The notes under the pieces are model-generated. The model saw nothing but the letters and a program-made list of their open reading frames with translations. It had not been told where the DNA came from and searched no databases. Positions 1 to 64,000 of a DNA stretch of 64,000 bases are shown one piece after another (position 1 is the first letter of the stretch; the number at the start of each line of letters is the position of its first letter). A program made the translations under genes and the position numbers. The DNA lies in NCBI RefSeq assembly GCF_003634315.1, contig NZ_RBXL01000001.1, positions 3,204,501 to 3,268,500 of the forward strand. The letters run 5' to 3'. The stretch comes from Thiocapsa rosea. Its GTDB lineage: Bacteria; Pseudomonadota; Gammaproteobacteria; Chromatiales; Chromatiaceae.

Positions 1-462
<462 letters not shown>

Positions 463-641
463 GGGGCAGGGAAAGGGCCGACTGTTCTGGCACACCGGCG
501 GACAGCCCGCGTTGATGGGGGACCCGACCAAGGCGGTGACGGCTTCGACCGGGAGCATGGCAGGTGCGATCGGGAGGCGCCCCAGCGCCTCGCCGAACCG
601 ACGCAGCGAGGCGCTGAACGGCACCTGATTGCCCGCGATCG

Positions 642-863
642 TCAGCGTCCGGAGGGTGTGTCGGAATCGGTGCGATACGCAGTACTGGCCGGCTCCCCGT
701 AGCGGCACAACCGGTCGACCCCGCGGGTCGCGGCCCGCACCAGCGCCGGCAGCTTCTCCCCGGTCCGCTTCGCGCGCGTCTTGGTCGGGGCGATCCCGAC
801 CGCTACCGGGATGTCGGTCCACCGTCGCACGGTGCGGGCGATCTCCAGTCCCAGGGCGAACAT
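642..863 (-). pseudogene. umuC-like Y-family polymerase fragment
   Basis: Only about 73 codons remain. They read ALGLEIARTVRRWTDIPVAV followed by GIAPTKTRAK, which is the signature around the GIGPTKTLAK motif of UmuC/DinB-type lesion-bypass polymerases. Nothing of the palm catalytic residues or the C-terminal little-finger domain is present, and the frame decays after the motif into unrelated sequence. It sits 10 bases downstream of another truncated gene (HD hydrolase) on the same strand, so both look like debris from one deletion or insertion. It cannot encode an active polymerase. An intact dinB is present at 49-50 kb. Confidence 0.55.
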
Positions 864-873
864 GCCGGGCGCC

Positions 874-1356
874 TCACTGGCCCTCCTCGTCGGCCAGGGT
901 CTCCACCGCCGCCCACTCGCGCCGCAGCGCCTGTTCGAGCGCCGCCGGCAGACGCCCCGAGAAGGTCTCGACCAATTCCTCGTAGTACCAGAGCGTGCCC
1001 GCGCGCCCGGCGCTGAAGCGCGACCAGACCACCGCGCCACACTCCAGCCGATCCAGGTGGATCGCCTGCAGGTTGGCGAGCTTGTCGCAGGCCGACACCA
1101 GCAGCCCCGGCCCCGTGGCCCGCGCCAGATGCGCCTCCTTGCGCACCCGCCAAGGGGCCTTGTGCCCCGCCGCATCCGGCACCCCGTCGGTGCAGAAGCG
1201 CACCAGCGCCAGCACCTCGGGGCCGAACCCCGCCGCGATCGGCTCCGCCCAGTGCGCGCCGCCATCCTCCAGCACATCGTGCAGCAGGGCGGCGATGATC
1301 TGCTCGGCATCCCCGTCGTGACGCTGCACCAGCGTCGCTACCGCCTGCGTGCGGTA
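874..1356 (-). pseudogene. Truncated HD-domain phosphohydrolase (SpoT-like HD)
   Basis: The readable part begins at about TQAVATLVQRHDGDAEQIIA and contains the ALLHDVLEDGG metal-binding HD motif, then KLANLQAIHLDRL, as in stand-alone HD hydrolases related to the (p)ppGpp hydrolase domain of SpoT/MESH1. The N-terminal 35-40 residues that carry the first metal-binding histidine are missing. The open frame continues upstream to 1593, but that extension is antisense to the convincing secreted-protein gene at 1405-1767 and has no family resemblance. The gene is therefore most likely 5'-truncated and inactive. The umuC fragment follows directly on the same strand. Confidence 0.6.
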
Positions 1357-1404
1357 TGTTGTCTGTTCAGTGACTCCAACCGCGACGTTTCGCCTGAAGG
1401 GATC

Positions 1405-1767
1405 ATGAAAACACCACAGCTGCCCGGGCTCGCCTACCTTGCGGCGATTCACCTCCTCGTTGCCGCCGGCACCGCCCAAGCCCAATCGTGCGAGCCTATT
1501 CAGTTCAAGCGGGGGCATTCCTCGGGCACCGTTCGCGGGATCGCTCCCCCGGATGACGTTGTTTGCTATGAACTCAGAACCGGCGCGGGCCAACGTGCGG
1601 ACGTCTCGCTAGAGGGAAGCAATGTCCTGTTCTCGGTGTCCGGCCTTGTCGATGCGCGAGACCAATACAGCTTCACGACCGAGAAGAAAACCTATCGGAT
1701 TGACGTCGGCCAACTCATGCGCTCCATCAGCGATGAGCCATTCGCGTTGACGGTCTCTGTACGCTGA
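1405..1767 (+). CDS. Secreted pre-peptidase-C-like (PPC) domain protein
   Basis: The product is 120 residues. A signal peptide is clear (MKTPQLPGLAYLAAIHLLVA then AGTAQAQ, cleavage near residue 27). The mature part has two cysteines and a beta-rich pattern: GQRADVSLEGSNVLFSVSG, then YSFTTEKKTYRIDVGQL and a terminal FALTVSVR. This resembles PPC-type domains that cap secreted enzymes, but no enzyme domain is attached. The ATG at 1405 is chosen because it begins the signal peptide; the frame is open upstream without meaning. No operon partner is visible. Function unknown, probably periplasmic or extracellular ligand binding. Confidence 0.7.
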   Translation: MKTPQLPGLAYLAAIHLLVAAGTAQAQSCEPIQFKRGHSSGTVRGIAPPDDVVCYELRTGAGQRADVSLEGSNVLFSVSGLVDARDQYSFTTEKKTYRIDVGQLMRSISDEPFALTVSVR

Positions 1768-2185
1768 GCGCGGAGCAGCACCCTGTCGACGCGCATTCGG
1801 TCGGCATCCTCACCCGTTTCGGCGGGGTTACGCGAAAGCATTCCCGACGCTCTTGCCAACCGACATGATCGAGAACCCGGATCACTCCCGTCGCCCATGA
1901 GCCGAATCACCGTACCTCGCCACGTCCATCAGATCGGCCGCATTCTGCATGCAGCCCTGGATACCCGGCCGGTTCCGGCAACGCCGCCGATGGCCGCCTT
2001 GACCGAGACGTCCTGCCTGCTCGTGGAGGTCGCCGGCACGCACCCCCGAGGCGAGCAGGCTCCGGCTGGCGCCCGACGCACGCGGCTCGCCGAGGCGATC
2101 ACGCTTGCAAGCGCTGCCCCGCGCCGCTGAGTCCCCACGCAACGGAGCATCCTGGTCGGGCGAGACAGGCCCGCGGTCGTGCGCG
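1768..2185. other. Gene-poor stretch
   Basis: About 418 bases between the secreted PPC-like protein and the DUF302 gene. The short open frames on both strands have arginine- and alanine-rich translations typical of antisense or non-coding high-GC DNA. I see no family signature, RNA gene or strong terminator. Confidence 0.5.
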
Positions 2186-2578
2186 TCAAGCCTTCAGCGC
2201 CGTGGCGACCCTCTCCAGAATGGCATGCGCCTCGGTGGCGACCTCGTCGGCGACCGCGTCCTGCACCAAGGCGAGCACGGGAACCGGGTCCATGAAATCC
2301 ACGGCGGTGCGTGACGGCGACACCTGCCGGACCACCACGTTGCAGGGCAGCAGCGCCCCCGCCGACGGCCGAGATGCAATCACGCGACTGGCCAACCCGG
2401 GCGCGCAGGCACCCAGGATGCGATAGCCGCCGATGTCTTCGTTCAGCTTCTTGCTCAGGATCGCGGCGACATCGACGTCGCTGACGATCCCGAGACGCTC
2501 CGCCGCCAGGGCGGCCACGACGCGCTCCACGGCCGCATCGAACGGTTGGTCGATCTCAACGCTAAAGGCATAACTCAT
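2186..2578 (-). CDS. DUF302 family protein
   Basis: The 130-residue product shows the DUF302 pattern: an N-terminal FSVEIDQPFDAAVERVVAAL, a middle GYRILGACAPGLASRVI (the G-A-C-P segment typical of the family) and LLPCNVVVRQ followed by VDFMDPVPVLAL. The family is widespread, often near thiol or metal genes, and has no proven reaction. The start at 2578 is supported by a strong ribosome-binding site (AGGAGAAAACCG just before ATG). The open frame extends to 2698 without a better start. No signal peptide is present, so it is predicted cytoplasmic. Its upstream flank is a fadE remnant and a mini-element end. Confidence 0.85.
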   Translation of the reverse strand: MSYAFSVEIDQPFDAAVERVVAALAAERLGIVSDVDVAAILSKKLNEDIGGYRILGACAPGLASRVIASRPSAGALLPCNVVVRQVSPSRTAVDFMDPVPVLALVQDAVADEVATEAHAILERVATALKA

Positions 2579-2739
2579 CGGTTTTCTCCTATGGATTGGG
2601 GTTTTCGGGGCACCGCTTACGAAGGACGACAGTACACGGCGGCGGTAGCGAACACCGTGCATGCCCTTCGGAGGTGGCGTCGGGCCGGGCTCAGACAACC
2701 GCCGGCAAGGAGATGCTGCGGCCTTCGGAGAGGCTTTCC

Positions 2740-2848
2740 ACCAGGTGACGAGTGTGATCGCCGCCGTGGAATGCGCCGCATTGGGGAATTCCCGTTCGCC
2801 GTACGCGCGCGGAATGATGAGGCCGATGAAACCCTGTGCCTTGATGTC
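2740..2848 (-). pseudogene. Acyl-CoA dehydrogenase (FadE-like) fragment
   Basis: About 36 codons read IKAQGFIGLIIPRAYGEREF and then PNAAHSTAAITLVTW, close to the GFFGMIIPKEYGGLGFSALAHS segment of FadE-type acyl-CoA dehydrogenases. Nothing else of the roughly 800-residue enzyme is present. The fragment abuts one end of an 85-bp-family element (2849-2873), so the element may have taken part in the rearrangement. Beyond it, at 2876-2945, the minus strand encodes a hydrophobic stretch (VAFLGVVLLFAGAGLYAVGA) without a clear start or family. Confidence 0.45.
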
Positions 2849-2873
2849 GGCGGTTTGAGTCGGCGCGGTTTAA
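2849..2873. repeat. Type-1 mini-element, right half only
   Basis: The sequence GAGTCGGCGCGGTTTAA, with the preceding bases, matches the right end of the type-1 elements found complete at 25620-25706 and 28327-28414. The left half is missing; unrelated fadE-like sequence takes its place. Confidence 0.6.
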
Positions 2874-2947
2874 GATGAAAGGCGCCGACGGCGTAGAGGC
2901 CCGCGCCGGCAAAGAGCAGGACCACGCCGAGGAAGGCGACGCTTCGC

Positions 2948-3712
2948 TCAGCGGGTTGTCCCGAGCAAGACCCCCTTGGTACGCAGATCCTCCATCAATC
3001 CGGCCCCGAAGGCGATGACTTGATCCGGATCCGAATGGCCGAGCTCCGCTGCGATATGCCCGAGCACCTCGCGCCCGGTCTGCGGCGTCTCCTCCTCGAG
3101 CAGGATCAACAGGCGCTGCGTGACGGCGTTGATCTCGAGGAAGGCGATCGCGTCGTCGGGTGTGCGATAGATCACCAGATGCGTCGGCACCTGCGGCGGC
3201 GCATCCGGTTGGCAGTCCGGCCCGATGCGATGGACCGGGAAGCGATAGCTGAGATTCCAGGCCAGCGGCGAGAGCACCGGGCGACCCTCGAGCAGGTCGC
3301 CGGTCGGATCGAGACGCGTCCGATCCGGCGCGACATCGCTGATCTGCAACGCAAGCTCGACCCATTCGTAGTGCGCCAGCTCCAGTAGAAAGGGCGGATC
3401 CCGAGGATCGTCCGCGCGTGCGCTCTGTAGGAAGTCGAGAAACTCTTGTCCCAGCTCCAGGAAGAGCGGCGTCTTGGCGCGATGATGGACGAAGAAGTCG
3501 CGGATCAAGCCGTCCCAGTGCGCGTCGGATAAGATCCGGCGCATCACCGGGAAGTTGCCCGCGAGCAAGGCCGAGACGTTGTTGAACACCAGGTCGCGAT
3601 AGATCGCCATACGGCGATCCTCGATATCGTCCGGTCCGGGGACCTTTGCGGGATCGCGCAGATGCGCGGCGAAGGCGCGCTGGCGTTGGAAGAGATCGGG
3701 TTGCTCAGGCAT
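2948..3712 (-). CDS. DUF2063 (HvfC-family) protein
   Basis: The 254-residue product matches DUF2063: an N-terminal QRAFAAHLRDP, then RRMAIYRDLVFNNVSALLAG NFPVMRRIL (the Y-R-x-L-x-x-N-N-v-x-x-x-L core), FFVHHRAKTPLFLELGQEFL and LELAHYEWVELAL. DUF2063 proteins are usually encoded beside DUF692 proteins (HvfB) and are thought to act as partner or leader-recognition subunits in making modified copper- or sulfur-containing peptides. No DUF692 or precursor gene is adjacent here, so it is an orphan. The ATG at 3712 is chosen because the family homology begins there (PEQPDLFQRQRAF); the frame is open further upstream with no homology. Confidence 0.85.
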   Translation of the reverse strand: MPEQPDLFQRQRAFAAHLRDPAKVPGPDDIEDRRMAIYRDLVFNNVSALLAGNFPVMRRILSDAHWDGLIRDFFVHHRAKTPLFLELGQEFLDFLQSARADDPRDPPFLLELAHYEWVELALQISDVAPDRTRLDPTGDLLEGRPVLSPLAWNLSYRFPVHRIGPDCQPDAPPQVPTHLVIYRTPDDAIAFLEINAVTQRLLILLEEETPQTGREVLGHIAAELGHSDPDQVIAFGAGLMEDLRTKGVLLGTTR

Positions 3713-3865
3713 CGGTCGCGCTCCGCAAGACGCGGGTGAGATCAGGATCAAGGCGAGGCCGGTACAACCGAGTTTCCGCACGTGTTCGGTGCTCCGGTTC
3801 GAGTCGCCGTATCGCCGCATCCCGAGTGTGCCCGCATGTCGTAAGCCCCCGTTTGGAGTGGGGAT

Positions 3866-3893
3866 CGTCGCCGCCGGCAAGCCGGCGACGACG
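3866..3893. terminator. Strong hairpin between two minus-strand genes
   Basis: Arms CGTCGCCGCCGG and CCGGCGACGACG pair over 11 of 12 positions around a CAAG loop. It lies just beyond the stop of the ArsR-rhodanese gene, and so in the right place for its terminator. There is no T-run, so factor-independent termination is not certain. Confidence 0.5.
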
Positions 3894-3904
3894 CGGATGC
3901 GCGC

Positions 3905-4630
3905 TCAGCCCCCATCGACCGGCAATCCGGCCCGTCGCCACTCGGGCAGACCGTCTTGCAGTCGCCTCGCGCGAAACCCGGCTTCGCGCAAGCGCGCCAC
4001 GGCTTCGAAGGACAGAACGCACCAGGGACCTCGGCAGTAGGCCACCACCTCGCGATCTTCCGGCAGCTCGCCCAGCCGGCTCTCCAGCTGCTCGAGCGGG
4101 ACGTTCAATGCCCCCACGACATGCCCTTGTGCATACTCCTGCGGCGGGCGCACGTCGATCACCGTCACCAGCCCGTCACGGGCGCGCGCCAGCAGCTCGT
4201 CAGCCGGAATCGGCTCCAGTGCATCGCGCTGCTTGAGGTAGCTCGCGATCAGCTCGGCGACGGCCTCTTGATGGGTCTCGGCGAGCTGGCGCAGCGTGGC
4301 GATCGCATCGATTACCCGCTCGTCCGCCAGCGCGTAGTAGATGTGCTTGCCGTCGCGTCGCGGGGTCACGAGCCCCGCGCCCTTGAGCTGCTGCAGATGC
4401 TTGGAGGTGTTGGCGATCGAGAGGCCGGCGGCTCGCGCCAAATCCTCGACGCTGCGCTCGCCCTGTGCGAGGAAATCCAGCAGCTCCAGGCGCGCGGCGC
4501 TGGCGAGAGCGCGGGCGATGAGCGCCAGATGCTCGAACAGGGCCTGTTTGGGCGCCTTTTCGGGAATCGGCTCGGGAATCGGCTCGGGAGGTGGCTTGAC
4601 GGCCCGATGGGGGATGCGGGCTTTGGGCAT
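3905..4630 (-). CDS. ArsR-family regulator fused to a rhodanese domain
   Basis: The 241-residue protein has a proline-rich N-terminus, an ArsR-type winged helix at about residues 30-115 (RLELLDFLAQGERSVEDLAR, SIANTSKHLQQLKGAGLV, GKHIYYAL) and a C-terminal rhodanese domain from about residue 145 (VTVIDVRPPQEYAQGHVVGA). The rhodanese loop is CRGPWC, with the expected active cysteine near residue 199. The metal-binding ELCVCDL motif of metal-sensing ArsR proteins is absent, so a sulfur or redox signal is more likely. Such fusions are known in sulfur-oxidising bacteria. The ATG at 4630 is preferred over a TTG two codons upstream. It is divergent from the secreted-protein/TlpA pair at 4787, which is a plausible target. 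Confidence 0.88.
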   Translation of the reverse strand: MPKARIPHRAVKPPPEPIPEPIPEKAPKQALFEHLALIARALASAARLELLDFLAQGERSVEDLARAAGLSIANTSKHLQQLKGAGLVTPRRDGKHIYYALADERVIDAIATLRQLAETHQEAVAELIASYLKQRDALEPIPADELLARARDGLVTVIDVRPPQEYAQGHVVGALNVPLEQLESRLGELPEDREVVAYCRGPWCVLSFEAVARLREAGFRARRLQDGLPEWRRAGLPVDGG

Positions 4631-4786
4631 GTCCAACGTGCTCCGATGCAGATGACGGCTCGACGGCGGGGTTGTTCGAGGTCCGACGAACGATCAGTAT
4701 ATACCGAGCACACGCGGGTTTTTCGGGAAGCAGGTGCCTCCCGCGCGCACCCGGCCCATCGGCCCGACGACGGAGAGCAATAGCCT

Positions 4787-5401
4787 GTGAGATTCATCCC
4801 TCAGACCGGTCCGAACGGCACGCATTCCTGCCGCCTATCTGTCCGTTACGTTGCGGTGGCCGCCGCCGTCGTCGCCGTCCTCGGCGCTCCCCCGATCGGC
4901 GCGGAGCCCGTCCGGGTCGATCCCGAAACAGGCGCAGCCACCTACGAAACCCGAGCCCACGGCGTGAGCGTCTCGCTCACTCAACTCCTGCCCGACCAGA
5001 TCCGCGCCTTCTATGTCGCCCGCGGGTTTGACCTGGCCGATGCGGATGTCTTTGCGGATGCCTGCGTCTACATGACCGTCCTGCGCAACGACACGGCGCC
5101 CGGCGAGATCGACTTTCGCCTGTCCGACTGGGAGGTCCAACACAAGGACGAGGTCCGTCCCCTTCCGCCGTTGGACGAGTGGCTGGCGCAATGGACGGCG
5201 CGCGGTGTGCCCGATTCGGCGCGTCTCGCCTTCCGCTGGGCCCAGTTCCCATCGGAGCAGTCCTATGCGCCCGGGGAGTGGAATCAAGGCATGCTGGCCA
5301 CGGGGCTGCCGCCCGGCAGTCGCTTCGATTTGATTGCGCGTTGGACGATCGCGGACCAAACCTACGAGGGGAGACTCGACGATGTTCGTTGCACCGATTA
5401 A
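4787..5401 (+). CDS. Periplasmic protein of unknown function, upstream of TlpA
   Basis: The product is 204 residues from a GTG start. A membrane-spanning signal region (YVAVAAAVVAVLGAPPIGA) is followed by a mature domain with conserved-looking stretches: SVSLTQLLPDQIRAFYVARGF, ADACVYMTVLRND and WNQGMLATGLPPGSRFDLIARW. It has two cysteines. I do not recognise a named family. The gene overlaps the next gene (TlpA-like) by 20 bases, so the two are co-transcribed and probably translationally coupled; a role in periplasmic thiol or metal handling is inference from that. It is divergent from the ArsR-rhodanese regulator. Confidence 0.75.
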   Translation: MRFIPQTGPNGTHSCRLSVRYVAVAAAVVAVLGAPPIGAEPVRVDPETGAATYETRAHGVSVSLTQLLPDQIRAFYVARGFDLADADVFADACVYMTVLRNDTAPGEIDFRLSDWEVQHKDEVRPLPPLDEWLAQWTARGVPDSARLAFRWAQFPSEQSYAPGEWNQGMLATGLPPGSRFDLIARWTIADQTYEGRLDDVRCTD

Positions 5402-5957
5402 ACGGATCCGCGCAGGCCTGTCGGTCTTACCGGCCCTTTTCCTCTGCTTCGGCACCGTCGGAGCCGTCGGCACCGGCGCCGCCGCCGATCTGCCGCCCCT
5501 GAGCCACCGACTCACGGTGATCGAGGATCCCGCACCGGCGCCGCCGCTGCGCCTCGAGGATATCGACGGGGTCGAGCATGACCTCGCCGACCTCAAAGGC
5601 CGGTTGGTCCTGGTGAACTTCTGGGCCACCTGGTGCCCGCCGTGCCGTCGCGAGATGCCGTCCATGGAGCGGTTGTATCAGCAGTTCAAGGAGCGCGGTC
5701 TGACGGTCCTCGCGGTGGACGTCGGCGAGGACATGGACACCGTCTTCGCCTTCACCGGTCAACTGGATCCGGCGCCGACCTTTCCGCTCCTGCTCGACAC
5801 CGATTCACGCGCCGCGCAGGACTGGAGCGTGAAGGGCCTTCCCACCAGCTTCGTGATCGACCCGGAAGGCCGGGTGATCATCCGTGCCGTGGGCGGCACC
5901 GAGTTCGACGATGCGGCGGCCGTGGAGCAGTTGATGCCCTATCTCCCGAAGCCTTGA
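5382..5957 (+). CDS. TlpA-type periplasmic thiol:disulfide oxidoreductase
   Basis: The 191-residue product starts at ATG 5382 with a signal peptide (FVAPIKRIRAGLSVLPALFL, cleavage near residue 35). The thioredoxin fold carries the active site WCPPC (cysteines near residues 85 and 88), preceded by LVLVNFWAT, and the cis-proline GLPTSFVID. Proteins of this kind reduce disulfides in the periplasm for cytochrome c maturation, copper delivery or specific client proteins. It overlaps the unknown periplasmic gene upstream by 20 bases. The convergent gene at 6076 encodes another thioredoxin-fold protein, and an ArsR-rhodanese regulator sits just upstream, so this is a small redox neighbourhood. Confidence 0.93.
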   Translation: MFVAPIKRIRAGLSVLPALFLCFGTVGAVGTGAAADLPPLSHRLTVIEDPAPAPPLRLEDIDGVEHDLADLKGRLVLVNFWATWCPPCRREMPSMERLYQQFKERGLTVLAVDVGEDMDTVFAFTGQLDPAPTFPLLLDTDSRAAQDWSVKGLPTSFVIDPEGRVIIRAVGGTEFDDAAAVEQLMPYLPKP

Positions 5958-6075
5958 CGGCGTCCCGCGCTAACCCTCGGTTCGGCGCCCGACGAGCTAG
6001 CGTCGCTCGCCCGACGCTTTGAGCGGCAGAGTGAAAGGGAAACCGAAACCTCAATCCGTGCCGAAGCGGGCTGTT

Positions 6076-8529
6076 TCAGCGGGAAGGCAGCGGGACCTGC
6101 AGAACCAGGGTCTCCGGGGCCAGGCAGATCGCGTCGCTGCATGCCTGCAGACGCAGCTCGAAGGGTAGCCATACGCTTGGATCCTCGCCGGGGTCGGCCC
6201 GCTGTTGCGGGTTTGCTGCGAGCGTCGCCGCAATCCGGACGTGTCCCTGATAGACCGCCAGCGGCTCGCTCTGGAAACCGAGTCGGAGGATCTCCGGGGT
6301 TGGGTAGGCGGGCGCCGCCATCCTCCAGCCCCCACTTTCCTCGCTCATGCGCAGGGTCGTTCCGATGAGTTCGTCCTGCAGCGGCCGGTGGGCATTGACG
6401 TGCCAGCCCGGCCGCAGGGTCAGATCAACGACCAGGTTCGCGACGTCGTTCTCGCCCGAGCTGTTTCGGGCGCTGATGCGGGCGTCGGCGCGCACTGCGC
6501 CCCGTGCCGCGTATTGCAGGTGTCCGGTGTCGCCGTGGCGCATCAGGTTCAACGCCGTCAGCAGCGCCGGGAAGGCGCTCGGCACTTGCGCGACCCGGCC
6601 CGATGTGCTCGCCAACAGGGCGCTCGCGTGCCGCTCGTACTCCAACGCATCGGTGCGCCGGGTCAGCTGCGCCAGCAGTTGCAGGGCCGCCGAGGTGGCG
6701 GACGGCATGACCCCGTCGGTGACGTCCTTCGGCCGCGTCATCAGCGGCGTGTCTTCGGCGGCCTCGCCCATGAAGAGACCGCCTTCGCCGTGATCGGCAA
6801 AGCGCTCCCAAAGGGCATCGGCCATCTCGCGGGCTCGCGTCAACCAGCGCTGCTCGCCGGTGGCGTCATAGAGCGCAATCATGGCCTGTCCGAGAAAGGC
6901 GTAGTCCTCCAAGAGCCCCGGCTGCGCGGTGCGTCCATCGAGATAGACGCGGTTGATCCGACCCGGCGCCGGACGCTGCTCGCTCCAGAGCAGCTCCGCG
7001 GCGCGTTCGGCAGCGCTCAGATAGCGCGGCTCGTTCAATGCGTCGGCCGCCTCGGCGAGTGCGGTGATCATCATGCCGTTCCAGGCGGTGAGGATCTTCT
7101 CGTCGCGATGCGGATGCGGGCGTCCCTCGCGATGCCGATAGAGGCGCTCGTTGATGGCGTCGATGCGCAGCCACAGCTCGGCCGGAGACACGCCGCGGGC
7201 GGCGGCGAACGACTCCGGCGCGCTCGGCAGATGCAGGATGTTCCGCCCCTCGAAGTTGCCGGATTCGGTCACCCCGTAGAGGGCGATGGCGAGCTCGGCG
7301 TCCTCGGGCGAGAGCACTGACCTCAGCTCGTCCGGCGTCCAGAGGAAGAAGAGTCCTTCCTCGCCCTCGCTCTCGGCATCGGTGGCGGAATAGAAACCGC
7401 CCGCCGGGGAGGTCAGATCGCGCAGCACGAAATCCAGCGTGTGCCGGGCCACGCGTGCCAGCTCGGGGTCGCCGGTCAGACGCCAGCCGGCCAGGTAGAG
7501 GCGCACGAGCTGCGCCTGATCGTAGAGCATCTTCTCGAAGTGAGGCACCAGCCAGTCGTTGTCGATCGCGTAGCGATGGAAGCCGCCGCCGACCTGATCC
7601 TGAATGCCGCCGCGCGCCATGCTCTGCAGGGTGAAGACGGCCGCCGTCAGCGCGGCTTGATCGTCCCGGCGCAGCGCCTGGTCGAGCAACAGCGCGAGCC
7701 GCGGCTGCTGCGGGAACTTGGGTGCGTCGCCGAACCCGCCCTGCAGCTCGTCATGCTGCTCGAGCAGACTCGCAACGGCCCGATCGACGATCCGGTCTCC
7801 GAGCTCGGCGGCCTGTGCTTCGACGGCGAGTGCCGCGGCAACGGCGCGGGCGATCTCGGCCGCCCGGGCGCGCATCTGGTCCGGCTGCGCTTGCCACAGG
7901 GCGTTGGCGCGTTGCAACAGCGAGCTGAAGTCATCGGGCGGAAAGTAGGTCCCGGCGACGATGGTCTCGCCCTGCGGCGTGAGGATGCTCGACATGGGCC
8001 AGCCGCCGCTGCCGGTAAGCAGTTGCACGGCGGTCATATACACCTGATCGATGTCGGGGCGGACCTCCCGATCGACCTTGATCGCCACGAAATGCGTGTT
8101 CAGCAGCTCGGCGATGGCGCCGTCCTCGAAGCTCTCGCGCTCCATCACATGGCACCAGTGACAGGTCGAGTAGCCGATGGAGAGGAACACCGGCTTGTTC
8201 TCGCGGCGGGCGCGCTCGAACGCCTCCGGCCCCCAGGCATACCAGTCGACCGGATTGTGGGCATGCTGGATGAGGTAGGGAGAATCCTCCAGGATCAAGC
8301 GGTTGATGTAACGGGGCCGGCCATCGGGGAGCAGGTGCTCGGTGCGCGGGCGGTAGTGCGGTCCCTTGGCCCCGAGCGCCGCCGACAGCCGGCGTTGCAG
8401 CTCGGGTGGGTAAGTTGTCGAGACGTCCGCTGCCGCCTGCGCGCCGTCGTGGCCCTCGGCGCCGGCGCCACCAGCCTGCGCGATGGTCAGGCAGAGCAGC
8501 AGGGAAAGACCGACGCGTCGGCGGTTCAT
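6076..8529 (-). CDS. DUF255 thioredoxin-domain protein with C-terminal DsbD-alpha-like domain
   Basis: The 817-residue product belongs to the YyaL/spermatogenesis-associated-protein-20 family. After a signal peptide ([20 protein letters not shown]) comes the DUF255 signature [20 protein letters not shown] and the active loop [16 protein letters not shown], with cysteines near residues 123 and 126. Next are [10 protein letters not shown] and [13 protein letters not shown], then the long alpha/alpha-barrel part ([15 protein letters not shown]). The last 120 residues look like the N-terminal immunoglobulin-like domain of DsbD ([36 protein letters not shown]). That extra domain and the signal peptide indicate a periplasmic enzyme that may receive electrons directly. 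The gene is followed closely by a Uma2 gene read in the same direction and facing it upstream. Confidence 0.9.
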
Positions 8530-8530
8530 G

Positions 8531-9112
8531 CTACCTCGACAGCTCCACCTTATCGTAGACCTCGGCCAGCGACAGCTCGGCCTCGACGACGCGCAACTGG
8601 ATGGATTCGGACGGATCCTGGTAGCTGCTCAGACTCCAGGTCCCGTCCGGCTGGCGGAGAAACAGCTCCGCCTGCATCCGATATTGCGACAGCAGCAGGT
8701 AAGCCTGCAGACTCCGGAGGCTTCGAAAATGTCGGAACTTGTCGCCGCGGTCGTAGGCCTCGGTGGAGTCCGACAAGACCTCGACGATCAAGGTCGGATT
8801 GGTGACGACGTCGCGCCGGCCGTCGTGGAACCGGCGCTCGCCGCAGATCACCATCACGTCCGGGTAGATGCCGACGTCGTCGGCGGCGATATGGACCTTC
8901 ATGTCGCGCGGGTAGACGCGGCAGGGTCGATCCTTGAGCTGGTTGCGCAACTCGGCGCCGACATTGAGCACGATCAGATTGTGCTCCTCGGTGCCGCCGG
9001 CCATCGCAAAGATCTCGCCGTCAACGTATTCGCTGCGCTGGTCTGTGGCGGTTCGCTCGATAGCGAGCCAGTCGTCGAACGAGAAACCTGGTTGGGGTGC
9101 AGCGGACATCAT
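8531..9112 (-). CDS. Uma2 family (DUF820) putative endonuclease
   Basis: The 193-residue product matches Uma2/DUF820, a restriction-endonuclease-like fold common in cyanobacteria and purple bacteria. Visible motifs are [29 protein letters not shown], then [16 protein letters not shown], the catalytic-core-like [10 protein letters not shown] and [20 protein letters not shown]. The biological role of the family is not settled. There are two adjacent ATG codons at the start; the outer one is used. Another Uma2 gene lies 137 bases upstream in the same orientation but is quite divergent, so this is not a recent duplication. Confidence 0.85.
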
Positions 9113-9249
9113 GGCCTCCGTTGGGTCGTTGCGGCGGATGGTGCAGGCCCGAGTATAGACTCAGCAACGCGCGCCTTGATGCGTGCCACGGACGCGGACG
9201 GCTTCCAGTCGGTCGAGGTAAAGACCGAGGTCGACGCGGAAGCTGCCCC

Positions 9250-9819
9250 TCATTCCAGGTCGCCGAACAGGAGGCCCAAGTCGATCTCGATCGCTTCGAA
9301 CGGCGGGATGCGCACCTTGGCCGAGGTCTCGTCCGGGCCTTCGGCCGTGAATACGGAACGGTATCCGCCGGCATCCAGGGCATAGGCGATCAGCGCCCGG
9401 TCCTCGGGTGAGACAATCCAATAGAAGGGAACCCCGGCGCGCTGCAGGCGCAGGAAGTGCGTGACCGTGTCCTTGCGCTCGTGGCCCGGGGAGAGGATCT
9501 CGCAGACCCAGTCCGGCAACAGGGTCATGACGCCGGAAGGGCGCTCCGGCAGCCGCTCCTTGCGCCATCCGGCCAGGTCGTGGCTGGGACAGTGGTGCTC
9601 GTTGTAACGGACACTGATCTCCGGGACGATCCACCAACCGCCTGAGCCGCCTAGACGCTTCAAGGGAATCGTCTCTTCCACCAATCCCGACTGCGCCAGC
9701 CCATGCTCGAAACGACTCATCGGCCGCTGCACGATCTCGCCGTCGATCAGCTCGACGCGCTCGTCGCCGGGCCAGGTCAGCAGGTCGTCGATGGTGAGAA
9801 ATCGTTGTGCTTCCATCAT
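9250..9819 (-). CDS. Uma2 family (DUF820) putative endonuclease
   Basis: The 189-residue product has the Uma2 core: FLTIDDLLTWPGDERVELID GEIV, the PEISVRYNEHH strand, LPDWVCEILSPGHERKDTVT and FYWIVSPEDRALIAYAL. The start is ATG 9819 (a second ATG follows at 9816), where the family homology begins. The open frame runs on upstream to 9927, but that part lies inside an 85-bp mini-element (9867-9952) and is not credible protein. The promoter of this gene must therefore lie in or next to the element. Function as for the neighbouring Uma2 gene: predicted nuclease fold, role unknown. Confidence 0.82.
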   Translation of the reverse strand: MMEAQRFLTIDDLLTWPGDERVELIDGEIVQRPMSRFEHGLAQSGLVEETIPLKRLGGSGGWWIVPEISVRYNEHHCPSHDLAGWRKERLPERPSGVMTLLPDWVCEILSPGHERKDTVTHFLRLQRAGVPFYWIVSPEDRALIAYALDAGGYRSVFTAEGPDETSAKVRIPPFEAIEIDLGLLFGDLE

Positions 9820-9866
9820 CTGTTGCTCGCAAGTCAGTGGGTGATGGTTTTGGAACAGTATCCAGC

Positions 9867-9952
9867 TTAAACCGCGTCCAGCGAGAGACGCTAACTTTCG
9901 AGTGAGCTTGATGTTTGGTGCATCCAAGTCCCTTAGTGGGGACGCGGTTTAA
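9867..9952. repeat. Type-2 mini-element (86 bp, terminal inverted repeats)
   Basis: It begins TTAAACCGCGTCC and ends GGGGACGCGGTTTAA, so the ends are 13-base inverted repeats. Its interior (GAGTGAGCTTG, TTTGGTGCATC, CCCTTAGTG) is recognisable in the partial copy at 24233 and weakly in the copy at 25728. It has no coding capacity. Only 21 A/T-rich bases separate it from a type-1 element. Confidence 0.75.
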
Positions 9953-9973
9953 GAATTTATCATTTTTAATCTC

Positions 9974-10058
9974 TTAAACCGTGCCGACTCCAGCGGTCGT
10001 CAAATCCGCCGGGGCCGATCACCCTAAAACATCGCATACCGCACTGGGTACGGTTTAA
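9974..10058. repeat. Type-1 mini-element (85 bp), inverted orientation
   Basis: Read on the minus strand it runs TTTAAACCGTACCCAGTGCG, then GTATGCGATGTTTTAGGGTG, and closes with GGAGTCGGCACGGTTTAA. This matches the copies at 25620 and 28327 over their whole length. It lies 62 bases before the dsrE-like gene. Confidence 0.75.
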
Positions 10059-10119
10059 AGTCGGGGGTCGCCGAACGTCTCGATTGCCGATGTGGACCCC
10101 ATGAACTCAGGAGTGACCC

Positions 10120-10467
10120 ATGTCCAAGGTTCTCTTCATCCTCAACGATCCGCCCTACGGCACCGAGCGCAGCTTCAACGGCCTGCGCCTCGCCAAGTCG
10201 CTCGCCGGGAAGGACGCCCATGTCACCGTCTTTCTCATGGCCGATGCCGTCGCCTGCGCCAAGTCCGGGCAGAAGGTGCCGCAGGGCTACTACAACCTCG
10301 AGCTGATGGTGAAGGCGGTCGCGCGCGGCGGCGATGTGCTGCTCTGCGGCACCTGTCTGGATGCACGCGGCATCGGCGACGCCGAGCTGATCGAGGGCAC
10401 GCGCCGCAGCACCATGGACGAGCTGGCCGAGGCGACCTTGGCGGCGGATCGGGTCCTGGTGTTTTGA
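10120..10467 (+). CDS. DsrE/DsrF-like (YchN-type) protein
   Basis: The 115-residue product has the DsrE-family fold signature: KVLFILNDPPYGTERSFNGL, HVTVFLMADAVACAKSGQ KVPQGYYN, and the conserved cysteine in DVLLCGTCLDARGI. Proteins of this family carry or transfer sulfur as persulfide on that cysteine, for example between TusA-type carriers and dissimilatory sulfite reductase. A spaced GGAGTGACCC stretch before the ATG can serve as ribosome-binding site. A nifS fragment follows immediately and then a PLP enzyme of sulfur amino-acid metabolism, so the context is sulfur transfer. It is cytoplasmic; oligomeric state cannot be told. Confidence 0.88.
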   Translation: MSKVLFILNDPPYGTERSFNGLRLAKSLAGKDAHVTVFLMADAVACAKSGQKVPQGYYNLELMVKAVARGGDVLLCGTCLDARGIGDAELIEGTRRSTMDELAEATLAADRVLVF

Positions 10468-10549
10468 CCCGGATCTATTTCCGGACGAGCTGCGCCGGGC
10501 GATCCGGCCCGAGACCATCCTGATCAGCCTGATGCACGCCAACAACGAG
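10466..10549 (+). pseudogene. Cysteine desulfurase (NifS/IscS) fragment
   Basis: The 28 codons after the dsrE-like stop read PDLFPDELRRAIRPETILIS followed by LMHANNE. This is the LRxAIRPDTILVSVMHANNEIG segment of NifS/IscS cysteine desulfurases. No PLP lysine or active cysteine region is present. It is a tiny remnant between two sulfur-related genes and shows that a desulfurase gene once stood here. Confidence 0.6.
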
Positions 10550-10556
10550 AGAACCC

Positions 10557-11729
10557 ATGTCCGCACCCACCGAGAACAGCCTGGCCACCCGCTGCGTCCA
10601 TGCCGGCGAGCGCACCGATCCGCACGGCAGCCCACAGACGCCGATCTATACCACGACGACCTTCGCCTTTCCCACGACCGCCGCACTGCTCGATGTCGTC
10701 GAGGGACGGGTCGCCGGAAGCCTCTATACGCGCTACGGGCTGAACCCCAGCATCCTCGCCTTGGAGGAGAAACTGGCCGCCTTGGAAGGGGCCGAGGCCG
10801 CGCTGGCCTTCGCCTCGGGCATGGCGGCGGAGTCCGCGCTCTTCTTCGCCCACGGGCGCGAGGGCATCGTCTGTATCGGGGATGCCTACGGCGGCACCCT
10901 GGAGCTGATCGGTCAGCAATTGCCGCTGCTCGGAATCCCGACCCATCTCCTGCTCGGCCACGAGCTCGAGCAGCTCGACGGACTCCTCGCCGACGGCGCC
11001 CGCCTGGTCTTCCTCGAAACGCCCACTAACCCCGCCTTGGAGATCTTCGACATCGCCGCCTTGGCCGAGCAGGTCCATGCCCGCGGCGCTCTGCTCGTCG
11101 TCGACAACACCTTCGCCTCGCCGGTCAATCAGCAGCCGCTGGCGCTCGGGGCGGATCTGGTCGTGCACAGTGCGACCAAATATCTGGGCGGACACAGCGA
11201 CCTGACCGCCGGCGCACTGATGGGCGCTCGGGCCCTGTTGGATCCGGTGTGGAACTGGCGCAAGAACCTCGGTCAGATGCCCGCACCCGAGACGGCCGCC
11301 CTGCTGGCGCGCAGTCTGCGAAGCCTGGTGGTGCGGGTGAGACAGCAGTCGGCATCCGCGCTGATTGTCGCCCGGGCGATGGAGGCCCATCCGCGGGTCG
11401 CCCGCGTCCTCTATCCGGGCCTCGCGTCCTGCCCCGGCCATGCCCTCGCGGCGCGGCAGATGAGTGGGTTCGGTGGGATGCTGACCCTCGAGATCGCCGG
11501 CGACGGCGTGGCGGCTACCGCGGTTGCCGATCGCCTCGAGCTGTTTGCGCTCGCCCCCAGCCTGGGCGGGGTCGAGAGCCTGGTGACGCAGCCCTGCACC
11601 ACAACCCATCATGGACTCACACCCGAGGAGCGCGCCCGACGTGGCATTTCGGACGCGATGCTGCGACTCTCGATCGGATTGGAGGACGCCGAGGACCTGA
11701 TCGCCGATCTTCACCGAGCGCTCGGCTGA
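10557..11729 (+). CDS. Cys/Met-metabolism PLP enzyme (cystathionine synthase/lyase family)
   Basis: The 390-residue product is a trans-sulfuration-type PLP enzyme. It shows SLATRCVHAGERTDP at the N-terminus, the YTRYGLNPS loop, ALAFASGMAA, VVDNTFASP and the PLP lysine in SATKYLGGHSD (near residue 208), then LGGVESLVTQP and the C-terminal LRLSIGLEDAEDLIADL. Members include cystathionine gamma-synthase, beta-lyase, methionine gamma-lyase and O-acetylhomoserine sulfhydrylase; the sequence alone does not decide between them. The nearby DsrE-like protein and desulfurase remnant support a role in sulfur supply. An overlapping antisense frame is a shadow. Confidence 0.9.
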   Translation: MSAPTENSLATRCVHAGERTDPHGSPQTPIYTTTTFAFPTTAALLDVVEGRVAGSLYTRYGLNPSILALEEKLAALEGAEAALAFASGMAAESALFFAHGREGIVCIGDAYGGTLELIGQQLPLLGIPTHLLLGHELEQLDGLLADGARLVFLETPTNPALEIFDIAALAEQVHARGALLVVDNTFASPVNQQPLALGADLVVHSATKYLGGHSDLTAGALMGARALLDPVWNWRKNLGQMPAPETAALLARSLRSLVVRVRQQSASALIVARAMEAHPRVARVLYPGLASCPGHALAARQMSGFGGMLTLEIAGDGVAATAVADRLELFALAPSLGGVESLVTQPCTTTHHGLTPEERARRGISDAMLRLSIGLEDAEDLIADLHRALG

Positions 11730-11768
11730 GCCGACGCAGCCGATTCATCAACCCACGGAGACCACCGC

Positions 11769-12686
11769 ATGAACCATCGCCTTCAAAGCCCAGGACTCGC
11801 GCTCGCCATTGCACTGCTCGCCATTACCCTGGCGGCCGGCACCGCTGCGGCCGAAGAGATCACCCTGACCGACCGGGGCCTCGTCCTGAACGCCAACCTG
11901 GAGACGACCGGCACCGACTGGCAGCAGGGTCCGGTCGTGCTGATGACCCACGGCACGCTCGCCCACGGCGGCATGGAGATCATGCAGACCCTGCAATCGG
12001 CCTTGCAGGAACGCGGAATCAGCTCGCTGTCCATGACCCTGAGCCTGGGTCTCGACAACCGCAGCGGGATGTACGACTGCGCAACTCCCCATACCCACCT
12101 GCACACCGACGCGGTCGGCGAGATCGATGCTTGGCTCGGCTGGCTGCAGAGCCAAGGCGTGGAAGAGGTGGCCCTGCTGGGACATTCGCGCGGCGGCAAT
12201 CAGTCGGCCCGGTTCGCCGCGGAGCACCCGGACGCTCCGATCAGCGCCGTGATCCTGGTCGCCCCGCAGACCTGGAGCGAGGCCGCCGCGGTGCAGGACT
12301 ACGACAAGCGCTTCAGTAAGGCCCTGGAGCCCCAGCTTAAGCGTGCGCGTCTGCTCGACACGGAAGGGCGCGGCGCCGAGATGCTTGCTCCGGTCGACTT
12401 CATCTACTGTGCTGAGACCTCGGCAACCGCTGCGGCCTTCCTCTCCTACTATTCGCCCGATCCCCGCATGGACACCCCGCGTCTGATCCCCGAGATCAAG
12501 GCCCCGGTTCTCGTGGTGGCCGGCAGCGAGGACGATGTGGTCGAAGGACTGGTCGAGGCGGTGCAGCCGCTGGCGGACGGCGAACGCGTCAACCTGATCG
12601 TGCTCGACGGCGCCGATCACTTCTTCCGCGATCTCTACGCAGAGGAGATTGCCGACGACGTGCAAACGCTGCTCGAGGGCGAGTGA
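11769..12686 (+). CDS. Secreted alpha/beta hydrolase
   Basis: The 305-residue product has a signal peptide (cleaved near residue 29, after GTAAA) and an alpha/beta-hydrolase core. The oxyanion segment VVLMTHGTLAHGG, nucleophile elbow GHSRGG (serine near residue 140), an acid in GSEDDVVEG and the histidine in DGADHFF form a complete catalytic triad. It is therefore a predicted periplasmic or secreted esterase or amidase; the substrate is unknown. It follows the PLP enzyme by 39 bases and may be in the same transcript. Its stop overlaps the first unit of a 7-base tandem repeat. Confidence 0.85.
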   Translation: MNHRLQSPGLALAIALLAITLAAGTAAAEEITLTDRGLVLNANLETTGTDWQQGPVVLMTHGTLAHGGMEIMQTLQSALQERGISSLSMTLSLGLDNRSGMYDCATPHTHLHTDAVGEIDAWLGWLQSQGVEEVALLGHSRGGNQSARFAAEHPDAPISAVILVAPQTWSEAAAVQDYDKRFSKALEPQLKRARLLDTEGRGAEMLAPVDFIYCAETSATAAAFLSYYSPDPRMDTPRLIPEIKAPVLVVAGSEDDVVEGLVEAVQPLADGERVNLIVLDGADHFFRDLYAEEIADDVQTLLEGE

Positions 12687-12719
12687 GCAAGGAGCAAGGA
12701 GCAAGGAGCAAGGAGCAAG
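12685..12719. repeat. Five tandem copies of GAGCAAG
   Basis: A 7-base unit GAGCAAG is repeated five times without interruption, beginning in the stop codon of the alpha/beta hydrolase gene. Slippage here would alter only non-coding sequence. Confidence 0.9.
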
Positions 12720-12839
12720 GGGATTTCCGAGAATCGTCATCCCGACTGCGCATGCCTGGATGGCATCGAGTCCCCTAAGCCGTCAGTCTTGAGCAAACCA
12801 TCGTAGAGCCTCCGAGCGGAGTTCGATTCGTCATGTCGT

Positions 12840-13646
12840 CTACAGTCTGTTGTTCTTGCCGCAATGATGATCCGGATCGGCAGGTGCAGACCCGCGAAGG
12901 CGGCTTAATCGCATTGCGGATCGGCCTGTTCGATCGGCCAGCCGGTGGGGATCCTCCTCCTCGGCGTCGAGACGGCGCTTAAGCCCTTCGACCGGCAGCG
13001 TCGGACGCTGACGCAGCCGCGCGACCAGTCTCGGCAGGAAGGCCACCGCGGCGAGCAGCGCCAGCGCGATCAGACCGTTGCGGATCAGACCCTCGCCGGC
13101 GATCGCCTCGCGGCCGGCGAACCCCAGGTAGGTATAGGCCACGGCGCCCGGCAGCATGAACACCAGGGTTGCCAGCACATAGGCCAGAAAGCGGATGCGG
13201 GTCAGACCCAGCGCGTAGTTGAGCAGATTGAACGGGAACAGCGGCACCAGCCGGGTAAAGGCGACGAAGCGCCAGCCTTCGGCTTCGACCCCTTCGATCA
13301 AGCGCGCGATGAGACCCTTGGCGCGCGCCTGCACCCAGTCGCCGGCGAGATGCCGAGCAATGAGGAAGGCCAGTGCGGCGCCGAGCGTGGCCCCGAGCAG
13401 GTTGTACAGCGTGCCCCAGATCGGGCCGAACAGTGCGCCGCCGACCAGGGTGAGCACCGCGCCGGGAAGGAAGAGCACCGTGGCCAGCACATAGAGCCCG
13501 ATGAAGATCAGGGGTGCCGCGGCACCGGCGCCGCTGACCCATGCCTCCAGTGCTGCGACGTCGAGATGCTCTCGGTAGAGCAGGGCGGCGGTCACCGCGC
13601 CGACCAGCAGCAGTGCGCCCAGGGTGCGGAGAAGCGTAAGATTCAT
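12840..13646 (-). CDS. TVP38/TMEM64 (SNARE-associated/DedA-like) membrane protein
   Basis: The 268-residue product is an integral membrane protein of the TVP38/TMEM64 group. Visible are the N-terminal transmembrane helix (LLRTLGALLLVGAVTAALLY), the core FLPGAVLTLVGGALFGPIWG, LGAALAFLIARHLAGDW, the conserved FTRLVPLFPFNLLNYALGLT and a final helix (NGLIALALLAAVAFLPRLVA). Members have been linked to selenite or alkaline-earth handling and lipid scrambling; no substrate can be assigned. The ATG at 13646 begins the first membrane helix. The last 45 residues are hydrophilic and unlike the family, perhaps a lost stop codon. The region upstream to 13930 has no clear gene. Confidence 0.88.
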   Translation of the reverse strand: MNLTLLRTLGALLLVGAVTAALLYREHLDVAALEAWVSGAGAAAPLIFIGLYVLATVLFLPGAVLTLVGGALFGPIWGTLYNLLGATLGAALAFLIARHLAGDWVQARAKGLIARLIEGVEAEGWRFVAFTRLVPLFPFNLLNYALGLTRIRFLAYVLATLVFMLPGAVAYTYLGFAGREAIAGEGLIRNGLIALALLAAVAFLPRLVARLRQRPTLPVEGLKRRLDAEEEDPHRLADRTGRSAMRLSRLRGSAPADPDHHCGKNNRL

Positions 13647-13930
13647 GGTGGCCTCCGGCATCGGCTCGGGGAACGAAAGGTGTCTGTCGCGCGAAACGGC
13701 ACTCTGTTTCGGTCCGGGTGGGCGGAGTCTCGCGTCCGGTCGGGGAACCCATGATGCCTGGACGAAAGCATGACCAAGGCCGTGGCGGCGCAGCCAGCCG
13801 AGCCGACTTGCTCGCAATCGACCTCCGAGACGTTGACCAAGGCGCGTCCCGACCAGGCTTGAAGTGTGGTGACTGACGGCGGCGTCCGGTTTGCGCGTAT
13901 GAGATGCGCTTCCCGCGCCCCGATGTCGGA

Positions 13931-14689
13931 TTATCCGGCACGGCGCAGGATGTAGAACACATACCCGCAGATCCCGGCCGCATCCGCCATCAGCGCGATC
14001 TCCCGCTCGGTCATGTCGGCGACGGCCTGTGCCTCCGGGTCGTCGGCGTGGTCGGCGCGGAAGCTCGGCAAGCGCGCATGTAACGGGCCGTAATAGTCGA
14101 TCGTCCAGGCATCTGCCGGCAGCGGGAAATGCCCGACGGGTTCCCATCCAAGGCTGCTTGCCGCAGCCAGGTTGTCCGCGACATTGCGCATTCCCGGATA
14201 GCCCTCGCGCCAGGAGTCGAGGAAGGCCGCCGGGGGATGATCGGTCAACCAGGACAGCTCCGAGACGACGAGCCAGCCGCGCGGGCGCAGCAGACTGCGC
14301 CAGTGCGTCAAACCCGCGTCGAACCCAATGATGTAGATGGCCCCTTCGCTCCAGATCAGATCGAAGGCGGCGCTACGCAAGGGCATGGCGTGCATGTCGG
14401 CGACCAAGGGGCGAATCCGCCCGTCGAGACCGCGCGACTGTGCCCGTGTCCGCAGCTCGCGGAGAAACAGCGGCACCCGATCGACGGCGGTGATGTGTCC
14501 GGCGGTTGCCTCCGCCAGAACCAGGGATGAGGCGCCGCCGCCGCACCCGACATCCAGAATGTCGGGCGTTGCCGGCAGTCCGACGCAGTCGGCCAAGGCC
14601 CGGCGCGTCGCCGTGTCTCTGCCGGGACCGAGACGCGGCAAGCCGGCGTGCAGGGCAATCAGCCAGTCCATCATGCGTGCATCGTCCAT
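13931..14689 (-). CDS. SAM-dependent class I methyltransferase
   Basis: The 252-residue product shows a canonical Rossmann-type methyltransferase: motif I ILDVGCGGGASSLVLAE, motif II-like HITAVDRVP, then RPLVADMHAMPL and FDLIWSEGAIYIIGF, and LLRPRGWLVVSELSW. The last 100 residues, with GMRNVADNL and DYYGPLHARL, resemble small-molecule methyltransferases of the UbiE type, but the substrate is unknown. The start at 14689 fits the family length. It has no obvious operon partner. A partial 85-bp-family element lies 40 bases upstream. Confidence 0.88.
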   Translation of the reverse strand: MDDARMMDWLIALHAGLPRLGPGRDTATRRALADCVGLPATPDILDVGCGGGASSLVLAEATAGHITAVDRVPLFLRELRTRAQSRGLDGRIRPLVADMHAMPLRSAAFDLIWSEGAIYIIGFDAGLTHWRSLLRPRGWLVVSELSWLTDHPPAAFLDSWREGYPGMRNVADNLAAASSLGWEPVGHFPLPADAWTIDYYGPLHARLPSFRADHADDPEAQAVADMTEREIALMADAAGICGYVFYILRRAG

Positions 14690-14728
14690 CGGGCTTCGCG
14701 TCCTCGCGTCGGGTCGGAGTCGAGTCAG

Positions 14729-14786
14729 TCTAAACCGCGCCCAGCGTGGTATGCGATGTTTTTGGGTGGGATCGGCCCGGCAGATT
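14729..14786. repeat. Type-1 mini-element, left part only
   Basis: CTAAACCGCGCCCAGCGTGG, GTATGCGATG and GTGGGATCGGCCCGGCAGAT match the left two thirds of the copies at 25620 and 9974. The right inverted repeat is missing; a traG-like fragment begins where it should be. Confidence 0.65.
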
Positions 14787-14789
14787 TAG

Positions 14790-14972
14790 GTGATTTCCGG
14801 GTTGACCGTCTTCGAGGCGTTCCTGTTCGCCGTCTCCCCGCTGATGGTCTTCGTCGTCGGGCTCGGCACGATCGGCATCCGGATGATCGGCAAAGACCTG
14901 CTGTTCGGCCTCGGGATCCAGCTCTTGCAGCCGATCCTCGCCGTGATCAACCTCTGCATCATCCTGACGACC
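14790..14972 (+). pseudogene. Conjugal transfer TraG-like membrane fragment
   Basis: Some 60 codons read TVFEAFLFAVSPLMVFVVGL, GTIGIRMIGKDLLFGLGIQL and LQPILAVINLCIIL. This is the pattern F-x-EAF...P-x-x-x-x-x-x-LG-x-x-GI-x-M-x-GKYLLF-x-LWIQLW-x-PILAVINLY seen in the N-terminal membrane domain of TraG-type mating-pair proteins. The rest of the roughly 1000-residue gene is absent. It is unrelated to its flanks and is probably a displaced piece of a conjugative element. Confidence 0.45.
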
Positions 14973-15596
14973 CAGAACCTTCGGTGTCGAGAGAACGATC
15001 GCGGACACCCTTGCCGGCGAGATCTCCCGACGCGTCACGGGTGACACGGTATTCCCGCAATTCGGGCGGCTCGGGCCTCCGTAGCAAGGTCTCCGAAGGT
15101 AATTCGCCGAAACACTCCTTGTAGGCTCTCGCGAACTCGCCGAAATGCCAGAAGCCCCAGTTGAGCGCCTCCGCCGAAACCCGGGTCGATCCCGGCATCG
15201 CCGCCAAGAGGGCCTTGCGAACCCGATGCAGCCGCAGACGGATCAGATAGGCGACCGGGGTCAGCCCCAGAACCTCCTTGAAGGCATATTCCAGGGTGCG
15301 TTCGCTCACGCCGGCGGCACGGCATAGATCGCTGATCGAGAGAGTGGCGGGGATCCGCTCCAGTGCCTGCTCTTCGGCGCACTTCACGATCTCGCTGCGT
15401 GAGCGCCGGGTCCGGGCGCCGCGATCAGGCACGAGATCCTGGGCCTGCCGAAGCGTCGCCAAGAGGGCGTCGATCAACTCGACCCGGGCGGCGATCCGCT
15501 CATCCTCCCGATCGTTGAACAGGTCGGGTCGTTCTACCGCGGTCTCCACCAGCCGCTTCCCCCAGTCGAAGAGTCCGCACACCGTCGCTTCGCTGG
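14959..15596 (-). pseudogene. AraC-family regulator, C-terminal part (split by IS)
   Basis: This is the 3' half of a gene whose 5' half is at 17090-17611. It contains the two helix-turn-helix motifs of AraC/XylS regulators: LSISDLCRAAGVSERTLEYA FKEVLGLTPVAYLIRLRLHR, then ALNWGFWHFGEFARAYKECF GELPSE. The order and wording are close to the EutR/GadX-like subgroup. An ISL3-family element (15597-17089) with 8-bp target duplication TTCGCTGG cuts the gene. Removing the element and one duplication joins the halves in frame to give up to 383 residues. The separated HTH half has its own ATG at 15582, so a free DNA-binding fragment could in principle be made. Confidence 0.88.
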
Positions 15597-17089
15597 GGCT
15601 CTCCCGGAATTCAGGGAAAGCGCTAAAATATTTAAAAACATGACGTTGTAGTCATTTTGACCGAACACGTTGGTTGAAAATATCGCTGGACGCACCCCGT
15701 CCAAGCCATTTTTAAGCGGTTGTTTTTCATTGATCAGCGCGCGAAAACCCGATAACCGCACAGATCGAGGTACACCCTCTGGTAGAGCCGGCGCAGGTTG
15801 CTCAAGCCATAGCACCGCCGTTTTAATACTTTGATCTTGTTGTTGAGACCTTCGACGAAACCGCTCGTGTGTCGTTCGGTAAAATAATTGGTGATCTCGT
15901 CCCAATGACGGCGCAACGTTTTCAGGAAGGATTGAAAACACGTCATCTCGGCGTTCTTGACCCGTCGCATCCAGCCACTGAGTTTGCGCTTGGCCTGACC
16001 TTTGGACAGGGGCATGTCGTAGACCTCGGTGAGGGCTTGGCTGAGGGCATGAGCTTGCGCGAGTTGCGGGGAATAGGCGAACAACCGGGCGCGGATCCGC
16101 CGTTCCTCGGCGCTCAAGTCGGATTCGCGCTTGCGCAGGATCCAATGGACGTTCTTGAGCCCGCCGTACTCGGTTTTCGACAGGTCGCGCTTGAGCCGGC
16201 GCAGTTCTGTCTTGCGCAACGTCTCCACGGCGTCGCGATACAAACGCGCGACATGGAAGCGATCGGCGCAGATGGCGACGTGCGTGCCGAAGACGGCCTT
16301 GGCCGCACCGATGAAGCCGCTGTACAGGTCGGTGCACACGACGCGAACGGTGCGCCGCAAGGATTTTGGGATCGTGCGCAAAAACGCCTCGATGGTCGCG
16401 CGCTTACGGTCCTTGAGCACGGCGAGGATGCTCAGGGTGTCCTCGACCCTGGCGCTGACGATCACCACGAAATTGCCGTGGCCTTTGGTCAAGGCGATCT
16501 CGTCGAGCCCGAGCACGGGCAGCGCCGTGAGCGTCGTCCAGTCGATCTGGCTCGGGACGCACCGATCGAGAATACCGTCGAGGTGCTCCGGGGTGACGGC
16601 CTCCTTGTGCGCGACGTCTTCCAGGGTGCTGTTGATCAGGGCGCGCATCAGGCTGTGTTCGAACGCACGGGTGAAGCCGCTGCGCGGGTCGTACCAGTCC
16701 ACCCGTTGGGTGGTGGTGGGATGATCCCGGCAATCGGGGCAGCGATACCGTTTGGGACGAATGAGAATTTCGGTGCGATGCTCGAAGATCGACAGATGGC
16801 GCAACCGCCGTTCTTCACCGAGTCCATGCGGCTCAGTGATGCGTCGGCCGCAGCTCCGGCACTGCGTGCCCTCCTCGGTGCTGTGCACATGAATTTCCAG
16901 CACAGCGGCGTCCGTGATCTCGACGCGGTCGATGGCGATCTGCGGCAGTCCGAGCAGGCGCAGGAGTTGGCTCTGGTCAATCATCGGTTTTCCATTGAGT
17001 TAAAAGCGTTCGAATGGAAGTTTACCAAGATTGGCTGCGTAGAACACTGATTTTACTAAACTTGGCGTTCCCTGAGATCCGGGAGAGCC
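15597..17089 (-). mobile_element. ISL3-family insertion sequence, 1493 bp
   Basis: Terminal inverted repeats start GGCTCTCCCGGA on both ends and continue with TCAGGGAA. The element is flanked by identical 8-base direct repeats TTCGCTGG (15589-15596 and 17090-17097), the duplication length known for ISL3. It carries a single transposase gene on the minus strand. It is complete and recently inserted by appearance, since ends, duplication and transposase frame are all intact. It disrupts an AraC-family regulator. Confidence 0.93.
15734..16984 (-). CDS. ISL3-family transposase
   Basis: The 416-residue product has the ISL3 layout. An N-terminal zinc-finger region has paired cysteines (CRSCG and CPDC), with helix-turn-helix-like sequence after it. 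The catalytic DDE core shows LPVLGLDEIALTKGHGNFVV, VVCTDLYSGFIGAAKAVFG and CADRFHVARLYRDAV, and the C-terminal SGFVEGLNNKIKVLKRRCYG carries the glutamate. The frame is uninterrupted and runs from just inside the right end of the element to 137 bases from the left end. It is distinct in sequence from the second ISL3 transposase at 36157-37446. Confidence 0.95.
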   Translation of the reverse strand: MIDQSQLLRLLGLPQIAIDRVEITDAAVLEIHVHSTEEGTQCRSCGRRITEPHGLGEERRLRHLSIFEHRTEILIRPKRYRCPDCRDHPTTTQRVDWYDPRSGFTRAFEHSLMRALINSTLEDVAHKEAVTPEHLDGILDRCVPSQIDWTTLTALPVLGLDEIALTKGHGNFVVIVSARVEDTLSILAVLKDRKRATIEAFLRTIPKSLRRTVRVVCTDLYSGFIGAAKAVFGTHVAICADRFHVARLYRDAVETLRKTELRRLKRDLSKTEYGGLKNVHWILRKRESDLSAEERRIRARLFAYSPQLAQAHALSQALTEVYDMPLSKGQAKRKLSGWMRRVKNAEMTCFQSFLKTLRRHWDEITNYFTERHTSGFVEGLNNKIKVLKRRCYGLSNLRRLYQRVYLDLCGYRVFAR

Positions 17090-17611
17090 TTCGCTGGCTT
17101 GTAGCGTCTCCACCCCCTGCGGAAGACGGAACTCCCCCGCCCATTGTCGCGCCGTCCGATGGAGGCGGATCTCCTCGGGCGGGAGCAGGAAGTCGATACT
17201 CTCCCAGCCGGGCTCCACCACGAACCGGGCCTCGGAGTCCGGGGCAGCGGCCAACAGCATACCGGGGCGGACTGGCACCCCGTTCACCGTCCCCCGCGCC
17301 TGCGGGCCGAAGGTAACATAGGCGAGCAGCCCCTCGCGCACGCTGGTGCTCGTGCGCAGGCGCTGGTTGCTGGCATGGAAGAGCACGCTGGCCGCCCCGA
17401 GGCGCACGACGACGCGCCGCGCCCGCAGCGGCCGGGATTCGAGCTGTACCGCGTCGAGATCGAGCAGTTCCTGTCCCGCATCGGCCGACGCGGGGTCACT
17501 GATCTCGGTCACGATGACGGCGGGGGAATCGCTGATGAGAGGGGTGGCCACGAATTTTTCGTTTTGCGGTAATCCGATAGACGGCTCAGGTGCCTGACCG
17601 GAAACTAACAC
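17090..17611 (-). pseudogene. AraC-family regulator, N-terminal part (split by IS)
   Basis: This is the 5' half of the interrupted regulator, read from a GTG at 17611 (start uncertain; a GTG further in is possible). It contains the effector-binding beta-barrel part: LRARRVVVRLGAASVLFHAS, LLAYVTFGPQARGTVNGVPV and GMLLAAAPDSEARFVVEPGW. After base 17090 the frame runs into the IS. The gene is divergent from the MBL-hydrolase/SMP-30/sulfatase block beginning at 17723 and was probably its regulator; that is inference from position. Confidence 0.85.
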
Positions 17612-17722
17612 AGTTTTGCTTCAGGTCGATCCAGCGACAGCGCCTGGCCCATGCGTGGGCAGGAAAGACTGCGACAGCCGCGCATCGCGCCGACCCAATC
17701 CATCTCAATGACATCCGGCCCA

Positions 17723-18700
17723 ATGAAACTCCAGCACGTCAGCGACCACTGCTTCGCGGTTCTCAACGAAAAAAACCGCGTCTGCGATGCGAATTCCGGT
17801 CTCATCAACCTCGGTGGCGGTGTGGTCATCGACACCCAGTCGGACCTGGCCCACGGGCGGCGGATGATCGAGCTGTTCGGCAAGGTCTGGCCGGGCATGC
17901 CCAAGCGCGTGATCAACACGCACGAGGACGGCGACCACGTCTGGGGAAACCAGCTCTTCGAGGGCGCCGAGATCATCGCGCACCGCACAGTCAAGGAGCT
18001 GATGCCGCACGTCGCCGATCCGAAGGAGACCCAGCAACTCCTGAAGGCATCCGATCGGGTGCTGACGCGGATGCTGCTCAAGGCCCTGCACCCCGGCGCA
18101 TTGGCCGTCGCTCGACAGTTGCAGGAGGACTACGACTTCGACGGCATCAGGCTGGTGCTGCCGACGACGGTGTTCGAGGAGCGGCATGTGCTGGACCTCG
18201 ACGGCACGGAAGTGCACCTCATCTATGTCGGGCCGTGCCACCAGATCGGCGACACCATCATCCATGTCCCTAAGGAAAAGATCGTGTTCGCGGGCGACGT
18301 GATCTTCCGCGAATGCACGCCCATGGGCTGGAACGGCACCTACGAGAAATGGCTCCAGGTTCTGGATCTCATTATCTCGCTCGATCCCGACGTCATCGTT
18401 CCCGGACATGGACCGGTGTGCGGGGTCGACGGTGCGATCCAGATGAAGGCCTATCTCCAATACGTGCGCGAGGAATCAAAGCGCTGCTTCGATCAGGGGC
18501 TGAGCGCCCTGGATGCGTCCAAAATGATCGATTTCGGACCCTACGGCGGGTGGCGCGCCCCGGCGCGCCTGTTTATGAACGTCGAGCGGGCCTACCGGGA
18601 GCTGCGCAACGAGACCGCGGACGCACCTTGGGACCACGCGAAGGTCTTCGACGCCGTCCTCGCCGTGGCGAAGGCCAATGGCATCCCAGTTGAGTTCTGA
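17723..18700 (+). CDS. Metallo-beta-lactamase-fold hydrolase
   Basis: The 325-residue product has the MBL metal-binding layout: VINTHEDGDHVWGN (histidine near residue 67, aspartate 71 and histidine 72; the usual second histidine is replaced by glycine-flanked acid residues), GPCHQIGDTIIHVPKEKIVF AGD and IVPGHGPV. This THEDGDH variant is seen in some MBL hydrolases of catabolic clusters. Two in-frame ATG codons exist (17708 and 17723); the second begins the domain directly. It is divergent from the split AraC regulator and heads a row of same-strand genes (cupin remnant, SMP-30 lactonase, sulfatase, outer-membrane protein), suggesting a shared catabolic role. Substrate unknown. Confidence 0.85.
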   Translation: MKLQHVSDHCFAVLNEKNRVCDANSGLINLGGGVVIDTQSDLAHGRRMIELFGKVWPGMPKRVINTHEDGDHVWGNQLFEGAEIIAHRTVKELMPHVADPKETQQLLKASDRVLTRMLLKALHPGALAVARQLQEDYDFDGIRLVLPTTVFEERHVLDLDGTEVHLIYVGPCHQIGDTIIHVPKEKIVFAGDVIFRECTPMGWNGTYEKWLQVLDLIISLDPDVIVPGHGPVCGVDGAIQMKAYLQYVREESKRCFDQGLSALDASKMIDFGPYGGWRAPARLFMNVERAYRELRNETADAPWDHAKVFDAVLAVAKANGIPVEF

Positions 18701-18824
18701 CGGCACGACCCTGCACCCAGGCCCCGGCGAGCTGATCTACTGCGACGACACCACCGGCAGGGGCCATGTGACCCGATCGATCACAGATATTCGCCTCGCC
18801 TTCATCAACCGGGCCGGCGGATAA
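18678..18824 (+). pseudogene. Cupin-domain C-terminal fragment
   Basis: A 48-codon frame overlaps the end of the MBL gene and ends at TAA 18822-18824. It reads LHPGPGELIYCDDTTGRGHV TRSI, matching the closing strands of small cupin proteins (PGDVLLAEDTTGxGHRTR). The N-terminal half of the cupin is absent. It may be translated as a short tail by coupling, but is most likely the remnant of a lost gene in this cluster. Confidence 0.5.
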
Positions 18825-18873
18825 ACCGGCGGCAGGCCCCGCGGACTGCCCAGCGACCGCCACAGGAGCACCC

Positions 18874-19743
18874 ATGAAGACGCACACCGGCAAGATCCTG
18901 ATCGACAAGACGCGCGGGCTTAAATTCACCGAAAGCCCGCGCTGGCACGACGGCAAGCTGTGGTTCCTGGATATCCACGACAAGGCGATCATGACCGCGG
19001 ACCTAGACGGCCAGGTCGAGACGGCGGTGGAGCTGCCGTTCATCCCGAACGCACTCGGTTTCCGGCGCGACGGCAGCCTGCTGGTCGGCGATGCGATGCA
19101 GCGCCGAATCCACCGCTGGGACGGCCAGGCGCTGCAATCCCTGGCCGATCTGAGCGGCATCACGACCTTTTGCCTGAGCGACGGGATCGTCGATGCGCAA
19201 GATCGGATGTACGTGGGCGACATCGGCTACAACTTCTTCGACCCCGCGAATAAGCCCGTGGACACCTGCGTGATCGCCTGCGTCGAGCCCGATGGCCGCG
19301 CCAGGATCGTCGCCGACGGCCTGCACTTCCCGAACGGGATGGTGATCACGCCCGACGGCAAGGCCTTGATCGTCGGCGAGACCATGGGTCACCGCCTGAC
19401 CGCGTTCGACGTGCAGGCCGATGGATCGCTCGCCAACCGGCGTGTCTATGCGCAGTTGCCCGATGACGTGAGTCCCGACGGCATCGCGCTCGACGCCGAG
19501 GGCGCAGTCTGGCTCGCCAACCCCGAAGGGCGATTCGCAGCCTTGCGGGTCCGCGAAGGCGGCGAGATCGCCGAGCGGGTCGAGCTGGACACCGAGGGCT
19601 ACGCGGTGATGCTGGGCGGGCCGCACCGCCGGCATCTGTTCATCTGCGGCTCGGACTCGCACGATCCGGCCGAGATCGCGCGGACCCCGAGCGCGACCCT
19701 GCGGGTGATCGAGGTCGAGGTGCCGGGAGCCGGCGTTCCCTGA
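18874..19743 (+). CDS. SMP-30/gluconolactonase-family protein
   Basis: The 289-residue product matches the SMP-30/LRE six-bladed propeller of Ca-dependent lactonases. Key stretches are FTESPRWHDGKLWFLDI (metal-binding Glu in the first strand), GLHFPNGMVITPDGKALIV (metal-binding Asn) and LPDDVSPDGIALDAEGAVWL (metal-binding Asp). These give a complete metal site. A good ribosome-binding site (ACAGGAGC) precedes ATG 18874. It probably opens a lactone formed in the degradation of a sugar or ring compound by the neighbouring enzymes. Predicted cytoplasmic, since no signal peptide is present. Confidence 0.9.
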   Translation: MKTHTGKILIDKTRGLKFTESPRWHDGKLWFLDIHDKAIMTADLDGQVETAVELPFIPNALGFRRDGSLLVGDAMQRRIHRWDGQALQSLADLSGITTFCLSDGIVDAQDRMYVGDIGYNFFDPANKPVDTCVIACVEPDGRARIVADGLHFPNGMVITPDGKALIVGETMGHRLTAFDVQADGSLANRRVYAQLPDDVSPDGIALDAEGAVWLANPEGRFAALRVREGGEIAERVELDTEGYAVMLGGPHRRHLFICGSDSHDPAEIARTPSATLRVIEVEVPGAGVP

Positions 19744-19797
19744 GCTCGCCTCGGTGCGGGGAATGGATGTGGGATGGTGATGACACGAGGGTTGCCG

Positions 19798-21627
19798 ATG
19801 AAAACCGTATTGCCGCGCTCGCCGCGATCCACCGTCCGGAAGGCGGGCAGCCTGATCTGCGCGCTTGGGATCTTTGGCCTGGCGGCCGCGCTTGCCGCGC
19901 CCGCCGGCGCCGCGGACACCTCTCGCCGCCCGAACATCGTCGTCATCCTCGGCGATGACATGGGGTTTTCCGACATGGGCTCCTTCGGCAGCGAGATCCG
20001 AACGCCGAGCCTCGACGCCCTGGCCAACGAAGGGGTGCGCTTCACCAACTTCTACACCCACGCGAGCTGCTCGCCGACGCGTTCCATGCTGCTGAGCGGG
20101 GTGGATACACACCGGAACGGTCTGGGCAACATGGACGAGTGGACCGCGCCCAACCAGCGCGGCGTCCCCGGCTACGAGGGCTATCTCAACACCCGGGTGC
20201 TCACGCTGCCGCAACTTCTCAGGGATGCCGGCTACCACACCTACATGGTCGGCAAGTGGCACCTGGGCAAGGACCCGGAGCTGATTCCGGCCGCGCGTGG
20301 ATTCGAGCGCGATTTCTCGCTGCTCGACGGGGCGGGCAGCTACTGGGACATGACCAATTTCACCGGCGCATCGCCGAAGTCGGTCTTCACCGAGGACGGG
20401 CGTTATCTCACCAAGCTGCCCAAGGACTACTACGCGACCAAGACCTACACCGACAAGCTGATCGAGTTCATCGACGCCGACCAGGGCGACGGCAAACCCT
20501 TCTTTGCCTATGTCGCCCATCAGGCGCCGCATGATCCCTATCACCTGCCGGGGGAATGGCGTAACCGTCATGTCGGCGAATACGACAAGGGTTGGGATGC
20601 GGTACGACAGCAGAGGTTGCAGCGCCAGGTTGCGCTCGGCATTCAGCCCGCGGGCACGCAGCTTGCCGAACGCATGTGGTTCGTCCCCGATCCCGTCACG
20701 CTCGCGCCGGCGGCCAGGGCAACGCTCGGCAGGAAGATGGAGCTCTATGCCGGCATGATGGAGAACATGGACTTCCACGTCGGCCGACTCATCGACCACC
20801 TCAAGACGATCGGCGAGTACGAGAACACGCTCTTCATCGTCTTCGGCGACAACGGCGCCGAGGGCGTCGATCTGTTCAAGTTGATCGCGGGCCAACCGGG
20901 CACGCGCGACTTCCTCTTCGCGGCGATCAAGTGGTCGCAGACCCATCCGAAGGCCTGGGGCGACCCGGGCTCCTATGTCGGCTACGGCCCGATGTGGGCA
21001 CAGGTGTCGATGACGCCCTTCAGTCAGTACAAGGGCTGGGTCGCGGAAGGCGGCATCCGCAACGCGCTCATCGTCAGCGGTCCGGGCGTCGAACGGCCAG
21101 CGGGGAGCATCAATGATGGGCTCATGCATGTGGCCGACATCATGCCGACCCTGCTCGAGATTGCCGGCACCGACTATCCGAAGAGCCACGAGGGGCGCGA
21201 AGCCCCCGAGCTCATCGGCACGTCCTGGAACCGGATGCTGAGAGGCCAAGCGCAGTCGCCGCGCAGCGACAAGGACACCCTCGCCTGGGAGATCTTCGGC
21301 AATCGCGCAGTGCGGCAGGGGGACTGGAAGCTGCGCTGGCAATACGAGCCGTTGGGCAAGGGCGATTGGGAGCTTTTCGACCTCGCGACGGATCCTGCCG
21401 AGCGCAATGATCTGGCCGCGGCACGCCCCGACAAGGTGCGGCAGATGGTCGCCCTCTGGGATCGGTACGTCCGCACGAACAACGTGATCCTGCCCAGCCG
21501 CTCCCCGTTCGAGACCCTGAAAGATCAGCTTCCGCCGCGTGTCCCGGATGACCCCGGCTTCCCGCCGCTGATCAACAAGGGGCAGTTCGTGCCGCCCGAG
21601 GACATGCTGGCCGATCCCGAGCGTTGA
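19798..21627 (+). CDS. Type I sulfatase (arylsulfatase-like)
   Basis: The 609-residue product has an N-terminal export signal (residues 1-38, ending AAPAGA) and the alkaline-phosphatase-superfamily sulfatase fold. It shows PNIVVILGDDMGFSDMGSFG (metal-binding acids), the formylglycine motif CSPTRS with cysteine near residue 91, GKWHLGKD, HQAPHDPYH, FIVFGDNGAEG and GMMENMDFHVGRLIDHL. It hydrolyses sulfate esters after conversion of the cysteine to formylglycine; the maturase is not in the window. The ATG at 19798 follows a GAGGG stretch. Context with lactonase, MBL hydrolase and a transporter suggests scavenging of an organic sulfate. The 885-residue frame on the opposite strand is a shadow of this gene. 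Confidence 0.95.
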   Translation: MKTVLPRSPRSTVRKAGSLICALGIFGLAAALAAPAGAADTSRRPNIVVILGDDMGFSDMGSFGSEIRTPSLDALANEGVRFTNFYTHASCSPTRSMLLSGVDTHRNGLGNMDEWTAPNQRGVPGYEGYLNTRVLTLPQLLRDAGYHTYMVGKWHLGKDPELIPAARGFERDFSLLDGAGSYWDMTNFTGASPKSVFTEDGRYLTKLPKDYYATKTYTDKLIEFIDADQGDGKPFFAYVAHQAPHDPYHLPGEWRNRHVGEYDKGWDAVRQQRLQRQVALGIQPAGTQLAERMWFVPDPVTLAPAARATLGRKMELYAGMMENMDFHVGRLIDHLKTIGEYENTLFIVFGDNGAEGVDLFKLIAGQPGTRDFLFAAIKWSQTHPKAWGDPGSYVGYGPMWAQVSMTPFSQYKGWVAEGGIRNALIVSGPGVERPAGSINDGLMHVADIMPTLLEIAGTDYPKSHEGREAPELIGTSWNRMLRGQAQSPRSDKDTLAWEIFGNRAVRQGDWKLRWQYEPLGKGDWELFDLATDPAERNDLAAARPDKVRQMVALWDRYVRTNNVILPSRSPFETLKDQLPPRVPDDPGFPPLINKGQFVPPEDMLADPER

Positions 21628-21689
21628 CCCCCAGGCGAGATACGGTGCCGACCCAATCATTCTTCAAGCAGGATGGAGAGTTCACGTCC

Positions 21690-22682
21690 ATGAGAAAAGG
21701 TTCGATGAAACAGGCCATGCGATCGCGGTTGGCGCTCGTTACGCTGCTCGCCATAGGCGCGCTCGGCCCACTCAATGCGCTCGCCCAAATGCCGGCGCGC
21801 TTCTATTGGGATACGCTGTCGGGCGCAAGCGCGGTGCCGCTTATTTTCGAATCGATCAGCGGCAACACCAACCCCTTCGATCCGGCGCATATCGTGACAC
21901 CGGGCGCGAACTTCGACGCCACCATGGCCATTGCGGGTTACGCGCGGACCTTCTCGTTGTTCGATCGCGCGGCCATGGCGGCGATCCTCCTGCCCATGGG
22001 GCGAATCTCGGGCGACGTGACCGTCGCCGGCAGGACCTTCAACCAGTCGGCCAGCGGCTTCGGCGACCCGATGCTCGAATTCAGCATGACTGTCATCGGC
22101 CCGCCGGCGCAGAAGAACATCCCCGATGTCATCCGCTACGAGCCGGGGTTCACACTGAAATTGCTCGCCGACCTGGCGCTGCCGATCGGCGAATACGACG
22201 ACGACCAACCCCTGAACATCGGCCAGAACCGTTGGTACGGGCGCTTCGGTCTGCCCATCGTCTGGCAGCTTGGCCCCTGGGTGCCGGGCCGGCGCACGAC
22301 CTTGGAATTCCTGCCCGCCGTTTGGCTCTTCGGCGACAACACCGACTATGTCGGGCAGACCTTGTCGACCGATCCCATGTTCCAGCTGGACGCACATCTG
22401 ACGCGCGACTTCACCGAGCACCTCTGGGGCTCGCTCGATGCCGCCTGGTACAACGGCGGCAAGGCGACCGTCAATGGCGTCCAGGGTGAGGCACTCGACA
22501 ACATCGGGATCGGGCTCACCCTCGGCTATGCCGTCAACGACAACCTGAATCTGACCCTCGGCTACAAGTCGACGATCAACGACGACGCACCCGGTGATCT
22601 TCGCATGGACGGCTTCATGGCTACTCTCGTCTTCGGTTGGCACCCGCTTCTCGAAGGCTCGCGCAGGCTCAAGAGCGAGTAG
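21690..22682 (+). CDS. Outer-membrane transporter of the phenol MetA-degradation type
   Basis: The 330-residue product has a signal peptide ending LNALAQ and a beta-barrel pattern of alternating aromatic strands. It resembles the family named for the MetA pathway of phenol degradation: FNQSASGFGDPMLEFSMTVI GPP, LADLALPIGEYDDDQ, LEFLPAVWLFGDNTDYVGQ and GIGLTLGYAVNDNLNLTLGY. These proteins are outer-membrane channels for aromatic or hydrophobic substrates. It follows the sulfatase by about 60 bases on the same strand and is probably the uptake pore of the cluster. Two start codons are possible (21690 and 21705); both keep the signal peptide. Confidence 0.85.
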   Translation: MRKGSMKQAMRSRLALVTLLAIGALGPLNALAQMPARFYWDTLSGASAVPLIFESISGNTNPFDPAHIVTPGANFDATMAIAGYARTFSLFDRAAMAAILLPMGRISGDVTVAGRTFNQSASGFGDPMLEFSMTVIGPPAQKNIPDVIRYEPGFTLKLLADLALPIGEYDDDQPLNIGQNRWYGRFGLPIVWQLGPWVPGRRTTLEFLPAVWLFGDNTDYVGQTLSTDPMFQLDAHLTRDFTEHLWGSLDAAWYNGGKATVNGVQGEALDNIGIGLTLGYAVNDNLNLTLGYKSTINDDAPGDLRMDGFMATLVFGWHPLLEGSRRLKSE

Positions 22683-22822
22683 CGGCGGTCCTGCCCGAGC
22701 ATGAGCGAGAACGGGTGGCCCGAAGCGCCCTATTTCGATCAGCGAAAGACACGGCTTGGCCTCGTCGACGGGCGATGTATGAGCAGCCCCCCGACGCCGT
22801 GCTCCCCGCGAGCACGGACGCA

Positions 22823-22930
22823 ATCAGAGACGCGCGATCGGGAGATGAAGGCGCTCCAGCGCTCGGCATCGAGCCTGAAGTGTTGCTGATCGGCCAGGGT
22901 CTCGTCGGCGCGCTCCAGTGCGCAAAGGCC
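22823..22930 (-). pseudogene. DUF1778 antitoxin fragment (decayed toxin-antitoxin)
   Basis: Thirty-six codons read CALERADETLADQQHFRLDA ERWSAFISRS, matching the C-terminal half of DUF1778 (TacA-type) antitoxins. The ribbon-helix-helix N-terminus is missing. Downstream on the same strand the reading frames contain GVGGLLIH and, in another frame, VDEAKP, a pattern that may be what is left of the GNAT toxin end; this second point is weak. The region 22683-22822 otherwise holds no gene. Confidence 0.4.
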
Positions 22931-22947
22931 GAGCGACGTCGATCACC

Positions 22948-22983
22948 CGAATCCGATCACCCCCGACAGCGTGATCGGGTTCG
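22948..22983. terminator. Hairpin between convergent genes
   Basis: Arms CGAATCCGATCAC and GTGATCGGGTTCG pair at 12 of 13 positions around a 10-base loop. It lies between the end of the outer-membrane gene and the end of the patatin gene, where a two-way terminator is expected. No T-run follows. Confidence 0.5.
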
Positions 22984-23005
22984 ATCGCAAGTATCCGAAA
23001 GCCCG

Positions 23006-24196
23006 TCAGAAGCCCGGCGGCGCCTTCTCCCAGGGGTAGCCTTTTGCCGCCATGTCGTAGCCGGTCTTGTAGAGGGCGCGCATGAACTCGGTATCGAACT
23101 CCTCCCGATGCGGTGCATTGAAGCTCGCGGGGACATAGGCCAGGTTGAAATCCACACCGTCGCGCTGGCTCGTCAGATAGATCCGGTACAGATCGCCGAT
23201 GCCCTGGGTGTGGATGAGCGATGAGATCGCCCGACCGGCGATGCTCATGGTCCGGCGGTCCACTTGAGCCCATTCCGGGTCGAGACGCGCGTTGCGAATG
23301 ATATAGGCCCGCCGCTCGCGCTGAGTGCCGAGCTTGCGGGAGAGCGCTTCGATGTCGAGTGAAGGCGGATAGACGAAGACCTGCGACATGGTGCCGCCGT
23401 CCACATGCATCTCCTGGTAGGCCTGCCCGTTGGCCTCGACATCGATCATGACGGGCGGGAAGGCGCCGGGGATGGATGCGGAGGCGATCATGAGGGACCG
23501 GAACAGGTCGAGCGCATTCGGATCTTTGCTTGCAGCGATCTTGGTCAGATTCCAGAGCACCGTCTGGCGTGCATCCAGGTCCACGGTGGCGACGAACAGC
23601 AAACGCCCTTTTTCGTACTCCCGCGCTATGGCATCAAGCAACGACTGATCGACCTCCCTGCTGACCAATTTCCAGAGTGGGGCATTGTCCGCCAGGGCGT
23701 CGTTCGTCACCGCAGCCAATAAAGAGCGCGGCCTGGCGATGTCCGTGGGGCCGGTCGTCGTATAGAAGCGTTTGAGCTGCTCGTCGTGGGCCGGGCCGAG
23801 AAAGGCAAAGGGCGCAATGAGGGCACCGGTGCTGACGCCGGTGACCAGTTTGAATTCCGGCCGATCGCCCGCCGCGGTCCAGCCGTTGAGCAGCCCGGCG
23901 CCAAAGGCGCCGTTGTCGCCGCCGCCCGAGACGGCCAGGAAGGTTGCGGGGGGCAAGCCGCCGTGTTGGCCGCTGGAGGCCATGAGCGCCTGCTCGCGCC
24001 GCACCGAGGCGATGCCCTCGCGCTGGAGTGCCTCGGTGTCGATGCCGACACGGTAACGCACCTCGGCCATGCCGGGGATAACGGCTTGGTCGGTGAAGGC
24101 GGTCGGCACCGCGTCCTTCCGTACCGGTCCCGCGCAGCCTTGGGCGAGCAGAACGGCCGTCATCGCGATCAAATAAAAAACGTGTTTCAAGGTCAT
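23006..24196 (-). CDS. Patatin-like phospholipase lipoprotein
   Basis: The 396-residue product is a patatin-domain hydrolase with a lipoprotein signal: hydrophobic FYLIAMTAVLLAQG then the lipobox cysteine at residue 21. The catalytic parts are the oxyanion loop FLAVSGGGDNGAFGAGLL, the nucleophile elbow GVSTG (serine near residue 122) and the catalytic acid in HVDGGTMSQ. It should be anchored to a membrane and cleave acyl chains from lipids. Downstream is a convergent hairpin. Upstream, behind a partial mini-element, is the DUF2092 pair on the same strand. The sequence does not tell which membrane leaflet it sits in. Confidence 0.92.
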   Translation of the reverse strand: MTLKHVFYLIAMTAVLLAQGCAGPVRKDAVPTAFTDQAVIPGMAEVRYRVGIDTEALQREGIASVRREQALMASSGQHGGLPPATFLAVSGGGDNGAFGAGLLNGWTAAGDRPEFKLVTGVSTGALIAPFAFLGPAHDEQLKRFYTTTGPTDIARPRSLLAAVTNDALADNAPLWKLVSREVDQSLLDAIAREYEKGRLLFVATVDLDARQTVLWNLTKIAASKDPNALDLFRSLMIASASIPGAFPPVMIDVEANGQAYQEMHVDGGTMSQVFVYPPSLDIEALSRKLGTQRERRAYIIRNARLDPEWAQVDRRTMSIAGRAISSLIHTQGIGDLYRIYLTSQRDGVDFNLAYVPASFNAPHREEFDTEFMRALYKTGYDMAAKGYPWEKAPPGF

Positions 24197-24232
24197 CTTG
24201 TTTCGCCTCTTGGGCCTCTGGATGTGTATCGC

Positions 24233-24300
24233 CTAAACCGCGTCTCTGCTAAGGGCCGTGGTCGCACCAGACGTTGACCTCACTCGAAGTGGTGTTCATT
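24233..24300. repeat. Type-2 mini-element, one end only
   Basis: TAAACCGCGTCTCTGCTAAG, GCACCAGACGTTGACCTCAC and TCGAA align with the reverse complement of the copy at 9867-9952 (GCACCAAACATCAAGCTCACTC there is the best-kept stretch). The far inverted repeat is not recognisable. Confidence 0.65.
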
Positions 24301-24404
24301 CTCTCTCCACGTTCAGCAGCCGATGCCCGGCTCCAAGAGGGGCTACACCGCTTCCCCGGGAAGCGGTCGCCCCGATTGACTGTCGCGCGCAGAATGGATG
24401 TGGA

Positions 24405-24740
24405 TCAGCGAACCCCGACGCGATTAACGGGACCGCCCAGGTTGCGGCCGACACCACCGCTGTAGCCGACCCCGGCCTTGCCGGCACCCGCTCCGGGCAG
24501 CACGCCGACGCCCGAGGCCGGCCCGCCGACCCCGCCCGCCCCGACACCGGGCGTCACCGCCCGGGCCGTGGTGCGTCGCGCCACGCCCGCATAGCTCACC
24601 GGTGTCGCCGGGGCGCCGACGACGGCCTCGGCGTTGGCGATCAGACCGAGACGGGCACCGGGAACCATCTGCCCGATGATCAGCCACCCGGCCAACGCCA
24701 GGCCGAGGATAGCGATTTTATTCATAAGCTTACTCGTCAT
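24405..24740 (-). CDS. Small exported or membrane-anchored glycine-rich protein
   Basis: The product is 111 residues, with one N-terminal membrane or signal segment (KIAILGLALAGWLIIGQMVP) and a glycine-, alanine- and valine-rich tail. Two short blocks resemble each other: GVGAGGVGGPASGVG and GAGAGKAGVGYSGGVG. No catalytic motif is present. The start at 24740 overlaps the stop of the DUF2092 gene as ATGA, a sign of translational coupling; an internal ATG at 24725 is also possible. Glycine-rich small partners of DUF2092 proteins are found in similar clusters near patatins and sulfatases. The function is unknown. Confidence 0.65.
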   Translation of the reverse strand: MTSKLMNKIAILGLALAGWLIIGQMVPGARLGLIANAEAVVGAPATPVSYAGVARRTTARAVTPGVGAGGVGGPASGVGVLPGAGAGKAGVGYSGGVGRNLGGPVNRVGVR

Positions 24741-25570
24741 TTGCTTTCTCCAATAGGTGCGCCGGGGGGTAGCTCGTCGAGGTCCATGAGGTCATCGGGT
24801 TCCAGCCTCCGTGCGCCGGCGGGCGGGATGAATGCAAAGGCATCCGCCGCCGGCTCGACATCGGTCTTCCAGTCCTTCACATGCAGCGTGTACTGAGGGG
24901 CGCTGTTCATCGTCTTGCTGGTGATGACCAGCTTGCGCGGGATGGGGTGTTCCCCGACCTCCACCCAAAGCTGCCAGTCGGTGTCGAGATTGCGGAAGGC
25001 GAGATGCTCGCATTCAACCCCGTCGATGACGCCGCGGCCGATATGCTTGGCCTCCAGGACCCCGTCCACGAGCACCTCGTAGCTGTTGGACAGAAGCAGA
25101 TCGGCACCCGGCAGCGCGACACCGTGGCCGGCCCGCAATGCCTCGATCAGATCATCGACGCTGGCCGGGCCGTCGAACTGGGCATAGGCGTTGATGTGCT
25201 TGCCCAAGACGCTCACGGTCTTGCCGTCGAAGATCATCTCGACTTCGGCATAGCCGCCGATACGGTGGGCGCGCAGCTTGTCCGGGCGGCTCAAGAGGAC
25301 CCCACCGGAGTTGGTGAATTGGATCTTTTCCAACTGCGGGGTGATGACCTCGATGGAGCTGTCGAAGTCGAGCGCGATGGTCGTCTGGCTAGCCACATAG
25401 TCCGACATCGACTTGAGGATCGTCTTCGCGTCGTCTGGCTCGGCCTGCGCTTGGGCGAGCGTTCCCGCCGCGCTCAAGGCCATTGCGAGGACGATCACGC
25501 GGGTCGCCGGGCGGCCGCGCTTTTCGGGTTGGATACTGCTGCTCGATCGCGCAGTAAGGTCGCTCGTCAT
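24737..25570 (-). CDS. DUF2092 family periplasmic protein
   Basis: The 277-residue product has an N-terminal export signal (VIVLAMALSAAGTLAQAQA) and the DUF2092 body: AKTILKSMSDYVASQTTIAL, SGGVLLSRPDKLRAHRIGG YAEVEMIFDGKTVSVLGKHI, DDLIEALRAGHGVALPGADL and HLAFRNLDTDWQLWVE. DUF2092 folds resemble LolA/LolB-type lipoprotein or lipid carriers, so lipid or lipoprotein handling is possible. It is the first gene of a coupled pair with the glycine-rich protein. Upstream are two adjacent mini-elements (25620-25813) that must contain or border the promoter. Confidence 0.85.
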   Translation of the reverse strand: MTSDLTARSSSSIQPEKRGRPATRVIVLAMALSAAGTLAQAQAEPDDAKTILKSMSDYVASQTTIALDFDSSIEVITPQLEKIQFTNSGGVLLSRPDKLRAHRIGGYAEVEMIFDGKTVSVLGKHINAYAQFDGPASVDDLIEALRAGHGVALPGADLLLSNSYEVLVDGVLEAKHIGRGVIDGVECEHLAFRNLDTDWQLWVEVGEHPIPRKLVITSKTMNSAPQYTLHVKDWKTDVEPAADAFAFIPPAGARRLEPDDLMDLDELPPGAPIGESK

Positions 25571-25619
25571 GGGTCGGACTCCTCTGGGTGTTGCCGATGC
25601 GTACTCGGCTTGGTCGGTG

Positions 25620-25706
25620 TTAAACCGCGCCCAGCGCGGTATGTGATGTTTTTGGATGGGATTGGTCTCGGCAGACGCGACGATCGTCGGAGTCGGCGCG
25701 GTTTAA
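25620..25706. repeat. Type-1 mini-element, complete (87 bp)
   Basis: It begins TTAAACCGCGCCCAGCGCGG and ends GAGTCGGCGCGGTTTAA, so the termini are inverted repeats of 12 bases. The interior GTATGTGATG and GGATGGGATTGGTCTCGGCA is shared with the other type-1 copies. It is non-coding. Confidence 0.8.
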
Positions 25707-25727
25707 CGTTTCAAAAAATATGAAATT

Positions 25728-25813
25728 TTAAACCGCGTTTCCACCAAGGTCGGTGATATCCCCAAGGCCGAAGACAACCTGAAAATGATGCATATCGCTC
25801 CGGACGCGGTTGA
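25728..25813. repeat. Type-2 mini-element, degenerate
   Basis: It begins TTAAACCGCGTTTCC and ends GGACGCGGTTGAG. The interior aligns loosely with the reverse complement of the copy at 9867-9952. It lies 21 bases from the type-1 copy, the same spacing as in the pair at 9867-10058. Confidence 0.6.
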
Positions 25814-25865
25814 GGGTCGGTTGTCTTGGATATCGGCATCCGGCGGCGGTCTGCGTTGCCGACGC

Positions 25866-26027
25866 CATTGCCGATGCCGTTCCCAACGGCAGGAACCACC
25901 GGGTGTCGGGGATCAGGACCTGACCGCGGACACCGACCTCGAGGTCAAGGTTGGCGGCGACGCTCGGCAGCCACAGATAGGGTGCAAGCTGAACGTGCCA
26001 GCGGTCATCTTCCGGATCAATGACGCT
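25866..26027 (-). pseudogene. Outer-membrane-protein fragment
   Basis: About 54 codons read EDDRWHVQLAPYLWLPSVAA NLDLEVGV, the start-of-barrel pattern (W-x-F-S-L-x-PYLWLPS-x-x-G) of a family of outer-membrane proteins. No start codon or signal peptide precedes it, and its frame runs straight into the degenerate mini-element. It is a remnant. Confidence 0.4.
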
Positions 26028-26104
26028 CGACGCGTGCGATTGATATTTCACGACAAAATGACCCAAGACCGGAGCGTGCGCCACGGCGAGGCTTGGAGCC
26101 TCGA

Positions 26105-26771
26105 TTAAGGCAACTCCCAGGATAGTACGCTCAGTCCGGCTGATGCGCCGAGCGCCATGCGACCGGGGTGGTTCCCGACCAGCACCGAAAGGCGAAAGGC
26201 ACGGGAGAATGCCGTGACATCCGCATACCCCAATGCGCTCGCCACGTCCCGCGTGGCCAGACGGGTATCGCGCAAGATGATAGGCGATCTCGGAGCGGGT
26301 TTGGCCCAGCAGCGCATGGAAGCTGGTGCCTGGATCCCGAAGTCGACGATTGAGTGTGTGTCGATGCATCGCGAAGAGCCGGGCCACCTGTTCCAGACCG
26401 ACGTCGTCCGGGCCGGCACCCGCGATCAGTCGTCGGCGCAGAAGATGCCGAACCCTCTGGGCAAACGTCATGCCGGCCAAGGCTTCGAACGCCTCCAGGT
26501 CTTCGATTGCCTGCGAGAAGGCAAGGGCATTCGGGCTCCGGAGCGGTCGGGCCAGATCGGCCGAGGGGAAGACAATGGCGGCGTGCGGGGCGCCGAATCG
26601 CAGGCGGACCCGGAAATGTGCCTGGTATGGCACCGTCTCTGCGGGTCGATTGCGGGGCAGGCAGACCTCGCTCGGCTTCCACGCCGGACCGACCAATGCC
26701 TTCACGAGGTTCCGCATGATCGCCACGGTGCCAGATGAGCCGGGCAAGCGTTGGCTCGAGGGGTTCGCCAT
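26105..26771 (-). pseudogene. Frameshifted AraC-family regulator
   Basis: An AraC-type regulator is readable in pieces. One frame gives NLVKALVGPAWKPSEVCLP and AAIVFPSADLARPL (arabinose-binding-type N-terminal domain), then VGLEQVARLFAMHRHTLNRR LRDPGTSFHALLGQTRSEIA (first HTH). The second HTH continues in another frame as RLATRDVASALGYADVTAFS RAF and ends at 26105. At least one frameshift near 26280 therefore splits the DNA-binding domain. More N-terminal sequence may lie in a third frame up to about 26940. It is divergent from mgtE and should be inactive. Confidence 0.75.
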
Positions 26772-26944
26772 CGGGTTTCAGCACGTCGGCGGCGTGATAG
26801 AGCAGGGGGCCGAGTTGGACCGTTCCACCGGCGTCATAGATCGCACGGCTGGCCAAAATGATATCGTCAAGATGAGGCCGACGCCCCGAGAAGGCGTCGT
26901 GTTGCCTCGTCCGGGCCGCTGCCCGGAGGAATTGGAGCATAGCG

Positions 26945-28324
26945 ATGACCACCGATGATCTGAGACTCGCCGCGCGCGGCGATGCCCACGCCTTGGCGCG
27001 TCTCTCCGCGGCACTCAAGGCGCAAGACCTCGGGGAACTGGCCGACGCAGCGGTTGCACTTGAGCCGGCCGAGACTGCGCGCCTGATCTTGCAGCTGCGA
27101 CCGCGGCGTGCTCGGGTGCTGTTGACCCTCTTGGACGATACCCCCAGCCTGGCGCTCCTGCAGGCCCTGGATCCCTCCGTTTCGGATGTCCTGCTCGATC
27201 GCGAGCAGCAGGCGCGGATTGCAAAGATCGTTGCCAAGCTGCCGGTCGAGGACGCAGCGGACTTTCTCGCCGAGTCGCCGCGCGACCTGGTGGAGGATAC
27301 GCTGGCGGCGCTCGATCATCCGCCTGAGCTGGTGCGGGCCTTGGACCATCGCAACGAGACGGCGGGGGCCCTGATGCGTCGTCGTTTGGTGGCGGTGCCG
27401 CTCGATTGGACGATCAGTCAGGTGGTCAACGAGATCCGCGAGCAATCCAATCGCATCGATCGCTTGTACGCGGTGTACGCGATCGATTCGGAGCGCAGGC
27501 TGCACGGCTATTTGAAAGTCCGTGATCTGCTTTTGTTGGCGCCCGAGACCCGGGTCGGCGATGCCATGCACAGGGACACCATCATGGTCTCCGCCGGCAT
27601 GGATCGCGCCGAGGTCGCGCGCATCGCCGACCGTGCCCAGCTCCCGGTAATCCCGGTCGTCGATGCGGAGCTTCATTTGCTCGGACGGGTCACCGGCGAC
27701 GAACTCAGGGCGATCGATCGCGCCGAGGCCGAGGAGGACATGAAGCTGATGGCGGGTCTGGCCCCCGATTCGAGTGCGGCAGACGGTCCGCTCCAGATCG
27801 TCCCGCGACGATTGCCTTGGCTCGCCGCGGGACTCCTCGGCTCAGGCACGGCCTCCTTTGTCGTGGGCTCCTACGAGGACGCACTGACCGAGGCGGCCAT
27901 CCTCGCGAGCTTGATCCCGATCGTGATGTCCTTGGCCGGAAACGCCGGGATTCAGGCCTCGACCGTTACCGTGCAGGCCCAGGCATCGGGTGGATTCTGG
28001 ATCGGCGATCTGGGCGGGCGGATCCTGCGCGAGATTGGCGGTGCCCTCCTCAACGGACTCATCGTCGGAATCCTCGTGGCGCTCGCCATCCTCGGGATCG
28101 CCGAACTCATACCGATCGAGCGCCCGCTCGATCTGGGGTTGACTGCGGCCTTGACTCTGGTGGCCGTGACCACTCAGGCGGCGACCATCGGTTCGCTCGT
28201 CCCGGTGGTCCTTGAACGTTTGGGGTTCGATCCAGCGGTGGCGACCGGCGTCTTCATCACCACGTCCAACGACGTGATGGGCGTTCTGATCTTTTTTGTG
28301 ATTGCGACTGCGGTCTATCTTTAG
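26945..28324 (+). CDS. mgtE: MgtE-type magnesium transporter
   Basis: The 459-residue product has the full MgtE layout: an N-domain of helical repeats (DLGELADAAVALEPAETARL, KLPVEDAADFLAESP), a CBS pair from about residue 135 (GALMRRRLVAVPLDWTISQV, VGDAMHRDTIMVSAGMDRAE VARI) and five membrane helices from about residue 285 (LPWLAAGLLGSGTASFVV, ASLIPIVMSLAGNAGIQAST and GVFITTSNDVMGVLIFF). The N- and CBS domains gate the channel by binding Mg2+. The start at 26945 gives the usual length. It is divergent from a broken AraC gene, and a mini-element begins two bases after its stop. Confidence 0.95.
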   Translation: MTTDDLRLAARGDAHALARLSAALKAQDLGELADAAVALEPAETARLILQLRPRRARVLLTLLDDTPSLALLQALDPSVSDVLLDREQQARIAKIVAKLPVEDAADFLAESPRDLVEDTLAALDHPPELVRALDHRNETAGALMRRRLVAVPLDWTISQVVNEIREQSNRIDRLYAVYAIDSERRLHGYLKVRDLLLLAPETRVGDAMHRDTIMVSAGMDRAEVARIADRAQLPVIPVVDAELHLLGRVTGDELRAIDRAEAEEDMKLMAGLAPDSSAADGPLQIVPRRLPWLAAGLLGSGTASFVVGSYEDALTEAAILASLIPIVMSLAGNAGIQASTVTVQAQASGGFWIGDLGGRILREIGGALLNGLIVGILVALAILGIAELIPIERPLDLGLTAALTLVAVTTQAATIGSLVPVVLERLGFDPAVATGVFITTSNDVMGVLIFFVIATAVYL

Positions 28325-28326
28325 AC

Positions 28327-28414
28327 TTTAACCGCGCCCAGCGCGGTGTGCCATGTTTTTGGATGGGATCAGCCTCCGCAGACTTGACGCGCGTTGGAGT
28401 CGGCGCGGTTTGAA
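28327..28414. repeat. Type-1 mini-element, complete (about 88 bp)
   Basis: It begins TTTAACCGCGCCCAGCGCGG and ends GGAGTCGGCGCGGTTTGAA, with interior GATGGGATCAGCCTCCGCAG. It is located directly after the mgtE stop codon, so transcripts of mgtE end in or pass through its palindromic ends. Confidence 0.78.
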
Positions 28415-28533
28415 CCGGCCTGCCTCCGGCCCGGGATAGGGATAGTCGCGCCGGTGAGCTGAGATGCTTTCCTGGAACGGATCGACCGACGTGTGGGGCA
28501 ACTCAAGTCGCCCTTACGGACATGCCCTCTTTT

Positions 28534-28839
28534 TTATCCTTTAAGCGCAATAAGGCGCTTGAGGTTCCATCCCAGACACACCAGCGCCCACTCGCCCTGC
28601 ACCGCACGCAGACCGCGCAACAGGAATTGGCGAAAGCCCTGCACTTGCTTGATGCCGAAGACGGTCTCGACCGTGGCCTTGCGTTTGGCATAGCGGGCCT
28701 TGCCGTCACGGGTGCGCAGCCGATACGCAGTAGCCTCGGCCGGTGTCGGCTGGCCTTGGGGGGCGGGCGGGTCGTCGGCGAGCCGCTCGGCCAGGGGCAT
28801 CAGTTCCTCGACCTCGCCCTTGAGCTGTTCCTCCAAGCG
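28534..28839 (-). pseudogene. IS1182/IS5-like transposase C-terminal fragment
   Basis: The last 100 codons read TRDGKARYAKRKATVETVFG IKQVQGFRQFLLRGLRAVQG EWALVCLGWNLKRL, the standard C-terminus of DDE transposases of the IS1182-like group; the E of VETVFG is the third catalytic residue. No N-terminal zinc or first two aspartate motifs can be found upstream in any frame, so only the tail remains. Confidence 0.75.
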
Positions 28840-29182
28840 GCGCGACTCGGTGGGAAGCATTCCCAATCGTTCCGATGTGGTTCGGCTGGCCTTGGAGGCA
28901 TATCTTGGCGTTGAACCGAGCGAAGCAGGCATCGGCGACGATAGGCCCAAGGGCAGTAATCAAAAGCGCCGGTCGTCTCGCGCGGCCTAGAACTTGTTGG
29001 GCCACGGAGGCTATAGCCGGGCCACCGGTGGGCCACGGGCTTAACCGAGGCCATCGCCGGGAGTGAAGGCAGGAATCAATTGAACATGCGCCGAGGAGGC
29101 GCGAAAGACGGTAAAAGCGGACGAGATAGCCGGCCTGATGGCAATCAGGATTTACGATAACTTATTGAGATTAGAAGCGATT
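28840..29182. other. Gene-poor stretch before the tRNA fragment
   Basis: No convincing gene. The open frames here have low-complexity translations and no family pattern. It is the chromosomal side of the presumed attachment scar. Confidence 0.45.
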
Positions 29183-29233
29183 TGGCGCGCCCGACAGGAT
29201 TCGAACCTGTGACCCCAGCCTTCGGAGGGCTGG
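29183..29233 (-). other. 3' half of tRNA-Arg(CCG), probable attachment site
   Basis: Read on the minus strand, CCAGCCCTCCGAAGGCTGG forms an anticodon arm with loop CTCCGAA (anticodon CCG, arginine). It continues through a T-arm (CACAGGTTCGAATCCTGT) and an acceptor 3' strand ending CCA at 29183-29185. The 5' half with the D-arm is absent: the next bases on the minus strand are T-rich and unrelated. A 3' tRNA half without its 5' half is the usual scar left by tRNA-targeting integrases at the far end of an island. No integrase gene of that type lies next to it. Confidence 0.75.
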
Positions 29234-29541
29234 ATCCCTAAACAAAAACAACGGCTTGCCAGACGCCCGCACCGTAAATGGCACATGCCGACACATGCAA
29301 TTCCATACAGAATGGCACATAAACAGGCACAGACAATTCGGCCTCGGGGGACAGCCTCGCTTCCATCTCGAGGGGCAGGGGTCATCCAGTCGATGACGGC
29401 GATGCAATGACGCTAATTCCGCACATGCCTGAAGCGTTCAGCGCACGGGAGGATACCGGAGAGGCAAGGGGGAGGGTAGCCGGGGCCTCTCACGCTGGAT
29501 GACCCAACGGGTGATTGGGATTGATTGGATATATTGTCGTT
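29234..29541. other. Non-coding region between tRNA scar and abiE
   Basis: About 308 bases without a gene. It contains repeated short motifs (GGCACATGCCGACACATGC, then GAATGGCACATAAACAGGCA) of the kind found as arm sites beside attachment cores; that role is inference. Confidence 0.4.
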
Positions 29542-29560
29542 GTCGTAGTCTGGCTACGAC
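29542..29560. promoter_or_regulatory. AbiE operator site 1 (inverted repeat)
   Basis: GTCGTAG and CTACGAC form a perfect 7-base inverted repeat with spacer TCTGG. It lies 55 bases upstream of abiEi and has a near-identical partner at 29607. AbiEi antitoxins are known to repress their own promoter through inverted repeats. Confidence 0.7.
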
Positions 29561-29606
29561 TGGGAGAATCAGATCAAATTGACTTTTCTTTGAGAAAGTT
29601 ATATCA

Positions 29607-29625
29607 ATCGTAGTATGGCTACGAC
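29607..29625. promoter_or_regulatory. AbiE operator site 2, overlapping the start codon
   Basis: ATCGTAG and CTACGAC with spacer TATGG repeat site 1 almost exactly. The abiEi ATG (29615-29617) lies inside the spacer, so codons 2-4 (GCT ACG ACT) are part of the operator. Bound antitoxin here would block both transcription and ribosome access. Confidence 0.68.
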
Positions 29626-30352
29626 TGGCGCAAGCAAGTTAAATACGCTCTACACCCGGCTGGCGCCGGGGACGCCGCTGACCTCGGAGGACCTCGCGGC
29701 GCTGGGCATCTCCGCAGACCTGGCCGTTCACTACGTCCGGGCGGGGTGGCTCATGCGCCTGGCGCGCGGCGTCTACTGTCGCCCGAACGAGATCCTGGCC
29801 CTGCATCCCAGCCTGCTGCTGTTGCAGCGCAGATTCGACGGTTTACATATCGGCGGCAAGTCGGCATTCGACTGGTACGGCCTGCGCCAGTACGTGTCGC
29901 AGCAACCTGTGCTGCACCTGTACGGCTGGATGGCGGCGCGCCTGCCGGAGTGGTTCACCGCGCATTTTCCGGCCGAGTATCACCGCAAGCGCCTCTTCGC
30001 CGAGCAGCCGGACGCCTTGCTGCACGTCGGCCCTTTCGAGCAGCGCAGCGGGGCGCCGCAGGTTTCGGTGCCGGAACGCGCGTTGCTGGAGCTGTTGAGC
30101 GAAGTCGGCGTGCGCCAATCGTTGCAGGAAGCCCGCGAACTTGTCGAAAGCGCCTACAGTCTTCGCGCCGACGTGCTGCGAGAACTGTTGCAGCACTGCA
30201 CGAGTGTGAAGACCGTCCGGCTCTGTCTCCAGCTCGGCCGCGAAGGTTCGCTGCCATGGGCCGTCAAGCTCGATCCGGCCAAGCTGCCGACGGGCAGTGA
30301 CCGGCCTTGGGTGTCCCGATCGGCCGACGGCCTCTTGGTGCTCAAATCATGA
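29615..30352 (+). CDS. abiEi: AbiEi-type antitoxin and repressor
   Basis: The 245-residue product matches type IV antitoxins of the AbiEi family. It has an N-terminal winged helix (LTSEDLAALGISADLAVHYV RAGWLMRLARGVYCRPNE), the middle LHIGGKSAFDWYGLRQYV and a C-terminal domain (VPERALLELLSEVGVRQSLQ EARELVES). In studied cases AbiEi counters AbiEii without binding it and represses the operon. Its start overlaps operator site 2. Its last codon overlaps the toxin start (ATGA at 30349-30352), so both are translated together. The pair forms the left edge of the defence island next to the tRNA scar. Confidence 0.88.
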   Translation: MATTGASKLNTLYTRLAPGTPLTSEDLAALGISADLAVHYVRAGWLMRLARGVYCRPNEILALHPSLLLLQRRFDGLHIGGKSAFDWYGLRQYVSQQPVLHLYGWMAARLPEWFTAHFPAEYHRKRLFAEQPDALLHVGPFEQRSGAPQVSVPERALLELLSEVGVRQSLQEARELVESAYSLRADVLRELLQHCTSVKTVRLCLQLGREGSLPWAVKLDPAKLPTGSDRPWVSRSADGLLVLKS

Positions 30353-31290
30353 ATCCGGTCTATCTTGATACCGCGCGTCTGCTGACGCAGGTTGCGCCGT
30401 TGGTGTTCGTGGATGACACCTTCGCGTTGAAGGGCGGCACGGCGATCAACCTATTCGTTCGCGACATGCCGCGCCTGTCGGTCGATCTCGATCTGGTCTT
30501 TCCCGACCATGCACCGCCGCGCGAGGAGGCACTGGAGCGCATCAACGACGCCATCCGGCGGGCTGCCGAGCGGTTGATGAAGCGTGGGTTCCAGACGCAT
30601 GCGCCGGCGGCAGATGCCGGCGAAACCAAGCTGCTGGTGCGTCGTGGTCGTATCGAAGTCAAGATCGAAGTGAATTTCGTGATGCGCGGCACAGTGCAGC
30701 CGGTGCGTCGCGCCTCGCTCAGGCCTGTCGCCCGTGACCTGCTGATGGCCGACCTGGACATCCCGGTGGTTTCGCTGGAGGACGTGTACGGCGGCAAGCT
30801 GGTCGCGGCGCTGGACCGACAGCACCCGCGAGACCTGTTCGACGTGATGCAGCTTTTCGCGCATGAGGGCATCACTCCCGGTATCCGGCGCGCCTTCGTT
30901 GTCTATCTGGCGAGCCACAACCGTCCGGTACATGAAGTGCTATTTCCACCGCTGCGCGACATCCAACACGACTACGCGCACAACTTCGCGGGCATGACCG
31001 CCGAGTCGGTGCCGCTCGATGCATTGCTCTCCGCGCAAGAGCGCATGGTTCGCGAACTCCAGCAGGGGCTGGACGACAACGAGCGACGCTTCCTGCTGTC
31101 GCTGGTCGCCGGCACGCCCGACTGGTCGCTGCTGGGCATCGCACATCTCGAACATCTGCCGGGCATCCGTTGGAAGCTTCACAACTTGGCGCAGTTGCAG
31201 AAGACCAATGCGAAGAAGTTTGCCGTGCAGGCCGATCTGCTCGCCGCCAAGCTGGCGGACAGTACGTCGCTGGCGTCTCGGGAGCATTGA
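30349..31290 (+). CDS. abiEii: AbiEii-type nucleotidyltransferase toxin
   Basis: The 313-residue product is a DUF1814/AbiEii nucleotidyltransferase. Motif I is FALKGGTAINLFV with the metal-binding DLDLVF aspartates (PRLSVDLDLVFPDH). Next come KIEVNFVMRG (third acid-containing strand), EDVYGGKLVAALDRQHPRDL FDV (motif III/IV) and a helical C-terminus. AbiEii-family toxins modify tRNA acceptor ends and stop growth, giving abortive phage infection. The start at ATG 30349 overlaps the antitoxin stop. All catalytic motifs are intact, so the module looks functional. Confidence 0.9.
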   Translation: MNPVYLDTARLLTQVAPLVFVDDTFALKGGTAINLFVRDMPRLSVDLDLVFPDHAPPREEALERINDAIRRAAERLMKRGFQTHAPAADAGETKLLVRRGRIEVKIEVNFVMRGTVQPVRRASLRPVARDLLMADLDIPVVSLEDVYGGKLVAALDRQHPRDLFDVMQLFAHEGITPGIRRAFVVYLASHNRPVHEVLFPPLRDIQHDYAHNFAGMTAESVPLDALLSAQERMVRELQQGLDDNERRFLLSLVAGTPDWSLLGIAHLEHLPGIRWKLHNLAQLQKTNAKKFAVQADLLAAKLADSTSLASREH

Positions 31291-31734
31291 AAGCAGAGAG
31301 CAGGTGTTGTTTCCAAAACGATGTGGTCACGAACTTCTAGAATTCGCCCACCTCACCATCGGCCATCTATCCCACGATGCGACACCGCCTAACGGGTGTT
31401 CGCAAGGTCTGAGCGAACCAGACCGGCCACCGAGCCGAGCCAGCCGACCGATCGCTGTGCCCCAGCAATGGTCACTGGCTCTGGGAGGTCTGAGAGGAAG
31501 AACACGGCCATGAACAGCCAGCGGCAGAGGGAATAACTGCGTCGGGTGAGAGTCGGCTCCAATGCGGGAAGCTGTCATTCCACAACGGGGCTTCGTTGGC
31601 GACTGATGGCCGTCAGCGAAGGGTCTGTTTGCGACGTAATTGACTAGAAAGTGGCAATTCGCTTGCCAGTCGATTGCTGCTAATCGCCCGTACCGCGATT
31701 GTCATAAGGTGATATCGATACTCCCTTTTTTCAC
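31291..31734. other. Gene-poor stretch between AbiE and the Gabija-like pair
   Basis: About 444 bases between two convergent modules. No frame gives a credible protein. A palindromic or terminator-like run is not obvious. Confidence 0.45.
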
Positions 31735-33648
31735 TTACGGTCCGAGGAGCTCGATCTCGTCACGCTCAAACCAGCACGTTTGAATCATGGCATCGCGCGC
31801 GAGCGCGGGATCTGCTGCGTAGTAGACGACCGCGAGGCTCTCCTCGGCGCGACTGCAGGTCACATAGAAAAGCCGACGCGTCCGGTCAATCGAGGTCTCC
31901 TTGCCGGCCGCTTCATTTTCAAGGTCGGTCTTGCTCTTGTCCTTCACCCCAAAGAGCTTGTCGTAAGCGAACATAAACCCGCGGGCTTCCTCGTCGCTCG
32001 CGATGACCATTACGCGCGGGAATTCCAGCCCTTTGACGCCCTGATGCGTGTCGAACTGTGAAACGCCCCGGACATAGCGGTCATATTTCTCGATCTGATC
32101 AAACGGCGCCTCGAGCGCTTGACGCCACCCGCCAAGCTCACTGTTGAGATCAATCTCTTCTTCCTCGTCGGCTTCCTCGTTAGCCTCTCCGCCGGGATGA
32201 CCTTCAGGCACATCTTCGTCGGCGGTCGCGAACGGCACCAGCACGTCGGGGATCGTGAAGAGACGGGTCTCGGCGACATAGCCCAGCACAGCGCGCGCCG
32301 AGGGCTGTTCATCGGCCGACACCAGCGCCAGCAGACCCTCGCAGGCCGCTTTGGCCTTGTTGAGAATGTCGGACTGCTTGTCACCGGCATCTTCAAGCGC
32401 CTTGCGCTCAAGGAGCGGCGAGGTGCGCCGGACGATCGCGGCGGCTGCGAAGCGGTCGGATGCGCGCAGGGCGGCCACAAGCGGCAGGATCTCGCGCGTG
32501 AACAATCCGATGCCGGCGCCGGTCCCCTGGAGGAAGCTCGTCCGAATGCGCTCGACCGAATAGAGCGGTTCGAAAAACGCCTCGAACCCAAAGCGGCGAG
32601 CCGACATCAGATGCTCCAGAGCAAGCCTCTTGATCGCCTCCGATCCCGCAGCCCAGGTCTGATCCCCCGTGAACTGCGCCATTTTCGCGGCGATCATGGC
32701 TTCGACCGCCGTCTTGTCGGCCGTCGCATGGGGCACAACGAACAGGCGGACGACGCCCACGCGGGCGTCGCTGCGCGGGACCTGTTTTTCACCATCGATG
32801 TCGTGGCGAAGCTTATTGATGAGCTCGATGACCCTGGTTGGGCAGCGATGGTTCATGCGTTTGCGTGGCCGCGCCCAGCTCGCGGGGATCGCCTCGGCGA
32901 GGCGATCCTTCCCGTCGGCGTAGATGCGCTGCATGAGATCGCCGAAGAGACCAAGGCAGAAAGTATCGCGATACGCCGTCTCGACGTCGAGCAGCACATC
33001 CATGAGCCTGCGGCTTGTGTCTTGGCTCTCGTCGATAAGCAGGATCGGAAAGCGAGTGACCAGCAGGCGCCGCAGACCGGGCTTCGCGCCCAGGAAATCG
33101 GCCGTCATCGCGATGACCTCGGCATGGCTAAGGGCGTCGCGGGTACGGTTGTCGCCAGTCGGGCTGTAGACGAACCGCGTGATCGCATCGAGCCCAGCGT
33201 GGCGGCGTAGCTTGCTCTCGATCGAGCGGGCGCGGTCCGCGGCGGCCTTGCTGCCCGCCCGGCCCTTGGCTTGAGCCTCCTCAAGTTCGGCGACATCTTG
33301 AAGCAGCCTTGTGGCGAGCCACCGTCGCATGTCGGTGTCATAGCGGGCGATCAGCGACCAAGCGAAGGCATGGATCGTCGACACCTCGACGCGCGGGTCG
33401 AACTCGAGCCGCTGCTTGATCTCGTCGCACGCCGCATTCGTATAGGTAATAACACCGATTTTCTGCCCGGTCAGCGACAGGTGCCGACCTTGCTCGCGGC
33501 AGACCGTACGAATTGCGTCTACAAGCGAACGTGTCTTGCCAGAGCCCGCGCCCGCATAGAGGAAGAAGCTTCTCGGTTTGTCCAAGTCTAGGCAGGCGAG
33601 GATCGTCTTGTCGGCCTCGGCATCAAACTGATCGTCGGCGGCGCTCAT
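31735..33648 (-). CDS. gajB: GajB-like UvrD/Rep-family helicase (Gabija-like)
   Basis: The 637-residue product is a superfamily-1 helicase. Motif I is FFLYAGAGSGKTRSLVDAI (near residue 35), Ia/Ic-like GVITYTNAACDEIKQRL, motif II FPILLIDESQDTSRRLMDVL, motif III-like CLGLFGDLMQRIYADGKDRL and motif V THQGVKGLEFPRVMVIASDE, then RRLFYVTCSRAEESLAVVYY (motif VI). It overlaps the upstream OLD-nuclease gene by ATGA, the arrangement of Gabija and of class-2 OLD pairs. It is longer than typical GajB (about 500 residues). The gene is intact, but the partner is interrupted by an IS, so the system as it stands should be off. Confidence 0.85.
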   Translation of the reverse strand: MSAADDQFDAEADKTILACLDLDKPRSFFLYAGAGSGKTRSLVDAIRTVCREQGRHLSLTGQKIGVITYTNAACDEIKQRLEFDPRVEVSTIHAFAWSLIARYDTDMRRWLATRLLQDVAELEEAQAKGRAGSKAAADRARSIESKLRRHAGLDAITRFVYSPTGDNRTRDALSHAEVIAMTADFLGAKPGLRRLLVTRFPILLIDESQDTSRRLMDVLLDVETAYRDTFCLGLFGDLMQRIYADGKDRLAEAIPASWARPRKRMNHRCPTRVIELINKLRHDIDGEKQVPRSDARVGVVRLFVVPHATADKTAVEAMIAAKMAQFTGDQTWAAGSEAIKRLALEHLMSARRFGFEAFFEPLYSVERIRTSFLQGTGAGIGLFTREILPLVAALRASDRFAAAAIVRRTSPLLERKALEDAGDKQSDILNKAKAACEGLLALVSADEQPSARAVLGYVAETRLFTIPDVLVPFATADEDVPEGHPGGEANEEADEEEEIDLNSELGGWRQALEAPFDQIEKYDRYVRGVSQFDTHQGVKGLEFPRVMVIASDEEARGFMFAYDKLFGVKDKSKTDLENEAAGKETSIDRTRRLFYVTCSRAEESLAVVYYAADPALARDAMIQTCWFERDEIELLGP

Positions 33649-35913
33649 GCTCCCGCCTGCTCGGCTTGCTCTGACTGCTCAGTCTGCTCCGCCTGGGGCA
33701 GGATCTCGACCTGCTTCTTTTTCAGCTGCATGAGGAGCCATTCGAGACCCTCGGCGATGTAGCCGGGCACGACGATGCTGTCGAACTTCTCGACCTCGAG
33801 GACGTCGAGTGCGAACTCGGCTTTCTTGCCGCTGTTGAGGGCGCGATACATACATTCGCCGATCGCGGTCGCGCCGCCGCCGGCTGCGATCGCGTCGCTG
33901 AACTTGCGCACCAGACCGGTCCCCTTGAGCCCCGAGAAAAAGGTAAGGTTTTGGAACGCGAGCGCATCCTCGAATGTATAGGGATAGGCCGTTTCCGGCT
34001 CGGCGGACCCAGGTGCGATCACAGCCAGCGGCGTCTGATAAGCGACGCGCACCGCGAACAGAGGATCACCGTCTACGCGCAGCGTCTTGTCCGCGGCATC
34101 GGCATCCATGAGGGCATCGACGTCCTCGACGCTCGGCACCCAAGTCTTCAGGGTCGCGTTGTTGGTCTTCTGGTTGGCACCCTTTGCCGGCTGCACCAAT
34201 GCGCCGCCGGTGCCGTCGAGCGTATCCAGGTCGGTGATGATCAGCGTCAACAGCCCGAGATGGTTAATCAGCGGCTTGAGACGATGCGCATGGCTGCCGC
34301 CGATCTCGAGCAGCGTGATGTAGCACTGGTTGAGCTCGTCATAATGCGCTCTAATGAAGTTGGGGACGAGCATGCGCTCGGCTGGCCCTTCCACTAGGAT
34401 GGCGGCATCGGCAAAGAACAGATCGGCATGCTGCGCACGCAGGTAGCGCGTAACGAACCGCTCGGTCTCACTTCCAGGACCGAACACTTCGGACAGGTTG
34501 ACAACGGTCGAGACCGGCACCCGGGCCGCCATGCCGGCCGGTAGCCGACGGAAATAGCGTAGGCAGGAGAAGGAAATCTCATGCGCCACATGGCTTGAGT
34601 GGGTGCTGACCACCAGCTGGGTGCTCAGCATCTTGCTCTCGCCCAAGTCCTCATGGGCGCGCAGCACAGCGTAGGCCTTTTTGATGAAGACCTGCTGGAC
34701 CTGGGCGTGGAGATGGGCCTCGGGTTCTTCGACTAGCACCAGATGGAGCGGCTCGGTGTTGGTGATCGTCGCACCCTTCGACGCCTTGCCGACGCGCATC
34801 CACGCGTCGCGGAAGCTCATCAGCCGGAAGATCATCGAGATCAAATTCTGATAGCCGAGCCCGTTATTGGACTCGGGCAATCGGAGTAGAGGTGTGGTTG
34901 CGCCATCCTGAGCGATCACATCGACTTCAAAGCTGATTGCCGCGCTGTGATTGAGACCATCAATCGCCTTCAGTCGGGTTGATACGCGCGGACGTGGATC
35001 GGTCACGCCGGGATAGCCCATGCCTTCGACCTCAGTGAAGGCGGCCTTGAAGCTCTCGGTCAGCCGCTTGTCGAATGTATCTTGGGCGGCCTCGATCGCC
35101 TGGAGTGCCCCGAGATCCTTCGGATCTGGTCCCTTGGTCGGATCGAGATGCTTGGCATAGTAGCTTCTCAGCTGGTCTGACAGACGGCTGCCCACCCCGA
35201 CGGCAGGGGCGTCCTCGTCATCTTGGCCAGACTGCTCTTCACCGAACCCGCGTTGTGCGGGGATGTCGTGCACACGGATCAAGCCGTTCAATGGATCGCC
35301 TTCGATCGGCAGCGACACGGCCGGCAGCGCCTGCGGTCGCGCCTGGGACTTGTCGGGCACCGCGAGCTTGGCAGGATCCAGCGAATAGGGACGGATTGTG
35401 AAGTGGGTGGAGAGCTTCTTGCTGAGAAAGTCGACAAGGTTCGCCGGCCAAATCGTTAGCTTGGGAGGATCCGGCGGTGGATCGGCGTCCCGATGTTCCT
35501 CCGCCGCAGCGACATTTGCCGCTTCCTTCATCGCCTCGGCGTCGCTCACGGCGCCAACAAAGTCCTTGTACAACAGGCCGAGATCCTTGGGCTCGTAGCG
35601 CAGTCGGACGCCCAGCCTGCCACCTTCCCAATCGAGCGTCGGGATCAGATCGCGGACATGATGCATCTCGCCGGTCTCGACGTGCAGCCAGAGGTCAAGC
35701 GTCGGTAGAACGCTGACCCACGGGTCGACGGCCAGATCGATGACGTCCCCGGCGTAACGCGCTGCGATCCAGCTTTCCCCGAGCGCAATGATCTCGGACC
35801 AGTGGCACAGGGTAAAGTCATGTATCTCAAAGGGGCAGCTGCGCGGCGACAGAAAGCGGCGCATTGCGAGCATTGCCGAGGTCTTGCCACTGTTGTTAGC
35901 CCCGACGAAAAGT
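33645..35913 (-). pseudogene. gajA: GajA-like OLD-family ATPase/TOPRIM nuclease, main part (split by IS)
   Basis: The first bases of this part complete codons reading VGANNSGKTSAMLAMRRFLS, the Walker A region. Further on are LVLVEEPEAHLHAQVQQVFI (Walker B region), STQLVVSTHSSHVAHEI, and the TOPRIM acids in AAILVEGPAERMLVPNFI and LTLIITDLDTLDG. This is the OLD family that forms GajA in Gabija. The N-terminal codons are on the far side of an ISL3 element (35914-37492). Without the element and one 8-base duplication the gene reads 781 residues from GTG 37577. As it stands, a product from ATG 35873 would lack the P-loop. A Gln/Glu/Ala-rich tail (QAEQTEQSEQAEQAG) ends the protein. Confidence 0.88.
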
Positions 35914-37492
35914 GCCTCTGTTACGTTTCCTGTGGGTCAGGGCTTGACTCCGCCCCGGCCGGTTCGCACCCTTTAGAGCACATTTCGTCAAACCTGTTGC
36001 TGGGCCTGTGGGCATGTGGGCGCGAGGCCCGAGAGTGTGGTCAACCGGTGGGCCGCGCCGGCGATGAGCTCGCAACCGGCACGGCCTTGCTCGGCGCGGT
36101 CCAGGGGTTGTCCACACGGCCCGCAGGGCTCGGGCCGGTCCGTAGGACGCGTCCACATGTCCACAGGCCAACCGCCGGAGGTCGCCGCCGTGGATTCCGC
36201 ATCCTTGTTCACCGTCGCGTTGGGGCTGCAGACACCTTGGGAGGTCCGCGAGGTGGCCTTCGATCCGAAGGCCGGACGCATCGATTTCGCGGTCGGCTTC
36301 GCCCGCGGGACCCGCTTTATCTGCCCGCACTGCGGGGCGGAGCACCAGCCGGTGCATGACACGCAGGCGCGGGAATGGCGTCATCTGAACTTCTTCCAGT
36401 TCCAGGCCTACATTCAGGCCAAGGTGCCGCGGGTGCGCTGCGGCGCCTGCGGCAAGACCACCCAAGTCGAGGTGCCGTGGGCGCGTCCCGGCACCGGCTT
36501 CACCCAGTTGATGGAGGCACTGATCGTCGCCTTGTGCCGGGCGATGACGGTGCGTCAGGTCGCGCAGCTGCTCGGGGTAAGCGACATGCGCGTGTGGCGG
36601 GTGCTCGATCATTATGTTGAGCAAGCGCGTGCGCAGGAGGACTTCTCCGGCGTCACCGCCGTCGGTCTGGACGAGACCGCAGCGCGGCGCGGGCACCATT
36701 ACATCAGTCTCTTTCACGATCTGGAGGCGCCGCGGCTGTTGTTCGCCACCGAGGGGCGCAAGGCCGAGGTGGTCGCGCAGTTCGCCGACGACCTCGAGGC
36801 CCACGGCGGCTGCGCGGAGAACATCCGCGATGTCTGCATCGACATGTCGGGGAGCTACCGCAGCGGGGTCGAGGAACAGCTGCCGTGGGCGAACATCACC
36901 TTCGATGAATTCCACGTCATCCAGCTGGCCAATCAGGCCGTGGATGCGGTGCGCCGCGCGGAGGTCAAATCCACGCCCGTGCTCAAGCGCAGCCGCTACA
37001 TCTGGCTCAAGGACCAACAGGACTGGAGCCGCCGTCAGCTGCGCCAGTACGTCGATCTGCGCCGCCTCAACCTCAAGACCCACCGTGCCTACCGCATCAA
37101 GGAGAGCCTGCGCGAGATCTTCCGCCTGGCCAACTCCCGCGAGGAGGCCGAGGCGTTGCTCACACGCTGGTACAGCTGGGCCCGGCGCTGCCGCCTCGCG
37201 CCGATGAAGGACTTCGCCAAGACCGTCAAAACCCATTGGGACGGCATCCTCAACGCCTTCGATTCCAAGCTCACCAACGGCCGCGTCGAGGCGGCGAACG
37301 GGCTGATTCAGGCGGCTAAGGCCAAGGCCCGCGGCTACGGCACCGTGCGCCATCTCATCACCATCGCCTACCTGGTCGCAGGCAAGCTCACGCATCTGCC
37401 GGCGTGTCCGTTTGCGAACAAACAGTGTGCGAAGGCATCAACATGATCCGGGGAGACCTGGACGGTTTACCCACACCAAACGCAAGAGAGCC
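35914..37492 (+). mobile_element. Second ISL3-family insertion sequence, 1579 bp
   Basis: Ends GCCTCTGTTACGTTT and, on the opposite strand, GGCTCTCTTGCGTTT continue to a shared TGTGGGT, giving inverted repeats of about 24 bases with a few mismatches. Identical 8-base direct repeats CGAAAAGT flank it (35906-35913 and 37493-37500). Both ISL3-type elements in the window begin with a GGCTCT-like end and duplicate 8 bases, but their transposases are clearly different. It separates the first 25 codons of the OLD nuclease from the rest. Confidence 0.9.
36157..37446 (+). CDS. ISL3-family transposase
   Basis: The 429-residue product has the N-terminal zinc ribbon (FICPHCGAEH and RCGACGKTTQ), a helix-turn-helix (MTVRQVAQLLGVSDMRVWRV), and the DDE core with AVGLDETAARRGHHYISLFH, CIDMSGSYRSGVEEQLPWAN ITFDEFHVIQ and C-terminal LTNGRVEAANGLIQAAKAKA RGYG. 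The ATG at 36157 gives normal family length; the open frame upstream to 36016 is possible but has no homology. The frame is intact. Confidence 0.94.
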   Translation: MSTGQPPEVAAVDSASLFTVALGLQTPWEVREVAFDPKAGRIDFAVGFARGTRFICPHCGAEHQPVHDTQAREWRHLNFFQFQAYIQAKVPRVRCGACGKTTQVEVPWARPGTGFTQLMEALIVALCRAMTVRQVAQLLGVSDMRVWRVLDHYVEQARAQEDFSGVTAVGLDETAARRGHHYISLFHDLEAPRLLFATEGRKAEVVAQFADDLEAHGGCAENIRDVCIDMSGSYRSGVEEQLPWANITFDEFHVIQLANQAVDAVRRAEVKSTPVLKRSRYIWLKDQQDWSRRQLRQYVDLRRLNLKTHRAYRIKESLREIFRLANSREEAEALLTRWYSWARRCRLAPMKDFAKTVKTHWDGILNAFDSKLTNGRVEAANGLIQAAKAKARGYGTVRHLITIAYLVAGKLTHLPACPFANKQCAKAST

Positions 37493-37577
37493 CGAAAAGT
37501 GTTGTGGTGGTCGAGAGATCGACGCGTGTCGACAGCAGCTTTCTAAAGTTGGCGATTTCGACGAACTCAATATGCAC
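37493..37577 (-). pseudogene. gajA: GajA-like OLD nuclease, first 25-28 codons (split by IS)
   Basis: From GTG 37577, preceded by GGGAG at suitable distance, the minus strand reads MHIEFVEIANFRKLLSTRVD LSTTTTLF and then meets the IS. This is the standard start of OLD/SMC-like ATPases (I-E-x-x-x-I-x-N-F-R...V-x-L...T-x-LVGxNNSGKT). It joins in frame with VGANNSGKTS at 35913 once the element is removed. Confidence 0.85.
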
Positions 37578-38346
37578 CTAAAATCTCCCACCCAGATCCG
37601 GCCTATATTTTCCCTTACCCATCTCTTTCAGCGCCACGACAGTGTAAACCTTCATAAGGGACTGCTAAACCGTGTTCTCACAGCGAAAGGGCGTTTGAAA
37701 TCGCGCCGCGCTTCTTAGTCACGTGTACAACCGTTGTTTCACAAACCAGAGGATTATTCTGTGGAAGGGCCACGGCCCCTTCGGCCGATGAACCGGCAGT
37801 GGTGGGCGCAGCACCAAGGGCAGCTCAACCCCCTGAAGCCGCCATTCATTACCCCGAAGGCTGAATGGCCCTTGGGGTTGTTACTTGTCCCTGGTTGAAG
37901 CGCGCTCGACTTTCCGCTTTCAGGATCGAAGAGTCACTCGCTTCCGGTTGATGGGAGACGGCTCCTGGCCGACTGCCGGCGGTCGACGAGAGGCGGCGGG
38001 GCTTCTACTAGGCTTGCCTCTGCGGAGGTGGGGCGTCGCGAGCCGAACTGGCGGTTGCGCGAGATCCTAAGCAACAACCCGTCGAGGTCGTATCGCCACA
38101 ACCGCTGTAGGGCGTCAGTTAAACGGGTGCTCCAGCGGTGGTAGCAACTCCGGGTCAATCCTCAGCACGATGCGCCTTGCCTGGCCGGGGGTGGAACGAC
38201 CCTCGCTGTTCCAGCCGGACGAGCGTCGAGTGCTCAGAGGGTGGTGACATGACTGTAGGGACTACCCATGCGACGGCGCACGGATGCCTTTGCGACCGGT
38301 GCGGTACGCTACGGACAGACCCTTGGGCCTGACAAAGAAGGTCACC
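37578..38346. other. Gene-poor stretch upstream of gajA
   Basis: About 770 bases with no convincing gene. The part next to 37577 should hold the gajA promoter. A hairpin with arms near 37852-37860 (CCCCGAAGG) and 37869-37877 (CCCTTGGGG) is visible. A short minus-strand frame at 37934-38158 has no recognisable family. Confidence 0.45.
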
Positions 38347-38784
38347 GTGAGCTACTCGACCCGCATCTACATTCTCGGACCGGACGACACTCTGTACCGG
38401 CTGGCCAGCGCGACGTTCTCCCGCATGGTCGATGACCCGAAGAGCCACCGACTGGAGCGCTTCGCGGGCCAGCGCGTGCGGATGGCCGAGGTGATCGTGG
38501 AGGTGCGTGATCGGGCGCCCTATGCCGTCGTCCGGCTCGTCTACGAAATGCTCGGGTTCGATGCCGAAGGGCGGTTGGACGGCGACACGTTCATACGCCG
38601 GAACACGGCGTTGGCGGAACTGGCCATCGATCCCGCGGTGCCTCGAATGGTGGAAGCGGAGAAAACCGTGGTTGCCGCCGGCAGCCGCTTCATCGCGCGA
38701 GGGGGATTCTGGCATCCTTCCGCGGCGCTGGAGCGGGAGATTCTGCGCGCAGCGCTCGACGAGACGCCGTGCAAGCGGCTCTAG
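38347..38784 (+). CDS. Conserved-looking hypothetical protein
   Basis: The 145-residue product starts at a GTG preceded by AAGAAGG. Ordered stretches are YSTRIYILGPDDTLYRLASA TFSRM, SHRLERFAGQRVRMAEVIVE, YAVVRLVYEMLGFDAEGRLD and FIARGGFWHPSAALEREILR. No signal peptide, membrane segment or catalytic motif is visible, and I do not recognise the family. The amino-acid composition is balanced, unlike shadow frames, so I take it as real. It lies between the defence island and the split P450 gene; it could be island cargo. Confidence 0.6.
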   Translation: MSYSTRIYILGPDDTLYRLASATFSRMVDDPKSHRLERFAGQRVRMAEVIVEVRDRAPYAVVRLVYEMLGFDAEGRLDGDTFIRRNTALAELAIDPAVPRMVEAEKTVVAAGSRFIARGGFWHPSAALEREILRAALDETPCKRL

Positions 38785-38873
38785 CGCGATCGGGCTCAGG
38801 CGTCTGAGATAGCACTGACCTGGATGGCCACAGGCTCAGCATCCGGGTTGCGCGCGACGGAGAGTGGCGCAGA

Positions 38874-39639
38874 TCAGGCCGCCTCGCGAGCCGGCGTGCG
38901 CCGGTGCAGGCGCAGCGGCATGCCGCCTTTTGGGCCGAGCGTGATCTGCGGCTCCAGTTCCAGTTGCTGGTTCGGATGCATGAGCGCGAACCGGTAGCGC
39001 TGCCCGATGGTCGCCAGAATCAGCGGGCCTTCGACCAACGCGAATTGGTTGCCGATACAGATGTGCGGGCCGCCTCCGAAGGGGAAATACTTGAACGTGT
39101 GCCAGCGGCGCACGGCGTTCTCGGCAAAGCGCTCGGGATCGAAGCGCTCCGGATCCTCCCAGAGCTCGGGGTGGCGATGCATGGCGTAGGGGCTCGTCAT
39201 CAGGACGCTGTTCGCCGGAATGCGGTGCCCGCCGATGTCGAGTGGCTCGGCGGTGGCTCGCATCAAGAGATAGGCGGCCGGGTAAAGCCGCAATGCCTCC
39301 TTGAAGACCATCCGGGTATAGGGCAGACGCTCCAAATCATCGAATCCGGGCGGTCGCCCGCCCAAGACAGTATCGATCTCCGCGTGGAAACGGGCCGCGA
39401 TCTCCGGCTGGCGCGCCAGGTGATACCACACGTAGGTGAGCGTCAGGGCCGTGGTGTCGTACCCGGCGAGATAGAGCGTGAGCACCTCGGCGCGGATTTC
39501 CTCGTCGGATAGGCGCGCGCCGGTGTCGGCGTCGGTCATGTTCACCATCATGGTCAGGAGGTCGTCGCCGTCCGCACCGCTCGCGCGACGCCGGTGGATC
39601 GCCTCCGAGACGATGCGGCCGCGCGTGTCGGAGAGTGCC
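38874..39639 (-). pseudogene. Cytochrome P450, C-terminal part (split by transposon)
   Basis: This part has the I-helix oxygen-binding motif LAGYDTTALTLTYV, the K-helix EXXR in FKEALRLYPAAYLLMRATAE, the PERF region (ERFDPERFAENAV) and the heme loop FPFGGGPHICIGNQFALVEG with the ligand cysteine. The N-terminal part is at 48414-49017, beyond an 8774-bp transposon. The 5-base repeat GTGCC (39635-39639 and 48414-48418) flanks the insert. Joining gives 454 residues, the normal length, and restores RRQRALSDTRGRIVSEAI across the junction. Without the N-terminal half no functional enzyme is made. Confidence 0.92.
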
Positions 39640-39769
39640 TGAGTGCGGTCAGCGATTTTGATGGTGGCGTGATCAAGTTGCGTGATGGGGTTCGGTGAAG
39701 CGCTCCCCGGTCTCGCGCGGCCGGGGTGTGGGCCGACGGCGCGAGGTGGATCAAGCGCGGTGACGGGAC

Positions 39770-39988
39770 TCAGAACAACAGGGGATCGTCGAAATCCGGT
39801 CCGTCGAACAGGTCCGGTTGGTGGTCGTGAGGCCGGTTTTCCTCGCGTTCGGCATCGCGGATTTGGGAGGCGTAGCGGGTCTCGAACTGATCGGTCAGTC
39901 GGAAGAGGACCTCCCGGATGGCGAGGACCGCGTCATCGGACAGGGGTGGCCAGAAGACTGGCTGCAGGGTGGTGTAGGGCTGCGGCAT
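39770..39988 (-). CDS. Small acidic protein of the transposon operon
   Basis: The 72-residue product is the last gene of the transposon operon, 18 bases after the ATPase gene. It reads LSDDAVLAIREVLFRLTDQF ETRYASQIRD and ends in an acidic tail (DLFDGPDFDDPLLF). It has no known domain. Its fixed place after the ATPase suggests an accessory transposition factor, but that is inference. Confidence 0.65.
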   Translation of the reverse strand: MPQPYTTLQPVFWPPLSDDAVLAIREVLFRLTDQFETRYASQIRDAEREENRPHDHQPDLFDGPDFDDPLLF

Positions 39989-40006
39989 GGTGGTGCTCCG
40001 AGTCGG

Positions 40007-40852
40007 TCAGCGTGGCAGGGCGGCCCGCCGCGGGGTGGCGGTGGCGGGCGGGGTGAAGACCTCGAGGAACAGCGCCTCGTCGAGCCGGGGTCGTTCCTGT
40101 TGTGCGGCGACGGCGAGCAGCTCGGCGGCGAGTGAGGCGAGGATGCGGTCGTTGCCGGCGGCGTGGTCGCAGAGGGTGTGTTGCAGGGGCTCGCTCATGA
40201 GGGCGGCGTTGCCGGCGCTGGCGCACAGGTGTTGCAGGCAGGCGAGCAGCTCCTCGCGGCGGGCGTGCTCGGTGGCCAGGCGGGTGCGGATGCGCGAGCC
40301 CAAGGGCAGCAGCTCCTCGCGGCGCAGGTGATCGGTGAGGCGGGTATCCCCGGCGAGGACGACGCACAGCAGGGGTTGGGAGTCGAAGCGGGCGCTGGCG
40401 AGCAGGCGCAGCTCGTTGAGCACGGCGGGACTCATCTCCTGGGCCTCGTCCACCAGCAGCACGGCACGCCGGCGCGTCGTCTCCAGATGGCCGAGCCAGG
40501 TCGCACGCAGCGCCTTGAAGCCGCCCCAGCGGTTGTGCGGACGCAGCGGGACGCTGAACAGCTCGCCGAGCTCGCGGTAGAAATCCCCGAGGCTGCTTTG
40601 CGGATGATCGATGGCGCCGACGCTCAGATCCGGGAGCCGGGCGAGACGCTCGGCGAGCAGACGCAGCACCACGCTTTTGCCGGTGCCCGGTTCGCCGTGG
40701 ATCATCGCAAAACCGCCTTCGCGGATCTGCGCCTGTTCGATGCGCCACAGGAAGTGTTCCACGCGCGGGGGGATATAGAGCGCCTCGATCGGCAGTTCCG
40801 AGGAGAAGGGATGCCATTTCAGGCCGTAGAGGGCGAGCAGTCGCGCATTCAT
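40007..40852 (-). CDS. ExeA/TniB-like AAA+ ATPase of the transposon
   Basis: The 281-residue product begins LYGLKWHPFSSELPIEALYI, as in ExeA-type ATPases linked to transposases. The Walker A motif is MIHGEPGTGKSVVLRLLAER (near residue 55), Walker B AVLLVDEAQEMSPAVLNELR LL, and sensor-like LLCVVLAGDTRLTDHL. Its ATG overlaps the transposase stop (ATGA at 40849-40852). In Tn7, Tn5053 and Mu such ATPases load the transposase at target DNA. The gene is intact even though its transposase is interrupted. Confidence 0.88.
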   Translation of the reverse strand: MNARLLALYGLKWHPFSSELPIEALYIPPRVEHFLWRIEQAQIREGGFAMIHGEPGTGKSVVLRLLAERLARLPDLSVGAIDHPQSSLGDFYRELGELFSVPLRPHNRWGGFKALRATWLGHLETTRRRAVLLVDEAQEMSPAVLNELRLLASARFDSQPLLCVVLAGDTRLTDHLRREELLPLGSRIRTRLATEHARREELLACLQHLCASAGNAALMSEPLQHTLCDHAAGNDRILASLAAELLAVAAQQERPRLDEALFLEVFTPPATATPRRAALPR

Positions 40853-41454
40853 CGGGTGTCCTCGGCGGTGTTCAGGGGCAGATAGGCCGGCGGCAAGCCG
40901 GTCGCGGCATGGGTCTCGAGCAGTTGGCGCAGCAGCGGCGCCATCCCGCTCGGTGTGCTCGGTTGCGGCACCGGTGCGCCGGGCACCAGCGCACGGCGGG
41001 CCTCCCCGGCATTGGCGGCCTTATCCAGCGGGCGCAGGGGACTCAGGATCGCGCCGCTGTGCGGATCCACCAGATCGACATGGGCCAGATCCCAGCGCGC
41101 GTAGCGTAGATGCACCGTCTCCAGGGCGCGGTAGCGCGCGGGGATCTCCAGGCGGATGCCGGCCAGGCTGACGGTGCCGTCGGCACGGCGCTGGCGCCGG
41201 GCGACCTCGATGCGAAAGGCCGTGCGCAGGGCAGCGGCGTCCGGACAGGGGCGCGCCACGGTCGGGCCCTCCAGATAGCGCGCCAGCGGCGTGGTGGCCA
41301 ATTCCGAATGGGTGCTGCGGTGATACTCCTGCTCGACCCAGGCTTGGGTGGCGTGGTTGAGGGCCTGCAGCGTCAGCCCGGACTCGCCTTCGAGCATCGC
41401 CATCAGGCGGCCTTCCACGCGACCCCAAAAGGCTTCTTGCTTGGCATTTTGATA
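40849..41454 (-). pseudogene. Transposon DDE transposase, C-terminal part (split by RIT)
   Basis: From the junction it reads NAKQEAFWGRVEGRLMAMLE, which contains the catalytic glutamate (KQEAFW) and then the C-terminal beta-barrel-like domain (TPLARYLEGPTVARP, LRYARWDLAHVDLVDPHSG). The N-terminal part with the two aspartates is at 46759-47603. Joining across the RIT element gives a 481-residue protein with YSPYQNAKQEAFW at the seam. Confidence 0.87.
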
Positions 41455-41613
41455 GTTATGTGGCCGACCACATAACTATCAGTATGTGGCGCCCGAAACT
41501 ATGTGGCCGAGCACTGAACTGCCCACCTGATCGCTGAGCATCGGCCAAAAAGACGCCACATAACTGCGGCGCTGTTGGTCATCATGACGCCTCTTAATAG
41601 AAGGAGGTTGATC

Positions 41614-42861
41614 ATGATTGAGACGCTCTTGAAGCGGTCCGCCGTGCTCGCTCGCTACCAGGAAGCCCCGTATGCAGTGGACAGAGACGCTTTCCTGACA
41701 AGCTGCGCGCAAGCGGGCTATTCCAACGCCATGCTGAAGAAGATCGCCTGGGGGTTGCTGGCGGTTGCCGACAGCATTGATCTCAGCGTCCAGATCAGTA
41801 CACAGGACATTGAGCTGGCCGTGGATCGGCGGACGCATTTCACACGCCAGGGGACCGATCCCCAAGCGAACGGCTCGCCGGACACGCGACAGTTGCTCGT
41901 CCGCTTCGCCACGCAATGGGTTCGGAGCATGGGCGCGTTGCGGTCGCCCGAGGGGGAGTACTCGCCTTTTACAGCGCAGTGTGAGGTCTTTGCCCGGTAT
42001 CTGCGCGAGGAACGCGGCTTGTCGTCGGTGACGATTGCCACGCGCCGTGAGCGCCTGGTGTGGTTTTTCCGTGAGCTGAATCCGTCTCGGCAAGCCTTGT
42101 GCGACATCGTCATCTCCGACATCGATGCGTTCCTGGAGGCGAAAGGCAAACAGGGTTGGACACGCGCCTCATTGTCCGCCTTGGCTGGTTCCTTGCGCAG
42201 TTTCTTCACGTTTGCCGAAGCCCGAGGTTGGTGTGCTCCGGGACTGGCCGCTGTCATCGAGTCGCCTCGGCTGTATGCCCGTGAAGGTCTTCCCGAAGGT
42301 CCCGACTGGAACGATGTCCAGCGCCTGCTGGCCAGTTGCAACACCGATCGCCCTGTCGACATGCGTGACCATGCGATTCTGCTGTTACTGGCGATGTACG
42401 GCTTGCGTCGAGGGGAGGTGGCCGGGCTGTCTCTGGAGGATCTGGACTGGGAACAGGACCGGATCCAGGTACGCAGGCCCAAGCAACGCCTCGCGCAACG
42501 CTACCCATTGCAGCCCGCCGTCGGTCAAGCCATTCTGCGCTATCTGCGTGAGGTCCGACCACGGTGCGCCGAGCGGGCGCTCTTTCTTTCCCTCCTCGCA
42601 CCGATCCGCCCGCTGTCGGCGGCAAGCATCACGGCCCTTGTCCACAATCGCCTAAGTCGTCTCGGCCTGACGCTGGCGCCGCGTGGGGCGCACTGTTTGC
42701 GGCACGCCTGCGCCAGTCATCTGCTGGCTTCGGGATTTACCCTGAAGCAGATCGGTGATCACCTCGGTCATCGCGCGGCCAATTCCACGTTGAGTTACAC
42801 CAAAGTCGATCTGGCGGGGCTCCGGCAAGTGGCCGACATCGATCTGGGGGCACTGCGATGA
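41614..42861 (+). CDS. ritA: RIT tyrosine recombinase A
   Basis: The 415-residue product is a tyrosine recombinase with an N-terminal core-binding domain (FARYLREERGLSSVTIATRR) and the catalytic domain. The latter contains the box-I arginine in LLLAMYGLRRGEVAGLSLED, the histidine-arginine box HCLRHACASHLLASGFTLKQ IGDHLGHR and the tyrosine in TLSYTKVDLAGLRQV. A strong ribosome-binding site AAGGAGG lies 6 bases before the ATG. Its stop overlaps the ritB start as ATGA. Three-recombinase operons of this kind define RIT elements. Confidence 0.92.
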   Translation: MIETLLKRSAVLARYQEAPYAVDRDAFLTSCAQAGYSNAMLKKIAWGLLAVADSIDLSVQISTQDIELAVDRRTHFTRQGTDPQANGSPDTRQLLVRFATQWVRSMGALRSPEGEYSPFTAQCEVFARYLREERGLSSVTIATRRERLVWFFRELNPSRQALCDIVISDIDAFLEAKGKQGWTRASLSALAGSLRSFFTFAEARGWCAPGLAAVIESPRLYAREGLPEGPDWNDVQRLLASCNTDRPVDMRDHAILLLLAMYGLRRGEVAGLSLEDLDWEQDRIQVRRPKQRLAQRYPLQPAVGQAILRYLREVRPRCAERALFLSLLAPIRPLSAASITALVHNRLSRLGLTLAPRGAHCLRHACASHLLASGFTLKQIGDHLGHRAANSTLSYTKVDLAGLRQVADIDLGALR

Positions 42862-43799
42862 TCCTCAGTGCAATCGTCTCACAGTACATCTCCCACAAGC
42901 GTGCTTTGGGTTACCGGTTTCAGACCGAGGACGCGATCCTCCGGTCGTTCTGTCGTTGCGTCGGTGACCAGCCACTCGCGCAGATCGAACCCCAAGATAT
43001 TCTCCCCTTCCTCAACGGCAACGGACCGGTGACGGCTTACTGGGAGAAGAAATACCGCGTTCTGTCGGGGCTCTACCGGTTTGCCCTGGCCCGTGGCTGT
43101 GTGGTCTGCATCCCGCTGCCCCGGACGGTTCCCGCGCAGACGATGCCCGCGTTCGTCCCGTATATCTACACTCGGGCGGAACTCAAACGCTTGCTCGAGG
43201 CGGTGCCTGCGGCCTGTTGCAACCGAGCACGTATCGATGCCGACGTGTTTCGAACCGTTCTGCTCCTGCTCTACGGCGCGGCGCTGCGGATCAGCGAAGC
43301 GCTCTCGCTGAGCATCGCCGACGTTGATGTGCCGCGCGCCTGCCTGCGGGTTCGCGGGACGAAGTTCTACAAGACGCGTGATGTGCCATTGGGCGCGGAC
43401 CTGACACAGGTCCTGAGCGACTACGTTCGTGCCAATCAGCGCCTGCAGTCGGCCGCCGCAACGGCGCCTTTGTTCTGCCGTCGGGATGGTACACCGCTGA
43501 CGAAGTCTGCCGTCCAAGGTGCCTTTCGACGCCTCCGCATCGCGGCGGGGATTGTTCGCGAGGGCGGTCCAAGGCGACAACCACGCCTGCATGATCTTCG
43601 CCACACGGCAGCCGTCCATCGTCTCATTGCGTGGTATCGCAACGGTGCCGACCTGAACGATCTGTTGCCCAAATTGGCCACCTATCTCGGACACGTCGAT
43701 CTTTCGGCGACGCAGCGTTACTTGACCATGACGGCGGATCTGCTCCACGAGGCAAGCCTGCGCTTCGAACGCTATGCACTGGAGCACGCCCATGAGTGA
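42858..43799 (+). CDS. ritB: RIT tyrosine recombinase B
   Basis: The 313-residue product is the second recombinase. The N-terminal domain (ISHKRALGYRFQTEDAILRS FCR) is followed by LLLLYGAALRISEALSLSIA (box-I arginine), RLHDLRHTAAVHRLIAWYRN GADL and LGHVDLSATQRYLTM with the nucleophilic tyrosine. It overlaps ritA by 4 bases and ritC by 8 bases, so the three are translated as a coupled unit. All catalytic residues are present. Confidence 0.92.
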   Translation: MILSAIVSQYISHKRALGYRFQTEDAILRSFCRCVGDQPLAQIEPQDILPFLNGNGPVTAYWEKKYRVLSGLYRFALARGCVVCIPLPRTVPAQTMPAFVPYIYTRAELKRLLEAVPAACCNRARIDADVFRTVLLLLYGAALRISEALSLSIADVDVPRACLRVRGTKFYKTRDVPLGADLTQVLSDYVRANQRLQSAAATAPLFCRRDGTPLTKSAVQGAFRRLRIAAGIVREGGPRRQPRLHDLRHTAAVHRLIAWYRNGADLNDLLPKLATYLGHVDLSATQRYLTMTADLLHEASLRFERYALEHAHE

Positions 43800-43859
43800 A
43801 CCCAATGTGCTCGGTCCTTGGGTGCGGCGTTTCCTGCTCGAGTATTTGGTGTTGGAGCG
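43792..43859 (+). pseudogene. ritC: RIT recombinase C, first 22 codons (split by IS)
   Basis: The frame starts at ATG 43792 and reads MSEPNVLGPWVRRFLLEYLV LE up to the IS junction. It continues in frame at 45731 (ERNLSINTQRSYRDMLALLL) when the IS and one TTGGAGCG duplication are removed, giving a 332-residue recombinase. Confidence 0.88.
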
Positions 43860-45730
43860 GGCCTTGATCATCGATTGGTCCACTGTTGCTAAGCCGCCAC
43901 AGGAACGAGGTAAGGCTGCCTTGCCGGGCGCGGTCGTCGTCGGGCCGGTCGGGCGGGCCAGGGCATGCGCTCGAGCACCTGCTCGAACAAGGATGGGTGG
44001 GGTTGAGCGAAGAAGCGCTCGGCGGCCGTGGTGCCGTCGGGCCGCTTGATCGCAAAGTTGTGCAGGGCGGTCAAGACCTGCTGCTTGCGCGGACTGAGTC
44101 GGTGATGCCCGTGCTGATAGAGCGCGAGGAAGCCGTTGCGTCCCTCGACACAGGAGCTGCTGCGCTGGAACAGATCGGCACACTCCCCGGCGACCTGCTC
44201 GAGATGGTGACGGGTCTGCGGATCCAGCGACTGGATCGGGTGCGAGGGCTGCCTCAGCGGGGCGAGACGCTGCGCACTCAGTGCTCGGAGTCGATGACGG
44301 GGCTCGGCGCGGGTGCTGCGTGCGGCGACGCGCTCCAGATAAAGCGCCGGGATCAGATCGTCGAGCATCGCCTGCTCGATGGCCGGTGCCAGGTCCAGCG
44401 CCTGCACCCGGGTGTTGACCATCATGAAGAAGAAGGTCAGCGTGGCGACGAGGCTTTGAGTCAGGCGCTTCGCCTTGGCCAGATGTGCGCAGAGACGCTC
44501 GGAAAGATCCGCTTCCTCGGCGATCGCCTCCAGGCGCGCAAACAGCGTTCCCAGACGCGCCTCCAACTGCTCGGGGGTTTGCGCCTGTCCCTGTTGGATC
44601 TCGTAGGGATGATCGACCTCGCTGAACGCACCGATCAGGGCTTTGGCCTCGGCGCGGTGCGCGTGGGCCTGCTCGCGCGCAAGGCTGGCTTGGACGTAAG
44701 CGCTCAGCGCCTCGTCGATGCGCGCGGCGAACGCCGGCGGGCGCCCGGGGCCGTGGCGGCGCCGATGATAGGCCTGCTCGGCGGCGCATTCGTCTTGCCA
44801 GCGCGCCTTCGCCTCGGTCTCCGCCGTCTCGGCCTGTTGCTCGGCGCGCTTCAGCGACAGACTCATCGCCTGGCTGACCTCATGCTGCAGATGAAACAGG
44901 TCCGTGGCATGGTGTGCGCCCAGATCACGCTCGACATGCGCCAACAGCCCCTTGGCCTCATCGCTGGTGCCTTGCACCACCGTGACATTCAGCCCCTCGA
45001 GTCCACCCTCGAGCGCCCGTGTCCAGGCCGCCGCCGAGCGCTCATCGCTCCTGTGCTCGAGCAGGATGAAGTTCGAGACCGCATCGATGCCCACCAAACG
45101 CATGCCGTCTTTCCACGTCTCATCTTCGGCGATGCTCAGTGTGCGATGGGGCATGGCTTGGGCCAGCGTCCCGCGCAGTTCGGTGGCGGCGGTGACGATC
45201 TGCTCCTCCAAGCCGGCATGGAACGCCTGCTGCGCACCGTAGGAGGCGCCGATGAATGCCGACAGCCCACTGCGCTCGAGAAAATCGCAGACCACGCGCA
45301 CGCCCGCGCCGCCCTGCTCGCCGATGCTCCAGTGCGCGGCAACCAGGATCCGGCGCAGCCACACCACGCCCTCGGGCGTCTCGACGAAGGCCGACAGCGC
45401 CGCCGGCGCCGATGGCGCAGGGGACGCGTTCCAGTGACGCAGGGTGCTGCGCGCCACGCCGGCGCCGCTGACCGCCGCGCGTTGACTCTGCCCATCCTGC
45501 TGGGCTTGCGCCACCGCATGCAGGTGCTTGGCGCGATCCAAGCGATCGTGGATTGGCGTGGGGCGTCGATCTGCACTAGAGTCGACACAGGCAGGAGCAT
45601 CGGACAACGGCGTTTCCCTCGGTCAGTTTGCACTTCCAAGGGTACGCCTCCCCGGCGCTCCTGCCACTCCTTCAGGATGCTTGATCGCCTACCGAAACAC
45701 GCGGTTTTGGACCAACCGATGATCAAGGCC
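43860..45730 (-). mobile_element. IS with DUF6399-type transposase, 1871 bp
   Basis: The inverted repeats match at 21 of 22 positions: GGCCTTGATCATCGATTGGT at the left, GGCCTTGATCATCGGTTGGT at the right on the opposite strand. The 8-base direct repeat TTGGAGCG flanks the element (43852-43859 and 45731-45738). It carries one gene on the minus strand. It is complete and splits ritC, the third level of nesting in this region. Confidence 0.92.
43889..45607 (-). CDS. DUF6399-domain transposase
   Basis: The 572-residue product starts with a helix-turn-helix-like region (QSQRAAVSGAGVARSTLRHW) and has a DDE-like core: LSIAEDETWKDGMRLVGIDA, VVQGTSDEAKGLLAHVERDL GAHHATDLFHLQHEVS. It closes with the DUF6399 segment SSSCVEGRNGFLALYQHGHH and LTALHNFAIKRPDGTTAAER FF. 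A glutamine- and alanine-rich coiled section lies in the middle (LKRAEQQAETAETEAKARWQ). It fills the IS from end to end. Proteins of this type are poorly classified transposases. The opposite-strand frame of 927 residues across this gene is a shadow joined to ritC. Confidence 0.85.
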   Translation of the reverse strand: MSDAPACVDSSADRRPTPIHDRLDRAKHLHAVAQAQQDGQSQRAAVSGAGVARSTLRHWNASPAPSAPAALSAFVETPEGVVWLRRILVAAHWSIGEQGGAGVRVVCDFLERSGLSAFIGASYGAQQAFHAGLEEQIVTAATELRGTLAQAMPHRTLSIAEDETWKDGMRLVGIDAVSNFILLEHRSDERSAAAWTRALEGGLEGLNVTVVQGTSDEAKGLLAHVERDLGAHHATDLFHLQHEVSQAMSLSLKRAEQQAETAETEAKARWQDECAAEQAYHRRRHGPGRPPAFAARIDEALSAYVQASLAREQAHAHRAEAKALIGAFSEVDHPYEIQQGQAQTPEQLEARLGTLFARLEAIAEEADLSERLCAHLAKAKRLTQSLVATLTFFFMMVNTRVQALDLAPAIEQAMLDDLIPALYLERVAARSTRAEPRHRLRALSAQRLAPLRQPSHPIQSLDPQTRHHLEQVAGECADLFQRSSSCVEGRNGFLALYQHGHHRLSPRKQQVLTALHNFAIKRPDGTTAAERFFAQPHPSLFEQVLERMPWPARPARRRPRPARQPYLVPVAA

Positions 45731-46669
45731 TTGGAGCGCAACCTCTCGATCAACACCCAGCGCAGCTATCGTGACATGTTGGCGTTGCTGCTGCCCTTCG
45801 TCAGTCAGCATCTGCGCAAGGCGATTGACCATCTAAAGATCACCGACCTGACGCCGGATCTCATTCGCGCGTTTCTCGCCGATGTCGAAGTGCACCGGGG
45901 CTGCCTGGTGGCAACCCGAAACCAGCGCCTCGGCGCCGTGCATGCCTTTGCACAATTCATCGGGGAGCGCAATCCGGAGTCTATCGAGTGGTGTATGCAG
46001 GTACGTCAGATCCCGTTCAAGAAGACGGACCATCCACTGCTCACGTCCCTCGACAAAGCGGAGATGGATGCGCTGCTGGCGTCGCCGGATCGACAAACGC
46101 AGCAGGGACAGCGTGACTATGCGCTGTTGCTGTTCCTGTACAACTCGGGGGCGCGTGCCAGTGAGGCCGCATCACTCAGGATCGGGGACATCGATTGGTA
46201 CGCCCCCAGCGTCAGGATTCTTGGTAAAGGCAATAAACAGCGCCTGTGTCCGTTGTGGTCAGTCACAGGCGATGAATTGCGCCGATTGGCGGCGCAGCGC
46301 GGGCCGGAGCAACGCGTGTTTCTGAATCGCAATGCTCAACCGATTACCCGCTTCGGCATTCACACCTTGGTCGAACGCCATGCCTTGAGAGCCTGCGCAC
46401 GGGCCCCGTCGCTTGCCACGAAGCGCGTCAGTCCGCATGTCATCAGACACAGTACGGCGACGCACCTACTGCGTTCGGGGGTGGACATCAACACCATCCG
46501 GGTTTGGTTGGGTCACGTCTCGCTGACTACGACCAACATCTATGCAGAGACCGACCTGGAGACCAAAGCCCGTGCTCTCGCCACCTGCGCGCCACCGACG
46601 GATGGGCAGGAGGCGACGACGTCCTGGCACACGCGGCCCGATCTGATGGCGTTCCTTCGGGGTCTTTGA
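45731..46669 (+). pseudogene. ritC: RIT recombinase C, main part (split by IS)
   Basis: The reading continues ERNLSINTQRSYRDMLALLL PF, then FLYNSGARASEAASLRIGDI (box-I arginine), VSPHVIRHSTATHLLRSGVD INTIRVWLGHVSLTTTNIYA E with the catalytic histidine, arginine and tyrosine. All active-site residues are in this part, but the start codon and first 22 codons are beyond the IS. An in-frame ATG (MIKALERN at about 45720) lies in the IS end, so a nearly complete protein could still be made if transcribed from the IS; that is speculation. Confidence 0.88.
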
Positions 46670-46758
46670 CCGACAGTTATGTGACGCTTGTCTGACTGGT
46701 GGCTCGGCACTGCGGGACGAGTCAGACGGTGCGCCACATAATTCACGGCGCCACATAC

Positions 46759-47603
46759 TGATAGGGCGAGTACGGCAAGGTGGTCTGGTGCAGGACACCC
46801 AGACGGGCCAGTCCGGCCACCGTCTCCTCGGCCAGCATCGCCGCGCCGTTGTCGGTCATCAGGGCACGCGGCAGGCCGCGCTTCATGAACGCTTGGGACA
46901 GCCCGTGCACCAGCACCTCGGCGGTCTCGTTGGTGTACCACTGCAGATGACAGACCAGGCGCGAGCGGTCGTCGATGACGCCGAACAGCAGCGGCGTGAG
47001 CCAGGTTCCGGACGGCATGAGCACCTTTCGCGAGCCGTGATGGAAATCCAGGTGCCAAAGGGCGGCGACATGCTCGACCTCGAAGCTGCGCACCTCGCGT
47101 TGCTCCAGGCGATCGCGTGCGGCCAACGCGCCGGCGGTATCGCGCTTGGGCGCGGCACGGCGCACCATCCCGTGGGCCTTCAAGTAGCGCCGCACGCTCG
47201 GATAGGACGGCACCGGGGTGGCGGTGCCGGCGAGGGTCGCGGCCAGGTTGTCGCGATGCAGCTGGGCGGTCCAGCCGGGATGATCGCGGTACTGCGCCTG
47301 CAGGGCCTCGCGTGCGGCGGGCAGCACACTCGGGAAGGCCCCGCGGTCGGCGCGCACGCGATTGCGCAGCACCGCCACCGGATCGGGGGCGGCGCGCGCG
47401 GCGTAGTACCAGCGCTCGAGGGTCGACACACCGAAGCGCACGTCCAGGCCGGTGACGGGATGGCGCCAGGTCTTGGCGGCCAAGGCGGCGAGTGCCGCCT
47501 GCAGGTCGCCGTCCGGCGGCGGGGCGGCGAGCAAGGGTCCGATGATCGCAAAGCGCACGCGGGCCCACCGCTCGCGTTGCGGAACCTCGATGGGGATCGG
47601 CAT
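46759..47603 (-). pseudogene. Transposon DDE transposase, N-terminal part (split by RIT)
   Basis: This part starts at ATG 47603 and contains a helix-turn-helix region (VSTLERWYYAARAAPDPVAV), a second DNA-binding stretch (YPSVRRYLKAHGMVRRA) and the first two catalytic acids: VAALWHLDFHHGSRKVLMPS and LPRALMTDNGAAMLAEETVA. It ends at YSPYQ, where the RIT element enters, just before the segment with the catalytic glutamate. Confidence 0.87.
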
Positions 47604-47648
47604 CCGGGTCTCCCGGCCACGGTGCCGGGGGATCCGGCACCTTCGCGA

Positions 47649-48269
47649 TCAGCCTAGCGGGGGACCCGGACGCCTTCGAGCTGCATCCTCTGCGTGGCGT
47701 CGGCCGCCCTCGTGCAGCCTGCACGAACGACTCGTCAAGGGACTCAAAAAGCGCAGCAATGCCGCCAGGGCCTCCGCGGCATCGCCGAGGAAGCGCTCGA
47801 GCAGACTCCCCGGCGCCTGCTGCAGATCCACCGGCGGGACAAAGCGGCCCTGCGCACCGCACCACAGCGGGGTCTGCGCCAACTGCTCCCGCCACCAGGT
47901 CTGCCAGCGTCGCAGGGTGCGGATCGGGACCGCCAACGTCGCGGCCAAGGCGTGCGCTTTGGGGTGCTGCCCGGTATGACGCACCGAGGCCACCACGACG
48001 ATCATGCCGAGATAGACCCGCCGGCCCAGGAACCGCACCGAGCGCGGCGTCAGGCGCCGCCGACACTGCGCACAGCAAAAGCTGCGACGCGTGGCGAACG
48101 CCTCGCGCCATGGCTCCGGACAGCCTCGGGGTTTACGGGGGTAGTCGGCCCGATGCAGCGTGCCGCCGCAGGCGGGGCAGCCCTCCGCTCGGGCGGCCTC
48201 GGCGAGATCCTCGTCGATGTGCAGCAACAAGGCGAAAAACGTGGGGCTTTCAAGTAAGGCGTGGCACAC
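47649..48269 (-). CDS. Zinc-ribbon protein of the transposon operon
   Basis: The 206-residue product is the first gene of the transposon. It begins at GTG 48269 (CHALLESPTFFALLLHIDED LAE, where the family begins; an upstream start at 48332 is possible) and has two CxxC pairs: EGCPACGGTLHRADYPRKP and SFCCAQCRRRLTPRSVRFLG RRVYLGMI. It then shows a helix-turn-helix-like LAATLAVPIRTLRRWQTWWR. It may be a DNA-binding accessory factor that recognises transposon ends. It is 46 bases upstream of the transposase gene on the same strand. Homologous genes are commonly seen in this position in related transposons. Confidence 0.75.
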   Translation of the reverse strand: MCHALLESPTFFALLLHIDEDLAEAARAEGCPACGGTLHRADYPRKPRGCPEPWREAFATRRSFCCAQCRRRLTPRSVRFLGRRVYLGMIVVVASVRHTGQHPKAHALAATLAVPIRTLRRWQTWWREQLAQTPLWCGAQGRFVPPVDLQQAPGSLLERFLGDAAEALAALLRFLSPLTSRSCRLHEGGRRHAEDAARRRPGPPLG

Positions 48270-48413
48270 TGATGGAGTCTCTTTGTCTTCGCAAACAAGA
48301 GACTCTCCCGACGGGTGCTGTTGTTCAAGCACCCCGAGGGAGGCCCACCGCTCTCCCTCATGAAAGATGACGATTTAAGGGGTAAAACCCATCAGGGAAG
48401 GTGGCCGTACTCA

Positions 48414-49017
48414 GTGCCCGCTGTCGGCGATGCTCCGGAGTCGGGAGCCAATCCGGGATCTGCAGCAGGCGATCGAACTGGCGCGTGGCGATGGCCTGCA
48501 GGGCCGGAACCGTGGCGGCCACCGTCGCGGTCCGGGCGGTGCTGTCGACCCTGAAGAGTGCCTCGGTGACGATCGACAGCGTTAGCCCGTCCATCTCCTG
48601 TTCCACATCCGCCTCCTGACCGTCGTGCCAGCGCTCGGTCAGGGCGAGCGCGTGGCGCGCCATGCTGTCGGCATAGCCGCGCACCTGCTGCAGGTGCAGG
48701 GCAGGGGCGATCATGCGGCGATGGCGTTTCCACGCCTCGCCTTCGCTGGTCAGAAGACCGACCCCCAAGGTCTTCTCGAGGATTCTGCGCACGAGCGGAT
48801 CCCGCGCCGGATGCCGATGCTTGGTCACCTGCAGGTCGCGGATGAGATCCGGATGGGAGACCAGATAGACACGCCTGGGGCCGAGCCGGAATCCGACGAT
48901 TGGCGCGATCCGCGCGCTTTCGGCGAGGAAGCCGAGCCGGTCCTCGCGAAAGTCCCGCAGACAGCCGGTGAGCCAATGGCCCTTGCGCTCGACCAACGTA
49001 TAGGTCGCGGTGCTCAT
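48414..49017 (-). pseudogene. Cytochrome P450, N-terminal part (split by transposon)
   Basis: From ATG 49017 it reads TATYTLVERKGHWLTGCLRD, the typical P450 start without a membrane anchor, then VYLVSHPDLIRDLQVTKHRH and the C-helix WKRHRRMIAPALHLQQVRGY (WxxxR heme-propionate motif), up to IPDWLPTPEHRRQRAL. After this it meets the transposon end. With the C-terminal part (38874-39639) it forms a 454-residue P450. The substrate is unknown. It is on the same strand as dinB, 155 bases downstream of it. Confidence 0.92.
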
Positions 49018-49171
49018 GCCGGCCTTTCCTCCCGTGTCCAAGCGGTCTGGGTCTTCGGTGCCGAGGTGGACAGTAGCGATGGTGTTGGCGAGAAGGGCCT
49101 TTACAAGCGGTCGGCATCCGCGTCGAACCGCCCGGGAGAAGCTTCTTGTCAACGACAGGGTCGATGCATCG

Positions 49172-50350
49172 CTACGGCCGCCGAGAGAGTCCACGCTGAA
49201 TGCAGTGCCTGCCGAACCGGCGCCGGATCGCGTCGAGCGTCGCGTCGAGACGATCATCGGCGTGATTGCCCTCGCGGGTATCCATCTCCGCGAAGAGATC
49301 CGGCTGCACGGGCGCCTGCGCCCAGTCGGAGAGACCCAGACCGATCAGCCGTACCGCCCGACCGGCGTGCGTGTCGGCCCGGTACAGGTCCCACGCCGTG
49401 TCGAAGATGACGCGATCGTCCGCGGTCGGTGCCGCCAGGGTCCGGGAGCGGTTATGGGTTTCGAAGGGGTGCAAGCGGATCTTCAAGGTGACCAGCGTGC
49501 CTTTGCGCGCGGCGTGTCGGGCCAGGTAACCGACCTCCTGCGCGGCCCAACGCAGGGTGTCGCGCAGCACCTCGGTGTCCACGACATCCTCGGCGAAGGT
49601 CGTCTCCTTAGAAATCGATTGCCGCTCTGTGGCCGGATGGACCCGGTCGTCGGCGATCCCGTTGGCCTGCAGATGCACCTGCGTGCCGGTGCGTGCGCCC
49701 AAGCGTCGGCGCAGATCTTCCAGCGGCCGGGCACGCACGTCGCCGACCGTCCGCAAGCCGGCCTGTTCGAGTCGGCGGCCCGTCACGGCGCCGACGCCGC
49801 GCAGGGCGGCGAGCGGCAGCGGATCCAGGAAGGCGCGGACCTCCTCGGGGCGCACCACCAGGAGTCCATCCGGCTTGCGGGCGTCCGAGGCGAGCTTGGC
49901 GATCAGGCGGTTCGGACCGATGCCCACGGAGGCGGTCAGGCCGACCGCCTCGCGGATGGCCGCCTTGGCGCGCCGTGCGACGACCTCGGGCGGACCGATC
50001 AGCCGCTCCAACCCGGAGACATCCAGGTATGCCTCGTCGATCGAGACCGGCTCGACGCGCGGTGAGAGGGTGGCGAGCACCCGCATGATCTCTCGCGACA
50101 CGCCGGCATAGCGCGCCATATCCGGGCGCACGTAGACCGCATCCGCCGGCAGACGGCGCACCGCCTCGGCGATCGGCATGGCCGAGTGCACGCCGAAGCG
50201 GCGCGCCTCGTAGGAGCAGGTCGCGACCACGCCGCGTCGACCGGGCTCGGCGCCGACGACCAATGGGCGCCCCCGCCACTGCGGGCGGTCGCGCTGCTCC
50301 ACCGCCGCATAGAAGGCGTCGAGATCGACGTGCATGACGAGGCGGGACAT
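49172..50350 (-). CDS. dinB: DNA polymerase IV
   Basis: The 392-residue product is a complete Y-family polymerase. It shows VMHVDLDAFYAAVEQRDRP (first catalytic aspartate), GVVATCSYEARRFGVHSAMP, VEPVSIDEAYLDVSG (SIDE motif), LTASVGIGPNRLIAKLASDA RKPDG and the helix-hairpin-helix LRGVGAVTGRRLEQAGLRTV GDV. The C-terminal little finger is also present, with DLFAEMD as a possible clamp-binding stretch. It copies past lesions with low fidelity. The ATG at 50350 starts the domain; the longer open frame upstream is a shadow of traB. It follows traB by 77 bases on the same strand and may be island cargo, though a chromosomal origin cannot be excluded. Confidence 0.94.
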   Translation of the reverse strand: MSRLVMHVDLDAFYAAVEQRDRPQWRGRPLVVGAEPGRRGVVATCSYEARRFGVHSAMPIAEAVRRLPADAVYVRPDMARYAGVSREIMRVLATLSPRVEPVSIDEAYLDVSGLERLIGPPEVVARRAKAAIREAVGLTASVGIGPNRLIAKLASDARKPDGLLVVRPEEVRAFLDPLPLAALRGVGAVTGRRLEQAGLRTVGDVRARPLEDLRRRLGARTGTQVHLQANGIADDRVHPATERQSISKETTFAEDVVDTEVLRDTLRWAAQEVGYLARHAARKGTLVTLKIRLHPFETHNRSRTLAAPTADDRVIFDTAWDLYRADTHAGRAVRLIGLGLSDWAQAPVQPDLFAEMDTREGNHADDRLDATLDAIRRRFGRHCIQRGLSRRP

Positions 50351-50427
50351 GCGGCGATGGGTCCTCGGTTGCCGGGATTCGGAATCGGCGCGCGGGCGAA
50401 GCGACCGACGCCGAGCGTGCGGCCATG

Positions 50428-51750
50428 TTACTCCACTACATCGGCGAGCTTCATCGACACCCCGCGGTTGAGAATGAACTCCGCCCCGCGTCCCGCATCG
50501 ACCTCGATCACCGGCAGCAGCTGCTCGGCCATGTCCAGATAGTAGTTCGCCAGACGATCCATCGCGCCGCCGACGCCTTGCGCCGAGGCGGCACTCAGGG
50601 CTTGGGGCGTGAGCATGGACTGGAACTGCAGGTCGGTGCCGGTGCCGGTATTGACCGGGATCGTCGGCATGCGGTTGAAGATCTGCGAGAAGGATTGCAG
50701 GAACCCCGCCTGCAGCGCCTTGGCGAGCAGCACACCTTGTTTGGAGACCACCCGCCCGCGCACCCCGACCTTGCCGTCTTCGCCCACCGCATAGCCGTCG
50801 ATGGGGATCTCGATGACGCCGCCGTCGTTGCGGATGCAGCTGAAGGTCTCTCCGCGCAGATAAGCCCGCTCGGAGGCCAGATCCCCGAATCCGCCGACCA
50901 ACAGGAAGCACTCGCGCAGGTCCGCACGGACCCGGTTGGGCAGGATCGCCTGGTGTTTGACCCGGATCAGGGCCGGCACGGGATCCTTGCGGGCGTTCTG
51001 CCCGGTCGGCATGTCGATGCCGTTGAGCAGCACCCCTTTGAGGATGGCACCGGCGGGGATATAGACGGATCCGGGCTCGGCGGTGCCGGGCGGAGTCGAC
51101 ACTGGCGCCGTCGAGGCCGGCGCGGCGACGGTGCGGATCTGCAGGGTGCGCCCCGGTGTTTGGGCGGGGACGGCGGAGGAGGGTGCCGCGCCCGGCACGG
51201 ACGGCGGTGTCGTCGGCGGGCCGAACAGCGCCTCCATCGGCGCCGGTCGGTGCGGCTGCGCGGCGGTGCCGGCCGGCGATGCCGGATCCGCAGTATCGGG
51301 CTGCTCCGGTTGCGGCAGTCCCGGCGGGCTCGCCGACTGCCGCGCTTGGACGGCGAGGGCCTCGCGCAGTTGATCGATCTCCCCGCGCAGCGCCTCGAGT
51401 TCAAGCGCGTTGCCGAGATCCTGCTCGCGCGGCGCCGGCCCGAGCGCGGGGGTGTTCGGTGCCGCGGTTGCGCTGCGCTCGAGGTTGCGCTGCACCTCGC
51501 TCATGCGCTTTTCCATGCGCTCCAGGCGATTGACCAGGGCCTCGATCCCGAGTTGCCGTGGATCCGCATCCGTGAGGATGTTGCGCACCAGGGTGTCGCG
51601 CGGCGACGGCGAGTGCAGGCCGGGGGTCTGCGCCGGGGCGAACAGAAAGCTCCCCGCCGTCAGGACCGAGACCACGAAGACGCCGCCGCCGAGGGCGGCG
51701 ACCCGTTTGGCGTTGGGCGAGAGGTTTTCCCAGTGTCGGTGCAGCCTCAT
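50428..51750 (-). CDS. traB: TraB-type conjugation protein (VirB10-like)
   Basis: The 440-residue product spans the inner membrane once (VAALGGGVFVVSVLTAGSFL), has a predicted coiled coil (VNRLERMEKRMSEVQRNLER), a proline-rich periplasmic arm (about residues 140-230) and the C-terminal TraB/VirB10 domain: YIPAGAILKGVLLNGIDMPT G, FLLVGGFGDLASERAYLRGE and VRGRVVSKQGVLLAKALQAG. It bridges both membranes in the F-type secretion channel. The start overlaps the traK stop (ATGA). The next expected gene, traV, is absent; dinB follows instead. Confidence 0.92.
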   Translation of the reverse strand: MRLHRHWENLSPNAKRVAALGGGVFVVSVLTAGSFLFAPAQTPGLHSPSPRDTLVRNILTDADPRQLGIEALVNRLERMEKRMSEVQRNLERSATAAPNTPALGPAPREQDLGNALELEALRGEIDQLREALAVQARQSASPPGLPQPEQPDTADPASPAGTAAQPHRPAPMEALFGPPTTPPSVPGAAPSSAVPAQTPGRTLQIRTVAAPASTAPVSTPPGTAEPGSVYIPAGAILKGVLLNGIDMPTGQNARKDPVPALIRVKHQAILPNRVRADLRECFLLVGGFGDLASERAYLRGETFSCIRNDGGVIEIPIDGYAVGEDGKVGVRGRVVSKQGVLLAKALQAGFLQSFSQIFNRMPTIPVNTGTGTDLQFQSMLTPQALSAASAQGVGGAMDRLANYYLDMAEQLLPVIEVDAGRGAEFILNRGVSMKLADVVE

Positions 51751-52748
51751 TGCGGCTGCCCGGTCGTGCGATGCACACGCGTTTCGCGGGCGAGGACGAA
51801 AAAGACCTCGGTCTCCTCGCCGGGCGCGAGCACTCGGCGCGGCCAGGCGCCCATCGCGGCGACGGTGGCGGTGTCCGGGCGGCAGGTGTCGTGCTCGAGC
51901 GTGATGGCGTGCGCGGCGGTGTTGGCGACTCTCGCCTTCACCAGGTCGGACGCCGGTCCCTGCGCGCGTTCGCCGTGGCGCACCTTCAGGCCGTCGGCGC
52001 AGCGCAGCTTGGCACCCTCCGAGCCCTTCGCGATCCGAAAGCCCGCCGGCATCCGACCTTGCGCCAACGCGCGCAGCTGCTCGACCAGGTCCGAGACATA
52101 GGACGGCCCTTCGCCGTCGCCGTCCCGGTCGGAGGCGTTGGCCAGCATCGGCATGACGGCGACCGGGTCGGCCGGGGCGCGCGTTGCGGTCGCGTTCCCG
52201 GCACGCTTGCCTTGATATCCCGGCACCGTGAGGCGGACCTCGCGCGGCGGGACATACCGCGGGGCCAAGGTCAGCGCCAGCGCGAGGGTGCTGCCTTGTC
52301 CGTCGCCGATGTACAGGGCCACGGGTTCTTCGGTGTCGGTGGCGACATAGACCACACTGCCGTCGACCTGGGTCGAGGCATTCGAGACGGTATGCACGAC
52401 CGGGTCGGCAAAGGGCGTGACGATGCGGTTGAGGTGTCCGATGGCGATCTCGATCAGCACCGTGGTACCCGGCGTGACGTCGAGGTTGCGCGGACCCAGC
52501 TCCAGGGTGACCGGCAGGCTGCCGCCGGTACGCCGAGCCGGAGTCGCTTCGCCGCCCATGACGGTGCGGATGAGGCCCTCGGGCGACGCCTCGGAGCGCG
52601 ACGTCTGCAGGACCGAGGACACCGCGCTCGGCGTGCACCCGGCGTCGAGCAGCGTGCAGGGAACCGGGGGAATCTCGAAGGCCGGGTCGGCCTGTGCGCT
52701 CGACGCGGCCAGGACGACGGCAAGAATGGAGAGGCGTCGGGTGATCAT
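51747..52748 (-). CDS. traK: TraK-type conjugation protein (secretin-like)
   Basis: The 333-residue product has a signal peptide (ITRRLSILAVVLAASSAQA) and the TraK/VirB9-like beta-rich body: DVTPGTTVLIEIAIGHLNRI VTPF (conserved N-R-I-x-T-P-F motif), VVYVATDTEEPVALYIGDGQ and LALTLAPRYVPPREVRLTV. TraK, TraV and TraB form the outer-membrane core complex of F-type systems. It overlaps traB and traE at both ends by ATGA-type junctions, so the operon is tightly coupled. Confidence 0.9.
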   Translation of the reverse strand: MITRRLSILAVVLAASSAQADPAFEIPPVPCTLLDAGCTPSAVSSVLQTSRSEASPEGLIRTVMGGEATPARRTGGSLPVTLELGPRNLDVTPGTTVLIEIAIGHLNRIVTPFADPVVHTVSNASTQVDGSVVYVATDTEEPVALYIGDGQGSTLALALTLAPRYVPPREVRLTVPGYQGKRAGNATATRAPADPVAVMPMLANASDRDGDGEGPSYVSDLVEQLRALAQGRMPAGFRIAKGSEGAKLRCADGLKVRHGERAQGPASDLVKARVANTAAHAITLEHDTCRPDTATVAAMGAWPRRVLAPGEETEVFFVLARETRVHRTTGQPQ

Positions 52749-53341
52749 GTCTTCGCGTCCTCGTGGTGGGCATCGCGGGTGGTGCGCGGATCCCCGCGAT
52801 ACACCTCCAGATGGGTGATCAGCGGGCGGTAGTTGCGGAACTCGACCCGCAGCTCGTAGGTGCGTCGGTTGAGCACGGGGGCGGCCGCCGGGCCTTCGGT
52901 CTTGTGCTGTCCGGTGACGAAGACGGTGCGGGTGGCGGTGTCGTAGGCGACCGTTTGCGGGGCGAAGTGCATGGCGATGTTCTCGCGCTTGATCGCCTCG
53001 GTCTGATCGGCGATCGACTTCATCACCTCGCGATGCAGTCCCCCGGCGAGCAGCGGCTCCAAAACGCGTACCAGCCCGTCGACGGTGGTCGGGCCGACAT
53101 TGCCGAGCAGCTGGGCGACGTAGACACCCCAGGACTCCTCGACCTGCTGGCTCGCGTACTCGCGCGCGATCGTCACCTCGCCTTCCAACACCGGCGGAAC
53201 CAGCACCACGGTGCGCTCGACCTGACCGACCAGTCCGACCAGGATCAGGTTGGAGGCGACCAGGACCAGCACCGTGATGCGCCAGACCCGGTTCTCGAGT
53301 GTCGTGCCGCGCCAGGTGGAGAGAAAGTCGCCGAGGGTCAT
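52745..53341 (-). CDS. traE: TraE-type conjugation protein (VirB5/VirB8-like)
   Basis: The 198-residue product has one N-terminal membrane helix (RITVLVLVASNLILVGLVGQ) and the TraE body: VVLVPPVLEGEVTIAREYAS QQVEESWGVYVAQLLGNVGP, VLEPLLAGGLHREVMKSIAD and RRTYELRVEFRNYRPLITHL EVYRG. It is a periplasmic scaffold protein of the channel. It overlaps traL and traK by 4 bases on either side. Confidence 0.9.
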   Translation of the reverse strand: MTLGDFLSTWRGTTLENRVWRITVLVLVASNLILVGLVGQVERTVVLVPPVLEGEVTIAREYASQQVEESWGVYVAQLLGNVGPTTVDGLVRVLEPLLAGGLHREVMKSIADQTEAIKRENIAMHFAPQTVAYDTATRTVFVTGQHKTEGPAAAPVLNRRTYELRVEFRNYRPLITHLEVYRGDPRTTRDAHHEDAKT

Positions 53342-53619
53342 GGCACGTAGTGCCGCGCGAAGGGGTTGGGCGTGGAGCGTGCCCCGAGCGGCATGAGGCC
53401 GAACCAGTAGATCAGATGCAGGGCGTAGCCGTCGGCTTGGCGATCGCGAAACCGCCGGTAGCCGTGCGAGAGCAGGGCGCCGAGCAGCAGGGCGATGGTG
53501 AGCTGTCCGGCGAGGATGCCGGCGACGAGCGCCAGCACCAGCGGCATCAGATCGTCCATACGCCACAAGAGCAGCGTGGGCGGTTCGTCGATGTGGTGGG
53601 GAAAGTCGAGGGTCTCCAT
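53338..53619 (-). CDS. traL: TraL-type conjugation protein (VirB3-like)
   Basis: The 93-residue product begins ETLDFPHHIDEPPTLLLWRM D, the typical TraL start (the H-x-D-x-P-P motif), followed by two membrane helices (LVLALVAGILAGQLTIALLL) and the short tail YALHLIYWFGLMPLGARSTP. It works at the inner membrane in pilus assembly. The ATG at 53619 is chosen from this motif. It is the first of the traL-E-K-B block; a DUF1778 gene on the other strand separates it from the relaxase block upstream. Confidence 0.9.
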   Translation of the reverse strand: METLDFPHHIDEPPTLLLWRMDDLMPLVLALVAGILAGQLTIALLLGALLSHGYRRFRDRQADGYALHLIYWFGLMPLGARSTPNPFARHYVP

Positions 53620-53824
53620 CGGGTGCCTGTGGCGCGGTTTTGACGTGAGCGCATGGTGCGTCACGCCTTTCCGGCCCGCGACGGCGAAAACTCGCTCCAA
53701 ACGCCCGCTTTGCCGCAGGTGGAATGCGTTGTGTCCACAGTCACGGCGACGCTGTATTCCGACTCCGGCGGTTTAAAATGGTCGTCGTCATCTCGTCGAT
53801 CACCGAAGAAGCGCGGAGACCTTG

Positions 53825-54103
53825 ATGCCGAGAGAAACGAAACGCACCGCCCGCTTCGAGGCGGGGGTATCGCCCGAGGTACTGGCCGTCGTCAGGCGCG
53901 CCGCCGAACTCCAGGGACGCAGTGTCGACGATTTCGTCGTTGACGCCGCTCGGGACGCGGCCCATCGCACCATCGAGGATGCCGGCATCATCCGACTGTC
54001 CGTCGAGGATCAGCATCGGTTCGCGGAGGCGTTGCTGAACCCGGAACCGCTCTCGTCATCGATGGAGCGCGCGGTCGCACGCTACCTTCGCCTGAACGCG
54101 TAA
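53825..54103 (+). CDS. DUF1778 (TacA-like) antitoxin without adjacent toxin
   Basis: The 92-residue product has the ribbon-helix-helix and DUF1778 pattern: TARFEAGVSPEVLAVVRRAA ELQGRSVDDFVVDAARDAAH RTI, then IRLSVEDQHRFAEALLNPEP. These antitoxins repress their operon and neutralise a GNAT toxin that acetylates aminoacyl-tRNA, normally encoded directly downstream. Here the next 190 bases contain no toxin, so it is an orphan. GGAG precedes the ATG. It is inserted antisense between traL and the DUF4400 gene of a conjugation operon. Confidence 0.85.
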   Translation: MPRETKRTARFEAGVSPEVLAVVRRAAELQGRSVDDFVVDAARDAAHRTIEDAGIIRLSVEDQHRFAEALLNPEPLSSSMERAVARYLRLNA

Positions 54104-54294
54104 CGGTCGTTGCCGGAAACGGATGGACGCAACTGACGATCACGCTGCGGCGTTCAATGCCCGCGATGGATTTCATTGCTTTACAAGCCAAGCCAACCGT
54201 CTCTTCATCCCGATCGGCGAGATTGCATAGCGGCTTTCGGGAGCGGGCCTTGGCCGGCCGTGACATGTGTAGTGGTTGCGATGCCGGACGCGGT

Positions 54295-54963
54295 TCAGAG
54301 CTGCTTCTGCGTATGGGTCACCACGAACGCCACGCACAGCGCCGAGGCGACACCGAGCATCGGAACCGCGAGGACCGGCATCGCGATCGGCGCGAACAGC
54401 AGCAGCCCCTCGATCAGCCAGAGGACGAGCAGGATCCGCAGCGCCGTGTGGTGCGCCAGCGGGCTGGCGTAGACGAATCCGTACTGCCGGATGCGACGAC
54501 GCAGCCAGCCGTCGCCGAGCGCCGCCACCAGCACGATCGCCATGAAGGGCCACCAGGCCAGCAGCAGCGCAATCCGGCGCAGCGCCTGCGCGAACGCGCC
54601 CCAGATGACATCGAGCCGTCCGCGCAACCAGGCCCAGGCGGGACTCGCGCCGATCGGCTCCAGGCCGTAACCGGACTCCACGCCCGGTCCGGTTGCGACC
54701 AAGCGATAGGTCCAGGGTGCGATGCCGGTCTCCACGAAAAGCGTGTCGTACCACCGCGCGCCCCTCGCCTGAATCGCCTGCGCCGCGTCGGCCCCGAGTG
54801 TCTCCACGAGCCGACGCTGTTCGGTCTGCTCGACATTGCGTGCCCAGTCGCTCGGGATGAAGGAGGCGAAGAGGATCAGTTCGAGCAGGAAGAGCAGCAG
54901 GGTGGAGGCAACCGCCCACAGCCACACGCCGCGACCCTCCTTGGTGTTCGCGCTATCCCACAC
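54295..54963 (-). CDS. DUF4400 membrane protein (conjugative element)
   Basis: The 222-residue product has four membrane segments: LWAVASTLLLFLLELILFAS, a central segment after RIALLLAWWPFMAIVLVAAL and two at the end (ALRILLVLWLIEGLLLFAPI, AVPMLGVASALCVAFVVT). The periplasmic part has WYDTLFVETGIAPWTYRLV. This is the pattern of DUF4400 proteins that lie after traD in integrating conjugative elements. The function is unknown; position suggests a channel or coupling accessory. It overlaps the upstream gene by 11 bases. Confidence 0.8.
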   Translation of the reverse strand: MWDSANTKEGRGVWLWAVASTLLLFLLELILFASFIPSDWARNVEQTEQRRLVETLGADAAQAIQARGARWYDTLFVETGIAPWTYRLVATGPGVESGYGLEPIGASPAWAWLRGRLDVIWGAFAQALRRIALLLAWWPFMAIVLVAALGDGWLRRRIRQYGFVYASPLAHHTALRILLVLWLIEGLLLFAPIAMPVLAVPMLGVASALCVAFVVTHTQKQL

Positions 54964-55351
54964 GGGAGGTCTGTCTCGGGGGCACGCGCCGGGCCAGCAC
55001 CCGGCGCTGCGGCTCGGTCAGCGCCCGCGCCACGCAATACTGGTCTCGGCGTGCCAGGGCGAGGGTGATGCCGTCGACGAAGGCCGCGAAGCGTGCAAGA
55101 TCGTCCTCGCCGTCGCTGCGGGCGCGACGGTAGGCGGCGATGCCCGCGCGCACCATGGCCAGCACGGGTTCGGCGGGATCTTCCCCGGACGGCGCGGGCG
55201 GGCAGGCGAGCAGCGCGACCCGCGCCATCAGGCCGAGGGCATCCGGCCACTCCAACTCCAGGGTGCGCAGTGTTCGGGCGTCGGCCCGCGACAGGGACGA
55301 CAGCGCCAGTCGACCGGTCGGATCGCGACGGTGCGGCATCCCCGTCGTCAC
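54953..55351 (-). CDS. Small hypothetical protein between traD and DUF4400
   Basis: The 132-residue product starts at a GTG that overlaps the traD stop (GTGA); ATG 55339 is an alternative. It is helical and rich in Ala/Arg: LSRADARTLRTLELEWPDAL GLMARVALLACP, and DDLARFAAFVDGITLALARR DQYCVARALTEPQRRVLARR. I see no catalytic motif. The tight overlap with both neighbours makes it a real member of the conjugation operon. SXT/R391-type elements also have a small gene of unknown role at this place. Confidence 0.7.
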   Translation of the reverse strand: MTTGMPHRRDPTGRLALSSLSRADARTLRTLELEWPDALGLMARVALLACPPAPSGEDPAEPVLAMVRAGIAAYRRARSDGEDDLARFAAFVDGITLALARRDQYCVARALTEPQRRVLARRVPPRQTSRVG

Positions 55352-57168
55352 CGCTCCGCCGGCGGCGGCAGGGGCTCGCCCAGGATCGGCAAGCGACCTT
55401 TGGAGACGCGCCCGCCGGGCCAGCGGGCCAGGTACTCGAAGTTGGGCAGCTCCCCGAGCAGCGCCGCCGGGAACAAGGGCGCTTCGGCCTCGTCGAGGCG
55501 CTCCCCGGCATTGCCGGTGTAGAGCAGCGGTCGGTCGCTCGCGGTCGTGGAGCCTTGGCTCTTCACCACCGTGCACAGCCTCACTGCGGGGAGACTCTCG
55601 GCGATGTACTCCTGCGTCTTGGCATCGATCACCCGCATCGCGATCAGCCCGTTGAGGTTGCCCAGCACCTGGCGGGCCTTCTCCTCGCTGCCCATGCGCG
55701 CGGCGAAGTCCGCGAAGGTCTGAGTGGCGATGGTCAGACGCAGCCCGGCCCCGCGCCCCTTGTTGAGGAGCTGGATCAGCGGGTCGGAGACCGTCTCGGC
55801 GGCCTCGTCGATGAAGATGTCGGTCGGGCGCGGGTGGGCCTCGTGGTTGTAGATGGAGCCCGCCACCGCGGCCAGATCGGCGGTCAGCATCGAGCCGATC
55901 GCGCTGCCCACGATGGGATCGGAGAGACTGTCCAGGCCGACGTAGAGGACTTCGCGCCGGGCGATGATCTCCCCGATCGAGGCCGCTCGACGCGGATCGT
56001 TCGGGTCCGTCTCGTCGGGCGAGAGCAGACCCTCCAGGTGCCCGGAGGTGAGCATCACGATCACCGGCATGAGGCTCGCGACCATCTTGCCGAAGTGCAC
56101 GGCCTCGTGCTCAAGCAGGCCCCCGAGTCCGTCGATGACGGTCGAGGGATGCTCGCCGCGCACGCGCTCGCGGTAGAAGGCGAGCAGACCCCGCGCGCGT
56201 CGATTGGCATCGCGGGCCTTGTTGATGTAGGGACCCGCGTGCTCCTGCCAGTGCGGCAGATGGGTGTCGAAGTAGCGCTGCAGAACACGTTCGACCAGCG
56301 CATCCGCACCGCCTTCCAGATAGCGGCGCAGCGTCACCAGGGTCGGGCGCTCCTCTACGGCCAGCAGCCCGTGCACGGCATGGCTGAGCGCCATCTGCCC
56401 GAACGCCTTGAAGGGATCGTTGCCCGTTTCCGAGGGGATCAGCGCGGCGACCCGGCTGGCCAGCTCGGTGGCGCGCTGGAAGTTGCGCAGCGGATCGAGG
56501 CGCACCGAGGCGGCGGGAAAGGCCGGATGAAAGGAAACGAAGCGCTCGGGTGTGCCGGCCAGCATACAGGCGCGCTCGGCGGCGGCGCGCAGACCGCGGT
56601 CGCCCTTGGGGTCGAGGATCACGACCGCATCCCCGCGCAGCACCGCCTGGGTGACCAGTAGATCGAACAAACGGGTCTTGCCGCACCCGGTGGTCCCGAC
56701 GATCAACAGGTGGCCTTCGGTGTGGGCGAGCGGAACGGTGATCTCCGCATCGGCACCGCCGAGCCCGTGGATCCAGGTCGCGCCCAGACGGGCGGGATCG
56801 CGCGGGGCGAACAGTTCGGGTCCGAGCCGGACCAGATCCAGCGCCTCCTGCGCATGTCGGGCCTCCCAATCGAACCCGCGGCCCATCCACAGCAACCCCG
56901 GCCAGGAGGGCACGCGCGCGGCGAACACTTGCGGGTCGATGAACTGCTGCGGGCGCCCGCGCAGCCAATCGCGCCGGTTGATGCCGCGCACGGTGCCGGG
57001 CAGCCAGGTGAGCGCCATCACCAGACTGCCGACCCCGAGCCACCGAAAAGAGGCCGCGTGCAGATCCCACAGCTCCGCGGTGGCCCAGGACACGGCCGCG
57101 ATGCCGGTCCACAGCAGCATGGCGGGCAACTCGAAGAGCGGACGCCAGGGATTGGCATAGGTGCTCAC
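55348..57168 (-). CDS. traD: TraD-type coupling protein
   Basis: The 606-residue product has two N-terminal membrane helices (LPAMLLWTGIAAVSWATAEL and FRWLGVGSLVMALTWLPG), then the coupling-protein ATPase: Walker A LLIVGTTGCGKTRLFDLL, VVILDPKGDRGLRAAAER, Walker B PTDIFIDEAAETVSDPLIQL and LRLTIATQTFADFAARMGS. It is the motor that brings relaxase-bound DNA to the secretion channel. It overlaps the relaxase stop by ATGA. The gene is complete. Confidence 0.94.
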   Translation of the reverse strand: MSTYANPWRPLFELPAMLLWTGIAAVSWATAELWDLHAASFRWLGVGSLVMALTWLPGTVRGINRRDWLRGRPQQFIDPQVFAARVPSWPGLLWMGRGFDWEARHAQEALDLVRLGPELFAPRDPARLGATWIHGLGGADAEITVPLAHTEGHLLIVGTTGCGKTRLFDLLVTQAVLRGDAVVILDPKGDRGLRAAAERACMLAGTPERFVSFHPAFPAASVRLDPLRNFQRATELASRVAALIPSETGNDPFKAFGQMALSHAVHGLLAVEERPTLVTLRRYLEGGADALVERVLQRYFDTHLPHWQEHAGPYINKARDANRRARGLLAFYRERVRGEHPSTVIDGLGGLLEHEAVHFGKMVASLMPVIVMLTSGHLEGLLSPDETDPNDPRRAASIGEIIARREVLYVGLDSLSDPIVGSAIGSMLTADLAAVAGSIYNHEAHPRPTDIFIDEAAETVSDPLIQLLNKGRGAGLRLTIATQTFADFAARMGSEEKARQVLGNLNGLIAMRVIDAKTQEYIAESLPAVRLCTVVKSQGSTTASDRPLLYTGNAGERLDEAEAPLFPAALLGELPNFEYLARWPGGRVSKGRLPILGEPLPPPAER

Positions 57169-59369
57169 GGGCGCCCCGCGAGAATGATCCCGCGCGTGTC
57201 GGGAATGAAGTCCGGCTGATGCTTGAAGCGCCGCAGCAGTTTCGAGGGCGGGATGCGGTGTTCAGAGGCCAGGGCCGCGAGGGTGGCGTGGTCGATCAGC
57301 AGACCGTTCGGGAGCGCCGTCGTCGGCACGCGCCCGTCGCGGCACTGCGTTGCCAAGTCTTCGGCGAAGGCGCGTGCGGCGCTTTTGCGCGGGGGCGGTT
57401 TGGGCGGATCGGTGGCAAGGGCGGTGGCGCCGGGTCGTGACTCGGGCGGGTCGATGGCGTCTGCTGCCCCGGCCGGGTCGTCCGTGCCCGGCGCAACTCC
57501 GAGGGGATCTGTCGCAACGCGATCGCATGGAGGCACATCCAGCGGCTCAACCGCCGGCTCGACCAGCCGATCGAGAAGCGTCGTCACCGCGGCGCTGGCC
57601 TCGACCGTGAGCATCGCCCGCATCCGTCCGTCGATCTCGCGCACGCGCAGCAAGGGGCGGCGCGGATCGATCGCGAGCAGGCCGCCGTCCCACAAGGCGT
57701 GCAGGACGTCGGCGGGTTCCATCCCGATGCCGGGCACGACGAGTGCCGTCAACCCCTCGGGGTAGGGGATCAGCAGATGGCGATCGTGACGGGCGAGGAT
57801 CTCGGCGGGGCGTTCGCCGTCCGCGATGGACCGCAGCAACGTGATCAAGGCGAGGCCGCCGGTGCCGCGGTCTGCGAGCCAGCTGTGAGCGGAACCGGTC
57901 GGGTCTTGCGATCCGGATGGTGTGCGCGTCTCGGTTGGGTCGGGCTCCGCGCTCACGGCTGCCGGGATCGTGCCCGGAGGTTCGACGTGCGTTGCCCTCG
58001 TGCGGTCGGACGCGGTGGGTAAACGGACCTGCGGTGCGGCTGGGGTTGCCTCGGTGTCGGGAGTATCGAGGGCATCGGCATCGCTCATGATGAGTTCGAC
58101 CGTGTCGTCGTCCCGGACGGGTGCGCAGCGCGCGCCATCCTGCCAACGCGCCACCGGCGCCGGCGGATGTCCGGCGAAGACCAACTCGGGCGAGGCGAGC
58201 AGCAGCATCGTCAGCTGCACCGGCTTGCCGTCCTTCACGAGCGGCGCCGGGGCGATGCTGCGGTAGAAGCGGTCGCGCTCCTCCTCGCGATAGGTCGTCA
58301 CATGACCGCGCTCCACCAGAATGTCGGCGATGGTCTCGGGTGCCTTGGGGATACCGGGGATCTTGTCCCGCGCCAGGAGGCCGGCGATGTCTTCGCCGCC
58401 TTGCGGCCAGACCACATGCAGCCCGTCGGCGAGCATCCACAGCCGCGCGCCGGGGGTGTTGACCGTCCAGGTGCCCTCGCGCACCAGACGGCGCATGGCG
58501 TCGATCAGGTAGCGGTCCACCGGCACGCCGAGCGCGAAGGCGTCGGGATCGATGCGGTTCTCGCGCAGATCGCGCGCCACGCTCGCCCGATCGGCGTTGC
58601 CGACCACCGTGCCCACGACCGAGGTCTCCTCCTGTCCGCCCACGACCGCGATCAGGTTGGCGAGGATCGCCGGATCCCGGCTCAGCCAGGTCTTGATCTC
58701 GGGGGTGAGGATGGCGTGCACCACCAAGGTGCCCATCTGCAGATGGGCATTGTGGCGGCGCGTCTCGCGCCAGCGCAGATAGTAGCGCTGCAGTCCATGC
58801 CGGCGGGCCCAGTCGAGCAGCGGCTCTTCATGCGGACACCAGGTCAGGGTGCCGTCGCGATCCGACACCGTCAGGTCGGCAACGGGCTTGCCGATGTCGT
58901 GCAGCAGCCCGGCCAGGCCGCTTGCGACCCGCCAGCGCGGCTCCAGGTGATAGCGGTCCTTGGGCTCGCGATCCAAGGCGAAGACGTGGCGCATCGACGC
59001 CTGCGAGGCGAGGAAGCCCACTTCCAGGGAATGGCGCAGCAGCCCGCCCGAGCCGCGGTGATGATGGGCCTCGGAGGCGGGCAGCAGGTGCACGAAGGCG
59101 GCGAGGCGGCGCACGACCGGCAGGACGAGCTGGCGGTAATCCGTATCGGTCATGCCTACGCCGTCCTGCAGGCGCCGGATCAATTCGGCTTGCTTGGCGA
59201 GCAGCGCATCGACGTCGGAGGCCGGCAGCCCCTTGATGAAGGGCGGGTAGCGCAGCAGGTCCTCGTCCGGATCGGGACTCGCAGTGCCCCGGGGTGCGGG
59301 CGTCGCTTGGACGGGTTCGGGACCCTGCGCGGCCGGTTTGGAACGGCGAAAGAGATCGAAGAGTGTCAT
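57165..59369 (-). CDS. traI: MobH-type relaxase (TraI of SXT/R391-like elements)
   Basis: The 734-residue product has the MobH/TraI_2 domain: YPPFIKGLPASDVDALLAKQ AELIRRLQ, the HD-like metal site LLPASEAHHHRGSGGLLRHS LEVGF and SGLAGLLHDIGKPVADLTVS D, then a C-terminal domain (LPNGLLIDHATLAALASEHR IPPSKLLRRFKHQPDF) typical of TraI_2_C. The middle 480-520 region is low in order (Pro/Thr-rich). It nicks the transfer origin; oriT itself is not identified. It starts at ATG 59369 and is the first of the relaxase-coupling operon. Upstream lies the repeated small gene. Confidence 0.92.
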   Translation of the reverse strand: MTLFDLFRRSKPAAQGPEPVQATPAPRGTASPDPDEDLLRYPPFIKGLPASDVDALLAKQAELIRRLQDGVGMTDTDYRQLVLPVVRRLAAFVHLLPASEAHHHRGSGGLLRHSLEVGFLASQASMRHVFALDREPKDRYHLEPRWRVASGLAGLLHDIGKPVADLTVSDRDGTLTWCPHEEPLLDWARRHGLQRYYLRWRETRRHNAHLQMGTLVVHAILTPEIKTWLSRDPAILANLIAVVGGQEETSVVGTVVGNADRASVARDLRENRIDPDAFALGVPVDRYLIDAMRRLVREGTWTVNTPGARLWMLADGLHVVWPQGGEDIAGLLARDKIPGIPKAPETIADILVERGHVTTYREEERDRFYRSIAPAPLVKDGKPVQLTMLLLASPELVFAGHPPAPVARWQDGARCAPVRDDDTVELIMSDADALDTPDTEATPAAPQVRLPTASDRTRATHVEPPGTIPAAVSAEPDPTETRTPSGSQDPTGSAHSWLADRGTGGLALITLLRSIADGERPAEILARHDRHLLIPYPEGLTALVVPGIGMEPADVLHALWDGGLLAIDPRRPLLRVREIDGRMRAMLTVEASAAVTTLLDRLVEPAVEPLDVPPCDRVATDPLGVAPGTDDPAGAADAIDPPESRPGATALATDPPKPPPRKSAARAFAEDLATQCRDGRVPTTALPNGLLIDHATLAALASEHRIPPSKLLRRFKHQPDFIPDTRGIILAGRP

Positions 59370-59446
59370 CGGGGCATCCTGCACCGTCGCAGATGCGCCC
59401 GGCCATGGCGATAACCGCGCGGATGGGTCTGCTTTGCGGCGGACCG

Positions 59447-60208
59447 TCAGCGCGCGGAGTTGCCGTCCAGACCCAGCTCGCGGCACCGTTTGGCGGCGGC
59501 CCGAAAGCGGGTGCGCACCTCCGCGAGTTGGCGCGCGGCGGCGCGGATGGCGCCGAATCCCTGCTCGGCCTCCTCCACGAGCGGGCGCTGCCAGTCCCGT
59601 GCAATGCCGCGAAAGGCGCTCTTCGGGTAGCGATCCCCGTCGCCCTTGCGGATGTAGTCCGACAGATAGACGACGCCCGCGGCGGTGCGCACATGGCGGT
59701 AGGTGACCCACTCGATGGAGAAGGCACCGGGGGTGGCGCGCTCAGCCCGCTGCGGACGTACCCGTACGCCGATGCGACCCCATGCGCTGCGCGGCAGTTC
59801 GCGACCGGCCTCCGCCAGGCGTTGCTCGAAGGCGCTGCATCCTTGCTCGGCGCGCTCCTGCAGGGCCGCCAGGTTGCGCGCGATCCAGGCGTCGAGCGCC
59901 TCCGCGATATCGCTCGGTGCCCCATCCTCCTCGGTGGCGTCGTCGTCCTCGGCGTCCCTGCCCGTTGCGCCGGGCGGGCCTGCCCGGAAGACTTCCTCGA
60001 GCCTGTGGGCAGGCGGCATGCCGGCCGGGCGTTCGCACCCTCTTATCTTTGGTGAAACAGCACCCGCTGTTCTCACTTGCTCCGGGCAGCTTCCGGTCAG
60101 GGCAGACAGTGCCGTCGTCGCTCGGGCGGTCGGCGCGTCGCACGCTCCTCGTGCAGAGTGCAACCCTTCATGCAGGTCTTCCGTATTGCCGTTCGGTCGT
60201 CGTGTCAT
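59447..60208 (-). CDS. Conjugative-element protein of unknown function, intact copy 1
   Basis: The 253-residue product begins with a disordered arginine- and proline-rich region and has an acidic stretch (GRDAEDDDATEEDGAP). An ordered helical part follows: DIAEALDAWIARNLAALQER AEQGCSAFEQRLAEAGREL, IEWVTYRHVRTAAGVVYLSD YIRKGDGDRYPKSAF and QGFGAIRAAARQLAEVRTRF RAAAKRCRELG. I do not recognise a named family. It lies 78 bases upstream of the relaxase gene on the same strand. Two shorter, damaged copies follow directly upstream, so it belongs to a tandem amplification. This is the only copy with the middle segment containing VVYLSDYIRKG. Confidence 0.7.
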   Translation of the reverse strand: MTRRPNGNTEDLHEGLHSARGACDAPTARATTALSALTGSCPEQVRTAGAVSPKIRGCERPAGMPPAHRLEEVFRAGPPGATGRDAEDDDATEEDGAPSDIAEALDAWIARNLAALQERAEQGCSAFEQRLAEAGRELPRSAWGRIGVRVRPQRAERATPGAFSIEWVTYRHVRTAAGVVYLSDYIRKGDGDRYPKSAFRGIARDWQRPLVEEAEQGFGAIRAAARQLAEVRTRFRAAAKRCRELGLDGNSAR

Positions 60209-60302
60209 GGGTTGATCCGTAATCGTTCGGGACGGGCGTTCCTATTCGCGCGTCCATCGGGTGGGTGTCGCCGGACGGCGCAAAACGCCGCTCGGGTTTC
60301 CG

Positions 60303-60845
60303 TCAGACCCAGCTCGCGGCACTGCTTGGCGGCGGCCCGAAAGCGGGTGCGCACCTCGGCGATGTGGCGCGCGCCGGCGTGGATGGCGCCGAATCCCTGC
60401 TCGGCCTCCTCCACGACCGGGCGCTGCACGGCAGTCCGCGACCGGCCTCCGCCAGGCGTTGCTCGAAGGCGCTGCATCCTTGCTCGGCGCGCTCCTGCAG
60501 GGCCGCCAGGTTGCGCGCGATCCAGGCGTCGAGCGCCTCCGCGATATCGCTCGGTGCCCCATCCTCCTCGGTGGCGTCGTCGTCCTCGGCGTCCCTGCCC
60601 GTTGCGCCGGGCGGGCCTGCCCGGAAGACTTCCTCGAGCCTGTGGGCAGGCGGCATGCCGGCCGGGCGTTCGCACCCTCTTATCTTTGGTGAAACAGCAC
60701 CCGCTGTTCTCACTTGCTCCGGGCAGCTTCCGGTCAGGGCAGACAGTGCCGTCGTCGCTCGGGCGGTCGGCGCGTCGCACGCTCCTCGTGCAGAGTGCAA
60801 CCCTTCATGCAGGTCTTCCGTATTGCCGTTCGGTCGTCGTGTCAT
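60303..60845 (-). pseudogene. Decayed copy 2 of the small pre-relaxase gene
   Basis: From the start (TRRPNGNTEDLHEGLHSARG) it is nearly identical to copy 1 up to AEAGRGLP. Then about 200 bases are missing and the frame shifts. The old C-terminus (VEEAEQGFGAIHAGARHIAE VRTRFRAAAKQCRELGL) is only readable in another frame. The unit repeats at a 637-base distance from copy 1. Confidence 0.8.
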
Positions 60846-60939
60846 GGGTTGATCCGTAATCGTTCGGGACGGGCGTTCCTATTCGCGCGTCCATCGGGTG
60901 GGTGTCGCCGGACGGCGCAAAACGCCGCTCGGGTTTCCG

Positions 60940-61449
60940 TCAGACCCAGCTCGCGGCACTGCTTGGCGGCGGCCCGAAAGCGGGTGCGCACCTCGGCGAT
61001 GTGGCGCGCGCCGGCGTGGATGGCGCCGAATCCCTGCTCGGCCTCCTCCACGACCGGGCGCTGCCCCGGGCGCTGCACGGCAGTCCGCGACCGGCCTCCG
61101 CCAGGCGTCGCTCGAAGGCGCTGCATCCTTGCTCGGCGCGCTCCTGCAGGGCCGCCAGGTTGCGCGCGATCCAGGCGTCGAGGGCCTCCTCGGCGTCCCT
61201 GCCCGTTGTGCCGGGCGGGCCTGCCCGGAAGGCTGCCTCGAGCCTGTGGGCAGGCGGCATGCCGGCCGGGCGTTCGCACCCTCTTATCTTTGGTGAAACA
61301 GCGCCCGCTGTTCTCACGTGCCGCGGGCAGCTTCCGGTCAGGGCAGGCAGCGCCGTGGTTGCTCGGACGCTTGCGGTGTCGCGCTCCCCTCGATCGGAAG
61401 GCGCAAGCGCGTTCTCGTCTTCCGTATTGCCGTTCGGTCGTCGTGTCAT
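60940..61449 (-). pseudogene. Decayed copy 3 of the small pre-relaxase gene
   Basis: It is more diverged than copy 2: the first 40 codons differ (TEDENALAPSDRGERDTASV) and the acidic stretch is shortened. It shares the same internal deletion, with an extra CCCGGGCGCTGC at the deletion point. The C-terminal part is again out of frame. The repeat distance from copy 2 is about 604 bases. Confidence 0.78.
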
Positions 61450-61940
61450 GCGTTGATCCCTGATCGCTCGGGACGGGCGTTCGTATTCGCTCATCCATCG
61501 GGTGGGTGTCGCCGGAGGGCGCAAAACGCCGCTCGGGGTTTCATTCGTGGATCCCTGTTCTCCACTGCAGAACCGCAACAGCGAACGCCGCGTTATCACC
61601 GATCGGTAGTCCGTTTCATTTCCGAAACCTATCCGATGATCGGGTCGCCTCTGTTTCTCTTTCCCGCGAATGGATGCCGTTCTCCATTGCCGTCAGGCGT
61701 CGGGAGGTTAGCACGCGTCATGCGTCGGGCACCGCCCGGAAAGACACCGTTTTCGGTCATTTAAACGGCTGGCGTTGCAGCGCCTCGACGCCAAGAATGC
61801 CGAGCATTCGCTGTCGCCTTCTCGTACGCCGATTGCGAATCTCTTGTGAACCTTGTCATCGGAATGCATCAGGACGGCGACGGCGTGAAGCGCGCTTGTG
61901 TACCGCCCGTGCATTCGGTGTGAACCCAACGGGCGGAGCC
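61450..61940. other. Non-coding region between divergent operons
   Basis: About 490 bases. The first 95 continue the tandem unit. The remainder (from about 61546) has lower GC, for example ATCACCGATCGG and CCGAAACCTATCCG, and probably holds the promoters of the relaxase-side and ParM-side operons. No gene or clear oriT structure is seen. Confidence 0.5.
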
Positions 61941-62948
61941 ATGTACGTCGTCGGACTGGATATCGGCTATTCGAATGTGAAGATCGCGGCAGGGCCTCGC
62001 GGAGACCTGCAGCGACTCATCGTGCGCCCGGCCGGAGCCGCTCCGCGGGAGCGTCTGGGCGAGCGCATCGGCGCGGCCGCGGAGGAGGGCAGCGCGACGG
62101 GCACGGCCGTCGATCGGCCGGTCCCGGTCGATCTGGACGGCGTGCTCTGGGCGGCGGCAATCGAGCCCGAGCGCTTCGAGGACTGGCAGCGCCCGCTGCA
62201 CGAAGACTATCCGGCCACCCCGAGCTATCACGCCCTGGCCCTGGCCGCGCTGCAGCTGACGGGGCAGCGCGCCATCGACGTGGTCGTGACCGGGCTGCCG
62301 GTCGCCCAAGCCGGCGACCCTCGCCGTCGGGAGCGCCTGAAGCGGCTTCTGACCGGGCGGCACGGCAACGGCGAGGCGCGCCTCGAGGTCGGGGAGGTGC
62401 GGGTCGTTCCGCAGCCGATCGGCGCCTACCTCGATCTGGTCTATGCCGCGACGGACGAGGAGATCCTCGAGCGCATCGAGACCGGCACCGTCATCGTGCT
62501 GGACGCCGGCTTCTATTCCTTCGATTGGGCGCTCGTCGTCAAAGGGGAGCTGCGCCGCAGCGCCAGCGGCACCAGCCTGGAGGCCATGTCGGTGCTGCTG
62601 GAGCGGGCCGCCCAGGAAGCCGCGGCCGAGGCGGGCGGCAAACCCCAGCCGCTGGGTCTGGAGGCCGCACTGCGTGCCGGGCGCGCACATGTGCTGCAGG
62701 CCGGACATCGCCTGTCGGTGCCGACCCTGCTCGGGCGTGTGGCCGGACCGGTCTGCGCGGTCGCCCTGGAGAGCCTGCGCCGATCCCTGCGCCGCGAGAG
62801 CGCGAGCGTGGATCTTGTGTTGATCGCCGGAGGCGGCGGAAGCTATTACGTGCGGGCGGCGGCCGGGCTGTTTCCGGGTGCGACGGTCGTGGTGGCCCCG
62901 GATCCGATCGGTGCGAACGCACGGGGGTTTCATCGCTATGCCGGCTGA
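61941..62948 (+). CDS. ParM/StbA-like actin-fold segregation protein
   Basis: The 335-residue product has an actin-like ATPase fold: phosphate-1 VVGLDIGYSNVKIAAGP, the connect-1 stretch QPIGAYLDLVYAATDEEILE, phosphate-2 GTVIVLDAGFYSFDWALVV and the adenosine motif DLVLIAGGGGSYYVRAAAGL FPGATVVV. Such ParM-like proteins stabilise plasmids, and SXT/R391-type elements carry a comparable gene. The ATG at 61941 follows GGGCGGAGCC. It is coupled to the following small gene by an 11-base overlap, which would be the ParR-like partner by position. Confidence 0.85.
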   Translation: MYVVGLDIGYSNVKIAAGPRGDLQRLIVRPAGAAPRERLGERIGAAAEEGSATGTAVDRPVPVDLDGVLWAAAIEPERFEDWQRPLHEDYPATPSYHALALAALQLTGQRAIDVVVTGLPVAQAGDPRRRERLKRLLTGRHGNGEARLEVGEVRVVPQPIGAYLDLVYAATDEEILERIETGTVIVLDAGFYSFDWALVVKGELRRSASGTSLEAMSVLLERAAQEAAAEAGGKPQPLGLEAALRAGRAHVLQAGHRLSVPTLLGRVAGPVCAVALESLRRSLRRESASVDLVLIAGGGGSYYVRAAAGLFPGATVVVAPDPIGANARGFHRYAG

Positions 62949-63210
62949 GGCGCGCTCCCGCGATCTGCTGCGTGCCGTGGTCAACATCGGCCCGTCCCAG
63001 CCCGAGCTGCTCGCGGATCTCGTGCAGTTGCCCAAGCGCTCGCGGGCCGCCCGGCTGCGCCACCTCGCCGCCGTCGGGTTGTTGACGATCAAAGGCGGTG
63101 CCGTTGCGCTTGCCAAGGTCGCACCGGCAACGCCGTCGACGCCCGACGATCCGGCGGCACTGCGGCGCCGGGATCGACTCGTCGGTCGGCTGGGGCGGGT
63201 CGATGATTAA
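62938..63210 (+). CDS. Small partner protein with winged-helix-like region
   Basis: The 90-residue product reads ARSRDLLRAVVNIGPSQPEL LADLVQLPKRSRAARLRHLA AVGLLTIKGGAVAL, a pattern consistent with a small winged-helix DNA-binding domain, followed by a basic tail (RRRDRLVGRLGR). It overlaps the ParM-like gene by 11 bases and the transglycosylase gene by 8 bases. Position suggests the centromere-binding adaptor of the ParM-like filament; the sequence does not prove it. Confidence 0.65.
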   Translation: MPAEARSRDLLRAVVNIGPSQPELLADLVQLPKRSRAARLRHLAAVGLLTIKGGAVALAKVAPATPSTPDDPAALRRRDRLVGRLGRVDD

Positions 63211-64000
63211 GTGCGCCTGGTTTGCCGGTGTCCTCTGCGGTGTGCTGGCCACGACCGTGTCGGTCCATGCCGCGCCGGAAGCAATCGACGGCGCACCCGT
63301 CGGTACGCCCGACAGCCACGGCCAAGCATCGCTGCCGTCGGTCTGGGCCGAACCGGCAGGGGCTCAAGGGATCGAACCGCATCTGCTCTATGCCGCCGCG
63401 CTGTCGGCGAGCGGGCGGATCGCGAACGGGCAGGCCGCGCCGTGGCCCTGGACGCTCGTCGTGGACGGGCGTCGCGTGCACTACGCGACCCGCGAGGACG
63501 CGCAACGCGCCCTGGACGACGCCTCGTCGGACGCGGCGACAGACCTCGCGGTCGGACTCCTGGCCGTGCCGGTGCGCCACCTGTGGTTCGGCGGCACGCC
63601 GGCCGAATTGTTGGATCCGGCGCGCAACCTCGCGCGCGGGGCCGCGCTGATCGCCGTCGGCCTGCGCGCCTATCCGAGCAACCCGGCGCGGGGGATCGGT
63701 CAGTATCGCGCGGCATCGGACACCGCTGCCGAGACCCTCGGCGCGCGGATCCTCGCGCTCGCCGAGGCGCTGAGCGATCCGGCCACCGGGTTTGCGCCAT
63801 CTCCCGAACAGTCTTCCGCGCCTTCCGGGGCTCCGGCATCCGGCCCGCGTATTCGAACGGTCACGGCGGGCCTCCGTGCCCGCTGCATCGACCCTGACAA
63901 ACAACCCGTCGCCGCGCTCGTGGAGGCCGCCGCGCGCCGCCACGGCGTGGATCCGGCGTTCGCGCTCGCGATCGCCCGGCGCGAAAGTGCGTTCCGTCAG
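63203..64000 (+). CDS. Two-domain lytic transglycosylase (cut by window edge)
   Basis: The 266 readable residues from ATG 63203 start with a signal peptide (IKCAWFAGVLCGVLATTVSV HA). The first domain resembles conjugation-linked SLT transglycosylases: GIEPHLLYAAALSASGR, PWPWTLVVDGRRVHYATRED AQRALDDA, LLDPARNLARGAALIAVGLR and GIGQYRAA. But the catalytic glutamate of the usual ESG motif is alanine (residue 69) and GLMQ is GLLA. A second SLT domain begins near residue 240 (AALVEAAARRHGVDPAFALA IARRESAFRQ) and keeps the glutamate (residue 261); it runs off the window. The active second domain could open the peptidoglycan for the conjugation channel. Confidence 0.8.
   Translation, partial: MIKCAWFAGVLCGVLATTVSVHAAPEAIDGAPVGTPDSHGQASLPSVWAEPAGAQGIEPHLLYAAALSASGRIANGQAAPWPWTLVVDGRRVHYATREDAQRALDDASSDAATDLAVGLLAVPVRHLWFGGTPAELLDPARNLARGAALIAVGLRAYPSNPARGIGQYRAASDTAAETLGARILALAEALSDPATGFAPSPEQSSAPSGAPASGPRIRTVTAGLRARCIDPDKQPVAALVEAAARRHGVDPAFALAIARRESAFRQ

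Follow-up and report, generated by a model that had tools for sequence, protein, structure and literature searches.

RIT elements were described by 2010 (PMC2864759), and the 2012 description, in the part that deals with them, called their ends puzzling and their mobility unproven (PMC3414803); a 2023 table (among PMC5385486 and PMC10214605) lists the target specificity, empty site and movement of RITs as not tested. RITs of Acidithiobacillus ferrooxidans were reported in the transposase gene of a Tn6049-related transposon, at one location in two strains, and this was taken as support for mobility (PMC3414803). They share with the RIT studied here the three overlapping tyrosine recombinase genes, a length of ~3.5 kb, a terminal inverted repeat accompanied by a palindrome, and a Tn6049-like transposon whose transposase gene is the insertion site. 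RIT elements and cases of RITs within transposase genes are already known.

The 64-kb stretch of Thiocapsa rosea DNA that was analysed (the window) had been claimed in a first-pass annotation to hold three nested mobile elements inside one cytochrome P450 gene, and this layout was borne out by in-frame seams and by empty sites in other copies. The P450 gene lies on the reverse strand, with its 5' part (the start-codon side) at 48414-49017 and its 3' part at 38874-39639; the Pfam p450 domain was found in both halves (in the ORF at 48358-49257, and with E = 1.1e-65 on 38874-39551). The flanking repeats lie where they had been placed, namely GTGCC at 39635-39639 and 48414-48418, TGATA starting at 41450 and 46759, and TTGGAGCG at 43852-43859 and 45731-45738 as a direct repeat around the inner IS. 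Scripted removal of each insert plus one repeat yielded the annotated open frames of 454 aa (P450), 481 aa (transposase) and 332 aa (RitC). The inserts measure 8774 bp (transposon) and 1871 bp (IS), and 5304 bp separate the TGATA copies, a distance that shrinks to 3425 bp once the IS and one 8-bp repeat are taken out. The nesting and the boundaries proposed for the transposon, RIT and IS were right.

The point on which the reading was to stand or fall was P450 continuity at the joined seam, and homologues run gap-free across it. The joined protein aligned without gaps to intact homologues from two congeneric genomes (L010, L011 and L022; 92-95% identity) and to a more distant one, L013, of 60% identity. 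At the DNA level, a 600-bp seam region aligned ungapped to the same three congeneric genes at 93-96%, with only a partial alignment to L012. These empty sites carry a single copy of the target sequence, GTGCC in L011 and L022 and GCGCC in L010. The predicted empty sites were thus found for the P450 in congeneric homologues and for the transposase in nine RIT-free transposon copies, and the joined RitC matches RIT relatives along its length. Comparison with plasmids gave no DNA match, and an Rfam scan of the 64-kb window returned nothing. As a separate observation on the genus, the photosynthetic reaction-centre family was present in all 11 genomes searched, which points to a phototrophic purple bacterium.

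The outer transposon (39640-48413; 3465 bp without the RIT) has the ends TGAGTGCGGTCA and TGAGTACGGCCA, which are common to nine free, RIT-free copies (L178 and L180-L187); together with the empty P450 sites, these copies bear out the 8774-bp transposon with its 5-bp GTGCC duplication. Among ten copies, the window's included, the target duplication is a perfect 5 bp in five, only 4 bp in four and absent in L185. Its genes, all on the reverse strand, encode an AAA ATPase (40007-40852; Pfam AAA_22, E = 1.4e-22), a DDE transposase split into an N-terminal part (46759-47603; Pfam rve, E = 1.5e-09) and a C-terminal part with the presumed catalytic Glu (40849-41455), and a cysteine-rich protein (47649-48332) that matched no family in Pfam or NCBIfam. 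The joined transposase frame is open in eight of the nine free copies. With its length, DDE transposase (rve) and ATPase (AAA), the transposon is Tn6049-like; Tn6049 of Cupriavidus metallidurans CH34, to which it is likened by description, shares the ~3.5 kb and the ATPase gene (PMC2864759). An assignment to the IS481 family was rejected, as the N-terminal half alone scored 86.9 bits against the NCBIfam transpos_IS481 cut-off of 224 and is related only. The window's genome holds two further copies, one frame-shifted near transposase residue 28 (L178) and one partial (L179), and the transposase is intact in eight copies of related genomes. The RIT site is empty in all nine free copies, reading TGATA in eight and TGGTA in L185.

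At the innermost level, the claimed 1871-bp IS with an 8-bp duplication in the third RIT recombinase gene found support in the genome's 20 other complete copies, of which 17 are flanked by an exact 8-bp duplication and three by a 9-bp one. This IS (43860-45730, reverse strand) has terminal inverted repeats at 43860-43882 and 45708-45730 and a 572-aa transposase gene (43889-45607, reverse strand; Pfam DUF6399, E = 7e-60; no match in NCBIfam), and with these features and the 8-bp duplication it belongs to the DUF6399 type. The window IS is identical to nine of the 20 other copies, so that a recent date fits, for the IS level only. Both the outer transposon and the inner IS are ordinary elements: each has a short target duplication, and free copies of each exist elsewhere.

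The RIT body, including the IS and its terminal inverted repeats, spans 41482-46758 on the forward strand. Its length is 3398 bp when the IS and one 8-bp repeat are subtracted (~3.5 kb is typical), and its terminal inverted repeat I1 is 32 nt at 88% identity (known range ~28-34 bp). Three adjacent Phage_integrase genes run in the same direction: ritA (41614-42861, its start inferred from alignment; E = 1.8e-24 on 41575-42861), ritB (42858-43799; E = 1.4e-26), which overlaps its neighbours at 42858-42861 and 43792-43799, and the IS-split ritC, with its 5' end at 43792-43859 and the remainder at 45739-46669 (E = 2.7e-31 on 45731-46669). This RIT was found once in its genome at the DNA level, and the next RitA matches are weak.

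The DDE transposase halves do flank the RIT with TGATA repeats as annotated, but reading TGATA as a duplication like the other two did not hold, for TGATA is part of a 6-bp core, TGATAG, that is already there in the uninterrupted transposase gene. This core occurs three times: X_a at 41450-41455, within transposase codons (from the sequence and free-copy comparison); an inverted copy X_b' (CTATCA) at 41476-41481, identified with inverted repeat I1; and X_c at 46759-46764, at the opposite RIT end. Between the first two lies a 20-bp palindrome, H (TTATGTGG-CCGA-CCACATAA; 41456-41475), which is missing from free transposon copies. Comparison among relatives gave the order X-H-X'-body-X, with X pre-existing in the target and H at one RIT end only. 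H may be read as two back-to-back recombinase half-sites; these agree with the body half-sites at 5.87 of 8 positions, compared with 2.74 for shuffled arms. By eye, the window's target bases adjoining X do not resemble the element half-sites. H lies on the C-terminal side of the transposase in all 23 placeable cases, with the RIT body antiparallel to its target in 14 and parallel in nine; a fixed H side with ritABC in either direction is what a palindromic attP predicts. The damaged L092 sits at the same codon site, yet has no H at its other end; the palindrome scan covered loci other than the six plasmid loci L203-L208. At least one of the three X copies differs from the others in 15 of the 31 parsed elements, so core identity is not strict or has been altered by decay or repair. 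X_a equals X_b in 23 of the 31, a pattern that repair of an imperfect palindrome, copying X into the inverted site, might fit.

Two RIT clades share this target to the codon: of the 33 members whose flank is visible, 30 interrupt a DDE transposase at positions E-7 to E-5 relative to the presumed catalytic Glu (14/16 in the window's clade and 16/17 in the neighbouring, mostly IS21 clade). That Glu falls seven residues past the first X codon in 18 of 18 aligned joined transposases; the alignment was built from 20 parsed loci at this site with L099 and L124 omitted, and its trimming to the seam favours column agreement, while the +7 spacing is equally visible in the sequence itself. In the joined IstA of L119, aligned to the solved IstA, the X codons correspond to residues 226-228 and the Glu to E233, which the structural account gives as catalytic, with residues 225-228 as a wedge loop (PMC10122671). 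The three exceptions are L120, which by eye sits in an IS110-like gene, L110, with only ~75 bp of unmatched flank, and the ambiguous L126. A six-row clade within the same larger clade (L123, L129, L143, L145, L155 and L165) has other targets or none identified, and RITs of other clades lie in other IS21 regions (L169, L173), a zincin gene (L145), a TSCPD gene (L174) and, by eye, an HU-like gene (L094). Target class tracks the RitA tree in a labelled subset: it requires five changes, whereas shuffling gave a mean of 19.2 and no value as low in 200 shuffles. The RitA relatives were the best 80 of 235; the full tree took in 90 of 93 loci, with L092, L122 and L172 left out for short frames, and the quick full tree supported the window's 18-row clade at 79 and the neighbouring 20-row clade at 99. 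The presence of TGATAG in the target beforehand and the same codon site across many lineages argue for targeted insertion by tyrosine recombinases. As relatives repeatedly sit on the codons before the catalytic Glu, the RIT's place in the nest reflects aim, not chance.

From these comparisons, the locus very probably reflects three insertions. Ordinary DDE transposition would have brought a Tn6049-like transposon into the P450 gene and left the 5-bp duplication; the RIT would have inserted in the transposase gene by site-specific recombination; and the 1871-bp IS would have inserted in ritC. For the RIT step, we infer a circle whose palindromic junction, X-H-X', consists of two near-identical core sites, oppositely oriented and back to back. 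Recombination by RitA, RitB and RitC could then join either arm to the attB of the transposase gene, so that H would be fixed relative to the target while the body stayed free in orientation. The attB DNA would be the code for the loop before the catalytic Glu, and conservation of this loop may explain why one RIT enters transposases otherwise little alike. Interruption of the transposase before that Glu should inactivate the transposon in cis.

Chance entry of the RIT into the transposase gene, with TGATA as a 5-bp duplication made at insertion, would account for the two direct, duplication-like copies that flank it, but it is extremely improbable given the use of the same codons by 30 of 33 flanked members, the same site in transposase types ~25% identical or less, and the third, inverted core copy inside the left end beside the palindrome. 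Target duplications are not known from tyrosine recombinases, and this also disfavours it. The agreement between RitA groups and target type in the labelled subset could instead reflect a single ancient insertion into an ancestral transposase, followed by joint divergence of the composites. That history is wrong for the pairs L124/L091, L128/L091 and L127/L135, whose RIT bodies are 98.1-98.5% identical within IstA genes of weak or no similarity (24.7% identity, 27.8% across 158 aa, or nothing significant). It also fits poorly with L101/L103, whose bodies are 99.1% identical and host transposases 80% identical, and with the nine free transposon copies without a RIT; we regard it as very improbable. 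RITs ~98% identical in IstA types ~25% alike or less instead indicate that insertion has been repeated and targeted.

The nesting had also been presented as a datable order of arrival. The order of the insertion events stands, but not the order of arrival at the P450 locus, since the transposon could have moved as one unit already carrying the RIT, or the RIT and IS, given transposase from another copy; the nesting would then not date any arrival. The sequence does not fix where each level formed, and the intact transposases in related genomes could once have acted in trans. Against this, no other RIT-bearing transposon copy was found in the window's genome, and its two other copies are frame-shifted or partial, so that no intact helper transposase is seen there; we judge such a composite entry unlikely, though worth keeping in view. 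Misassembly through repeats is scarcely credible: the IS, with 21 complete near-identical copies including the window's, is a classic cause of misjoins, but the genome was assembled as two contigs, the junctions bear the elements' own ends with target repeats, and the frames are restored at all three seams. Three insertions, with a targeted RIT step, remain our preferred reading of the events, wherever they took place.

Compared with the known systems, the account of the A. ferrooxidans RITs gives, in its RIT section, no codon position, three-copy core or fixed palindrome side (PMC3414803). The codon-level rule and att anatomy were not found in the literature searched, which did not include Ricker et al. 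2013 (Plasmid 70:226) or Van Houdt et al. 2009. Several tyrosine recombinases and site-specific insertion are also features of GInts and strand-biased circularizing elements (SEs), as are a short target-derived core (a 6-bp spacer in SEs) and attachment-site variants (in GInts), and one SE is noted to have inserted in an IS3 gene. Unlike RITs, they are four-gene modules, GInts carry cargo, and neither a one-sided palindrome nor a transposase-catalytic-codon rule is described in the sections concerned (PMC5385486, PMC10214605). We are evenly divided on a broader proposal, in which RITs would be homing tyrosine-recombinase elements that prey on mobile elements, the attB of many clades would be catalytic-motif DNA (of a transposase, recombinase or group II intron), and X-H-X' would be a symmetric attP that allows either body orientation and may take up the target's 6-bp core. 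Uptake of the core could allow adaptation to targets that are synonymous or divergent. Homing introns and inteins similarly rely on conserved active-site codons as lasting targets; RITs differ in using tyrosine recombinases and, as far as seen, in interrupting the gene with no splicing. Such a strategy would mean one mobile element spreading through the catalytic codons of others and silencing its hosts in cis. Three predictions follow from the comparison, namely a specific attP of the form X-H-X', a core of 6 bp and an exactly placed attB in transposase genes that are already known, and they make circle formation and integration testable.

Re-reading of the sequence showed the nest of three elements to be real, with the repeats and coordinates claimed in the first-pass annotation: a Tn6049-like transposon (39640..48413) lies in a cytochrome P450 gene, a recombinase-in-trio (RIT) element carrying the tyrosine recombinase genes ritA, ritB and ritC lies in the DDE transposase gene of this transposon, and a 1871-bp IS lies in ritC. 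All three host genes are interrupted at present; that of the IS has an open frame. Once each insert was removed together with one repeat, the frames of the P450 (454 aa), the transposase (481 aa) and RitC (332 aa) were open again, as had been stated. The predicted empty P450 site was also recovered in three intact relatives (L010, L011 and L022), which were gap-free across the seam (92-95% protein identity; 93-96% identity over 600 bp of seam DNA, no gaps), and a further P450 (L013) was gap-free there in the protein alignment at 60% identity. The nearest solved P450 by sequence was 7wzl, a putative P450 (query L011). L012 (G002:C28), the homologue from a further genome of this genus, contained an in-frame stop, with the seam region aligned in part only, and the P450 may be dispensable in that genome. 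The outer (transposon) and inner (IS) levels are ordinary transposition, and the middle level (RIT) is targeted insertion. The nesting fixes the sequence of events, but, contrary to the first-pass annotation, it does not date the arrival at the P450 gene, since the composite may have formed elsewhere first.

We further compared the elements with free copies. The host genome (6.11 Mb, two contigs) contained 20 other complete copies of the IS, nine of them identical to the nested copy, with duplications of 8 bp at 17 and 9 bp at three. The RIT-free transposon is 3465 bp long, and nine such copies were compared (second contig of the host genome = 1; G004 = 5; G002 = 1; G005 = 2), leaving out the partial copy L179 and two more in G002 that sit at the ends of contigs. 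The expected empty RIT site was found, with the transposase uninterrupted there in all nine, reading TGATA in eight and TGGTA in L185. Eight of the nine carried the transposase as a single open frame; the exception was L178 (G000:C2), the only near-complete other copy in the host genome, with a frameshift near residue 28. Among the window copy and the nine free copies, the target duplication was a perfect 5 bp in five, 4 bp only in four and absent in one. The cysteine-rich transposon protein (47649-48332, minus strand) had no Pfam or NCBIfam match. Elsewhere (G026:C155:54666-56654; L085, L090), part of a related transposase was matched three times at 789-bp spacing with equal score and query range, a pattern that resembles a tandemly repeated transposase fragment.

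The neighbourhood of the nest includes a two-gene Gabija-type anti-phage defence system (31735-35873, minus strand), with strong PADLOC matches to GajA (33645-35873, minus) and GajB (31735-33648, minus), and conjugation genes for TraK, TraE, a TraD/TraG-like coupling protein and TraI_2 (51747-59711). Because these conjugation genes are near the P450 gene (ORF 49172-50911, in between, holds a gene for an IMS DNA polymerase), the nest may lie inside an integrative conjugative element. The photosynthetic reaction-centre family was present in all 11 genomes of the genus searched, including that of the window, and the host is accordingly regarded as a phototrophic purple bacterium.

RIT relatives were chosen by RitA similarity (the best 80 of 235 genome loci, plus six plasmid records), and the full RitA tree held 90 of 93 loci. 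Flank was visible on at least one side for 16 of the 18 rows in the window's clade, and 14 of these 16 lay in a transposase at the window's site, namely codons E-7 to E-5 before the presumed catalytic Glu (hereafter the E-site). In the same clade, L120 was placed by eye at YVKTNKNDAADA of an IS110-like gene, and the unmatched flank of L110 was only ~75 bases. The neighbouring clade (20 rows, 17 with flank) had 16 of 17 in IS21-type or IS481-like transposases at the corresponding position (L113 placed by eye), L126 being the one flanked row without a clear placement. A six-row clade between the two (L123, L129, L143, L145, L155 and L165) had targets other than the E-site, or unassigned. Searched as half proteins, L115 scored above the NCBIfam IS21 cut-off and L119 and L125 below it, while L111 and L114 matched IS481 best, below cut-off. 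Across 18 aligned joined transposases, the core ran from base 3 of codon E-7 through base 2 of codon E-5, and every one had the presumed catalytic Glu at +7. Alignment of one joined IstA (L119) to the solved IS5376 IstA placed the core codons at residues 226-228 and the Glu at E233; D124, D187 and E233 are given as catalytic residues, and the ordered loop at 225-228 as a wedge, in PMC10122671.

The window RIT reads TGATAG, the palindrome TTATGTGGCCGACCACATAA, CTATCA (TGATAG inverted) and body at its left end, and body followed by TGATAG at its right end. A palindrome scan of the genome relatives and the window revealed a plan common to many: one end carries a 20-bp palindrome (H) flanked by a 6-bp core (X_a) and its inverse (X_b), and a third core (X_c) lies at the other end. 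In the 31 elements with all three cores readable, window included (loci cut by contig ends, without a clear palindrome or unparsed fall outside this set), the cores were all identical in 16 and all different in five; only X_a = X_b held in seven, only X_b = X_c in two and only X_a = X_c in one. The half-sites of H resemble the terminal half-sites of the body (mean match 5.87 of 8; shuffled arms 2.74), and thus the inner site approximates the reverse complement of the junction predicted for a circular RIT.

H lay on the C-terminal side of the target in all 23 E-site elements in which it could be placed, whereas the orientation of ritABC relative to the target varied (14 antiparallel, nine parallel), these loci being partly non-independent (L102, L103 and L112 are from one genome). 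Four elements (L100, L109, L113 and L131) had the N-terminal transposase half at both ends and H at neither, which fits H being a feature of the C-terminal side. In a damaged E-site element (L092), the end away from the N-terminal half lacked H. An attachment site (attP) that is itself a palindrome, usable from either arm, would account for both the fixed side of H and the free orientation of the body. Four short contigs of ~3.4 kb (L097, L105, L123 and L130) start and end at or near a RIT core without a palindrome at either end, which would follow if copies in one assembly differ in how the body is oriented relative to H. Separately, L141 and L144, together with L100, L109, L113 and L131, had one target half, or one flank motif, repeated in inverted orientation on the two sides of the RIT, arising either from recombination among RIT copies or from the assembly; L141 had a palindrome at both ends.

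For the compared pairs, a single inherited insertion is ruled out by near-identical bodies in divergent targets. RIT bodies were 98.5% (L124/L091), 98.1% (L128/L091) and 98.3% (L127/L135) identical in targets of two IstA types, which shared no significant similarity, 24.7% identity and 27.8% identity over 158 aa, respectively. Likewise, the bodies of L101 and L103 were 99.1% identical in host transposases 80% identical.

RITs of other clades had different targets. A motif of GAGCC followed by G/C, which we take to be domain V-like, was seen next to the RIT in nine loci among the 14 searched (L136, L139, L144, L146, L151, L153 and L160, with AAGCCG in L093 and L203); it was missing in L137, L140, L141, L142 and L169, with a similar sequence by eye in L137. 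An Rfam scan detected group II intron D1-D4 in seven of 12 loci. One IS66 codon site was common to L096 and L208; L176 lay inside a tyrosine recombinase gene at GKGRKD, and L157 adjoined this motif in a seeming remnant of such a gene, adjacent to a fatty-acid hydroxylase gene. An ISL3-like transposase contained L148 at IYDKFH, and an IS256-like transposase contained L095 at FYD (part proteins, family matches below cut-off). Targets at odds with a preference for catalytic motifs were other IS21 regions (L169, L173), a zincin (L145), a TSCPD domain (L174) and an HU-like gene (L094, by eye). Among 38 labelled rows, target class changed five times on the RitA tree (shuffled mean 19.2; 0 of 200 shuffles as low); this subset contains no unlabelled loci and so overstates the neatness of the sorting.

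The codon-level rule and the three-copy core were not found in the literature searched; Ricker 2013 and Van Houdt 2009 lie outside its scope and may bear on them. RIT elements stand in Table 1 of PMC10214605 with target specificity, empty site and movement all marked "not tested", and the relevant sections of Van Houdt 2012 (PMC3414803) describe mobility as unproven, and variable ends with an inverted repeat of 28-29 bp and an overlapping palindrome. Insertions in known genes are reported in the same sections, with one RIT in radC, and in part of the CH34 genome paper (PMC2864759), with RITs in IS66 tnpA and in radC. As in the window, RITs of A. ferrooxidans lie in a Tn6049-related transposase gene (Van Houdt 2012, PMC3414803).
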